From: Nautilus pompilius
Lineage: Eukaryota > Mollusca > Cephalopoda > Nautilida > Nautilidae
Direction: 5' to 3'
Length of the DNA: 64,000 nucleotides
Assembly: GCA_018389105.1 (NCBI GenBank)
Contig: JACATO010000334.1
Location: forward strand, 62,001 to 126,000
The notes under the pieces are model-generated. The model was not told the origin of the DNA, did not search any database, and was given only the letters and a program-made list of their open reading frames with translations. Shown in pieces: positions 1 through 64,000 of the stretch (its first letter is position 1; the number at the start of each line of letters is the position of its first letter). The translations under genes and the position numbers were made by a program.

Positions 1-954
1 ATAAAATGTTTGTGGGAGGAATATTGAACTAACACCGACAGTAGAGCATCACTTGGTGCTGGATAACCATAGTTTACTTCAGGCTGTGGAAGCTGCAAGC
101 AGCAGCAACAAATACACTAATGGACAAAACACATTTTAACATGTCAGGAAGTAAATATCAAATAAAGTTTATTAATAAATTTTATGTGGAGACTGGCTTT
201 GCCATGTACATAAATATGCTTTTAATAGGTCGGTATGTGTCGAACCACCTTAATGGGAATACAAACAGTGATGTGATGTAACTTTATTGCAAAAAAACAT
301 CAGAGTAATGGATATGTTAAGAAGTTCTCTGTATGCTAGACATGTAACCGCGGTTTGAACTTGTGACTAACGGAGGCATTTATGAAAAAATTAATGTTAA
401 TATTGGAAATAATGCTAGATATATATATTTTTGTATGCATACATTTTTTTTTTTTTACTTTCGCATGAAAAAGGTTTGAAGGACATTAGCTGTTACTATC
501 TATAAACCTTAAAGTCATGGCTATGCTGATATCACACTTGTGAGTGTTGTTGCTGGTTTTTCTTGTCTTTTTATTACCTGGAATCCATTAGACATTTGTT
601 GTGCAGATTCGTGCACTGGGCCATCACCAGCCAAAGCGTCGTTGCTTTGTTCGGATGTTCTGCTTTTGCATCACAACGAGAACACATCCTCAGAACACAC
701 AGCTATTCCGTGTTGGTGGCACCTCTGCTTCTGGTCATGTTCGCATCAAAGAAGCGAAAGGAGAAGATGAAAGCCTGGGTGGTGTTTTTTGAATGGCTGG
801 CCACAAAGTTTCTGACTTTGTGGGTATTGCATGCATTTCATAATAATTTATTTGGCATGTCTTTTTAGGCTTTTAACAAACATGCAAGCTATAGAACTCT
901 CTTGTGGGCTTTCTTCTGTACTTTATATTTTTCTGATGCAATTTCTATTTTCAG
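1..954. other. Intron sequence of the OXSR1/STK39-like gene, upstream exons not seen
   Basis: This stretch precedes the first exon I can assign to the kinase gene. It is AT-rich and holds a homopolymer T run near 445-457. An open stretch at about 595-780 could look like an exon, but none of its possible donor sites leaves the two-base carry-over that the exon at 955 requires. I therefore treat the whole stretch as intronic. The kinase domain and the variable linker of the protein must lie before the window. Confidence 0.5.
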
Positions 955-3900
955 AAATGAAAAACGAGAATTAAATGATATAAAGTTTGAATTTACACAT
1001 GGGCAAGGTAAGGGGTCTCTGGTTTTGCTTTCACGGCATTTTTTAGCACAGCCTCATCAAGCTGAACATGTACATACACCTGTGTTGGGTTGGCAGCTAT
1101 GGCATGTATATAACCACCAAATACTAGAAGGCTCCTGGGGCCAACAACTGTCTAGTATTATCCGTATCCGGTTAATTATTATGAGTGTGTAAAACGTAAT
1201 CTATCAAATCTTAATTGGCTAGTTTGGCAATTTATTCACTAAAGAATCCCTATTTTTTAACTGATCATTGATCCTTTGACTGAAGGAATACCCCTCTATT
1301 TGAAGTTTCATCCTAATTTAGCCATCTTGGTCATTAGCCACACTTGTTTCCTTTTTAATCTTTATTTTTCCCCTAAAATGATTTATTGTGCCAAAAATCT
1401 AATAATAATAGTGGTTGCTCTTTATAACTGAAGATAGCCATTCACACATTAATGCAAACACCTGATTGGTTTACGATGTAGGAGCTGCTGCTAAAAAAAC
1501 AGTTTAAATGCCTCGATGTACAAGTGCACATGCACACACACACATACCAGATTTAGTTGTCAAGTCTGACAATAAGAAAATCAGGTCTCGTCCAACCCTT
1601 GGTTTACATGTGATGAATACTCTAAACACTTTGGTTTAGGATGCATTCTGGCAGAACATTACGGATTTAAAAAAAAAAACGGTACATTTTCATTTGGGAC
1701 TGTTTGTCTCCATAACATTTTAGATGGGATGAAAGTCATCTGGTGGTGCTTTATTTTTAACTAAGACATTAATCAGTTATGTGGTTGTTTATTATTGTTG
1801 TTTTCTATCTTGGCAGATACAGCTGACAGCGTGTCTCGGGAACTGGTGGAAGCAGGTTTGGTGGATGGACGAGATCTCATTGTGGGTGTGTGTGATTGAT
1901 TTGCATTGATTGCAGTCTGTGTCATAAAAATAATTAAGGCCATCCTGCTGCAGTTCTGAAACACAAATTTTCAATAAATGTTAATGAGCAAGTTTGTGAT
2001 AGACTAGAAACTAAACCGGCCTTTTAGATCTTGAAAGTAGCAAAAGCTTAAGTTTTAAACTGCCATTAGTACTGGCTGGTGCAAGTTTAATAGACTTTTA
2101 AAATTGAGATTTGCATGGTGTCTGCTACTAAGTCGTAGAGCTTGCTATGAGCTGTCAGAAACAAAGAGACTCAAATGGTCTCAATGTTGCATCCTGTACT
2201 GAGAATAGTAGGGACTAGCACTTTTTTTTGCTACCAAACAAATCTAACAGAAGTTCCCTCCAAAATTCTTCTTTTAGAGGTGGGAGGGAACCCATATGGC
2301 CAGCTGGCTGCTGATGAGGTGAGAAGAAATTATGTTGGTGGGAGAGGGATTCAAAGCAAAGTTGGCTCTGAAAGAGATTCAAACTCAGGAGCTAGCTCTC
2401 ATCCCTAGCAGTCAAGTAGTAGACCACTGGCCACTTGTGTGTATCAAGTACCATCAGTAAAATAAGATAGCATCGAATAGCAAATGGATTGCCTCTTTTT
2501 GGTGGTAGGGTTAATAATGAAAAGTTATGCCGGTAATATGTGAGTGGAACAGTAGATAGGTGTCATCACACTCGGCGGGTATTGTGGGTCCTGGCCCACC
2601 CACTGAGTCAGCTGTGTCCACCCTCAACGTAACAACCCCCTCATTTTATGCAAAGCGGCCCAGCCTGGCCTGCCTTCATAAATCTCTCATTGGACCTATA
2701 GCCCGCTGCACCAATTTGTTGGTGCCCAAGTTGGCCTAAAATCGAGCTGGCTAATGTGCGTCCGGCTGAAGTCATTGTCCAACCCTTGTGGCGTGCTACC
2801 AAGGGTGTCGTGGTCCGAGTCTTTTAGTCGCAGGCTCCATTGGCATTAGCCAATGGGAGCAGGGATCAATTGCATCAGGCCTACTGTGGTAACAGTTCAA
2901 GTTCCAGCCCCCGTCTTTCTATTACTCCCACCGGGTCTGGATGTCATACAGCTTTCACGAGTTGCATAATCGATGCATGTAGATGAACCCTGCTGTCTTG
3001 CATCATTCAAGCAAACAAGGAAAAGAAATTTTTTATTTTTATTTACAGTGGCAGCCAATCTTCAGAAAATGTTGGATAACCCACCGGACAACAAGAATCG
3101 CACCTTTGCTCTGGTATGAATCTTTTTTTTTTTTTGCTGTAATACCTAACACCTCTGAAACTACTGTGACAGTGCTTAACTAAGTTGTCTTCAGAGGGAG
3201 GTAACTCTTGTCTGCTAACATTAATTGATTTCCTTAAATAAATCTTCAAATTTCATAGCTTAGCACTTAAATGTAAACTAGGACTTTACAGCTTATGTTT
3301 TACTGCTGCATACTTAGTTGTTATGCTGTTATAATTACTGTTAGTATTATTAATTTAAACATTGCAAGTATTTCCTCCTTTTTTTTTAAAAAAAAAGGTT
3401 GGTGAGACAAACTTCACTGCTATTGGCACCAAACTAAAATAAAGAGATTTTAGTGATGCATCATTTTTTGAAGAAAAAAAAAACTGAAATTATTTCATGC
3501 TTCTAAACTAATATGTCTTTTTCTGATTTTGTCACATGGTAGAATGAATTACTTAACAAATGTTAGCAGGAACATCTTATTTCATTTTCAACTAGAATAT
3601 TTTGTAATTCACTTCTTGGGAATAGTTAAAATTGAACGGAAGAATGTGTGCCAAATGCAAAGTTATCTGTTTGAGGGTAAAATCTATTAGAGAGCTTTTC
3701 CCATTCTACGATAGCATTTTTCATCGGCGCTTGCATGTATAAACCCACGTCTCTGTCATTCCTGTTCCCCTCATGTTCTCCTGTTCTTTAGTACTTAGTA
3801 GGGATGAGTTCAGGGAGTGCACAGGTAAACTCTTCACAGAGAAATTTCAAGAAAATTGTGATAGCAGACCCTGCATGCCTCCATTATAGCATCGGCAATT

Positions 3901-4332
3901 CTGCAGCATTTAGTAGTACCTCATAGACAGACAGACAAGCTTTGAAAGCAAGCAGGGTATGCAGTTCAAATGTTGAAAAGATTAAAAGTATTAAGTAAAT
4001 TTATTATTTTAATTATTCCTGAAATTCACATGTACTTCCATTGAAAGCATTAAGGGCATTGACACATCTCAGAAGTCTTATGATGTATCGCATTGTGGGA
4101 AAAAAATTGAAACAAGTATTTTCTACGAGTTTGTTCTGTCCGCTTATTGCTAAGAAATTCCTAGATGTTATATTTCCTTACCGTTATTAAAGTTGAAAAT
4201 CAGTGTTTTGTTGTTTTATAACACACATACTTTCTTTTGTAGAATTCCGGCTATGGCCCCAATGAAGCGCCAGATGATAAAGCTTTGATTGGCTTTGCTC
4301 AACTGACAATTAATGACAGCTTTGTCCAATAA
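955..4332 (+). CDS. OXSR1: STE20-family kinase OXSR1/STK39 (Fray), C-terminal exons only
   Basis: Four exons are visible: 955-1007, 1817-1885, 3049-3113 and 4243-4332, with stop TAA at 4330-4332. All have GT-AG sites and compatible phases. Joined, they give about 91 residues matching the conserved C-terminal (CCT/PF2) domain of OXSR1/SPAK: ELNDIKFEFTHGQD, then SRELVEAGLVDGRDLIVVAA, then LIGFAQLTI close to the end. In this family the domain binds RFxV/I peptides of WNK kinases and of cation-chloride cotransporters, which the kinase phosphorylates to control cell volume and ion balance in the cytoplasm. The protein ends with a short extra tail, NDSFVQ, beyond the usual terminus. The N-terminal kinase domain is outside the window. 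Vertebrates have two paralogues, and the sequence seen here cannot separate OXSR1 from STK39; invertebrates usually carry one gene. Confidence 0.93.
2270..2440 (-). mobile_element. tRNA-derived SINE-like relic
   Basis: On the minus strand there is an A-box-like TGGCCAGTGGTC (2433 down to 2422) and, about 37 bases further on, a B-box-like GAGTTTGAATCTC (2386 down to 2374). That is the internal RNA polymerase III promoter pattern and spacing of a tRNA. The sequence does not fold convincingly into an intact tRNA, so a tRNA-headed SINE within the kinase gene intron is the likeliest reading. The tail boundary is a guess. Confidence 0.4.
2560..2960. other. GC-rich block of unknown origin within an intron
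   Basis: About 400 bases are clearly richer in G+C than the AT-rich intron around them, with sharp-looking edges. The block includes an interrupted inverted repeat, CCATTGGC-ATTA-GCCAATGG, near 2838-2857, and a pol III B-box-like GTTCAAGTTCC near 2896. No reading frame stays open or matches a family I know. It could be a transposon or SINE fragment, or a captured sequence. Confidence 0.35.
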
Positions 4333-5455
4333 CACCTGTTGGTTTTTCTACTGTCTTATGAGCTGTGATAAAAAAAATAATAATAATAATAACTGAGAAC
4401 AACGCAACTAAGCAAACTCTGTATCTATGTTTCCCCTGGTTCCATCAGTGATGCAATGCCAAGTTTCTAGGTGATTTCAGAAGCACACCAGATCTTTCCA
4501 ACTGCTGACTAGTCTGTAATTGAGCACAAAACAATTAATGTGGCTCAAAGTGTTCAAAACATTCTAAATTGTCATCCCCTATCAACTTTTAATTTGTCCT
4601 TTTCCATAGAAATAGATGCTGTAGAAATACAGCTTTAATTGTGACTTCAGAACAAAGTCTCCATTTCTTCTACAGATCTTGGTCATCCATGAATGACAAA
4701 AGAGAATTCTTAAACATACCTGAACCTTAGCTTTAGTTAGTTTCGACAGGTATGAAAATATTCACTAAGTCCGAAAAATTAATCTCAATCTCTACCTCTC
4801 TCTCTCTCTCATGGATTATTAAACTGAGGATCAATACTGCTTTACAATGTAACAGCTTCTACTTTTGTTGTATTTATTAGAATGTAAAATTGCTTGTTAT
4901 GCTGAAAATTCCATTCTGCACCTCTCTTTCTCTTCATAGATTATAAAATTGAAGATCAGTGTCACTTAACCATATAGTAATCTACTTCTGTCATGGTTAA
5001 TTTATCAGAACACAAAAATGCTTATAGTGCCCAAAAGTGAAACTCTTCCCCCCCTGTCCCCTATTCTTTCATTCCAAAAGTGGTATTTAAAGAAATTTTT
5101 ATGCCAGCTAATCAAACGGAACATAAGCATCACAAGAGTGCTCCTCTGACTCGCCATCTGACTGATGATCAATGATTTACTTTTGTGGAGGATGGTTTTG
5201 AGATACTGAAGAGACAGAATCTACCATTTTTTTCCAACATAAAGCCTGATGAGGGGAGGGGGGGAAAAATCAACAAAACCCTAGAATGCAGAACCTGAAA
5301 GTAAATTTTACCTGAGACAGCTATTTCCCAAACTTATGCAAGCTGTTTGTTTTTTTTTTTTTTTCTGGCAGTTTGTGCTCATGCTGTATTTAAAATTGTA
5401 TTGAATAATGTGATGATTATAAAATAAATAAAACTGTATTTTGCAGAGGTATCAA
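4333..5455 (+). other. OXSR1: 3' UTR of the OXSR1/STK39-like gene
   Basis: Non-coding sequence runs from the stop codon to overlapping AATAAA hexamers at 5423-5432, followed by a T-rich stretch, which makes cleavage near 5445-5460 likely. An (AAT)n tract lies at about 4375-4391 and a CT-dinucleotide tract at 4796-4810. The exact end is inferred. Confidence 0.55.
5423..5432 (+). terminator. OXSR1: Polyadenylation signals of the kinase gene
   Basis: Two overlapping AATAAA hexamers are followed within 40 bases by a T-rich run. This is the best-placed cleavage signal after the kinase stop codon. Confidence 0.55.
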
Positions 5456-8135
5456 CTGTTTTTTTTTTCCTCCCTCTTATCTTTCATTACAATCCAGTTG
5501 TCTGCTCTTGACACCTTTATTTTTTCTTTCAAATTCGTAGCTATTTCGCTATTGTTTAAATCTAAGAAATAGTCTCATCATATCTTTAAAGGAAAACATA
5601 CAAAAAATGTCTTTTGTTGGGGTGGTGTGCTTATACTGGAACTGCCGCTTTATCCGAAAGTGAGAATGTACTTTTTATTTGGACATTTGGTTTATGCTCG
5701 TTTTAAAGGGGAGAGAACTCTGTTCTTACTGAAAAAAAAATGGAGAACAAGTTGATAGATGAGGCTACAATCAACATCATGCTTCGACCATCGATTAAAA
5801 AATTACAGCTCATCTATACCTTTTAGTTTTCGCTTTTTTTTTTTAGTTTGATGGCTATAAAAACAAAGCTCATTCAGTTTTGTTTTCTAAATAGACTTGC
5901 ATTGGGCAGTTTTACTGGAAATACTAATAAGAGTGGATATTTTGAACTTGGGAGAATCTTGACAGCAAGGATGGAAACAAAACTTTTTTGGCCTTTTTGC
6001 ACCAGAAGAATCATTTTGGATATTATCTCTTATAGAGTACTGATTATTTGGTTCTCTGAGGTTTAGGTTGATAACTTGTATAGTTAATAGGCATTTTAGG
6101 TCAGCAAAATTTTCTTTTTAATTAAATTTATTTAAAATGAAACTAGCCAAATCTGAACAAAACTTTCCACATGAACTGTATTGAATTCGTTGATTTTTAA
6201 ATCTTCAACAGTGCGATTGAGGCAAAGCAAGACTTCAATGAAAAGGAAATTTTCCCAGTGTGAGAGAGCGATTCTGAATCTAATTTGCGCCATTCTTTAA
6301 GAAAGATTTGTGTGTGTGGTTCAGTTTTAACTAATTTTCAGTTTTGCTGTAAAAAAAGAAACAAAAACAAAAAAAACTTTATTTCAAGATTTCCAGATCT
6401 AAAGGTGAAATAACCCACAACATTTTTAATAACAAATTTTTTTTAAATACAAGTGAAGTTTGGATACTGAAGTTTCATCTCATAAATTTGCACCAATTTT
6501 TGCTTAATTGTGCCCTTACAATGATTCACTGTATGCCATTTCTAGCACCTCTTAGACCACAGGTTAAAGCAGTGGGAAGCATCTTCAAACAAAAATAAAC
6601 AGCAGTATTTGATTACATTTTAGACATAACATTTATTCTTAAGTACCTGCTGAGTAACCTCGCCTTCAGATTTCTCTTTACGCTGCACATACTGATAACA
6701 AAAAAGATAATCTGGCCAAACAATAGCAAGCACCTTTTTTAAAATTCTGTTCTTTATCTCAATGGCAAGAAGTTCTTTGACTTATACAAAGCTCGTGTTC
6801 AAAAAATTTTGTTGTTCTAGAACTGTGTTGGAGATATGTAGTACCCTATTACTGAAAGAGGTGTTTGTAGATCTTCCATTTGGAAGCACTCTAAACCCCT
6901 GTTATCCTGATAACCTGAAAGGTTTCACACAAAAGATCGCCATACAGGCGAGACAGGTAAGTTGTTGATCACCTGAGGGTCTCTTCATATCTGATTTTAT
7001 CCTAATAAATTTCTGGATGCTTCAACCTTGACTATCTGTAACAAAATCAGACTGGGTCAAAACAGTATTTTGTGTGTGATTACACAAGATAGTGTATTCG
7101 TACAGTGCAAGACAGACAACAAAAAAAAAATCACTTAGCTGAATCTTATAAATACTTGATTCACAACCAATGTTAAGCAGTATTAAGTTTATATAAGTCT
7201 AAAGATGATTACTTGCTTTGTTTTTCTGATAATAATAATAATATGTATTAAGATAGATAATGTATTACTAAAAACAAACTAAAAGGGAACTTGCATATCT
7301 ATAGTTTTAGCTAGCTTCTGATATTGCTTAATTGTGTTGATTAGCCGCAAGATATAAGTGTTTTGGAATGTGCTGAATGGTTAAAAATATTAACCATACC
7401 AATTTTGAAGTCTGGATTTGTACGAATTCACCTAATAACTAGTTTTCGGTATTATTAGGGATTCTTGGTATGGGCAGGGACAAACTTTTTTTGGCTTAAT
7501 AATAGGAGTTCATAATTATAAATCAGCTAAAATTCAAACACAGAACAATGTATTTCACAATCTTTCAGATGTTGCCACCAGAGTAGCATGGATCACGAAA
7601 AAAGATCTTATCAATGGAACAGATAGCCTCCAATACATTGAATGTGGCTGATGTTCTCTGTGGAGGTTTTGTTAATGATGACAGACAGAAGAATAAAGAG
7701 CTGGTTGGAACACACATCTGGTCTTCCTGACCAGACTAGTATGCTTTGACAAGTTATCCAGTATATTTTGATGATCTTGTTCAAAGTAGGCAGCAATGGT
7801 ACAAGGATCAACATTCCGCATTTTGGTGATAGTACTAGAAAAGACCATAATGCCTCTGGTTGAAAAGCTTCCCATCTTTGTGGTACTGGATGTCTGTTGC
7901 ATAGAACAAATTGTTGATGGCATGGTTTAGAGTTGGGGAGTGAACGTTAGTGTAATAACGCATCGTTTTGCTTGACTCTAGGTTTTGATGGGAAAGAAAT
8001 AGGATTTGGATCCTTAATAAAGAACGAGGTTCATAATATCATGCAGTTTTCTGACAATGGAAACAAACGAGAGGATCGGTTCTTAAAGACTTCTCCACAG
8101 AGCTGCTTTATTAACTGGGTCACAAAGGCTTTGGT
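5456..8135. other. Intergenic region between the kinase gene and WFS1
   Basis: AT-rich sequence without a recognisable gene. Open frames here (for example 7672-7923 on the minus strand, 83 codons) are short, have no start context or splice logic, and match no family I know. Poly-A and poly-T runs are common. Confidence 0.5.
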
Positions 8136-8490
8136 GAGATTGATGAAGGCCATGCTGTACAAGTCGGGATGTTGTTCCCAGCTTTTCTCCTGAAGTGGAT
8201 TAGCTGGTTCAAGAAGTTCGATGGGGGGAGATTGATGAAGGCCATGCTGTACAAGTCGGGATGTTGTTCCCAGCTTTTCTCCTGAAGTGGATTAGCTGGT
8301 TCAAGAAGTTCGATGGGGGGAGATTGATGAAGGCCATTCTGTACAAGTCGGGATGTTTGTTCCCCAGCTTTTCTCCTGAAGTGGATAGCTGGTTCAAGAA
8401 GTTCGATGGGGGGAGATTGATGAAGGCCATTCTGTACACGTCGGGATGTTGTTCTCAGCTTTTCTCCTGAAGTGGATGAGCTGGTTCAAG
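8136..8490. repeat. Minisatellite, about 3.8 copies of a 92-bp unit
   Basis: Direct tandem copies start at 8136, 8228, 8320 and 8413, so the period is 92, 92 and 93 bases. Each opens with GAGATTGATGAAGGCCAT and includes CAGCTTTTCTCCTGAAGTGG. Copies are nearly identical, with differences such as ATGCTG versus ATTCTG and one-base indels, so the array is recent or homogenised. The fourth copy breaks off near 8490. Both strands stay open across the array, giving repetitive short open frames that are a by-product of the repeat and not genes. It lies about 0.4 kb upstream of the WFS1 start codon. Confidence 0.93.
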
Positions 8491-8499
8491 TTTGACAGG

Positions 8500-8909
8500 G
8501 GGTTCGGATATGGAGAACGAAGGAGCTCAAACCGTGGTTCTAAAACGTCTCTGCCCCCCCCCCCGATTCTTTTCTGGCAGGGTGTGTGTGGCGTACTGAG
8601 TTCTGCTAAGCAATTCAACCCGCCAGTAGTCGAATGAAGGAGTTACAAGGTCTGGCAGAATCCCACAATCTGCCCCTACCGGAAACCAGTTTCTACCAAG
8701 TAACCATAGGCTTAACTGGGGAGCGAACACAGCCTTTCCTCTAGCGTACTGTCGTCTATCAGAACCGAATAAGGGAGGAGCGGGATTAGGGCCTGCAGGA
8801 TACCGAGGTGATGTCGTTTATACCCTCCACCAATCAAAAACTACGCGAGTTGTTTCCCTTTGGTCTGCCAACGGCTCCCGGTGAGAATGAGAAATAATAC
8901 AACTTTAAG
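8500..8909 (+). promoter_or_regulatory. WFS1: WFS1 promoter and short 5' UTR region
   Basis: The sequence between the minisatellite and the start codon rises in GC and CpG content relative to its surroundings. A CCAAT box at 8830-8834 lies 76 bases upstream of the ATG, the usual NF-Y distance if transcription starts just before the ATG. A run of eleven C's sits at about 8554-8564. No TATA box is obvious, which fits a TISU-type promoter. Confidence 0.5.
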
Positions 8910-8916
8910 ATGGCGG
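8907..8916 (+). promoter_or_regulatory. WFS1: TISU/YY1-like element spanning the WFS1 start codon
   Basis: AAGATGGCGG matches the core of the TISU element (consensus SAASATGGCGGC) and the YY1 site. In animals this element sits at the transcription start of genes with very short 5' UTRs and sets both transcription and the start codon. Here its ATG is in frame with the rest of wolframin, which supports choosing it as the start. Confidence 0.6.
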
Positions 8917-11900
8917 AACAACGAGAACCCGAGACCGACCCGGGTAGGTATTTCCTTCCTCTCTGAATGCACCGTGCATTGATTGGGCTCGGTACCAGAA
9001 CCCGACCGACCGTCTCTTTTATTCAGTTACCTGTTGGCATTTAATATCCACCCGGTTTATTCCAGGTCACCTATTAAGGTGGTGGGGGTGTGTGCGCGCC
9101 TAGCAGGGTTGGGACCCGCCCGGGGGTCTTCCGCTAGACCGCCCGCCCGTCCCTTAAAAACAAAAACAAACTGTTATTATTATTATCATTATTATTATTA
9201 TTGCGGCTGCTGGGATAATTTCTTAGTGGAAACTTAAACCACCCAGATTTCTGCTCTCACGACCGCGGAAATTCCGCCGGTCAGGGGTAATGGTGGTGCC
9301 GGGAGACGGCCGACGTAGATGGAGAGCAGCAACAGATAATCCGGGAGCGGAGCAGACAGAATGATAATTCAAAAAGGAGGAGGAAAGGCGGGGGGGGGGT
9401 TTATCGTCCTGCACAAATTTCTTTCTCTACCGAAAACAAACAAAAAAAAAAAAAAAAAATTCCCCAGCCTCCGTTCTGTTAATATTCGACCAGCGATTAT
9501 CTCCCCTTTAAAATTCTAGATGTCTTTTAAATATAATATTTTACTCCGTGTCTACAGGAAATAAATGTGTTACCAAAACACACAGCAATACACAAACACC
9601 CTCCCTCCCTCCCGAGTTTCACTGATGCTCCAAACCTTTTATATATATATATATATTGGCTGTGTGTGTGTGTGTGTGTGTAGCTGACCTGTCAAGATTT
9701 TTACTCTGTTTTTAAAGTTCCCATCTCAAACCATTGCACTACTATTAATATTATTTAAACAAATGATAATGTAACCAGTTAATATTTTCAAACTTTTGTA
9801 CCAAAAGAGCAGTTTTTGATTTTAAAAAAAAAATTATTATTATTATTATTAAAAAAAAAAAAAAAGTTTCTCTGAAAGAGGGGAAGCTTTCTATAAAGCA
9901 TTTAGAATAGATTTGGAGGGAAGAAATGAGATACGGTTATCTTTTCAGTACTTCCAGACCCGCTCGGGCAGCCAAGTGCCATCAGACCACAGCCTTGGAA
10001 TTCAGCGAAGCAGGTCTTTACTGACCTGACATTAACAGGAAAACTTGCCGACAATCCCACGGGAAGTTAATAAAATAAGAGAGAATTCATTGCTGTCCTT
10101 TCAAATTCTTGTCTCATGTAGTGGACAGATTTGAATTTGTCTACTCTCCTGCTGCAATTTCTTGCAGAGATGTAGAACGTTTTCAGAGGTATTGGATGAA
10201 GGTTTACAGAACATTTTTTTGTTATCATAGAAATGTTAAAGAATTACAAAAATAAAGAAAAAAAAGAAGCCATTGCGACCCATCTCTAGTAATTTTTTTC
10301 AAAAGTCCTCTTTTGTGTGCTGTCACACAGTAGAGCCCCCTCTCCTGTAAAAAATGTGACACTCAGTGGCAATTCGTGTAATTGATAATTATTTTAAACT
10401 ACTAATCAAACACAACTCCGACAGGTTCTGGCCACAGCTCAAAATATATATACAATAAATTATTGATTATTTAGAAAAAAATCCCAACTCATTTGTCAGC
10501 TTAAACAGCCATGTTTTGCCAATAGCTTGTCATTATAGGGGTTGAAAAGACATTTAAAAAAATGTTATTAAATTATTATTTATTTTGATTTATGCTGATC
10601 ACTTCAGATACTGTTGCCCTTTTGCCTTGTAGCTAATTGTTGATAGCATCAACGACATACCTATATCCAGATGGACCTGTTGACTGCCATGTTGTTGCAG
10701 AGTTTTACATAGCTAATCTTTTGATCAGCCATTTTTCATGAACACCTGTACAATAGGGGTGACCTATGTCTGGCTTCTGATCTAGTGGTTGGCCAGCACA
10801 CACACACACACACACACCCCTGGATGATGGTTGACTACAAAGAGTGAAATTTGACCTGCCTGGCATCCTTTTGCACAATTGATGCTGGCTGCGTTTTACT
10901 TGCATTTTAAATGAGCACAGATTTTGAAATTCAAGATTAATATGCAAATCAAATTAGACTGCAGCCTTCAGTAGTGCTTTCCTGTTTATTTTTCAGATGT
11001 TTGTCATGCTAATTATCCAGTGTAAATGTTAAAAAACAAATGAGTCGCAATCTGACTTTTTTCTGCCGCTGAAGTAATCATGTTTCGCCAGCAGTTAATC
11101 ATTTTTATGGAGTTGGCATAAGTTAATCACTTGTCCATCAATTGTTTATTATTAGCATGAAGAAGGTAAATTTGAAATTTAGTAATGGAAAAATTTGTAG
11201 TCTCACAAGATTGTTATATACATCTATTGTTGTTTGCTTCTAATCATCAATCTAGGAATCAGTAAAGAGTTAATAAAACAGGGCATTGATGGGTCTGAGG
11301 AGGCTCAGGTCCAATTGGGCAAACATTACCTGACTCTTGCTGATTCAGAAGTCAGTCGGAAAGAAAATGGTGAGCTGGCTGTATTATGGTTTTTGAAGGC
11401 ATCAAAGCAGGGAAATATCGAAGCCACAGAGTGTCTACGCCAGTGTCTGGGCACTAAAACAGGTAATGCATTTGTTTTATCATCATTTCAGCCTTCACCT
11501 TTATAGTATTCATGATTTTGACTCTTGTATTTAAGGTGGTGGTGTATGGAATATGGATCAGGTTTCTGATAAAAAATAGATTCCTTTATGGCATTGCTGT
11601 TAAATTTGACAAACTTCTCAGTACTATTAGCTTTGCTAAAGACATATCTGGACATTGTGACTAAACTAAGACTTGTAATTGAAAAGGCAGAAAGTGGAGG
11701 AATAGTCAATTTTATAGTAAAAGAACTTGATTTTGTTATAGTACACTTTTGGAATATTTCCTTATTTACTGGAATAAAGAACTGAAATTCAATACAATTC
11801 AGCTTTAATGTAAAGCTTTTGTGCAAAATATACTATTTATTCAGTAAGTATATTTACATCATGTTTTACTCAAAAATATTTAAAGAAATAATAATAAAAC

Positions 11901-14900
11901 ATCTTGTTGGCTTGTAAATCCTTCACTTAGCATAAAGGTTAGCAAAGTGCCAGATGCATTCAGTGCTGAACACTTATTTTTCTCAAGTAGTCTAGGCAGG
12001 ATGGAGTTGCTTTATCTAATCATGATGTTGCAGTTGTCACTAGCAAAGTTGATGAGATTTTCTCAGGATATTTCCATTCCACTGAAAGTTGAATAGAGTA
12101 CAATAAGTAAATGTTATTAAATCAAACTTAAAAATATAATTATAAATTCTATAATTATGGGGAAACATTGGTAAACTGCATTTTAGTAATCGCTAAAATT
12201 GTAAGAATACATGAATTAGTTTAATGAAACCTATAACCTGTCTCCTGTTTGAAGATAACTAGACGTATCCCTCTCATTTAATTTAAGTAGCACGTTATCC
12301 GTAAATACTAATAAATGTGTTGTGACTACAAATTCTAAAAGGCCACACAAAATTTTAACTATCAAACATTAGCTGTACTGAGTCACCATATGTACTCTCC
12401 AACTTCCACCACACCCTACTGAATTATTAACATAATCTGTCTCATCTTTAACCCTCATCACTACGGAATATGTTTAAGAATGTTGCAAAACAAATCTCAA
12501 GGTTGATTTGATCACCTGAAAAGCTTTTGTTTTTCTATTATTGAGTTTTGGCATGTCAAGGTTCATAATTTTGGTGCCTTTAACAAGAATAAACAGTCAT
12601 CACTGTTCTCGCCAATCATTAAAGAAAAGGGGCCATTATTACATCTTTCAACAAACTAGGTCTGTGTAATCTTTAGCTAGACTATCTTTAACTATTTGGG
12701 TCGCTTTTGTCTTCTTGCATGTGAATTTAGCTGCAGTTTCATCATTGCTGGGCAACTTGTTTGGCCACAAATGGGTAGAATAATACATCTGCCTTTGTCA
12801 CTTGCTTCTGGCTGTTTCTTCTGAAAATGGATCTTTATTGGCACAAATTGTTTGCTTTTCTTTACATATTCTCTGAGTGCCAGTCTCAAAATGTATCCTT
12901 AGATCATATTGACTCGAGGCTGCAACTTTGATGCTTTTCTTACATGTACTTTTACCATCTGGCAATATATGAATCAAACTGCCATATTCTGGCAGATATT
13001 TCCATGCATTCAAATGATGGCCAGTCTGTTTTCTCTTCCTTTCTTTACTACTATTTGCAGAAGGTGCCATCTTGCATGTTGTTTCAATCAAACTGCTTCA
13101 CACACACTGTTTCTGGATACATCACTATGCATTCACAACCTCAAATCTTGTTTATACAAATCCATGAGACATTACTTGCAGTTACTACTGCTCAGAAATG
13201 GCTCTATTTGGGCTGACATGTATGTGATCATGACTGCCGGGCTTTCATCTTTATAAAACAAATTCAAGCCCACTTGATTCTTATCTATCATTTGTCATTT
13301 CGAGTCTGAGCAATACTTGGATTCACCACTAAACATCACCATTACTAAAAACATGTTTCCAATATTCATTGTTGTTCCTTTGAGGAAATTTTTTTAAAAA
13401 AAAAGAGTTTGGGGATTAGTTTTAAACTCTATGGCTTTTGATAGACTATCTAAATCCAAAAAGAGTTGAGCATCCTTGTGTTTCTGGTGACTTGTTTTAT
13501 ATGCATTCCTTTGACATTCAAAAGATAAATTTGTAAAAAAATATAACTTGTGGTTGTTCCAAATATTATTTAAAAAATTATAATTCTTCTTATAAATGAA
13601 TGAAATGATAAGAGTATGTATTGGTAAAGTAAATTTGTGATGCTTAGTAGATAATTAAATCTCTGAAGATGAGCAGTATTTTATTAGACAATCTAATTCT
13701 AATCAAGTTGAGTCTAGCATGACAGTGATTTAGATTTTATTAATTTTATCATTATTAGACTAAACAGATGTTGTGAATTATATATATATTTTTAGACAAA
13801 CATACATGGGTATAGATGGATAATAATCTTTTATCACTTGTTCAAGCATGACCTATGTTTTGATTTGGTATAAGGCTATTTTGAATGCATCCCCACAAAG
13901 TTCAGTTCTGGTTCACCTATTGGCAAGTGAAATTGGGTTGAGCAGAAAACAATATTGCTGTAAACTGAAAAGTAGTTTAGTCTTTACTGAACATAAGTAG
14001 ACACCAGCATTCACTAAGCCAGTTGTGAGGACAATCATAACCAGTTGCTTCATATTATACGTTTTTTCTCAGTCTAATTTTGATAGTAGATAACTTGTAA
14101 CTGTTATCCCATGTGGAAAACTCAGCTGGATGGATAGAAAAATAATGTGTTCATGACCAGTTTTAAAATGTACTAATTTTTTTAAAATTATTTTTGAAAC
14201 TGGGATAAAGATAAATTTCATTATTCATTTGTTAGTATTTTAAAAAATAAATAAGACCAACAAAAGCTAAGGCTGTATTACCAGTTTGTTTTCTTTTTAG
14301 TGGTGTTCTTGTTTTACTTGGCCGTCTTGTGCTGTTGGCTCCTTTAATAAAACAACAAAAAACACAAAAGAAAGATTTTTCTGAGTAGGCTATCCCATGT
14401 GATAGAATCTCATCCTCTTTCACCTCCAAGAATTGCCATCTACTGCGGTTGCAGTTTGACATCTCTGATGATGAAGACTCTGCTTAGACCCTTCAAGTTG
14501 CAAATTTTTGTCATCTGGCCAGTATTGCTTACAACTTGTGGAGAATTTGGGACAATTCTGCAGAATGTGGTCATTTGTCTCTGGCAACAGACCACAGTGC
14601 ACCTACTCATCTGCACTTCTTATAGAGCTTTTAGTCTTTTGTCCTATCTTTGTTGAAAAAAAAGTGGCATGATCTCTCCTCTGCAGTTTATGTACTGAAT
14701 CTGAGAGGTGATCCATTTTTTCATTGCAGGTTATTTTAATAATGACTTTGTCCTTGTTACATGTGATTGAATATACCTGCTGGTGTGCTTGCCTTTCTTC
14801 TTATGCTAGATGATCATCTTTTTCACTTCCATCACTGTTGCCGTGCACAGGGATCCATTGGATAACTGCCTGCAGAAAAGACAGGACCGGTTCTAAGTTT

Positions 14901-17900
14901 TCACTTTTAAGGGATTTTTGCGCAGGCAAAATATCATTTTGTCAGCAGTAAAAATCTTTTGCAAATAGAATGTTAGCAACTTCAGAGAGTTTCAGATTCA
15001 GCCTTGGTATCTTTAAAAATCCTTTTGTTAGTTTCCTGACCACTGGGTATCGTGTATATATTCTATCTCCTCTGTCCATATCTGCTACTTTGGCAGACCC
15101 TTCTGTGTAGATTTGTATCCACTCTGCAGATGCTCGGTAAAGCTACCATCCATCAATAACATGCCTTTTAAATCTAATTCTTTTGATTATACAGTTATTG
15201 CCTTGACTTCAGGAAATTTTTTTTTGGTCCAGGACATACAGGTATTTGTGCTGTTGTTTCTTCTAAGATCTCCTGCCCAGGGTCAAGACTAACTCTCTTT
15301 AGACTTCTACTGGCAAGTCTGAGTCCAGTGAATGTCTTTCTGTTATGCATTGATTAAATTTCTGTGATTTCTTTAATTTATATCTGATGTGGACTTCATA
15401 ATCCACATACAAATCCTCACTCAGCACCTTTTGTACTTTAGTAAGCCTACAGCTATTTACCAAGAGGTCATTCCAAGGTATGAAGAATTTTTGGCATTGC
15501 CTTCCTAAGTAGATCCTGAAAGCTTTTTTTGTGATGGTCATTTTTAGCATTGCCTCAGCTCCCAATTATTGAATATGCTCGCATCTTTAGGTATTTATCA
15601 TATGTGACACATAAGCAGGTGAGAGTTTTATTTTCTAAGACATTCAGTTTACCAAGTATTCATTAACCTGGATGTCTGCTCTTCTGTACATTTACTGTAT
15701 AAAGGAACCAGTCTTCTGCCCATGTGTTGACCGCTCTCACTTTTCTGGGAATTTCAGTTTTGACACTATTCTCGTTTTTCACAAGCTTGTTGTTCTTATC
15801 TTCCAAGGTGACTGTCAGGTAATATATTTGTGTTTGTTTTATTTTTACTTGCATTCGCTGAAGCTTAAGTATCAGTGCTTGTTTACAAAGCATCTTTCCA
15901 AACTGCTCAAACAAGTTGGCCATGGAAGTCATTTTCGGTGCCCTGTCTTTAACGAGTGGTTTGATCTTTTGAACCCTTAGCTGTATAGAAGTCTACCTGT
16001 TCGTTCACTACAAATGGTTTACCTCTGAACAACACATTATTTTAATGGGGAAGCTGGTTGAGCTAATCTGTCAATAAATGGTAGCTTTGGTTTTATCATT
16101 TTCAGTTTCTTAAGATGGGAATGATTTAAGCTTTTCGCGGTATCTCTGGAATTTCATGTTGATTTGAACCGATATGGAATGCTGCTAGAAACATCTTTTT
16201 GGCTCTGTCTCCAAGAAGTTGCAAAAGTCTGTTAGTGGATTTTCAGTTAACTGATAATTACAAGCTAGTCTTGCGTAGTAATAGCTGTTTTCATAGTGTC
16301 TTCTGGAGCCACTGTATATTGTTTCCTTGATCTTTTCTCTTGTACTCACTTTTGATGTACTGGAATTTCAATTGTACTTTCAATCTTGCAAGATAGAAAG
16401 ACATTTGCTGCTGCTTTTCTGCTGATGGTTTTCTCATTCTCTTTGAGTATTGATTTCTCATTCAGCTGTTCCATCAATCTGCACCGTTTCTTACCATCTC
16501 GTTCCGAGCTGAGACTGCTCTCTTGTCATTCCAGCTCTCTTGTACTGTGTGCAACTTGCCTTTGTTACATCTAGATTTAGCACGATTAGGAGCAGTATTG
16601 TTCTTCTTATTGGGCTTCCTCTTTATTTTTTATTGCATCTGTTTAAACCATCATGAAGTTCCTGCAATTTCCTTTCCAGTAAATTTTGTAATTCTTGGTG
16701 GGCCCCTCCAGGTATGGCTAATTTGGTGGGTCCTAGTATCGCCTCACTGAACATCCATAATGTATAATTCATGTTCTGATGTTGTGCGTCAATATTCTCA
16801 TGTATTTATTAGTCACTAGTTTGCCCCCCTTTTTTTTCCATCTTGATTTTCTTGTCTGGTTTGGTGATGGTTTTGCATCAACTGTGAGTGTAACTGACTG
16901 GTTGATTCCTCGCTTTGTTTCTTTCTAGTTTTGAAATAGTAGTAGTAGCGAAAGCTAAGTCTAGTGTTGGTGGTATGGGTCATCTCCTGGAGCAACAGTA
17001 TGTTGTTGGATCATCATGTGCCACTGTATATGAGGTGCTTATCAATTTGCTATTTTTCTGTTTTTTTATTCTGCTGTCAATCTCTTTGTGGTCAAAGCTG
17101 GAGGGCTGGCCATTAGCATCCCCTACTATATATATATAGTTGTTTCTGCAACAGCTGTATATTGTACAGACAACCTTTCTCCTGTAGGGAGTAAGTAAAT
17201 GTATAGTTGGAATATTTTCTTTTTTAAGTTGATTTATAATCTGAGTATTTCAAATTTAGCTTTCAAGTCTTAGTTAGTTAATTCCGCTGCTGCATTATTG
17301 TTGTGTTTTAACAGTATCGGTGTTCTGCCCTTATTGTCTGTGGACAAAATACAAATCTTCGTTGAGGCATGTTTTCTTTGTATGCACGCAGTGTCTATTC
17401 TATTTGTTCTTGTTGAAGGTAGAAAGGAGAATCTAACTCTTTCTCTTGAGGGATTCCTATTTTGTTCCATTGTAGAATTTTTACTCTTGTGTATTTCTTT
17501 TGCTCTGATTCTCTTCAGTATTCAGTATTCCTTTGGTAACTTTGGATAGACTCCTACTAAGTATGAGATCTGGTACCTGACCCACCTGGTGGAACTTCAT
17601 GGCTTGTCTTACCATTAACTGCAGATATATTTGATGAACTTACATAATTCTGTGTTTACTACCAACAAAAACATCATTTTTCTTGTATTTCATGGGGCTT
17701 GGTGCACATTTTTATAAGCATAGATCATGTTTTCTTGTGAAGCGATGTTATTTGTAATTTTTCTCTGACAATTTCCAGTATTTAAGAAAAGTTTATACTT
17801 TCGCAATTGGATTTTCATTTTTTTAAAAAAAAAAGGTATTTGTCTATTATCTGCAAAAATCGTTATTTTAAAATTAAATAAGAAATTGTCTTGTAATACC

Positions 17901-20900
17901 TCGATGCTCTATTCCAACTCCTATTTCAGGCATCACTGATGAAAACCTTGACGATGTGAAATGGTGCTTGGAGAGCAGCACGACGGAGAAGCAGGTTCGT
18001 TTCGCTGCCAAGAAGTTGTTCCACAGTTTGAACAAAGCTCGCAAAGATGTGCTCAGTAAACAGGATTACCTGAATGCTGTGCAGGAGTTGACAAATGACT
18101 CCAAAGCAAAGTCTCTCCTCTCCAATGCAGGTAAGGGAGTAACCTAGTTGTTTCTTTTAGGAGGGGGTAATGCCAGGCTTTGGAAGAGATTGCATTGATG
18201 TACCAAGGCCCAAACATCATGTTTGTAGCTTGCCAGGCTGTCATGCAAATTTCAATCAAAATATTTTTTTTCTTCTAAACCAGTGTGTAGATTTAAAAAA
18301 AAAAAAAAAGGAATCTATTTTTTATCTATTAATATTTATTCATTAAGTTTGACTGTTGACCTGGTGTGATTCCTACATAAACATTGGTAGACCTGGAAAA
18401 CATAAAAGAAAAGGCTCAACCTACTCTGTTGTTACAACTCCAAATGGTGGGACACCTTGATGAGTGTGCTAGCAACATTTTCAAAAGAACCAATCATACC
18501 TGTATGGATTTTTTAGCAGTCATAGGCTTACATAATTATCCATTAACAAGTTGATGTGTGTGTGTGTGTGAAATATGGTATATTTCACAGTGAGTTTAAA
18601 ATTGTGGTTATTGTATGTATATAGTGTTACACACACACACACAATAAATTAAGGTATAAATGAATGCAGTAACAAATAAGTAAAATGTAGTTATAAAATC
18701 AGTTATATTCAAGTGTAATCTGTTGCACAAAATAAATCTTTTTCTTATATCTGTGCAGTACAATTATTATGATGTCATTTGTTATTAAAACTGTGGACTG
18801 TATTACCACCTTTTAATAATATAATAATCAAAAGAGAACGTTGCTATATATGTATGCATGTATAAGTATGCACTACCAAATTTTTCCTAAACAAATTTTC
18901 TGTATAACTGCAGTGTGATCTAAATATACATTTTTAACTATGTTAAATGCATTTTCAGTATTTTATAATGAAAATGCCACCTAATGTTCTGGAAGTTCAG
19001 TTATGATTTTTAACCCTCCATACACCACACAGAATTTTAGCCTACCTTATATCATCTAGCCTAGCCTAGAAGCACCAGTATATGTGTTGAATTGGCTGTA
19101 TACATAGTCAATACACTTGTAATGCAAAACACGTGTAGTTGGAGCAATAGAGGTTTGTTGTTACAAAGGAATATATTAATGAGAGAACTGTCATAGCCCC
19201 TATGTCCCAACCTTTAAAGGGCAGTAGGATGCAAATGCACTGCAGGTGGTATGCAGTAATAATATTCAGTGTGACTTCCTCTGATATGGATGATTTATTT
19301 ACATCACCACTTCTTTCTGCTTACAATTTGCCTGTTCTGGAGAACTCCCTTTTATTAGTTTTCCAGAGGTTTATCAAGCCAGTGGGATATTGGGGAAGGG
19401 ATTGTAATGTTTCATGAATAACTCCAGGAGTCATTTTATGGATATGTTTACCATGTGTTCTATCAACATCTGTTTACTAACCAGACAGTTGATGATGGGC
19501 CATTGGATGCCATGTTGCATAACTATGACTATATAACTATGAATATCATGCACTGTTTCATTGGTATGCAATCAGCTGATATTTTCCATCTGAATGTGCC
19601 ACCTGTGGACAACAAATGGAAAGTGACATAATGTTAGGTTTTCTTTTATATAGTGATAACAGTTTTATGCTCCTGTCTTTAATAGTTTGATTATGATAAT
19701 AAATGTGTAAAATCATAGCATTTATTTTTTTTTTTTTTTTTGCATAAGTGCGTGTGTTTTCCAATGGTAGGGGGCAGCTGAGATATTCAGGTTTTCACCT
19801 GTGTTGCCTCTATGGGGGGTGTGTGTGTGGGTGGGGGATAAGAGCAAATGTACAACGAATCTTTATCATTTTAACTCTTCTCAAATGTTCAGAAATGCAA
19901 CAAAGAGAACACTCAAAAAGAAAAAAAAAATGCATTTTCTTATGAACAGGGAAAATGATTGGAGATGCCATCACTGAAGATAAGTTTGTCAAGACACTGA
20001 CAGAGAAAATCCAAGGAAAAATAAATGAGGAATCAGAAGAGGAATCTGAAGTGGATGAAGACTTCAACAGGCAAAGCTTTTTCACAAAGGTAATCAATCA
20101 CCTGGGAAACTGATTGATAATTAGTCTTGGAATCTATTGAATAGGCTGTTATCTTTGCATTAATGGCTCATAGTGCTGGCATCATTTCTGAGTTTTAAGG
20201 AAAAATATTTACCTTTAATTTTAAGCTCCCAATCATGCATTTTTTAAAAAGTAATACTGCCACATACTTTTTTGGCATGTATAAACATCACCCTGTTTCT
20301 CTCTTTCATTAAGAATTTATGGTGGGCTTCATTGCAGAAATAAACAATTTTTTTCCTTAGTTTGTTTGCTTTCTCCAAACATTTGAAATTTTCAGTCCTT
20401 AAAGCAGCAGTTCTTAAACTAGAGGCTACTCCTAAGGGGAGATCAGCAACAAACTATCAGTAATATATCTCTTACTCGCACCTTTCTTTCTGTTTGTTTA
20501 TTTACCTTTTTTTTTTTTTTTTTAGGTGATGAAAAATCCAGTGAAGACTGCCCAGATTTTGCTTAATCACATTCTTCTTATGGCTTCAGAGCGAGGTATC
20601 AGATGGCTCATGTCTTTCATCCCAAGAAACCAACTCTGGATTATGTTTTCACTCTTCATCTACAGCATGATTTCTCTTGAGATTTTTTTCTTTGCTATTC
20701 CGCTTGTTGTCTTCTACTTTTCATTAGCTACTATGATTATTTCTACTTTGCAGATGTTCTATGGTCGCCAGAAGTTGTCTGATATGACTGTCCTGACTCG
20801 GGTTCTGAAAGAATATGAAATTGGTGTTGATATTGATAAAGCTCAATCACAGTACTCGTGGAACTCACTGACTCCATATATTGTGTACTTTATCTCCATG

Positions 20901-22280
20901 TTTCTGACCATTGTCAGCTTTTCGATCTCAAACAAGAGCTATATTCCCTGTTCAGAGCTTTGCTTTGTTTCTCTTGTCTTCGCCATTAGCTGTTTCATTG
21001 CACTCAGTGATGAATATGACCATCTTCTGATTTTGGCTGTTCTCACAAATATATTGGCATCACTTCCATTGCTTTTAAAAGAACTTCCAGCAATTCCTGT
21101 GTTATCTAAAGTTCTTCAGATTATAGCATCACCCATTATAACTATTAATCTTGGAATAGGGCTAAAACTCCATTTTGGCTTTCCATCATTATGCTATGCA
21201 CTCCTTCCTGTTGTCTTCATTATTATGGCCATGCAGAAATCCTGGCAAGGATTTTACCGAGTTTTGGTTCCCCACCTTATCTGCTACTTTTGGTGGAACT
21301 TGATGTCTCTCTCACTATCTTTTTCAACTTGGTTTGGACTTTTCAGGGCCTCTATTGGCTACATTCTCTTGCCTGTCATTTTGCCTCTGTCTCTGGTAAT
21401 TTTTGTGGTAATTCTGTTCATTATGTTTCTTCGACTGATCCAGACCGACATCTTTAGCAAACTGTTCATCACATTGCTGCTGCTGTTGATCCCATTTGTG
21501 TTAAATCGGACCAAGACGCTGTTTGGCCTTGACTTTGATGTTAGGTACGCCAAGATAAAAAAATTCCTCATTGTCATCTTTGCTGTTGTGGCAGTTTTGC
21601 CACTCTTGTTTCTCAGTTTGTCTGATGTAGATGTGCAGAGGAAATATGAACTATCATGGAACACATATTCAAAAGTTTGTGGCTGTCCAGATACTAAAAC
21701 ACAGATGGCATGTGCTCACATGAAGGGATTAATGGTGTCTTGGTCAGGAAATATCAATCACACAAAGGTATCTAAAATCAAAAATGCCATTGATACATTT
21801 GTTTCCCATTTTCCGTATTTTCTTGCGGAGCTAATATCATGTGCCTATGGGGAATATTATGAATGTGATGCCAATGTGACAGATGTGGTTTTCCGGAAGG
21901 GCTGTAAAGTTTTAAAGCTACTCAACAGGAAATGCCACATCCACAACTATGACACCTATGGATATTTTCTAACCATAAATTCCATAGACCAGACAAAATC
22001 CCTGATCTTAAAAGCCACTCATCAATTCACACCACAAATAGAGGTACTGAAAGTTGGTGAGTTGATAAACTTCACGGCCATGTTTGATGACAACTTGAAT
22101 GGTGAAGTCCCTGTGTTGTTACTGCACCACATGACATCCCAAAGCCAGGAATTGCCCAAGATAACTCGGTTATCTGATATTACAGAGATTGTATTATCAA
22201 CCTTTCAGCAAGGATTATCTGTAATCATTCGCTTTTTCTGGTTTCCAGTTTTAGAATACATACCAGAGGAAAATAACTAA
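8910..22280 (+). CDS. WFS1: Wolframin, ER multi-pass membrane protein
   Basis: Five exons join in frame: 8910-8943, 11256-11462, 17930-18130, 19950-20089 and 20526-22280, giving 778 aa. Each of the first three introns splits a Gly codon after its first base. Wolframin sits in the ER membrane and affects ER calcium and the unfolded protein response; loss in humans causes Wolfram syndrome. Order here: a very short leader (11 aa), a Sel1-like repeat region (VQLGKHYLTLAD, LAVLWFLKASKQGNIEAT, about residues 20-75), a variable acidic helical region, then many membrane helices from about 231 to 560, and a lumenal C-terminal domain with Cys clusters and sequons NHT, NVT and NFT. Landmarks shared with human wolframin include IPCSEL, LLRASIGY-like LFRASIGYILLP, and PCHIKKFD-like KCHIHNYDTYGY. 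The human protein is 890 aa; most of the difference lies in the N-terminus. The large last exon holding all membrane helices also matches human gene structure. Confidence 0.96.
9160..9870. repeat. Cluster of simple repeats in WFS1 intron 1
   Basis: Within 700 bases lie (ATT)n at about 9176-9204, an A run at 9445-9460, (TA)n at 9642-9656, (TG)n at 9661-9681, and (ATT)n flanked by A runs at 9834-9866. No coding sequence is seen. The rest of intron 1 (8944-11255) holds another (AC)n tract at 10797-10817 and no gene. Confidence 0.85.
12660..13260 (-). pseudogene. Possible decayed C2H2 zinc-finger fragment
   Basis: On the minus strand, translated pieces in shifting frames show finger-like spacing: CEAV then LKQHARWH, and TCKKS-(x7)-YDLRIHFETGT with one Cys and one His position changed, then ICANKDPFSEE. 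An uninterrupted stretch of 97 codons covers 12798-13091, with stops and a frameshift on either side. It lies within WFS1 intron 2 in the opposite orientation. A processed or transposon-borne zinc-finger remnant is possible; chance resemblance is not excluded. Confidence 0.25.
14400..17560 (-). mobile_element. Dead non-LTR retrotransposon, I/Nimbus-like, with RNase H
   Basis: Reading the minus strand from 17560 down gives the order of a LINE ORF2. First are endonuclease-like pieces near 17480-17280 (STDNKGRTPILLKHN). Next comes a linker near 16790-16650 (MNYTLWMFSEAILGPTKL). A reverse transcriptase segment near 15760-15670 carries NTWAEDWFLYTVNVQKS. An RNase H domain starts near 15130 with WIQIYTEGSAK and continues to WIPVHGNSDGSEKDDHLA near 14855. 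A C-terminal zinc-knuckle-like HCGLLPETNDHILQNCPKF ends it near 14600. RNase H after RT is typical of the I-clade group. The catalytic DGS is EGS, and stops and frame shifts are frequent, so it is inactive. It lies antisense within WFS1 intron 2. Its 5' end and poly-A tail are not defined. Confidence 0.85.
20400..20450. mobile_element. Possible hAT terminal fragment in WFS1 intron 4
   Basis: CAGCAGTTCTTAAACTAGAG, then CCTAAGGGGAG, resembles one end of MER5/SPIN-type hAT elements. No partner end or target duplication was found, so this is at most a truncated relic. Confidence 0.25.
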
Positions 22281-24100
22281 TAGGTTTTTCACTGACACGA
22301 GCTGATGTTTTCAGCTAAAGAATTGGATTTAATTCTCATGCAGTATATTGTAAATGTATGTGTGTGTTTTTTTTACACTACTTCCTCTCTCTGATGTACC
22401 TGCTGCTGAAAAATGTTAGCACTGATTTGTGAAAATGTTAAATATATTTAGCATTCCAATTAAAGAAAACTTGCTCTTCCTCTCTGTTTTTTGTAATGTT
22501 TATTATTACAAATGCTAAACACATTAAATGGTCACTGACAGACTGGTCATATAAAATGTCCCAGCTCTTGTAAGCTGTTTTTGTACTGCAAAATAAGGGG
22601 AACTAAAGGGGGTTGAATGAGAGATCAGCATAGTGCATAAAATTGTTTATTTTTCTATTTGTAAAATTTGTTTTATTCCAAACTGCACTGGAAATTGAGT
22701 GATGGCCCTGATATTTGAAAATTCTCTATTTTTTAAAAATATTTATATTATCAAAGACAACTTGTACAGAAAGCTTTGATAGCTAGAAAAACTTGTTTAT
22801 TAGGTGGTACAGAAAAAATTGGTTTTTGGATAAATATTATAGCAATCATAAGGTTCTTGATAGAGAAAATCAGCTGTTATTGGTATGGTTTTTCAAAGAT
22901 CTAGCATTTTTATTGGTGGCCATAAAAACAGCATTTGTACATGTAAATGAAAGATCAATTTTCCATAATTGTTACTACGGAAATGCTGTCTCTCAGAGTG
23001 AAAGTAGAAAAAGCAATTTCAGAATCACCATATGAGCCTTTATGACAGGAGAGCTATGAACTACCCATAAATGATTTTAAAAGTGTCAAAAATTTTAATT
23101 TATTGAAGTTACTATTACTGGTAAGTCATTACAAAAAGTATTTTTAGTTATGAAACATTGTTTGTTGAGAGACTCCAACATTCTGCAAATTTTCAAAGAA
23201 AGACAGTATCACAGATTTTTCAGAGTGACAAGTAATGTTAAAGGAAAATTAGAAAATCGGTATGTATGTTGTCCCTCCCTCCCCAATTAAGTTCCATGAC
23301 TACGAGAAACAAATATTGTGCAATATCTACCAAGCTCTGTGTGGTAGCTAAAACTAAAACAAAAAATGTACCAAGATTTTTGTAGCAACAACCAAAAATC
23401 AAGGTAAAGGTTGCTAACAAAAATAGAAATCCTTTGTTTGTTGTCATGATTTCAAAATTGGATTTTACAAATTAAAAAGCTAATGGCTTCTGAATTAGTA
23501 ACTAAGATAACCATTGACATGTGGATATCAGTCAGTTTTAATTTATGTAGCTAAAAGGAATGCAGTGTTGGTTATGTCAGCTAGCTACTGCCTCTTGTTA
23601 ATTGCACAGCTTAAGCTTTTAAATTTTATTTTTCTAATATTTTAATCTTGTTTTCAGTTCATTGGTCAAATGAATTGGTAGTAATTTTTTAGTTATGCTT
23701 TAATAGACTATGTTGATTACCACTAAATGTGTAATAAAGGAATGTTAATACTAACAATGTTGTTGTTGTTGGAATTTTGTGTATACAGTTCCTCCTGGCT
23801 GTGTATTTTAAATTTGCATAATTTAAAGTAAGAAAACAAAAGACCTAAAAGTACCACAGCATTAATTGCCATTTGATTTGACATCCTGTTATTTATGGTA
23901 AAATATGTTTTGGTAACCCTAACCCTGTGGGCCATGTTGTTATACAACTTTGTTTTCTTGGCAATGTTTATATGATGATCTTTTGAAATGCTTGTGGATG
24001 GTGTTTGATCAGACAATTATTATTGGCTGTAATTTTGTTTGGGTTGTTTTCCCTTATTTGAAATGGAAAGCAAATAAAATCTTTGAAGCCATATGTGAAA
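22281..24100 (+). other. WFS1: 3' UTR of WFS1 (short and long forms possible)
   Basis: After the stop there is an ATTAAA at 22459-22464 followed by T/G-rich sequence, and a canonical AATAAA at 24073-24078. Either could end the transcript; the short form would leave a 3' UTR of about 200 bases, the long form about 1.8 kb. No coding sequence was seen in between. Confidence 0.45.
22459..22464 (+). terminator. WFS1: Proximal polyadenylation signal of WFS1
   Basis: ATTAAA lies 180 bases after the stop, with a TG/T-rich downstream element at about 22480-22510. Confidence 0.45.
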
Positions 24101-26560
24101 ATGTTCTATTTGCATAGGTTCCTTGGAAGTGCAGTATTTGCTTGGAACACTTCAGCCATGCATTTGCTAAGCATTGATGATTTATCACAGACACTTTTAC
24201 TGCTGTAGGCTATTAACAAATGCTGCTGCTTTAGTTTGACTTTTTGCATATGTAACTTCTAGATATATTAGATGGCATAATGGTGAAAGTTTCAACGGAT
24301 TTTCCCCTTTTCATTTCCAGGAATTTCTATTACCCAAGCTGTAAAAGACATTGGATTAACTCTTTCAGCCCAAGTTTTCCCCCAAAATATTAAATTTGAA
24401 TCATTTTCAAAATTAATGATTTTATTGGGATAGAGAAAATACCATTCCCTGGAAATTCATTTCTAGGATGGCTTAATGGAATTATCAAAATCTGGTAAAA
24501 CCTTTTCTTAAATCAGTCATTCTGAGCTTTGTTTTTGTTTTTAATGACAAAAATGAAGAAAACAGTAATGCTAATTTTTGTACTAAGCAGTCCTTTATTT
24601 TTTTTTTTTGTAGAAAATTTGCACATATTAACTAATGTCCAGGATCTGTATTATCAACTCTAGTGAAGTCTGTCTTGGCTGTTGACTTTTATGAGTTCTA
24701 AAGCTGAGTTTCCTCAGCATTGCATTTTGCAGAAAATCTTTCTTGATTGTTAGAGGATGTAGACTTGTTTGAGATGCTATGTTGTTTCAATTTGGGTTGT
24801 AAACGTGGATGGAATTAGATTATTGTCAATGATAGAGCTGTCAGAATAAAAATGATTGGTTAATTCAGCAGGTTAAAAAAAAACAAACTGGTAAGCTTGC
24901 GAAGAACTGTAACACAGACTAAGTTCTAGGATCCATTTGGCCAAACTTAAGCTTTTATTGCTACATGTAACCTTTAATTTTGTCTAACGGGTACAACTGT
25001 TGCTGCTTAATAATTATATACACAATATTATTCTTTTTTCAAAATTGATATATTTAAATGCATGTTCATATTCTCATAGTTTCTTGAAGTCTTCCAGTTA
25101 AAGGTTTTGTCCCCTAATATTTCTTTGATGACTTTCCAGTGTTTTAATGCTTATTCTAAAAAAAAATTTGTGTCATGGGAGGAAATGTTTACAACTGGCT
25201 GATGGAAAAGAGTAAGAAGAAACTGCCTTGGAGGTATGACAAACTGAGCTGGTTTCAATGTGGAATTGAACATGGGCCTTTAGCCTTGTCAGTTCAATAG
25301 TCCAATCGCATGTTTCTCTTTTTTAACATTTTAATCCTAAATATCTAACCAAAGGTGTTAAATTTTGAATTATTACGATCTCTGTATCTTAGAACATGAT
25401 AATGCTTTGAAAATTTTCGCAGTTGGTTATCAGTTTGGTTTTGTAAATGGTTCACAAGTTCATGGAACATTAATTCATTAAAATGTTTTATTAACTGTAG
25501 GCAAGTTATTTATTTAAAAATTTTTTCATCTTATCTGTTTGCTTTGTAATTGTGTTTTCCCAAGTCTATAAAGCCTCCACGAATAATTTTTGTGGTACAA
25601 GATATTTTAAATTATTGATGCCTTTGGTAGAAAGTGAATAACTTTTCTAGTGGAATCTAAACAAAAAGAATTTCATGTGATATTGGAAAGTTTGAGTATG
25701 TGCTGTAACATTAATATTTAGCCAGAAGACGAAAGTAGTAGGCAGCTTTAAGGTATACGATGTGGTGTATTAAAAAATCTAATATACAGATAAGTCAGGA
25801 CAGAATGCTGTGACGAAGATGATTAGAAGCAAAGCTTGGGCAATGATACTTTTGTCTGTGTGTAGTTAAAAGGATGTGAATCTAATATTGGACTCTTCAT
25901 CAGAGTTGATAGCTTAATGATGGTGATAGTTGTTACATCAATGGTTGACAATAAATGCTTGGGTATCTTTTCTTCTGTGGCTTACCAGTCCTATTTTGGA
26001 GCCACAGTACTGATCTCCCAGAGTTACCCATGCATGTGTAGAAACAGCACACTATTTCAGCTATATCTTCCTCATTCAAATGGCATAACATCTGGTAGAG
26101 ATCTCACTGCAGCAACTGATTAGTTAGACTACTACCAGGTCCTGTGTATACTCATGTATGTTGAAGTTTCTTTCAGGTGCCTCACCAAGACCTCCCACAA
26201 GTTCGTTTTGGGGGTATCTCCCCTGGGTGGACTGTCAAACAGGACTGCTAGTTACACCTACACACGTGTATTCTAGCAGATAGGTTTCATAGAGGATCCA
26301 ACCATTTTTTGGAGTTCACTCATGACCCTTGAGCCTCCCCTCTTTGTCAATGTGCTGCCAGCTGAGGATGGGTAGGAAGTGCAGTCCCTGGCTTGAGAGT
26401 CTACTGATGCATGGACAAAAAGGTTTTCCTCTTCAAAAACTGGACAGACCTATAAAGTATTTTCCAAAAAGCTCCATCTTTTTCCTATCAGATCACTATA
26501 TTAATTTTCGGAAAACTAGAAAGTTTCTCTTTAAATTTGATTGTTGACCAGCATTCCTTT
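24100..26560. other. Intergenic region after WFS1
   Basis: AT-rich sequence with no recognisable gene. It contains a SINE-like piece (given separately) and short open frames, the longest being 68-72 codons at 25917-26547, that match nothing I know. Confidence 0.5.
25200..25320 (-). mobile_element. tRNA-derived SINE-like relic
   Basis: On the minus strand TTGGACTATTGAACTG (25305 down to 25290) and CCATGTTCAATTCCA (25275 down to 25261) sit where A and B boxes of a tRNA-like pol III promoter would be. The flanks show no intact tRNA fold. It is probably a fragment of a tRNA-SINE. Confidence 0.4.
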
Positions 26561-27108
26561 AAAGTCAGATATGCGGGGCAAGGTGAACTCGTACGTTCCA
26601 CGTTTGTGATCACCACAAAATGTTGACATCATCAGCTGAAACAGCTTCCAGTTCGCTGCAACACACAGCCACCTAACGTTAGAGCTTGGGGGGTGGTGTG
26701 TGGGAGAGGGAGCGGTCGTTTTGAATGCGCCCTAAGTAGGGAGGGATGAATGCAGACGACACTTCGCGCTGTCATCTCAATCTAAAGGAAATGATGGCTG
26801 TCTGGATAATCCCGTTTACGAATATCTCGATCTTAATTCCAGCCACCCAGGCAAACATTTGAGCTGGGCTCTGCTAGATCTCGCCGGTTTTCGTCCTTGA
26901 GCCATGTTGAGACTTTTATACTCTGCCTATATATATATAGGCATAGTAAGATTTAAAAAAAAAAAAAATACGCAAATTTTAATTTTGAAACACACACAGA
27001 CTGCGTAATGATGGAGAGTTAAAACAAAAAACCCCAAGTTATCCCCCTTTACTGAGCTCTCCGGAGACCGGAATACAATATCGGTGAAGAGGAGAATGAT
27101 GATTAAAG
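26560..27108 (+). promoter_or_regulatory. CpG-richer promoter region upstream of the 27.1-kb start
   Basis: CpG content rises between about 26570 and 27110 relative to the flanking DNA. An 18-base perfect palindrome, GCCTATATATATATAGGC, lies at 26925-26942, about 170 bases before the start codon. The region ends in a TISU/YY1-like element. No other promoter motif is clear. Confidence 0.45.
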
Positions 27109-27115
27109 ATGGCGG
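27106..27115 (+). promoter_or_regulatory. TISU/YY1-like element
   Basis: AAGATGGCGG, the same ten bases as at the WFS1 start. Here the ATG within it opens a frame of six codons up to a strong donor, gtaaga, at 27127. That frame joins in phase with the exon at 30310-30390 to encode a microprotein. It is out of phase with the downstream hydrolase exons. Confidence 0.55.
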
Positions 27116-30100
27116 TGCTTACTCTGGTAAGAACGCGATACACAACGAGTTTTAAAAAAAAAAAACATAACAAACAAAACAGTTAATTCTTAAAGGCTTA
27201 GTTAGATTTATCTTGTTTTCTTCCATTTTTTTTTTTTTATTTTTATTACGTTGCTAGGTTTAGGGGAGGTCTGGGCATTGGCCCCGTCGGTGGAGCAGGT
27301 TGGGGATGCCAGGCGAATCCCGTTTGTGGGGGGTCCGCTGTGTCTATGATGCGACTGCTCTCTGCCCGGCTTATTTTCGCGGTAACAGGAAATGTGCAAA
27401 CCCATTAATACGGCTGCTGATTCTCGCGACTACCCAGTTTCCAGCACTTGTTGCAGGTGCGCTCCCTACTAAGGAATTCCCCGGGCGGTCCCCATAATAG
27501 TTTTAAAAAAAGCCAAACAGGGTGAGATAGGGAAATTCCTGTGCTCTAGGCCACAGAGTTAACTACATCTTAAGAGAGAGAGAGCTATGTGTGCAGTTTT
27601 GTAGGGCAGTCAAAAGATTAATTGTTGCTTTAAAATAATCCCGGCTTTGCGACTCCATCCCTTCGTGTTGTACCACCCACCAAGTTTTATGATCGCTGCT
27701 TTAACCCTTGATACTCTGTATTTTAATAGTCTCTGCTCAGTTGAAGAAAGCATCTTATCTTTACAAGGATTGGGAAACGCATACTCACGAAAATGTTCTC
27801 TTAAAACTCTTTCCTCACATGAACATACTCCAAGGGCATTTCGTAATACTTTAGTTCCTCCTCTAATGTGTTTTTTTTTTTTTTTTAAGTTGCCCTTTAT
27901 CTGCTTCAAGACTTCTGGAAGTTTATACAATTTTCAGAAATATTCTTTCTCATACTTAGATTTTTCCATTTAAATGCTTTTGTAAGAAGTAAACTTTGTA
28001 CCAACAACAGTCGCCATCTAACCTTGTTACCATAGCACCATACATGCATAATACACATTACTGGATTCCTGGAAAACAAAGTAGTCTAGGTCAGTGCTAC
28101 TCAAAGTGGTGGTACACAGAGGGGAAGATCCAGTGGGCCCAGGCCTGCCACTTAGGCTAAATATCCCTTAACAGATTTAGAGTGTATGGCAGCTACACGA
28201 CCAGAATAGATGTTATTATGAAGGTTGCAGAGGTCATTTGTCCCACTGGGGTATTCATATTATCATATAACATGTAATAACAATCATGTATTGATACTAG
28301 AGTGGCCAGGCGTCCAGCTTTTGAGCATTTTGTCCTCTGTCTGGTGACACCTCGAGCCAGACGTTAATTTGTCGTCCTTTTTGGGGTCTGACTAAAAATA
28401 ATTATATACATTTCCTTAGGTACACTTAAAACAGGGAACTGAAGTCCATAATAACTATTAACGTATTTAACTTAATTTATTCATCATAATTTTTCATTTT
28501 ATTACTTATATATACATGTTTATAATATCTTTGTTAGAAGTCTTTGCTAGTTTGATTTTTTAATATTTTTTATTTATATTGTAATAATGTATTACCTGCT
28601 TACAAAATAAATATAAAATAAAAAGTGTCAACTTTTATTATATTCATTATATTTTTCCAGTATAAATTAATATGAATACGAATTTTCAAATAATAATTTC
28701 TCAGATCGTAAACAAATAATAATAATATAGCACAAATATGGTACCAGTCCATGCACATTAGAAAAAAACCCTGCTGGTCTGCCACATCAGATAGTTTGAG
28801 AAGCACTGGTCTAGGTCCAGTATCACCACATATCTAGCCATGGGGTGATTTTTTTTTTAAAAGTGTTACTGATATAATGATGAACAGCTTTATTATTATT
28901 ATTATTATTTATGCAGTCATCAGTTTCTCACAGACAAATTTTTACATACTTTTTTGTTTTTGCCCCATTAACAGTTATTCAGGACACATTTTTTAAACAG
29001 ATTGCAGTATAAAATTTGATAGGTGATGGAAGTGGAAATTCTAGAAAAATAAGTGTCCTTGTTTGCTTTTTGAAAAAAATTTCAGCAGTAGAACATTCAA
29101 AAACATACCTGGTTTGAAGGAGAATTGATTTTGTTTATAAACTGGTTGTATCTATCTTCTTTTTTTTTTTGTAATTTTTTCTGACAATTTTAAGCTAGAG
29201 TTGGAAATCAAAGTGAGGGGCAGACTATAATAGTTGTCCTTGTGTTTTATCGGAGATATTTGGAGGTGCTTTCAAATCTGCTGATGCTTTTAATGTATGA
29301 CAGATACCAATGAATTACCAACATGTTTAACATTGATGTATTTATGAATATACAGTTGTCCCCCCCGGTATTCGCAGGGGTTACGTCCCTTGAGCACCCG
29401 CGAAGAGTGAAAAAACTGCGAATATTGGACGTGGTCCATAAAAATGCCTATAAATGTCAAAATATAACGTAAAATATAAGTAAATATATAATAATAATTT
29501 AATAAAAAATACAACACTCAGCGAAACACTTGAGATAGCTACACGCGGTAAACTGGGATGATGTGGGGCTGCTGGGCTGCATCTGCCCGAGACAGCGTTT
29601 CTTGGGCAGCAGCCAATCAGCAGCAAGGAGAAATGAATAACGCTCTCCGATTGGCTACTTTCAAACCTCCAGCCAATAGCGTTTATTTTATATTGATATT
29701 TTGCTGAATTTACGTTAGTATTTATATTACAAAATTAGTAAATTATATTGTTGTTAATAATTTAGCATTAAAAAGCCTGAAAATAAATATATTGCCACAA
29801 AAAAGCCATAAAAAATCACAGAAGATATTTGCGATTCCGCGAATATGCGGGGGTTTCCACAAACAATTATTAGTTAGGTTCTAAGGGAAATTCCGCGAAT
29901 AACCAGGGCCGCGAATGCCGAACCGCAATTACACGGGGGGTCGACTGTATTTGAAAAAAAAATGGTCAAAAACAACATTTTTGCAGAAACAAAAACTGAA
30001 AATCAGAATTTTTAAGTATAGCAAAGGGGAAGGTCTTATTTTATTTTTAGTTTAATTTTTCTATACTTAAAGCTCAAGAATTTCTCTCCAACATGTAAAT

Positions 30101-30390
30101 GCTTGAAACCCGCCACTCTGTTTAAAGCTGTCTTGTCTGTCTGTTTCATACAATATTTATTATTAGTATAATGTAAAATACGTATATATATATAGTTAGG
30201 GAGGTTTGAAGAGATCCTGATTACCAGGAGACATGTTTGTGGGAGGGGAAGCTTTCCACTCATGTAAAATACATTTTTGGTACTAGCCTTTGTTCTTTTT
30301 CTGTTTCAGAAGTATGGCTTGTTAATGCTGCATATGAAAAGGGTGAGGAGCAGTCTGAAGTTTGATGGAAAGAAAATGCGAGTTAAATAA
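27109..30390 (+). CDS. Possible two-exon microprotein of 32 aa
   Basis: Exon 1 (27109-27126) encodes MAVLTL and ends at donor gtaaga. Exon 2 (30310-30390) follows a strong polypyrimidine tract and CAG acceptor, opens with KYGLLMLHMKR and runs to TAA at 30388-30390. AATAAA hexamers lie at the stop itself and again at 30399-30404. Phases agree. The product has a short hydrophobic start and a very basic tail ending KFDGKKMRVK, so a small membrane or mitochondrial peptide is conceivable, but I do not recognise it. The TISU start, splice sites and close poly-A signal together argue for a real gene. The alternative is that these pieces are 5' exons of the hydrolase gene: ATG 27096 with exon 30310-30342 (donor gtgagg) also stays in frame into 30874. 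RNA data would decide. Confidence 0.45.
28092..28808. mobile_element. hAT-type MITE with perfect 8-bp target duplication
   Basis: The element begins CAGTGCTACTCAAAGT and ends as the inverse of CAGTGCTTCTCAAACT, so the ends are imperfect inverted repeats of the hAT pattern. It is flanked on both sides by GTCTAGGT (28084-28091 and 28809-28816), a perfect eight-base duplication as hAT insertion produces. The 717-bp interior is AT-rich and has no transposase. A second transposon-end-like stretch, GTGGCCAGGCGTCCAGC, lies inside near 28302, which may be a nested insertion. Confidence 0.88.
29353..29947. mobile_element. pogo/Tigger-like MITE, 595 bp
   Basis: Left end CAGTTGTCCCCCCCGGTATT; right end, read inverted, CAGTCGACCCCCCGTGTAAT. 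The inverted repeats are flanked by TA on both sides (29351-29352 and 29948-29949). Further inward, variants of TATTCGCGG recur in both orientations, so subterminal repeats extend beyond the ends. There is no transposase frame. Ends beginning CAGT with a C-run and a TA duplication suggest the pogo/Tigger group. The interior also carries CCAATCAG- and CCAATAG-like boxes. Confidence 0.85.
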
Positions 30391-30890
30391 AAACTGGAAT
30401 AAATTTCAATGGTACAATGGAAGATCATTGTTATAGCATCTTGTCTGGTATGGACTACTGCAGTAGCTGTTATTATAACTAGAAAATAATGTAGCAATGC
30501 TACCATGTCTTTGCGGTTGATTTTTTTCTTTTTTATTGTTTGGTTGTAAGTTGCAACTTTATTTGCTTCAAATTTGTCTTTGCTTGGAGGTAATCTCTCT
30601 ATTTGAATCCAGCTGTAATTACACAAGTTTTTTTGCCTGATTTGAGGAAATATTGAAGTAAAATTCAGTGTTTCAAAGACTACTGAGCTCTTGACTTGGC
30701 CTGTAAGATTTTGAGATGAAATCTTTATACTGCGCTATCAGTTTTCAGTGGTGTAACAAAATCAAAAGTTAATTAATTGTTAATTTTCTGGCAAAAAGCT
30801 ATAACTAAAGCAGGATAAAAAAACAAGTTCTGTTCAGAGTTGAAACTGACTCTTGTGTTCTGATTTTTGGCAGGGAGCTTGGAAGCAAAC

Positions 30891-33800
30891 ATGCCAGCTC
30901 CAGCTTACCTTTCTTCAGTGGATGACACCATTATCAGCTTCATGAGGGACCAGGACATTCCTGGAGCTGGCCTGGCCATCAGTTACCATGGTAAACTGGT
31001 GTATCAACAGGGTAAGCACCACAAACTTGTTAAAGTTCTGAATGAACAGGGCAAGTTTGTAGTAAAGTAAAATATTTAACTTGTGATTTGCAACGAATTC
31101 TGGGTTGAATAAATTCCATATAACTTTAACTTCTATCACTACTATTTATGAGTTGGTTTTAGCACTAAAATGACTAATTAACCAGTGGTGACAATTCAGT
31201 GAAATCCTAAGGTGGGGTGGCATGAAAACCTCATACTGAGGCTTAAGGATGATACCATGATTATTGGCAAGTGGTTGGGAGCATATGGAAAACATGCCCC
31301 AAAATGACTTCAAGAAGGAAAGTGGTGCTGTTTGTACAGTTGCTCAGAGGGGACAAGAATGTATCTTCTCCTCCCCATCTAATAAGACCTGTGGCCTCAA
31401 ACAAATGCAGGGAGTGATTTAGTCTGTTGTTGGCAAACTGCATTTGTTCTTCCTTTGTGTGGATGGTGGCAGTTAACTCAATAGCCAAGCACATGTGTAA
31501 AAGTATGTAAAAACTATAATCTGGTTTTAGATTTTTAGAAATACAATAACTAATATACTCAACAAGAAGTGTGGAAGGTTTTGATAAATGGAGATTTTTG
31601 AATTTAAACTCTGAAATCAAAGCAATGTGTGATCATTATCAATTTGTGATTTAAATTTAGAGAGAGATGGTTATAAATGGCTGAATTCTCTGTGCTAGAC
31701 AGATTCAACACAAACCTCTTTGTGGAAAACCAGATGGTCTTACCCTTGTAGATGGCCTTACAATGTGGAATATCATTATATGAAAAATTTGGTTTGGTGG
31801 GGATTGTAACCTAGTTAATGATGGACTATTACTTCTGCCATTTCAAATGTATTACCATGTGTCAGAAAGTTTGTCTAACTGTCTTCAGGTGTATTTTTAG
31901 TATCCATTTGAGATACTATTTGCATATCACTGGTGGGATTCAAACTGGGAACCTTTGGTTATGTTACTGACTGACAGCTATTTAAACCATTGACATCCAT
32001 CAAAATGAAACTTTGTTCCAAAAAAATAGGATAAAGTATGGAATAATGCTTAAATAAAGCTAGCTTTAATGGGAAATACTGAAACTCTAAAAAGGAGAAC
32101 TGGTAAATAAATAATCTGTTTAGGAACAAACCATATAATCAGTTTAGGTAAATAGAAATTTTTAGAGTACTTTACATATATTTTTTATCAAAAATATTTG
32201 ACAAGCCATGAAATTGTAAAACTGGAAGTAAGGGACAATTCTTTATCAAAATTAACAAAAGTACACAAATTTTTATAGGCCAAGTAGAGCAAAACAAAAA
32301 CCAAAATTGGTTTTGCATGAAAACAGGACAAAACTATCCTATTTCAATAGATACATGGATATATTTAGAAATTACATTTTAATTGGATGTTGTCAAGAAA
32401 AAATTTAATTTCCTATTATTCTCAACTTCCACCAGAGATCATGTAAAAGTAAATTTGATTCAAAGGAAGTCATAAAGAAGTTATTTGGAATAAGGATCTT
32501 TTTCCTTGCCATCTACCAAAACATCTGTTAATATTTTCACGTCTCAACTAACTACATCTCAGATCATCAGGGAAATGGAGGGGGTTGGAAATCAATGTTA
32601 TATAAAAAAAGAGAGAAAACAACTACACAAACAGCCTCAACAAATCAGCTGCAAACACAGACGGTTTTAGACCAATGGTCAAGTAGGCAGAGCCATCCAG
32701 GGCCAGTAACTTGGCAGTGCAAGAAGTCAGCAGTGGTAACAGAAGAAAACTATGTAAATATATTGTCAGCATACCTACAATAAAAATGTAGGTAGTTAAC
32801 CTGTATGGTTACAAAACTGACCTTAATTGGAACACAATATTTACTGAGATGGACAGGCAAGTTTGTATGCACAGCTTGTTATTAAAAGTGAAACAGACAT
32901 CATGTGGCCAAGATTAACAATTTACATACACAGGTATGGTAGAAGAAGTTATGGCACCATAATGCAATTTGTTTACTACAACTAGCACCAGCATTATCAA
33001 GAGGGGACATTGGTGAACGATGATACAGCTACAGCATCAAAACTGCACATTATATGATTGTAGAAATTGACATCACTAAAGTGAAAATACTTTTCTTTGG
33101 ATTCCAGGCTATGGAATAGCTGGCCCAGGCAGGAGGGTTTCTACCAAGTCTCGGTTCCGGATTGCCAGTGTGAGCAAGACTCTAACCGCCATAGGAATCC
33201 TGAAGCTCTGTGAACAGGGGCAGCTTAAGCTTGACACCTGTGTCTTTGGACAAAAAGGTAATGATGATCCAAAGAAAAACTAATTTTGTGGAAATTAAAT
33301 TTTAAAATTTATAAAAAAAAAGATATAAATAAAATTTTTATAAGACTAATTTTAATTTGGCATCTCTGTTGTGGACAGTTCTCGTGTTTATAAAAAAGCA
33401 AAAATGTCTATTTAGATGGCACGGTCATCCTCCCACAACTTGAGTGCCGTTGATGGTGGATGTTGTTCATTGCTGCTGATTTCCATGAGTAGTCACTTTT
33501 GCATGATGACAAACTATGGTGTTACGTGAAATAAAGAATGGAGATTTAAAGCATGTCTTCCCAATCAGCTTGATCCCTCTTTGTCTAGTAGAAAGGCTGA
33601 TTTGAGGACTGGAAAATTCTTAAAGGAACTTGGATGAAGTTGGGGGGGGGGGGGGGTGGTGTGATGTTGCCAATGTGGCTGTCAAATTGTTGTCTTGACC
33701 AGTATGGTATGTTAGCAGGGAATTAGCACAGTGTTTGCTGATAGGTCCCTTCCACTTGTATTACGTAATTTATAACTCTATAGTAATTTTTGTTATCATA

Positions 33801-36800
33801 TGAGTATAACATTCTTAAAATTCATTTTTTATACATTTTAGTTTAATTCAGCAGATACTCATTAATTTTTTTTTTTGTTGCTTTATATTTTTAAAACTCA
33901 TTTTCATAGTTGACAATATGTGGGTCCTGAAATAAAGGGTCCTTATAAGTAAGAAGTTACTATTATTATTATTATTATTATTTTTTTAGGTATATTATCT
34001 CAGTACAAATGCACACACAAAGGTGACCGCCGATTACATAGCATCACAATCCAGCACTTGCTGCAGCACTCAGCTGGCTGGGACAGAGACGTGTCTGGGG
34101 ACCCTGTGTTCTGGAAGCTAGGGAAAGTGATGAAAACTTTGGAACCAACCCATAGCGATACACTACTACGGTACATGATGACAAGGAAGCTCCAGTTTGC
34201 TCCAGGTTTGTCAACTCACTGTGCTGATTTAGATATGGTCCATCCCTCTACTCTATCCTCTAAAGGAGCTAATCAACCACCCCCAGAGATGCTATAAAGC
34301 ATTTCACATTGTATTGTAGGGAAGAGACATGCCTACTCCAACCTTGGCTACCAGGTGCTGGGACTGATTCTAGAGGCAGTCGTTGGCAAAGACTATGAGC
34401 AGTACATGAACAGCCTTCTTCAAGAGTTTGGGGTTGCAGAAATGAAAGTTGGCTACACCAAGCACAATCTCTGTCATGAAGATGAGGTGAACTTCATTGT
34501 CACTTGTTTTCTTTTGGTCAGAATGAATAGTCATCAAGTAGCTTTGAAATAAATACCTTTGGACACCTTTTTTAAATTTGTAGTCAAGTATTTTCATTGT
34601 CTAAGTAACCCCTAACCATCAGAATATATATATATATATTTTTTTTTAAATTGTCTATGGAGATTTATTTTTATTCTCACGGCTAAATAGTTCTTATGTA
34701 GAATTCTTGAAATCAAATGTATTCCCTGTTCATTAAAGTTGTGACTTATTGATGAACAGTTTCCAGAACAAGTATTAAAATAAAGTTTTTATGATTTCAC
34801 AGATTGGCCAACTGGTTATGGTTGGTGGTTGGAGCTGCAGTCACAAGTTCCAACCACAGCATCCATCTGTGCAGCTACAGTGTCTGGTTTATCAGTAATG
34901 TCTCAAATATAAATTGTATCTTCTGAATTTCCATCTTTGTTGTGTTTGAAGTGGGTGACATAAGTGATATCTATGCAATGCCAATGTTGAGTCTGACTTA
35001 AAGGCAAATGAAAGAAATGAGTGATGAGGTAGTTTGTGAATAGTATATTTAGTCCGGAGATAGCTGATCGCAAACAAAATGCTAACCCTGTCCTCCATTT
35101 GCAATTTACAGCCACAAGATGTATGTTGTCCACTACCAAGCTTTGCAATTGCTGTTGTTGGCATGGCAGCATTTGGAGTATTATCATTGGAGACTGTTTC
35201 AGTCTCTTTGAAAGCATTAAAAAAAAATTCAGTTGATTTAATAAGCAAATTTTTGTACCACAACTTTCAACTCATTTTGTTAGAGGTTTTAACTCTTGAA
35301 ACTTCACACACTGCATGATTCCTTTCCTTGTTCAGAATTATTTTCTGGCTGAACAAATTTCTAGCCACTTCATTTGTGATGTCATATAATATGGATAGGA
35401 CAGGTGTGTTCTAATGATATGAAAGATTGTTCATTTTTCTGTTTCCATTTTAAGCTAACTAATATAATTTGCACCTGTATTAGAATCAGTAAAAACCAGT
35501 ATACTGTATTTAATTTTTCACATGATGTAAGCGTGTACTCGTTTCCTTGGGCTAATGGATCTTCATGGAAGAACCATGGCCTGTATCCCTTTCCAATTTT
35601 GCATAGGAAAAGCGGCTCTCCTCCGATGGAGGTCTAGTAGCAGTTATCTTTACCACCTAAAATATGGAAATAACCCATTTAGATAACCTAAATGGTTACC
35701 TCTGCATAATGTCAATATCAAGTATCTATAATGGTTAAATAACCTGTAAATAATGTCATCACTTTTGCATAATTTGGGACTGAAAGCTTACCATTCTAAA
35801 TTAAGCCACACACGAGGTAAAATTGGTGAGGGGTGTGGTAAATGAACTTGTTCTCTGATTGCAGCTTCTTTTTTCATATTACCCAGTGCGCGCACAGCCA
35901 GTGATGGCCCCCAGAAATAACAAAAAATCGTGCTCATATATACATCAACACTGTACTTCTTCCAAATGTCTGCTGCTGACTCCTGGGGAGGGGGGACTAC
36001 AAAACGGTATGGGTTTCTATCTGTTAACATTATTATGCAAACTCAGCAAATTTTAGAAAATTCTGCGGTAATGTAAAATTCTGGCTGCATCTGTACAATC
36101 TATGCAAACTACTCCATGGCCATTTGGCTGATTCTGTTTTTCTGTAATTACAAAATTACTAGGAATTTTTTAAAAAAGAAACTAAGACAAAGCACAAAAA
36201 AAAGTTTGATTAGCAGGAAATGTGGCCATAAGTTACTAGCAGGTAGTTTTACAATGCTTTGCTACATAACTCTAGGTTTATGATGCTGAGCACACCAAGG
36301 TATGCATCCTTTAAAGCAATTTTAAAATTTGTTAAGCCAAGCCAGTGATAAGATTTGGCTTCATTCCACTTTTCATGGTGACAATTTTATATATATTTTT
36401 TTAGCTTTAATTTCTTTTTACATGATATTTTAATCCAATTAAGCCATTTGCTTACTATGAACAGTACATTTCCTAATATTGGTTTTTCTTCGGTGGTGAT
36501 CATAGAAAGATCATAATTACTGTTTTTCAGGTTGATTACTTTCAAAACAGGCTGCCCCTTCTGAAATCATCGATCTACCCCAATGAAGGTTTAATTGCAC
36601 CCCAGTATGGCTCCTTCATGATGGAGGAGACAGGGCCTTATGGTGGATGGGTTGCATCGCCGACTGATTTAGTTCGCATATTTGATGGGTTGAGTGGGGA
36701 CTCATTTTTTCTTAAACCAGACACGGTGAAGCTAATGCTCTCAAGGCCAACCTATGAGACTGGCCATGAATGGTATGGATTTGGTCTTGATGTGCAGGAT

Positions 36801-37805
36801 GACGGTTTGACCTGGGGTCACACAGGAGCTATGGAAGGGACATCGTGCACAGTTATGCACCACAAAAGTGGACTGACATGGGCATTACTGTTTAATGCCT
36901 GGTCCAAGGACATGGATATTGATGGCCTGATGAAATACTCTCTCAGTGGGGTGAAATGTTGGCCTCTTGTATATGAACCCTGGTCATGGTCAGATGATTT
37001 TGACATCTTATACAAAAATTCACAGCAGGGAGTAAAACTTTTGCTAGCTCACCATGATCTTCAGACTCATTTGCACAAGATGACATTGCTTGACTATAGA
37101 ATAACATGGATTAATGCAGTGACTTGGCAGAATAAGCTTTACTTCAACATCATCTGGACTAAAGATATGCTGTCTTGGTATGTTGTCTTTGACGTGGGGA
37201 AAGAAGACTTTGGTGAAACCATTGAGGCTGCAAGGAGCAGTGGTTATTCTGTACATTTATTGGAGGCCTATGCAGTTTCTCAGAGACTGCTCCATATCAT
37301 AGTTTTTGGTAAATCAGCACAATCATCACAAATTGTTCACTGCCTTAAAACCCTGGAAGCACATCTTCAGAATGTGAAACATTTAAAATATGAGGGCTAC
37401 ATTTTAACTGTTCAGTCAGTAATTAGCATCAGCAGTGGGCTGTTTGTGTCATCAGTTTTTGAAAGAGACACTTCATCTATCTCTGTTCACTGGGTTGGGA
37501 TCTCTCCGGACTGTTTTCAGTATGAGGTATCCAAGCAGGCAAAAAGAAAACTGGGTCTGGTGTACTTGAAATTCTACGATAATGAAGACACTATCTGTGT
37601 CAGTGCTGTATGGTCATCGAGAACTGAGAGCGTGCACTGGCAACGATATGATGTTTCCTGGTATGGCTTCATGTACGAGTTACGACAATGTGCTGAAAAA
37701 AATCTCCCACTCTACGCCTTATGCTCCTATCCAAATGAGGGCGTCATGAATTTTTCTGCCGTTTGGCTGCCTAGTAAATCCACTGGGGTTGTTGGACAGC
37801 TTTAG
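30891..37805 (+). CDS. Serine beta-lactamase-fold hydrolase with BTRD1-like repeats
   Basis: Exons: 30874-31011, 33108-33257, 33990-34205, 34320-34486 and 36531-37805; all phases fit. From ATG 30891 the product is 642 aa. The beta-lactamase/penicillin-binding-protein fold occupies about residues 1-370, with the three signature motifs intact: S61-V-S-K64, Y168-S-N170 and H315-T-G317. By analogy with class C and LACTB-type enzymes it should be a serine hydrolase; the substrate is unknown. Residues 378-630 form five back-to-back units of 50-51 residues, each ending in a hydrophobic strand such as VCVSAVW- or MNFSAVW-like, resembling the bacterial tandem repeat domain (BTRD1, PF17660). No signal peptide or membrane helix is seen. 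The first exon reads open upstream of ATG 30891, so a longer N-terminus via 30310-30342 and ATG 27096 remains possible. The domain pairing is known to me from bacteria, which suggests old lateral transfer. Confidence 0.92.
31880..32000 (-). mobile_element. tRNA-derived SINE-like relic in a hydrolase intron
   Basis: On the minus strand a B-box-like CCAGTTTGAATCCC lies at 31948 down to 31935, with an A-box-like CAATGGTTTAAATAGCT at 31992 down to 31976. Spacing fits a tRNA-like promoter. Base pairing for a complete tRNA is lacking. Confidence 0.42.
33961..33989 (+). repeat. (ATT)n microsatellite forming the splice acceptor tract
   Basis: About six ATT units and a T7 run lead straight into the AG that begins the hydrolase exon at 33990, so the polypyrimidine tract is made of a length-variable repeat. 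A separate run of about 17 G's lies at 33642-33656 in the same intron. Confidence 0.8.
37008..37766 (+). repeat. Five protein-coding repeats of 50-51 codons
   Basis: Units at 37008-37157, 37158-37307, 37308-37460, 37461-37613 and 37614-37766. Each reads: polar start, a W/Y-containing stretch, a helix, a short hydrophobic GY-like or LY-like segment, and a final strand ending in W or F. The endings are YFNIIW, LLHIIVF, LFVSSVF, ICVSAVW and MNFSAVW. The repeats are recognised at protein level only; the DNA copies are too diverged to see directly, so the array is old. All five lie in one exon. Confidence 0.85.
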
Positions 37806-37930
37806 TTTTATTTCATACAGAATCATCATCAAAAGCCATAGCACAAGCAGCAGCAATTGTTTTAAAGATATGTTTGACTGGGGGTGATGACAGATTACTA
37901 AATGAAAAGTTTGTTTGTTTTTTTTAATAC

Positions 37931-37936
37931 AATAAA
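37931..37936 (+). terminator. Polyadenylation signal of the hydrolase gene
   Basis: AATAAA lies 126 bases after the stop, with TTTTTTCTCCTCTTTGTT just downstream. This gives a short 3' UTR of about 150 bases. Confidence 0.65.
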
Positions 37937-37959
37937 TTTGCATTTTTTCTCCTCTTTGT

Positions 37960-40900
37960 TCCATTAATGTCTCTAAGAAAGATGGTTGATTAAAAAACAA
38001 CATAACTAGTACCATCATGTGTGCTGAATGTTATCTACATTGTTGAGACTGATGTACAAAATTCATTTCATCATTTCCTGTCTTAATATTTTGAATCTGG
38101 TTTTCACCTGATTTAGGGAAACCATCCTTCAGTGTAATGTAGTTAGGATATCATTGTCAATTTTGAAACTCAAATAGGAAAGAAACCCGGTCAAGAAAAA
38201 ATTTTTTTGGACATTGATTTATTTATGGTATTTAAAGTACATTGTCGTAACTTTTGTTTAAAAAATCTGTCATTGCAATGTTCTCGCTTGATCAATCAGC
38301 ACCTAGGCATCAAAGGCCCCTTGTCATCTTATAATAGCGAAAACCTCACCTTTTTGGTGGTGTTTTTTTGGTTCTAGGTAGGTCAAATTTTACTTAAGAC
38401 TAAACCAAATCAGCTGTTGGGGTAGTTTATTACTGCTATTTTGTAGCAGTTTCATCACTTAAATACATGAAAAAAATGTTTGTACTTTTCCCTCTATTAC
38501 CCACTAATATTTAAATGCAATGATTCTAATCGGCTCATTTCTGAAATAAATTTTGTATACAGTTCATTGATGCTGAAAACAGACATTTCACTTTAACTAG
38601 ATATAGATACTATTTATGGACATTCTTTCAAACTGGTGCCCCCTATAAAGCTGTGTTGGGTTCCTGTTACTATACTATAGACACTTTTCAAACAAACCGG
38701 GGGGAGATATGATTTCTGTTACCAGAAACACTATTTAGGTACAGTTTCTCAAGCTTGTAACCACCATGCTACCATATATAGATCTGCATACTTCTCAAAT
38801 CTGGTATCCTTCATTCTAATAAATCTACCTTCACATTTTCCTATTTATGGCTAAAATGGTACTATCAAGTCACTCATCGCAACCATTTTTCTTCCATTTC
38901 GGCTGATTATACCCCTGAAGTTAACGATCCACAATCACCTACCTTCAGCTAAATCTACAAACCTTGAGGCACTTGTTTAGCTACTGTCAATACCATACTC
39001 ATTCTCTCTTTTTCTGTGTGGATTTAACCCTCCTAATCAGAAGTGTTCTATCAGCTACTAAAATCCTAGCCAACTTGTAATTATCACAACCATCTATGGT
39101 TACTGATGCTAGATGTGCAAAAGAATGTTTTCTGCATATTTAAAACCTGGGCAAGGTCAGTCTTCTCGCACATCCAAACTAGATAGCTAACATTTTTAGT
39201 GCTCTAGTACATTCTAGTAAATCCGTGCTGAACCATGTTAAATGAGATATCTCAAATATTCAAAATGCATTTTCAAATTTAGTGCCTCCCATGTAATTTT
39301 AAATTTTTTAGCATTCATCTACTATTTCATTTCTCATTGATGATAAATCAGCACCCTCCACTTTCTAGATCGCTGACAAAAACTAGCATTTACCTCCAAT
39401 GTGCTCACGTCGGAATTTCTTGTAAAATGCTTGTTCTACCCCTTTCATTATTAATTCTAATATATATTTTATCATTTGCAAGCAATAGCAACCACACCAC
39501 TGACATCATTTTAGATAAATCTACACACAAATCTCAATATTTAATAATCACTGCTGGATTTTTAGTAAAAATAAAAAAACCACACAAACCTAAAAGTCAA
39601 ATTTTATTACTGAATAGAAATACAACAACAATAAAAGTACTATGCAACATTAAATTAACCAATTAACAGAGGCTTAAAGTAATTTTATTTTGAAACCATC
39701 TGTCACCCAGTAAATTTTGGGATAAGCACCAATGTCCTGACTTTTTCCCTTAGGTTTTTATCTTATCAGCTTTCGATTCTTCACCTTATTATTCAGTTAA
39801 CTATTTTCTCAACTTTGCAATGCATGGTTTTTCTCACTATCAATGATGCATTACATTCTCTCGTTCCTGTTTTACTTTTCTTAAAAGTATAACTGTAGTC
39901 TAAGCCATATTTCCTTTAGTTTTCTCATCTTTCCATCTACCCACCAGAAGCTAGTGTAGATACAAACTTTTAAAAAATATTTAAATCCAAGAATTAAGCT
40001 AAAAACATAGCATTATGCACTAAGCTGTTAAATAAGGGGGACCATTTGACCATCTCAGCTTGTGCCACTCATCCACATTGTTTAATCTTAGTGCTGAGAG
40101 AATGGACTTTAGAGATATCACTAGTCATTTGACTAAAGGTGTGGGTGGGGAGCCTTGAATCTGTAGCCAAGCAGAACATCCGAGAGATTCAATTGCAGTT
40201 GCAATGGCTAGAAGACTACCTACCAAGATGAAATCATTCGACACATTTGGAAAGGTCCAATATGACTAACAAGATAAGCCTTTTAGTGAGCTACATACAT
40301 TCAAAGCAGTTTTGAAATAATAAAAATGTTAAAATCATTGGCTTATGTTGATGAAAAAATAAGAGTTCCAAAACAATGAGGCAGTATAGAGCCAACCCTG
40401 CTCGCTCTATTCTGATCAAGCCCCAGCTTTGTGGATTTCTCAACTGATTAAATAATATAGTTAGAGATTCATCTAAAATCTGAACTAGACAACTAATATT
40501 TTTAACTTAAATTTGTGAAATATTTAAGTGAATCTATGCTAAACTAAGAATTCAGTATCTCCACTTAAATAAGGTCTCTAGCCTGCATAGTAGAGAGAGC
40601 CCCACACAGCACAAAATCTCCTGCCAAGGAGCTGCCCCTCCAAGTTTGATTTTTAATTGTGCTCGACTGCGAAAACAATTAGTAAATCAGGGTTGTTTTT
40701 AATCCAAACATTTTAGAACAAATGTTGTTGGTAAGAGTTTTCCCCCTTTTATGCAAATTATGGAAAATGAAATACTATAAGAAGAATGTGGTGATTTATA
40801 TCTATACAACACTAAGTATTAAAACTGAAAAATTTTTTAAAAAAGTTTTCTGGAAACTGTACAGAAGAATATGGCAACAGACTATTATTTTTGAAAAAAA

Positions 40901-43231
40901 AAAAAACTTCTGCATGGTTTTCAGTTTGAATATAAAATGAAATGCAAGAATATTTTAGGACGTACATAGCAACTTAAAGGAAAACAAAAAGCTTTCAGAC
41001 TACAAATACTTGCCTTTAAATTTTTATCAAATTTCACCAAAAAAAAAAAAAGAGAGAGGGGGGGTATAAATTTAACGTACAGTTCTATATATTCTCTATG
41101 TACAATCACCAACAAATTTCAGTTAGTATAGCATGCATATGTATATATTCCATTATGAATCACAAATATATATTTTGTTCACAATTTGTAAGCCATATTA
41201 AAATTTAAAACCTTGCTGACAACACAATGATCAGTTTATTTTTAAGCAAGAACTGATCTGCTCAGGTAAATAGAAACAATGCACAAACATAATACGCTCC
41301 ATAATGGGACTAAGTCTTGAGAGTTAGGACACAAGAAAGAACATTAGGACAAACATTTAAGTTGTAAACACCCAGCAAAGTCAATTTAAAATGTACATTA
41401 AATAATATTAAAACAAACAATATGCACATTCAGCATATATAATGAAGGAGATTAAGATTGTTAATTTCATCAACAGACTAAACTAAATCACAAGTACCCA
41501 CAATCAACAATATATTTTAGGTACTGCAAATCATGACAAACTGCCGATTAGTTTGGTTGAAGTGGCACACCAGTTATAGCAAGTTAGAAAACATTCCACT
41601 TGGGGTGCAGTGTTTTATCTATCTGACGTGAAACATTAATGGTTAAATATTTTTTTTTAAAAAGTTGAAAATATAATAAAAAGTGTGCAAAAATTAAACC
41701 TGATGTGTTTCATGTAAACAAACAAACATGGAGGGCACAAATTTATGAGCTCACTCACCTGCTACCAACTTGATTTTAAATACCTAAAACTTTGAGGCAA
41801 CAACACAGCCTAAATAATCCAGTCTTTCACAGGCCATCGATTTATTATCGAAAACCCAGAACTGTTGTCTTACAGAGGCGATTCTCTTCAGATCAGTTAA
41901 GAAACTGGTTTCTCTTAAGTGGTTGCTTTATCTTTGTGCGTAGTTATGTCAGTTCATTTAACATTTTACATGTGCTGACTGACTGCCAGAAGGAACTTAA
42001 GATACAGACAAATTAAGGCCACACACACTTCAAATCAAAGCTCAGCCCTTGAACTACTTAATATAAAATGAGTTGTATGTACTATTTCATCAAGAAAATG
42101 GTACTTTTTTCCAAAATGTAAACTGCTAGCACATGCTGCTGCTGCTGTCTAAGGAAGGCAAAAGCCTAGATTCATCAGTTGCTTTATTAGTTCATTGCAT
42201 TGCTGATAGAAGTAGTAACTTGGGTCTTAGGACACACAGCCAGTGACAAATGACAACTGTAAGTGTTATAAAGTAGTATAAAAGAAAATGATGAAAAATT
42301 AAAATCATGAATTTCTTAAAGTAGAAAATTAAGAATGACTTGAAGTTGGGGGGGGACCCACCCACAAAGAATGTACACTAGTGGTTTTCTCAGGTTGGGA
42401 TGCCTTATCTATTTAAATTTTCTCTGATCCAAGCAATCAACAAAATATATAATAATTGCTATCAGTAATTTTTAACATATTCAAATAATTTTTACTGTTT
42501 GTATTCAAAATTGATTTTATTTATCTGTGGAAAAGAAACATTTGCTGAAAAATCATAAACAGCACCCCTAAAAATTAGTAATAGGTAAGAAGAAAACAAT
42601 GCCACAAGATAGGACACTTCCAGAAACATCAGAAGGCAGATTTACTTTAATGGGCTTTCAAGTAAATGGCCAAGTTGACTCAATGTAAAAAAAACAACAA
42701 ACTACAGGGGATAACTGCCTTTCCAGTTACCATGTAGGATTAAGGGTTCAACCTTACATAATATCAACATCTCCTGTTAATGACAAATTAAACTATTATC
42801 ATGCAAAATTCCATTCTATCCTTTAGTCAAATTCCTGTTTTTTTTGTTTTTTTTTTGTGTGACAGATTTAGAAATACCAAACGTAATGGCAAAGTCCACA
42901 GCAGCCACCTGTTGTAGTATAAGCATCTAGTGATGCTGTAAAATGCTTACTAGCTGGCTTATATAAGTTTGGATGCTGACCCTTATGAAAAGTAAGTCAA
43001 ACAACTAGCAAAACAATCATGGTATACACTAGCAAAAATTATTGGAATGCATTGATATTTTTTTGGAATAAACTTATAGTATATGGTACTGCACAGTATT
43101 TTAGGAGGGCGATATGGTTTAGAAATACTCTAGTCCTACTGTGGCTTGGTTGATACCTTAAAGCTAAGCAAGCCTTAATATGCATGATGTTCCATAATTA
43201 ACCAAACAAATACTCTAACAATGAAACAGTA
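37960..43231. other. Intergenic region between convergent genes
   Basis: AT-rich DNA with no gene I can support. The longest open frame is 109 codons at 39337-39666 and matches nothing I know. Two loosely similar stretches, near 39185-39245 and 40485-40560, both carry a TAAATC/TGAATC-CxATGCTxAA pattern and may be copies of one old repeat. Many homopolymer and CA-rich tracts are present. Confidence 0.5.
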
Positions 43232-44924
43232 CAGGGGTGGGGAACTTACAGGCTATGGTCTAAAGCATTTTAGCGGCACCAGTTTGATTATAAAGGGGAA
43301 TCAATCACTTGACACAGCAAGGGCCGTTTTATACTCAACTAATATGCACATTTAACTCATGGAGTTTCCATGTGTGCACACCACACAAGGTAGAGTGAGA
43401 GAAATGGTAAAGTGCAACAAGTACAAAAGGCAGAAATGGAAGGCCTATTCCAAGAAAAGAATGGTCTCAAGAATATTTCATTGTGGAAGTGAACAGAAAG
43501 ACTGGTGCACAGTGAAGCTTTAGCAGTAATGAAGATGGTGAATCTAAAATGCCATTACACAACAAAACAGAAATAGCCAGTCTCTGGGACAGTTCACGCG
43601 TTGAGAAGATTACCTCCTCATAGAAAAACATGATTGCTCAGCAGTTGTTTGTATTCACCAGGCAGAATAAAAATATGATTGAGTGAAATGATAGCAAAAT
43701 ATCTAAAGCCTTTTTCAGATGACAAATTTGTTAAGGGGTTTCTGGTACTGGCTGGAAGTATTGTGTTCTGAGAAGAGAAGACAAAAGATACAAATATGGA
43801 AGGGGATCATTAAGAGCCCATGGCAAACTAGAAAATAGGCCACAAAGTAAAGATGCACTACAAGTCAGTTAGCCAGCTTTCTTTGTAGTGTCACAAATTA
43901 TTATTAAGTCATGGAGGAGTTGGCTGTGTTGAAACCTATGCATGAACAGGAGAAAATGTTAACTGAAGTCAGGCCAATAATGGAAAAGCTTGAATTAAAA
44001 TTTGATAAATTGAGTGCTATCACCAGTGACTGTGCCCCATCCATAGTAGGATCAGAAAAGGGACTAGTAGCATTATCAGAAAGCAAATGGAGAAGCCCTA
44101 TCTGAGCACTTCTAATTTGATTGAGTCACTGGATAAATGATCAAGAGAACTGCTGCATAATCTGTTCAACCGAAGAATGAGAGGCCATTTGTGATATCAG
44201 TGAATAGAGCTTTAAATAATCACAAGCTCAAAGAACTGCTGAAGACAGAATGAAGAAATGATTTTTTGAACCGATGGAGAAGCTTGTAGCAGAGCTGTGT
44301 TGGTTAGCCAACCTCTCATTTGTGGTTAATATTCCTCAACACTTATTAGAGATGAAAGTAAAGCTGCAGGGCTCAAAGTAGTTGGTCTTTTTGTTTCCAT
44401 GGGTGAGAGCACTTAATAAAAAAAAATAGCTGTCTGTGGAAATCCACAGTTCTGCTCAAGCAATTTAGTGGATGGTTCCAAGATTTCAAATGAAAAGATA
44501 ATGCACTGAAAATGTTCATGTGGACATCTGCAGCCAGAATTGACTGAATTGCAAGCTGAGTCTGATCTGAAAAAAAAAATACAACAGTTTACCACTGACG
44601 AACCTTTACAAATACATTTTTAGCTGGAATTTCCTGGATTTATGAAGCATGCATCCCTCTTTGCTAGCATGTACTTATGCAAGCAATTCTTCTTGAAAAT
44701 GAAAATCACAAAATGCAACACTAGAACAAGGCTGACATTAATCTGACAGTCTACTTTGGATCAGGACGCTACAGAGAGGAAAGCAGACAGGCAGACCATT
44801 AGCACAGTAAGGGAGACCACAATAATTTTTTTTCATGATCATCAGATTAAGTGCGCATTAATGTGTAGTCTGCCAAAAGGTATCTGAAAGTCCCTTCAGT
44901 AGAGAAAAAGGTTCCCTAACACTG
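43232..44924 (+). mobile_element. Decayed hAT transposon, GTF2IRD2-like transposase
   Basis: Left end CAGGGGTGGGGAACTTACAG; right end, inverted, CAGTGTTAGGGAACCTTTTT; 12 of the first 16 bases agree. The flanking eight bases (AAACAGTA and ATGTAGTA) agree at five positions. Plus-strand transposase pieces include VMEKLGLKF-like IMEKLELKFDKLSAITSDCA (about 43978), ELCWLANLSFVVNIPQHLLE (about 44297) and a C-terminal dimerisation-like MYLCKQFFLKMKI (about 44670). This is the hAT group that gave rise to human GTF2IRD2 and ZBED-type genes. Many stops and frameshifts make it inactive. Confidence 0.85.
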
Positions 44925-45880
44925 ATGTAGTAATAATTCAACCCACAAATTAGTATGCCAGTAGTGCTTTAAAAATCTACCGCTACATGGCATTATTGAA
45001 GCAAATGTAGAAAAATGGCAAGACACTGGAAAAATGACAGCCTAAATCGTACTATAAATAGATGACAGATGTGGTTGGACACATGACTAACATGCACACA
45101 TCAGGCCTTTGTAGGCCATAATGCAGCCCTGAAGACTGTCAGCTTTCTCTCTCTCATTTTTGCATGGCCTGAAGTTAAAGCCATTTTATCTGGCACTAGA
45201 GCATAGTCTCCTTGAAGACAATTACAAGCATCAAGAGAATTCGGAGAGATTTGGCTTATTAGAATTTCTGCTAACTCTACACTGTAGGACAACATTTTGT
45301 GATGAAATTCTGTTCAAGCTAAATGGGCACAACAAACATAGCAGTGACATATGAAGTCATGATAATCCCCATTTGTACAAGTCAGGGTTGCCAAACATCC
45401 TGTATTGGCACTGCTCAGGATACCCCATTTCTCATTTTCAATTTCATACTGTATTTCTTTTGTTGCAAATTATATCAATTTGCTGACATTCTCAATCAAA
45501 CATTTCACTTTATGTTATGCACAGAACATGTTTATTATAGTCTGTGGTATTTTTTCCACTGGTTCAAAGTAATGACTCTCCAGCACAATCATCTCCACAG
45601 AAAGAGTTAAAATTTGTTTATCTTAAGAACTGAGAATACTTACCATTGGATTTTAACTTGCCCCTGGAGATACTATGTATGAGTGGTTTCCGTGCCATCT
45701 GCCTTAAAGGGTTCAGCGATGCACATGGGGGGGGATTCTAATGTGATGCAGCACACGTTAACAAAACAAAGCAAAGCAAGGTAAAGGATCTTCCAAAATA
45801 AGCAGCTATTTCAACAATCCCAATACAACTGATGTTGATGGCATTAATTTATCATTTGTTGAAACACTATTTGAGCTACA
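44925..45880. other. Gap between transposon relics
   Basis: No gene. A plus-strand piece near 45250-45350, reading TTFCDEILFKLNGHNKHSSD, faintly resembles hAT transposase. AGGGTTGCCAAACATCCTGT near 45386 resembles a transposon end. Neither could be tied to a complete element. Confidence 0.35.
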
Positions 45881-45899
45881 GCAACACAGACCGTGAAAA

Positions 45900-46880
45900 T
45901 TAGTTGAAGGAAACGTTTGAAGACATTAGAGCAACCAAGGAAACATGTGGTTGCAGAAATGATAGTGAAAAGCCCTTTAACTCTAGTCAATTAGTCTGTT
46001 CAAGTCTTTCAGTCTCTAGAGAAATCTTTAGTTGTTTTTTTTCTCATACACTACAAACTCATTTAGTTATTCAGAAAAAACTCTTAAAATGTTTTAAAAA
46101 ATTTTGATTTGGATTCACTGACAACACATGCCGATAACACTAACATTAATTATGGAAAGAAGAAATCTGTCTACAAGTTCTGCTTACTTGCTTCATAAGC
46201 CATACATACATGCGATGAACTAAATGTCAACATTGAAACTATGGTGTTGAAAGAAATAGTCATTTTTCAGTTTTGGCAAAAAGAGCAGCAGAACTCCAGG
46301 CATTTTTTTAATTCACAGATCAAAATCAGAGGTAAGTTCTACCTGCAGACATTGCAGGACACTATATCCTGAAATTCATTCAGCACAGACAATTTACAGT
46401 TTATGCTATTTTGATTACTCACCATTATCACTGAACATCTACCACTGGCAGGATGAAAAGTTTCCTGAGCAATGGTTGATCAGACAGTTTTGTCAAATGG
46501 TTGCCAACATCTTGTGATCTACACCTCCCAATGTTTTCTTGTGGGGTCATCATGAAGGAAAGAATGCATGCTGAGAAACTACACCATTGCTGAACTCAAA
46601 GAAAAAACAACACAGTGATTATGCAAGGAATGAGTCCTGAGCTGTAAAGAATGTTGCTCTGTAAGCAGTTTTCCACAGAAGTGTTTGTCGTTAGTCAAAA
46701 ACATTGGGCAAGTTGTTAGAATGTCTTATGCCTCTTTTCATGTGACAGGTAGGTGTCTGCAATTTGTTTATGATAGATTAACTGAAAATTAAAATAATGT
46801 AAAGCCAACTTCTGCATCATTTTGTTACTAAAATAAGAGTATCTGAGTGTATTCACTTAATTATGGAACACCCTGTATAT
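45900..46880 (+). mobile_element. Relic of an IS630/mariner-superfamily transposon
   Basis: Plus-strand fragments in shifting frames resemble transposases of the DUF4817-associated type. They include a helix-turn-helix-like stretch near 45985-46085. A stretch near 46240-46310 (ETMVLKEIVIFQFWQKE) sits where family members read TVWCAI..GPYFF. Near 46515-46560, STPPNVFLWGHHEGK corresponds to the RSPDLTPLDFFLWG box that carries the last catalytic acidic residue, here lost. It seems to end at TATGGAACACCCTGTATA (46862-46879), typical of such elements. The left end was not found. Confidence 0.5.
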
Positions 46881-47005
46881 TCTGGTATGTTTTCATAAGA
46901 GCATATTGCCATATGTTTCATGCATACAAATAGTAATGAGTTAGTTTTCTAATATTGATCAACGAGAGCACAACAAGAACTCTAGTGTCTCTGTTCAGGG
47001 TGATA

Positions 47006-47011
47006 TTTATT
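47006..47011 (-). terminator. VOPP1: Polyadenylation signal of the VOPP1-like gene
   Basis: AATAAA on the minus strand, 167 bases after the stop codon at 47178. It implies a short 3' UTR ending near 46985. Confidence 0.5.
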
Positions 47012-47177
47012 AATACAATGTTTAACATTCAATTTAACCAAGTAAGCTTTGCTCCACCTTGTGGCCTAGTTCCCTTCATAAACAAAAAGTATGTAGTATC
47101 TAACTGATCTCCCACACACCCACACAAACACGCACGCACAATTTTAATGCTATAATCAGATCTCACTGACCCACTGT

Positions 47178-50100
47178 TCACCTGGGTAACTGTGAGAGTG
47201 GATTACCAGCTCTTGTGACGGTCTCTTCATAGCTTGGAAGTGCTTCCAAGTAAGGTGGTGGTTTCACATCTGCATAGTTGGTGTTGGTGTTGTTGACAAA
47301 AATGGTGGAGTATGGGGGCGGAGCGTCAGGTAGCTGGGTTGGAGGTGTGTGTGGCGTTTCTGAAATCAACAGCATTAAGGTTGAAAAACCTCTAAACAAT
47401 TTATATATAGAAAATACTTAAATAAAAATTGTTTTAACTTAGAAAAAAAAGAATAAAAGTCAATCATAATGTGTGATAATTACAGCTGCTGACTCTTGTG
47501 AGATTTACAATAAACTTATTGTAACAATCTAACAGTCAGATGCGACTAATACACAATTGATTACGTGAAAGTCACTAGTAAATTCACAATTATAACTGCA
47601 ACACACATTAATGTGCACTTACCAATAAATTCATCAAGAATAGAAATATTTTGATATAAAATTCCATTACAAAAGTTTCAAAAAAAGTTTAATTTAACAT
47701 TTATAGATTTTCATGCTTACACAGAGTATTGGAAATAATTACTGATACAGAAGAAAGAGTATCAAATGCAAATAACATGAGAAAATTGTGCCCTGTGTGT
47801 GGAAATGAAATGATCTATAGTAGAGTCATGTGTTGATATAGAACAATGTAAATGATTGTCATGCAAACAATCAGAAAGCATCACACCTGCAGGACCATAA
47901 AAGTATAGGCAGTGTGGTAAATACTATGGCTTCTTGGAAGTAAATGTCACATGACAAGTGTATAAAAATTAGAGTCATAGCTAGTGAAGGCTGCTCCGTG
48001 TGCCAGATTGAACCAGACTTCATAACTCAAGATGAGCTGAAGATTAGGAAGATTGTGTGAAACAGGTACTGTTGACAACAGATGTGATCACGGAGAAAAA
48101 GAGCCAAAATTCTACAAAAGTGATGCTAAGTACCTCAGGGTATGTTCTGTGTGTGATAGCACACAAGCCAGTAGAGATCTTGTAACTGATCTAGCTGCAA
48201 GTACGAATGTTAAGATTTCATCAAGAAGAGTAAGATGCACTTTAGTACAGAGTGGTAGCAGAAAAAACAAAAAAAACTTTTTGTATATTTTCTAAAATAA
48301 TGCATTGTGTGTGTATCATATACTTCTCGGTTGCAGTTACTCATTATTTGTGCATATCTTGTTTCTGTAATTATTTCCAATACTGTACATGTAAGTAAAT
48401 GGACTAATCAAATGATTTACATATGAGATGTGGGGTATTTCATGGGCAAGACTCCAGTTATGGCCACCAATGTATACAAAAGGAAGTTCATTATTATACA
48501 GTTGCTTCCTCATCTAATGTTCAAAAAGGCAGCCAAAATTAACATTTTGGAAAAGATTTCAAAATGCCAAAAGTTTTTAGCTTTTGTGTGTAGGAATAAT
48601 TATTAGTATCCCCCCCCAGATTAAGAGAAAAGATGGTCACAATTGCCTTAGCTAGAGCAAGGTTAGAAATCAAAAACTATTTAAAATACAAATGATGTTG
48701 GATCTATGGATCAACACAAACAGAACAGTAAATAAATACGTGTTGTTCACTAATTCAAAAAAAAAAAAAAATAATTTTACGATACCATTTGACCACCTGG
48801 CAATGACTAACTACATTTGAGTAGTTTTCCAAAGTTGTAGTAAGTAACCTTGTGTGTTCTGTACCGTTCAATTAGTGTTTCTCAATTTTCCAGTAGTTAT
48901 CATCTTACATAAAAAAATTAATGTAAAAAAACGTGCCAAAAAAAAAGTATCAAGTCTATTCTCCCCCACCCACTGAAGGCTTCAACTTATAATTCTAATT
49001 GACTTAATGGATAGTCACTGAAATTGTTTTAATGAAGATATTAATCTGAAATAAACTGCTCATTTGAATCAGATCACAGAAATTAATGACCAGAACACGT
49101 CTAATGATCAAATTCTCTGATAATGCATGCACCCACTAGTACGTTCTACCTGCCCTTTTCAATCCTAATTATAAATACTCCCAACAAACCCTCTACCTCA
49201 TCTCAAAATGGCTCTAATGAAGTCATGCAAGTTGTACACATCAGCTTACTGGCAGTTTTAAGTTTACTAAAGAAAATGGTGGTAATTTGGGTGCGAACAG
49301 GAAATATGCTATCAGCAAGAAGTGTGTTAGGGACTGGTGTGGAGTGACAGGACATTACAAATTACAAAGAAAATCAGTCAGGACTGCAAAGCTAGGTAAC
49401 CAAACATTGAGGATAGGTTGGAGAAATATATTATAACCTAAACAGCTCCATGTTGTGGACTTAGTACTGTACAGCTGAGACTAAATGCCAAATAAATCAC
49501 AACTGATGGTCACTCTCTTTCCATTTCTCCCTATCTTTTTTTTTTGTTGGTGATGTATAATATTCACCATGGTTTCCTGGGTGTGCACCATATCATCCAG
49601 TCAGAAAACAGCTGAGTGTGGTGACCTTTGTGTTAGCCTAGTTGTGAATCTCAATGTTGGAAACCTTGAAAAAGCTGAATATCAATTTGTGCTATTAAAA
49701 GTGAAATTTATTAGCTGAATTTGAGTGTGTTGTGATATCTCAAAATCAAATAAGTGTTGAAGTAGATAAAACTGCCATTTGGCTTTCTAAAGTAGGTGAT
49801 CACTCAAAGTACAAATGACATGAGATCACCTGATAATCATTGATGTCATGCAGTGACTAAGCTTTCAATACCAGAACCAATAACAACATTTGCAGTTTGT
49901 AATCATGGAGAGATATTTGAATCAAACATGTTGAAAAAACTATTTTAACATCCCATTTATCCAGATCACCCCCACATAGTAGTTCAATGGTATGCAAAAT
50001 AAAACTTATTAATATTCATGAGCCAGAAAGTACGACAGACAGTCATGAGATGTGATAGATAGTGTGATGGGAGATTTGACACTATTCTACTGGTTGAAAG

Positions 50101-52597
50101 TTTGGCTAGCTAGCATAATTGATCTAGCCTCGTCTTATAGTCCAAATCAACTTATCTATGAATGAAGGTAAGAAGATCCTCCAAAAAAAAAATGATGATT
50201 TCTTAGAACCATTATTTTATACCATACTAAAAATCTGTTCTCATTTATTAAATCAAAATTTAAAATAAATGACAAATATTGAAAGATAGAGTTTAAGATT
50301 TATACATGCAGAGACTTGTGGAAAAAATTTCATAATTGTAGGAGGTCCAGCTATTTGAGAAGTTGAAAACGAAAAAGTTGCTTTAACCAAAGAGGGGATT
50401 GCACAGACCAGTTTATCTTATTTTAGTTTGTGCAAGGGGTTAAAAAGCCATAATGGCTAATGCTAGGGCTTCAGAATTAGTTTATAATGTAACAGGCAAA
50501 ATGAAGGGAGTAATGTAGTTTTATTCCTTTTGGATATTTCAAAATTTGCCTCCTATCCAAAATGTTCTAATCAATGTTAACTTTATCAGGTTGATGAGTG
50601 CACCTTTTGTTTATTTTTCCAACCCAATTTAAAAACTTGTATTAATGTTTTATTTTAAAATTGCAATATTTTCTATACTTAGCTAAGATCACATGCTAAA
50701 ATATCTGACAAACTAATTCAGATTCATGTACACATTTAGCATTTCAGAAAGCTTTCTAGATATAGAATTAAAAGATCTTTCTGGTGACATTTTGTAACGA
50801 TTGCTTGTTGGAATTGCGATCAAAGATAATGGAAAGATTGCATTATGTGCTACTAAAAAAATTGCTAAGGATCACAATACAACATCATTGTTGTTAGATG
50901 AATGTTGGCAAATGTCGAAATTAGCATTAAATAATTATGAACAATGAGTCAACAGAGACACCTTTAAAACAATGATTTTTTTAGTTATCGAGGAAACTGC
51001 AAGATCTGTCTTTTTGCTCCAAAGTGGAAAATTCCTGTTCAGAAAGTCAGTATCTTGTAAAAGAGATTCTATTAGATAACGGCCTGGCACTAGTGTCTTA
51101 TGCTCCTGATGAGATCTTGGAATGTTCATCTGGGCCAAATTGTCTTATTCTTTTATTGAGGGGGGGGAGGTGCATCAACAAGTTCCTGCAGTGTTTGTGG
51201 CACCACAGAATGTCTTCAGATGGATTAACAGCTAAAGAATGAGCTGAAAACTAAAGACATTGTCTCTTGCTCCAGGTACTGGTTGACTATCTGTGCATGA
51301 TGTGGATGAGCGTATCATCCATGAGAATGAAGTCGATCCAAGTAGCACCACTGTATGGTCTCATGTAGATAACAAGTATCTCATCCTGTACCTTAAACAT
51401 CATGGTGCCATTCCAGAAAACATGAAAGTTACCCCTGCCATCCCAATTAATCCTTCCAAACACCACCAATGAGCCACTTCCATAGCAGTCATCTTCAGCA
51501 ACACTGGACTCTTCAAACCGCTTCTATGGCCTCCCCCATATTCTGGCAAGTCTCACAATGCACCTTACATGTGCTGCTGCACCATGTGATGGCTCATACT
51601 CAGTGGTTTGTGGATACATGCTTTTCTTGACCACTAACCCTAACCCAACTTACAGATGGTGTGCTGAAATGTTGATTCCAGTTTTATTTTGAAGGTCAAA
51701 TCTCAAACCGAGTTACTGCCTAAAAATGGTTTCTCCTCACTTGCAAAACCTAAACGTGATGCTGGTGATGATGCACTGACAACCTGCATTAGCTGCACTG
51801 TGCTGTCCAGCAGCACTACACAAGATGTTTGATGCAGAGTCTGTCTGCCATGTGACGGTGAGTTACTCTAGTCTCTAACATACCAATCGTTCTCAAAAAT
51901 TCTGTGGCCATCATATCTTGTCCCTGTTGCTACAACCACAATTTTAAAATTATCAACTTGAAGATGAAGCACTTCATAAATATAAAAAATGACAGCATGT
52001 AACACACTAACATTTATGTGAAAATCAGGGGAAATGTATATTCAGTCTCACTGCATGGTGATCCCAAAGAAGGGGTACAAAACAAAGTAAACTGTACTAG
52101 TATTAGATGCAATATTCATGGTTTGTTGATAGTCATTTGATCCTGAGCAAATGTAAAGTTGTATAATAGTAATCTGCATCACTGCAATTGGGAAAGCTTT
52201 AAATTAAGACACAAAAGTGTAATTGTTAAGCATAGTAGAAGAAAAATGGGATTATGAAGATACATTTATAACATGGAAAAGCCAGGAAAAATACATTAAA
52301 ATAAACAAAACAAAAAAATAGGGTGCTTGCATTAAAAATTGTGCAGCATGAAATTAGAGAAAATAATATGATCAATTCTTGGAACTACTAAAATGTTGCT
52401 AACTTAATCTCATGGAATGCCCCCTTGCATGCTCTAGTTACCTTTCACTTCTAATTAGTAGTATCTCCCATCCATGGAAAGTTGGCAGTATCTCAGGTTT
52501 GTTCAAGGCTAGCAGCCATTATATTATAGTTTACTCAAGCAATGTGCACAAACAAACACTTCTGAAATGATGCCAAGGAGGGAGGGAGGGAGAGATG

Positions 52598-52634
<37 letters not shown>

Positions 52635-53475
52635 AGAACCAGCCAATGTATGTACTTCTTGAAATGTAACAAATATCTAGGAGAGCTGCACCCAAATGTG
52701 GCAGAGTGTTTTTTTTTATGAAAAAAAAAAAAGTGCTTTGGAGTGATTCATGAAAAACCTGCCAGCTAGTCAAACTATTTTAGTATTTATTCAATTCCTC
52801 TGATAACTTCTATCTAAATTTCATAATTTTGAACAAATTTTTCTTTTCCATTTATCATTCAGCTCTAACAGATTCATTAATTTCTTGTCTTCACATTCTC
52901 AGTCTGTAGTTGTTTTTCATCATCTACCAAATTCTTCAGCCCATCTTCACATTCCTGGCTGTGCAACCAAGTTTTCAGCATTTGGCACAGTTTTCATATC
53001 AGTGCGCATTCTGTGACCAATATCTTCTCTAAAAATGTTATCATTGTTTCTTTTCTTCATTAAGACCCACCTCTCCCTGCATCTTGGTTTCAATCCATAC
53101 TCAGCCTGATCTGTCAGTCTGCCAGCATAAACTCTAGTTCTTAGATTAAAATTTCCTTCTATGGGCAACAATATACTCACTACCTGTATTTTTGGGTATC
53201 GGAATAGACATCTCTTCCACCCCTCAATCTGCTCCGAAATTAAACTGACAAGTCATTTCTTAACCTGCACAATATGAAACGGACAAATCCAAGATGCCAT
53301 GTAAAATTACATATCTACATAACATTTAACACAGCATAAAAGCAAAGTAATTTCCTTTCATCACTGACTTCCAAATGTTTGCTGACCTAACTTACAACTG
53401 CAGTACTAGTAAAAACTACTGCATTATTTTATATTTTAAAGCAAATGTTTTGGTGTTTCTTGTGAGAGTAACAAT

Positions 53476-53510
<35 letters not shown>

Positions 53511-55084
53511 TTTCACAAAACATTTTATGTAATAATTTGTGGAGATGCAACTGTAAATTAATAAGCTTGAATAGATGCACTTTTCAGCACAGTTTTGTTA
53601 AGAATATTATCTTAAAACAAAAATATGAAACAAAACAAATATACATGCCATAATTACACTTAGAAAAGAAATCAATTATTTCTTGTGATTCAATAATTTT
53701 GGCACCTCAGTATGTACAGCCTGTGTGCTTCCCAAACTGAATAGATAAATACCATTTGCAAGGACAGAAGTTTTCAATGCATCAAAATCATCTTGCATCT
53801 TCTCAACCAACATCCCTTGGACAATAAAAACAAAGAAAAACCCCTGAAACACGTATTGCAAAATACCTTCCGAAAATTAAAATCAATACACTAAAAAACA
53901 TCCTTCTGAGAACCAAAACCAGATAATGGCAATATGAAAAAAAGAGTGATAAAAAAAATCCATATGAACTTACCAGACAGGGTTCTGTAGCCATTTCCAA
54001 CTTGTCTTGGTGGAACAGGGACATTGCGAGGCGGCTCAGTGGCAAATAGCTGATGCACAAAATAACGTCTTCGCATCCAGTACCCACCTCCTGAACAGAT
54101 GACCAGCAGCAGCAAAACACACAACCTGAAGTACAAACAAAAAGGGCCGTTGCTTTTTTGGGTACTGGTGTTGTTGGCTGGTAATGTCTGGCTCAAATCA
54201 CTAATTTACAACATCTAGCCTTTGTGAAGCAAACCCTGCATTAGTGGCATCCCTGGCTACTTTTTGTTGTTTAATTATTCAGATATTGCAGCCATATACT
54301 TGCATACCAGTCAAGTGCTGAGAAAATTGATAGATATATATATATGTTCTCCAATTAAACTTATACAGAAAATCATTCACTGCATGGGTAAATAAAACAA
54401 TTTTCCCCTTCTCCATGAAAACCAAAATAAAAACTAAACCAGGGACAGTGCTGATCATAACCAGGAGGTATTATACATAAGCCATACAGGCCTCACGTAA
54501 AGTTCAACAACAAGACCAATAAAAATGACCAATCATATTCATTGTTAGGTTGTGAATAAGCACTTCTTACCTCAGTCTGTTGAAATGAATGTGAGAAACA
54601 GATGCTTTTGAAGAGTGTACCTACTACTATACTTACCAGAAATACCAGAGTCTGTAGAATCTTTCTAAGTCATCACAGCATTTGTCACCACAACAGGTCT
54701 GGTAAACACCACAGCTGAAATAAACAAAGCAGGAACTGAAACCATTAACCAATCTTCTGTAAAAAGGATACAATAAAAAAAAACAATTATAGTTACATAG
54801 GTATTTAGTTCATTGCTGAATAAACTTAAAAAATATAAGAAAAAAAAAAAAAGATTTGCTTAGCTGTATCCAAAAGGAACCAACTTCAAATGCTATCCAT
54901 TTTCACCCTCTTGCTTACCTATTTTAGTCACTAATAATGCTGTAACATTTTATTTTCAGATTGCTCTCTGGAAAAAATTAAAGCAAGCAAATTATGTATG
55001 ATAAATAATTTTCTTTCAAACAAAAAAAATTAATCTAGAACAAAAGTACAGGTTCTCTCCATTTCTTATCCCTACTTTTCCAAA

Positions 55085-55143
<59 letters not shown>

Positions 55144-55270
55144 GAGTCAGTAAGTTTATAATTACCAGAATAAAGTCACTTAATAAGTAATATAACATTA
55201 TTATTGCTTACTAGAAATATATTCGGTCTCCATCCTGCGGATGCCAGCAGTATTTGTATTTGCCTTCCAC
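47178..55270 (-). CDS. VOPP1: VOPP1/WBP1-like membrane protein, lacking first exon
   Basis: Minus-strand exons: 55270-55212, 54714-54637, 54125-53974 and 47359-47178; phases fit and the stop is at 47178-47180. They give 156 residues. A Cys-rich segment (YCWHPQDG, then YCGVYQTCCGDKCCDD) precedes FYRLWYFW and a membrane helix (LCVLLLLVICSGGGYW) followed by basic MRRRYF. The cytoplasmic tail is Pro-rich with APPPYST and KPPPYLE, both PPxY motifs that bind WW domains such as those of NEDD4-family ligases and WWOX. Human VOPP1 shares the CC..CC, RLWYFW and RRR pattern and lives in endolysosomal membranes. The signal-peptide exon should lie upstream (above 55271) and was not found in the window. 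WBP1/WBP1L is the alternative family name. The 6.6-kb third intron holds several transposon relics. Confidence 0.87.
47720..48387 (+). mobile_element. Internally deleted Tc1-like element, copy 1
   Basis: Inverted ends: CACAGAGTATTGGAAATAAT at the left and the inverse of TACAGTATTGGAAATAATTA at the right, with TA just before the left end. Between them the plus strand encodes the DNA-binding part of a Tc1 transposase: GTVDNRCDHG, then SDAKYLRVCSVCDSTQASRD and TDLAASTNVKISSRRVRCTL. The catalytic half is absent, so the 0.67-kb copy is a deletion derivative. It lies in VOPP1 intron 3. Confidence 0.82.
48400..51260. other. Part of VOPP1 intron 3 without recognisable content
   Basis: AT-rich intron sequence. 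Short open frames (up to 74 codons) match nothing. Homopolymer A runs occur near 48758. Confidence 0.5.
51270..51870 (-). mobile_element. Tc1-like transposase relic
   Basis: Minus-strand reading gives VVFGRINWDGRGNFHVFWNG, then DEILVIYMRPYSGA and DFILMDDTLIHIMH. These are the standard catalytic-core landmarks of Tc1 transposases (VMVWGGI..GRT.L, YRDEIL.P.VRP, DFI.MDDNAR.H). The DD pair of the second catalytic block remains. Upstream pieces near 51560-51520 correspond to the W.RRGERY region with a frame change. The C-terminal end and the inverted repeats were not found. The family differs from the 47.7-kb and 58.9-kb copies, or represents the part those copies lack. Confidence 0.72.
51871..53973. 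other. Rest of VOPP1 intron 3
   Basis: No gene seen. Contains (GA)n at about 52602-52631 and a 29-base A run at 53479-53507. A minus-strand frame of 77 codons at 52947-53180 is somewhat less AT-biased than its surroundings but matches nothing. Confidence 0.5.
55085..55143. repeat. (AAT)n microsatellite, about 20 units
   Basis: Uninterrupted trinucleotide array of about 59 bases, only 69 bases from the donor of the VOPP1 exon at 55212-55270. Long pure arrays are usually length-polymorphic. Confidence 0.95.
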
Positions 55271-55826
55271 CTATAAAAACAATAAAAAATATACAATACA
55301 TTAAATGACAGTGTTTATACTAGTGGACAAATTAGATGTTGCAACATTGGAATTTTTAAGGACAATGAACTTAATGCAGACAGTACTGATGAACAGAAAG
55401 CTGCTGTACCAGAAGAAACATTCATATTGTAGACCGATCCTTGCAATGCCATTTCCTACCAGGAAGCTAGCTGATGTCAACTGATATAGGTGAAAAAACT
55501 TGCTACAAATCTGCTCACTGACAAAAATTTTGCATGAAATGCCCATATAGAGAGAGAGAAATAAAGTTCTTCTATGATTGTAACATACAGCAGAGTCCTC
55601 AGAGAAAGCTCATGCAATAGAACATCTTGCACTTTGGAAAACAGCTGGATTCAAGCAACCTGCTATTCCCGGTCTCTTTTCTTTCAGCAGAATGGAATCT
55701 TAGCAAGAAGTTGTCTGAGCAAACAATGCATTACTCACATAGATGATTTCATAGTAGCACAGAAAGATCATCTTCTGTTACTAAATCATCCCCATTTACA
55801 TGGTCTAGTCAGTCAGTTCTAATGTA
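55271..55826. other. VOPP1 intron next to the mariner insertion
   Basis: No recognisable gene; short open frames only. Confidence 0.45.
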
Positions 55827-57041
55827 TTAAGTTGTTACAAACGTCTTGTCGTCTTTTTTTTTTTTTAAACCACAATAATGAGATTTCATATCATTGCTGT
55901 CCATTACAATGCACTTTTGCCAAAGATTTACAAGCGCATTCACATCATTTTGAAAAAATCTGGATTTCTGGAGTCAATAAACTGTAGGAAGGCAGTTTCA
56001 ATCGCTGCTTGGTTGGAGGAGGATTTCATACGGAGGAAGCTGTCAAGGTGTTTGAAAAGGTGGTAGTCCGTGAACAAAAGGTCTGGTGAATAGGCTGGGT
56101 CAGGGAGAACTTTGTACCCCAACGTGTTCAGTTTCCGAAGAGTCACTTTTGCAACATGAGGATGAGCACTGTCGTGGAGTAGGATTGGGCCTCTTTGATT
56201 TATCAATGTCAGCTGTCATTGGGAGAGTTTCTGATGAACAACGTTTAATTCACAACAATACCTTTCAGCTATGACGGTTTCGCTAGGTGCAAGAAGTTTG
56301 TCTGGTGGACTGCAACTGGTGTCATCCACCAGACAGTGACCATGACCTTCTTTGGGTAGAGGCTGGGTTTTGGAATGTGGTTAGGCACCTTGACTCGATA
56401 GAGTCACTGTGCTGATTGTTTGCCATTATTGTCAAGGATCCATTTTTAATCACACATAATGATACAGTTAAGAAATGGGTAGTTTTTGTTTCTAATGACA
56501 AGTGAAAAGCAGATCTCCAATTGACGATTTTGTTGTTATTCATTCAACTCATGAGGCACCGTCAAGCCTTTTCACGTTACTGATCACATCAAAATGCCAG
56601 GAAATAGTTGCAGTGCTTATGTTAAGCTCTCCAGCAATTTCTCTCACTGTTTTTCTTGGATTGGCTTCAACTGAGGCTTTCAGATGGTAGTCATCACAGC
56701 TGAAAGGATGTCCGCTATGTTCCTTATCTTCGAGGCCCACATCTCCTGTGTCCTCGCCCCATGCCTGCTTAATGTTATGAGTTGCCTCGCTCACTTTGTG
56801 GCCCAGTTTGACCTCCTGAAGCAAAATGGCATTGAAAAACTTTTCTATCCATGCATCACTCAGAACCCTGAAACAAATATCCATTTAATTTTTTAGAAAG
56901 GCAGGTTTTGCATAACGTATGCCAAAGCACATGCTACAAAACAATGTATAACTTACCTACATACACCTTCACAAGCATGCAAAAGATAAACCACAAATTA
57001 ACATAATATAAAAAAACAACAAAACATTTGTAACGACCTAA
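55827..57041 (-). mobile_element. mariner element with both ends, dead transposase
   Basis: Left end TTAAGTTGTTACAAACGTCT; right end, inverted, TTAGGTCGTTACAAATGTTT; TA on both sides (55825-55826, 57042-57043); 1,215 bp. Minus-strand transposase pieces in order: helix-turn-helix region (LLQEVKLGHKVSEATHNIKQ, ASVEANPRKTVREIAGELNI), a middle part in shifted frames (KNGSLTIMANNQHSDS), then LLHDSAHPHVAKVTLRKLN and YSPDLLFTDYHLFKHLDSFL. The last two carry the second and third catalytic Asp of the mariner D,D34D triad. An in-frame loss of roughly 20 residues replaces the NERTAQRWF-type stretch, and there are stops, so it is inactive. It sits upstream of the visible VOPP1 exons in the same orientation. 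Confidence 0.95.
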
Positions 57042-57043
57042 TA

Positions 57044-58854
57044 GCTATCATCCTTGGCAATGGAGAACAGGTGATATGGAATGAAGTTTTTTGATGAAAC
57101 AGCGCTGAGATATCAAAACCATCCAGAGACCAACACCACTTAAAAGATAAAGGTAAACAGTTCTTGATTTCTTTTATTCACTTTAAAAAATACAGATTCA
57201 AAAAACTAATCAAATGGCAGCATGTGATAAAGTTGGATGTTTATGCTTTGATGCAATTGTTTTTTTTTTTTTAAAGTGATTCCTATTCCACTACTTATAC
57301 CTTTTAGACTAATTTTCTATACTATACAAACATCTTAAAATGTTAAATGAAAAAAAAAGCAAAAATAACTGTAGCTTTCATAAACTAAACCCTACTACAG
57401 CAAAACTATGTTAATTACTTAATTTACTGTTTATATTATCTTATGAAGTGTTGGTGGGTTGACCATGGATAATTCCAAACATTCTAGAAAAATTCAGATA
57501 TAAGCTGAACAAAATAAAAGATGTAGAACTACTTGTGAATATTCTTCAGATATCTATGGATACTTCATAAACTCCTCATATATTAAATTAGTTTAGCTTC
57601 TCTATTACATGAAATAATTAACTGTTTCACTACAGTATTAGAAACAAAAAATTAATAAATCAGCAACAATGATAAAAGATAGGACAAACCATCACAATCA
57701 ATATCATTTACTAAAAGCCTGTAACACAAATATTAAATTCATGTTTGGGGAAAAACCTAGAATCAACAGATAACTCAGATTTCACTATATAAAAGATACT
57801 TAAAACTGAATTTGAATGAGAGAATTATCATCTTTTCAAAACCTGAATGATGCGTGTAGTTACTACAAATAACTAATACTCTTCACCATAACACTGATCT
57901 CACTTGGTATAGAGAAACAGATTGTTACAATATATTATTTGATGTACACTACAAAATACAAGTGGTATTTTATCTTGATTAAAATGTCAGACTGGGGTAA
58001 ATAGAAATTATTTACTCAGTGGCCTAACAGTGGTAAAATAAGAATGGAAATCAAAATACAACCACACCCTTTGCTTTAATGTATAGCTTGTGGGGGTAAT
58101 ATCAAAATTGGCCAGAGCTTATTTACATGGTATGTTGCTAATCTAAAAGCCACTTTTGAGGGTAAATACAATAAATTGTTTCTGCATGCTGAACAGAATG
58201 ACTTTTTTTGCATAGTCTCGAAGCAAGACAACAGTGCAATAACTACTAGATATGTTCAAATGAGATCCAGCTAGATACTATTATGGCAAATGCTATTTCA
58301 GGTTTCATATGAACATTATTAGTAGTTATAGAAAACCTCAAAAGAAAAAACAAGAAGAAAAGATTGACATATTTTCTTAAAATCAAACAAAAAACTTATT
58401 ACTAGCACTTAAACATTTTTCAAACGAACTAAAATGATGATTTCACAACCTTTAGCAATCAGAATTACAATGAAAACAAACTCACTTCATCTCACGTTTT
58501 CAAATCTACTTAAATGAATAACAGTGTATGAAAAGGACATGCACACACAAACAAAACAATTTCAATGGCATTTAAGTAAAAGAGCATTATTACAAGATGT
58601 TGGTCCTCGTTTTGTTAAGCTTTCATGAGGCCAAGTAGTACAGTGTAAAATTAAATCAACATTTTTTCAGTCAATTTTAGATATCAACTATTTAAATAGA
58701 GTACACTGAATCAATAGTAAGGTAATGAAACAGATCTAAGATATACTGCAGTCCATGGCACCATTGAAAAGATTTATTTATTAGGCTCTTGGGATTGTTA
58801 AGCCACCACCTCTTAGTATTATTCTGAATATTAATAAATCCCCATTAAACTACA
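57044..58854. other. AT-rich stretch between transposons
   Basis: No gene, open frame above 60 codons, or repeat structure that I can support. It is probably intron of the VOPP1-like gene, if the first exon lies further up. Confidence 0.45.
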
Positions 58855-58856
58855 TA

Positions 58857-59260
58857 CACAGTATTGGAAATAATTATGGGAACAAAAATTTATGTAAAAA
58901 TGGATTGGTCCATAGTACAGTCAGTGTTGATACAGTACACTGATTCTGATGGCTCACATGACAAGCAAAGTACCACACAGGCAAGTGACATCAAGGCAAT
59001 GTGGACAATACTATGGCTCCTGGAAAGGAAACATGGCATGCATATAGAAATAAAAAAATGTCAGTTAGCGAAGGCCACTTCATGTATCAGATTACAACCA
59101 GACTTCATATATCAGGAAGAGCTTTATGCAAGACTCTGGGAAAGATATTTAAAATTAATACAGCTGACAGACGTGGTCAAGCAAAGCAGCCCAAACTCTC
59201 CAAAAGTAATGTCAAATACCTCAAATTATGTCCTCTACAAAATACTCTCTCTAAAAAACG
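58857..59260 (+). mobile_element. Tc1-like element relic, copy 2
   Basis: The left end CACAGTATTGGAAATAATTA follows a TA and matches the ends of the 47.7-kb copy. The plus strand then encodes the start of the same transposase: MAPGKETWHAYRNKK, SVSEGHFMYQITTRLHISGR, ALCKTLGKIFKINTADRRGQ and SKSNVKYLKLCPLQN. This N-terminal part is better preserved than in copy 1. A single base frame (58864-59280) is open for 138 codons but is not the transposase frame. The right end was not found, so the copy is truncated. Confidence 0.78.
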
Positions 59261-59299
59261 TTTCACAAACAGAAAAATGATTTTAAAAAAACCCATGAC

Positions 59300-62065
59300 C
59301 TTATAGGCGAGGGAGGTATTATGGTATCAATATTCAATGGCATATCATTGAAACTATTCATTACTTCAAGGAGAAAAATAAAATGCTCTCAAAATTTATA
59401 ATTCTCTCATACCCTACACTGAATTTCATAAAACTTCAAAATGATCTGAAATATCTTATTTCGTAGGTTTAATACAAAATAGTTAGGTTAGCCCGGTGTA
59501 GTTGACTATACAATATAGTCCTTTAAAAAAAAATAACTTCTACATTTGGGAATTGACTTTTACTATTTTGACCATTGTTTTTCTTTTAACCAACATCCAA
59601 AATATTGAACTTAATTTGATTTGATTGTATGGTAGCACAAATATTAAGTTACTTATACTGTTCATGCTCCATGCATTTAAAAATCAAGCGTTAATTTCAA
59701 ATTTATCTTCCTGTACTACATCACAAGAGTTGTTCATTTAAATTTTAAAACAGCCAACATGATTTACAGTCTGTAAAATCTTGTTTTAACTAGCTGAAAC
59801 AAATCCGTAGATAATACCCAATTACATAATAGGACTGACAAATCTGATGAGGCAAATAATTTACACATTACAACTTAAATTGGTTAGCTAACCAGTCTAA
59901 TAAACAAAAACAAAAAAAATGGAATTGTTTCTTTTCCAAGTGCAAGTATTTCAGGCACAATGACTAAACTAGAAATTCAGGAAAAAAACAAATGAAATAA
60001 AGATTCAGGTCATATCCGCAATTACGGAGACTGTTTTGTATACAGGATGTTGAGATATAACAATGAAGTATTCACATTTTTTTCCCAGTAAAGTAGGCAC
60101 TAATTCAGATATATTAAAAAAAAAAAAATTAAAGGTCATATGAGTATGAAAATAAAGAGAACTCTGACTATATATAAAAAATATTAGGTGAAGCAGGAAG
60201 AGTCTATTTTCTAAATTGACTTGACTGACACTTTTCAGGAAACAAGGCTGTGTATGTGTTTTAAAAATTTCCTGCCCTTTTGACTATCTATATCTAATAA
60301 TGGTAAATATTTTTTCTTTAGGAATCCTTGTCATGTCTGCTCAAGCTAAACAAAGCATGGAATGTTAAAAGTTATTTTTGAACAATGAACCAATCACTTT
60401 TTTCTCCAAAAAATAAAACCAACAACAGTAAGAGAAACATCTCTCACACTATGTGTGTTTAGATATGCAGTTGTTTTATGATCTAATAAGCACAACTATT
60501 TGTTAAAAATTCCACCTGCTTCACCAGGTTAGATCATAGTGTATATTGACCAAAAATATTTGCACAGCACTCACAAGTTTGTAGAGAAAGGACATACAAT
60601 GCCATGTTCTTATAACACATCCATCATACAAGCAACAGGTTTGCTACAGTGACTCAGATCAACAAACGTTTAAGCACTACTCACAAGAGACTTAACTGTA
60701 ATCACTATTAAGGCCAATCTCTATGTTACAACTAAGCAACATATTATTTTCTCTGTTTCTAAAATATACTGTATTTAAGGAATAATGATGGCCACAAAAT
60801 TTTACATGGACAAGACCTGAAATGATGTAAAATATTTACAATCAGATTTATATAGTTTAGTAGACTGTCATCCGATTAGTTTCAATAGTAGTGCTAATTT
60901 CAGACTCATCTTGTTTCATGTGGACCAGATGCAGAATTTTTGCATTACCAGGGGGATGTTGGTCACCTGGAGAAGGCTCAAAGACTAGTTATCAGGACAA
61001 GACTAAAAACTACAAATGCTTGGATTGCCTACGTTATACTATATTTTTTTCAGGTAAGGAGAGGACTTATACTTTTGTTTCTTCTTTAATGTAAATAATA
61101 CCATTTATAGTGCCAATAAATACTGTACAAAACAAACAGACTATATTGGCTATTAAAAAATTTAGGGCTTTACATGCAAGTAAAACACACACAAAGCAAA
61201 AAACATTAATTACCAAGTAAAACAAAAATATAAATGCCTTTGAGATCCATCAACAGATGGATAATTATATGAAAGCATGTAAACACATATTTGCTTTTCT
61301 TCCATGGAGTAACCTTAAATTTTATGAAAACAACCCTGTACTGTAAACGGAAAAGGAAAGGGTATAAATTATAAAATTGAGATTCACATTTTCAATATTT
61401 ATTAGATTGAAAAGTTAAATCTTGTAGTATTAATAGGGATATTTCAGGCTTTTCCTACTTTAAACCAGCCAATAAATCTGTGTTCTGGTGATCATTCGCT
61501 GTCAACACTATCAGTGTTAGTTCTGAGGTCTGTTCTCGTTGAGTGGTTACTGTAAATGTCGGCTGGAATCAAATTCATAACTTCTAAAAACCATAACTAA
61601 GCTGTCTTCACAATTTGTGACCAAAGTTTACCCCAGAAGTATTTAAATGAATATGAGGGTTTCATACAAAACATTTCAGCAAATCCTGACTATAGAGGTA
61701 CATGGAAATACATCACAAGCCAATATTATTTGACATAAACAACTAGTATGCCAAACTTAAATAATATTAATTAAACGAGAATTTTTATGAAACTCAAGGC
61801 TGTCAGTGCCATTTTTTAAAAACAATTTTACTAAAATCTGATAAATGAGATCACACTTTAATATTACACTGCACTGATAAAAGAAAGGCAAATCCAGATA
61901 CCTAGGTTTGGTAGAGCAGAGGGTCAGCATCATGAGAAATTATATACCAGTATGGAAAATTATCTTTAGCTCAGGACTTCATTCTGACCAACCTAGAAGC
62001 TGCTTAGACCCTCAGAACATCATCACAAAGATCACTTAAATATCCAAGAAAATATTCCATTAGAC
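59300..62065. other. AT-rich stretch without recognisable genes
   Basis: Short open frames only. A slightly less AT-rich piece near 61480-61570 has no coding pattern I can recognise. The VOPP1 signal-peptide exon may be hidden here but I could not locate it. Confidence 0.45.
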
Positions 62066-64000
62066 CAGGGGTGGGCAAACTTTTCTCCCCGAGGGCCACA
62101 TGGAACATCCGTAAGGTCTCTAGCAGGCCGCATTCGACAAAAAAATTAATTTACTAAATAATAAATTTAATAAAAGTTATTTTCACACAAAAATACAATT
62201 ATTATTCATACAACTATTATTTGGTACACAAATAAAGTAACAGATAAAACTGAATTTAATGTTATGTTGCTTCATAAATGTTACTGAACAGTTAAACTCT
62301 TAATGAGATTTATGCAATTGCACACAATCCTGCACAAGTTTGTTGTAGTCAGGATTCAGCATGCTTGTAGTTATACGCAAGACAATGTGCAAAATTGAGT
62401 CTGTTAGAAGAGACCTGTTCTTTGATTTGTTAAAGTTCATACATGAGAAAGTCTGTTCACAAATATAGGTTGACACAAAGAATACATATTTTTCTGGCAA
62501 ACTTTTTCAAATTACCAAACTTCTCTGTACTGAGTAATGCATAGAATTCAGTCAGTTTCATATTCTTAAAACTCTCCTTCAGAGTATTATCTGCTTGGAG
62601 ATTAATTAATTCCAACTGGAGATCATTTGACGCTGCTTCAATATTAAATGAAAAGGGTACCTCAACAAATTGAACTGATCTTCCATAGATTTAAAATCAG
62701 CAAACTGCCTTGAAAACTCATCTTTTAAAGCAGATACCTGCAAACTGTATTTCTTTGAACAGACTTGTGGAACAGCCTGTGTCTGTAACAAGGGAAAATG
62801 CACAAAGTTGTGCTCACTCAGTTGTTTGGAAAAGAGTGCTGGTTTCACTTGAAAAGATATAATTTCCACAAACAATTCATGTGCAAAAACATCCTTCCTT
62901 GTATCTTAATGTTCAGTTCATTCAGTTTGTCGAAAATGTCAACTGTGAATGCTAAATTGCACACCCATTGTCTTTTTCATGTTACTGAAAAATTCACAAC
63001 TAATGTTCTTCATTTCGAGAAAGAGCAAAATTTCTTCTCTCAGATCCCACTCTTCTCAAAACATTTCCCAGGCTTAACCAACATACATTGCTATGATACA
63101 GTACATCTGAATATTCACACTCCATATCATCCAGCAGATTTCTGAACTGTATGTGAGTTAGCCCCCTGGCTCGTAGTAAGTTAATGACAAGTATCCAGAT
63201 CAATCACACGTTTGAAATCCAGGACAGATTTACACAGACTTTCCTGGTGAATAATGCAATGGAATGATAACACAGTCAAGTGGATGCTCACCTTTCATTT
63301 TGTCATTAAACAGCTTTATGAGGCCAACATGTTTTTCTGTTACTGCAGGTGCACCACCATCTGTTGTAATGCTTGCCAACTTGTTCCAAGGTAAACCAAA
63401 TCCTGGCCAGTTGTGGTGTCCTTCAATGGTTCAACTGACAGCAACTCTTCAGTAATTGCAAAATTATCATCAATTCCTCTAATAAACACAAGCAGTTGTG
63501 TTGTCTTGTATGTCAGTGCTCTCATCTAGTGCCAGTGAGTACCACTCGAATGACTTGCAGTAGCTGTTCTGACAGATTCTGCGAAATGGCATCAATACAA
63601 CGAACTACAGTTCTCCTTGACAAAGATATTGCTTCAATTTTTGTTCTGACTTCTGGCCATGCAATATCAACAGCATCAAGCATACTCCTTTAAAAGTTCT
63701 GCTTCAGAAAATGCTTTCTTATGTTTGGAAATTTTATAAGCACAAAATTGTCCTTTGTGGCAGCCTCTTGTACGGTTATTTGTTTTTACAAAAAATTTTG
63801 TTGTTGTTTTAAACTTCTTAACATGTCATTGGCTTTTCACTGTAGTTCACTTCGATAAATTACTTCCAAAGTTTCTGTGCTTAGTCTGAAAATGTTTCTT
63901 CAAATTATACCCTTAAAAACATCAACACTGTTATGGCATATTAGGCACACTGCTTCACTTTTAATATTTGTACATCCATTCCTTGATAAATGTATGGCAT
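62066..64000 (-). mobile_element. hAT transposon with GTF2IRD2-like transposase, cut by window end
   Basis: The terminal repeat CAGGGGTGGGCAAACTTTTC starts at 62066. The transposase reads on the minus strand from the window end inward, in shifting frames. It starts with a BED-like finger, VCLICHNSVDVFKGYNLKKH followed by FQTKH (about 63955-63880), then KISKHKKAFSEAELLKEY (about 63740-63690). Next are TTQLLVFIRGIDDNFAITEE and LLSVEPLKDTTTGQDL (63510-63395), then INLLRARGLTHIQFRNLLDD with NVCWLSLGNVLRR (63185-63050), then FADFKSMEDQFNLLRYPF (about 62700-62650). It ends with the dimerisation tail STYICEQTFSCMNFNKSKNR (about 62472-62413). This is the GTF2IRD2/ZBED lineage of hAT. Stops and shifts make it inactive, but it is better preserved than the 43.2-kb copy. 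Confidence 0.9.

Follow-up and report, generated by a model that had tools for sequence, protein, structure and literature searches.

The window, as we term the whole analysed stretch of 64,000 nucleotides from the Nautilus pompilius contig JACATO010000334.1, carries on its + strand a spliced gene (30891–37805; hereinafter the hydrolase gene) in which an S12-type serine hydrolase domain is joined to a C-terminal tail of five BTRD1 units. The gene model rebuilt from the sequence has five exons that join in frame to encode 642 amino acids and a stop codon, and all four introns are of the GT–AG type, in agreement with the sequence-only reading of a spliced gene with at least five exons. The first coding exon found (30891–31011) encodes residues 1–41, the second (33108–33257), bearing the SxxK motif, residues 41–91, the third (33990–34205) residues 91–163, and the fourth (34320–34486), bearing the YxN motif, residues 163–218. 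The fifth exon (36531–37805; residues 219–642 and the stop) is a single open frame of 1275 bases that includes the end of the catalytic domain with its HTG strand and all five repeats; this interval had previously been taken as the position of the feature, which is true of the last exon, whereas the gene begins at 30891 or upstream of it. As the third motif and the repeats lie within one open exon, a two-gene reading is impossible without splitting that exon, and a fusion artefact of the gene model is thereby ruled out. The exons have a G+C content of 43–52% and the introns of 32–41%, and an AATAAA hexamer resembling a polyadenylation signal (37931–37936, + strand) lies 126 bases past the stop.

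At the 5′ end, an acceptor AG is present at 30873 and the frame is open from there to the ATG; hence, there might be a further coding exon upstream, and the start is either at 30891 or farther upstream. The N-terminus of the model begins directly ahead of the catalytic domain, and a simple scan of 22300–30860 revealed no convincing signal-peptide exon, which makes the gene a poor fit to a secreted wall-digesting enzyme. Upstream on the same strand are wolframin (WFS1) exons (11201–11503 and 20526–22277) coding for Sel1-like, cysteine-rich and OB-fold domains. The − strand bears two probable pieces of mariner/Mos1-like transposases, one at 56552–56884 with a sub-threshold HTH_48 match, and another at 55943–56215, where the likeness is by eye only and no Pfam match was obtained. 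Elsewhere in the genome, the contigs C557 and C1362 each contain a hemocyanin locus with seven matched units (14 matches in total to PF14830, which we take to be a molluscan hemocyanin domain).

The catalytic domain and the repeat tail

The catalytic domain is recovered by PF00144 over residues 10–344 (E 3.3e-49, 168.3 bits against a cut-off of 27), and the three active-site motifs, earlier noted as intact, are all present in the expected order: SVSK at residues 61–64 (33167–33178), which provides the nucleophile Ser61 and Lys64, YSN at 168–170 (34334–34342; Tyr168 to Asn170), and HTG at 315–317 (36819–36827; His315 to Gly317), all on the + strand. In the S12 family, the serine of SxxK forms an acyl-enzyme, the tyrosine and lysine relay the proton, and the strand with HxG docks the substrate. 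When solved structures were searched with phmmer, an alkaline D-peptidase and the protein Flp came out on top, with the fungal polyglycine hydrolase 7tpu third (62.6 bits). Neither a scan of bacterial genomes with the single protein as the query nor a viral scan with 39 pattern matches returned a relative. A scan of 84,980 prokaryotic genomes with an alignment of the hydrolase protein and four plasmid-borne relatives gave 566 relatives, the best 80 of which are 33–39% identical and come from Verrucomicrobiota, Planctomycetota, Bacteroidota, Acidobacteriota and others. Just six of these best 80 extend more than 45 residues beyond the match, and by 169 at most. In 79 of them, SxxK and YxN are conserved throughout (79/79), while the third motif is variable with HTG as its commonest form (26/79).

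PF00144 exons are also found on seven further contigs of the genome, one of which (C2128) carries an exon of LACTB (99.8 bits to 7v21). We rejected LACTB as the identity of the hydrolase gene: LACTB chains reach no more than 47.1 bits by phmmer (7v21), against 237.0 for the best bacterial ORF, a comparison that holds for bits alone as the databases differ, and the LACTB exon is on a separate contig. On these grounds, the gene appears to be separate from ordinary LACTB, within which the sequence-only reading had considered that it might nest. This separation rests on the full domain, since the SxxK exon by itself scores alike with a bacterial subfamily model made from the above 79 loci (56.3 bits for the 51 residues of the hydrolase gene and 56.7 for a 94-residue LACTB piece). 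A mitochondrial import sequence marks the N-terminus of LACTB, at which end the hydrolase model starts right at the catalytic domain, with an upstream exon possible. LACTB shares the S12 fold and, according to PMC2266909, has the motifs SISK, YST and HTG; the accessible part of that paper mentions no BTRD1 tail for it. The same part of that 2008 paper describes four metazoan lineages of S12-fold homologs, with bacterial ancestry and wide gene loss, and mentions a BTRD1-like tail for none of them. Gigasin-6, a protein that may carry a beta-lactamase-type domain, was also considered for comparison. No word starting with “lactamase” occurs in the main text of PMC9456362.

In the hydrolase protein, the tail matches BTRD1 (PF17660) with 27.8 bits in the whole protein and 33.4 bits (E 4.2e-8) when scanned alone, against a cut-off of 23, and its self-similarity at lag 51 has a z of 6.1, with none of 1000 shuffles as high. 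When the units were scanned singly with Pfam, three of the five gave sub-threshold BTRD1 scores (12.6–15.3 bits) and two gave no match. A BTRD1 model that we built from bacterial sequences found five matches in register, with 25.6 bits for the tail and −1.5 to 5.5 bits for single units; the maximum over 400 shuffled tails (200 each from the hydrolase gene and from the second gene, C565, discussed below) was 5.6 bits. Judged by its sequence, the array taken whole is far beyond chance, and an hhalign comparison also agrees with BTRD1-type tandem repeats. Repeat 1 (about residues 384–429; 37026–37163) is modelled as strand-helix-strand-strand. Together with it, repeats 2 (about 434–479; 37176–37313) and 3 (about 485–530; 37329–37466) are supported by the Pfam unit scan, our BTRD1 model and the structure model; repeats 4 (about 536–580; 37482–37616) and 5 (about 587–630; 37635–37766), all likewise on the + strand, are supported by the latter two with no Pfam match as single units, and the first strand of repeat 5 is unclear. 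A six-frame PF17660 search of the 727.6 Mb genome (2558 contigs) gave no matches and missed even the hydrolase gene, and is hence too blunt for these repeats.

In the structure models, the tail is predicted to fold as a five-unit barrel of ~50-residue repeats matching that of 7tpu. The prediction input had three added rows, every one a piece of a single bacterial relative, two of the five models were poor (43.1 and 39.9), and exon 5 folded alone gave a useless model (pLDDT 33); the predicted fold therefore leans partly on that relative. A structure search of BFVD returned no match at E ≤ 0.001. The five BTRD1-type units that had been proposed at the outset are thus upheld by both the HMM search, with its significant match, and the structure prediction, which yielded a repetitive fold.

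The closest described parallel is in the fungal polyglycine hydrolases (Fvan-cmp, PDB 7tpu; Bz-cmp and Es-cmp), enzymes of Gly-Gly bond cleavage, which, according to the accessible part of PMC9912923, likewise combine a beta-lactamase-fold domain with a barrel of five ~50-residue repeats. Their repeats are N-terminal and their hydrolase domain C-terminal, whereas the order is reversed in the hydrolase gene, with the junction inside one exon. Further, the third motif of Fvan-cmp has a Phe in that account, where the hydrolase gene keeps the Gly of HTG; the tail is just 9–11% identical to 7tpu; and the secretion signal of the fungal enzymes had no counterpart in the simple scan mentioned above. 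Word searches of open-access literature turned up no account of an animal gene with this build, and we provisionally regard the hydrolase gene as undescribed so far. The claim of an undescribed animal enzyme stands to this extent, but is tempered by the statement in the available part of PMC9912923 that the five-repeat fold occurs in all kingdoms.

Related genes in bacteria and in the Nautilus genome

In a PF17660 survey, for which each phylum was assigned by the title or origin of the centre locus, matches were seen in 16 of 294 genomes of Planctomycetota, 4 of 396 of Actinomycetota (3 above the cut-off), 3 of 247 of Bacteroidota, 3 of 240 of Verrucomicrobiota and 3 of 199 of Acidobacteriota. 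Twenty-eight stretches were cut out for ORF analysis, with the genes of G525, G1166 and G1215 left out. Among the 30 BTRD1 ORFs, some of which are neighboring frames or contig ends, 17 have the repeats followed by S12, one has S12 followed by the repeats, and 12 have no S12 match; i.e., the repeats come first in 17 of the 18 fused ORFs. Six such genes from planctomycetes and Bacteroidota (L194, L195, L198, L199, L201 and L207) have the same domains as the hydrolase gene, five repeats each and alike motif columns, but differ from it in having the repeats first. Eleven of the 12 ORFs without S12 were covered by a Pfam scan, in which five showed an M23 peptidase match beside BTRD1 in one ORF, in either order (L187, L197, L203 and L208 above the cut-off and L212 just below it); this partnership hints at a role for the barrel on peptide-containing polymers. 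The remainder include a weak metallopeptidase match (L188), a longer frame that ends with repeats next to an S12 frame (L192) and ORFs with repeats only (L186, L202 and L204). The BTRD1 match of L189 is probably false, being below the cut-off in an ORF that Pfam calls an ATP-grasp protein.

The single ORF with S12 first, L209 from Bacteroidota, has a 72% identical full-length relative in one other (G1470) of the 128 genomes of its order. Both resemble the hydrolase gene in their enzyme-first order and similar length (647 versus 642 amino acids), but the catalytic domain of L209 is more distant, scoring 141.6 bits with the subfamily model against 357.6 for the hydrolase gene, and its second motif is YST rather than YSN. 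Thus, the animal order, which had been singled out earlier, is indeed a minority arrangement, yet it is no animal invention. Against plasmids, a tblastn search with the tail gave 20 records, of which one, an Acaryochloris five-repeat protein, is a real relative and the other 19 have E-values of 0.5 or worse. One cyanobacterial plasmid protein (L005:3680–4603) consists nearly entirely of five near-identical BTRD1 repeats without an enzyme.

The sole other gene found in the Nautilus genome with similarity beyond the enzyme part is C565 (L086:1456–3519; G000:C565), with a 688-residue open frame in which the enzyme again precedes the repeats. It is 29% identical to the hydrolase protein over residues 11–430 of the latter, 27% in the catalytic domain and 17% in the tails. 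One large exon, preceded by an acceptor, spans what the hydrolase gene splits over five. Its tail scores 22.2 bits with BTRD1, just below the Pfam cut-off, and 12.2 bits with our model, and its self-similarity showed no significant periodicity relative to shuffles. The nucleophile column has a Gly and HxG is replaced by HQN, by which C565 has probably lost its catalytic residues and is not a serine hydrolase. Although the best tree separates C565 from the hydrolase gene and just 8% of bootstrap trees unite the two, an AU test did not reject them as one clade (p 0.30), and common ancestry is favored by the shared rare order.

Ancestry and competing readings

The tree of the catalytic domain comprises 100 rows: 79 of the best 80 of the 566 relatives, 16 of the 17 repeat-first ORFs, the one repeat-last ORF, two animal sequences and two of the four plasmid relatives with an S12 domain. 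L016, with its short ORF match, and the fragment L191 were left out, while L020 was kept with the 79 loci despite having an array. Here, the hydrolase gene and 17 Bacteroidota rows form sister groups with a support of 98/84. The tree is midpoint-rooted, its two animal rows have long branches, and they are the sole eukaryotic sequences included; hence, a bacterial source is supported but not proven. The hydrolase gene was probably acquired from bacteria, Bacteroidota being its nearest catalytic relatives in this tree, with a subsequent gain of introns. The notion of a lateral acquisition accordingly draws on the bacterial neighbors from one tree, and its old age is a conjecture of the sequence-only reading; the phylogeny that this reading had called for is realized for bacterial homologs. 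As an aside, L081, from a record titled as a Klebsiella pneumoniae MAG, has an enzyme that groups with Verrucomicrobiota-type rows, and the title may be wrong.

How the repeats came to be attached is a distinct issue. No BTRD1 array was seen in the 17 sister rows, whose 16 locus ORFs measure 414–484 amino acids, and so the fused form is not found within that group. Moreover, among the best 80 of the 566 relatives, the only clear array is that of L020, which is N-terminal to the enzyme, the 68-residue ORF of L009 having a marginal match (E 0.033). These observations fit an independent fusion in animals, whereby a repeat-less hydrolase acquired from bacteria was later joined to a BTRD1 array that had arrived separately or was already there, in which case domain order carries no ancestry. 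We consider this possible though somewhat doubtful, as two diverged genes of the genome have the same order, enzyme-first genes exist in Bacteroidota, and the genome searches, among them the six-frame search that missed even the hydrolase gene, revealed no BTRD1 gene standing alone. Rather unlikely, in our estimate, is a vertical history in which the gene is an old eukaryotic S12 member lost from most animals. The metazoan lineages that descend from bacteria and have been widely lost (accessible part of PMC2266909), the stated span of the repeat fold across all kingdoms (available part of PMC9912923), the spliced and diverged state of the gene and the failure of the SxxK exon to separate it from LACTB would all accommodate such a history; however, the closest sequences found among prokaryotes, viruses and the Nautilus genome are bacterial, the tree places the gene beside Bacteroidota, and LACTB is a separate gene.

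A different challenge concerns activity rather than descent: the hydrolase protein might no longer be an enzyme but use its fold for binding or as a scaffold, which may also be so for C565. The Gly and HQN of the latter indicate that the gene pair can tolerate a member without catalysis, but the hydrolase gene retains all three motifs, including the third-motif Gly that Fvan-cmp lacks (accessible part of PMC9912923), and we therefore regard this as improbable.

Proposed function and wider implications

We instead think it likely that the product of the gene is an active-site-serine hydrolase with the S12/class C beta-lactamase fold, with a BTRD1 barrel that would serve as an exosite and a probable origin by acquisition from bacteria. 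In such an enzyme, Ser61, activated by Lys64 and Tyr168, would attack a peptide or ester carbonyl to form an acyl-enzyme that is resolved by water, and the substrate backbone would dock onto the HTG strand. The barrel is a likely exosite because it occurs repeatedly together with S12 and M23 hydrolases, and would grip or position a peptide-bearing polymer or a partner protein. Given that S12 hydrolases are the most frequent carriers of BTRD1 arrays in bacteria, followed by M23 peptidases, the most likely candidate substrates are bacterial wall peptides or protein linkers rich in glycine. The Gly retained in HTG suggests a site less narrow than that of Fvan-cmp with its Phe. If devoid of a signal peptide, the protein would be a putative cytosolic enzyme that may encounter bacterial fragments or endogenous glycine-rich proteins.

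A more far-reaching scenario, which we would currently deem unlikely to hold as a whole, is that of a fifth, as yet undescribed animal lineage of PBP-type serine enzymes, laterally acquired and endowed with an inverted-order barrel exosite, in which the dead copy regulates the active one or acts as its decoy, and by which molluscs would process peptides from bacteria or a host polymer rich in glycine. Irrespective of this, the BTRD1 barrel has no known function, though it is said to span all kingdoms in the available part of PMC9912923. An intact-site gene with the barrel at the other end, together with a catalytically degenerate relative, offers a clean system for the role of the barrel apart from catalysis, and the M23 peptidases as added partners point to peptide-containing polymers as a common target. 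If the lateral origin is true, this would be a domain-fused bacterial-type hydrolase retained by an animal.
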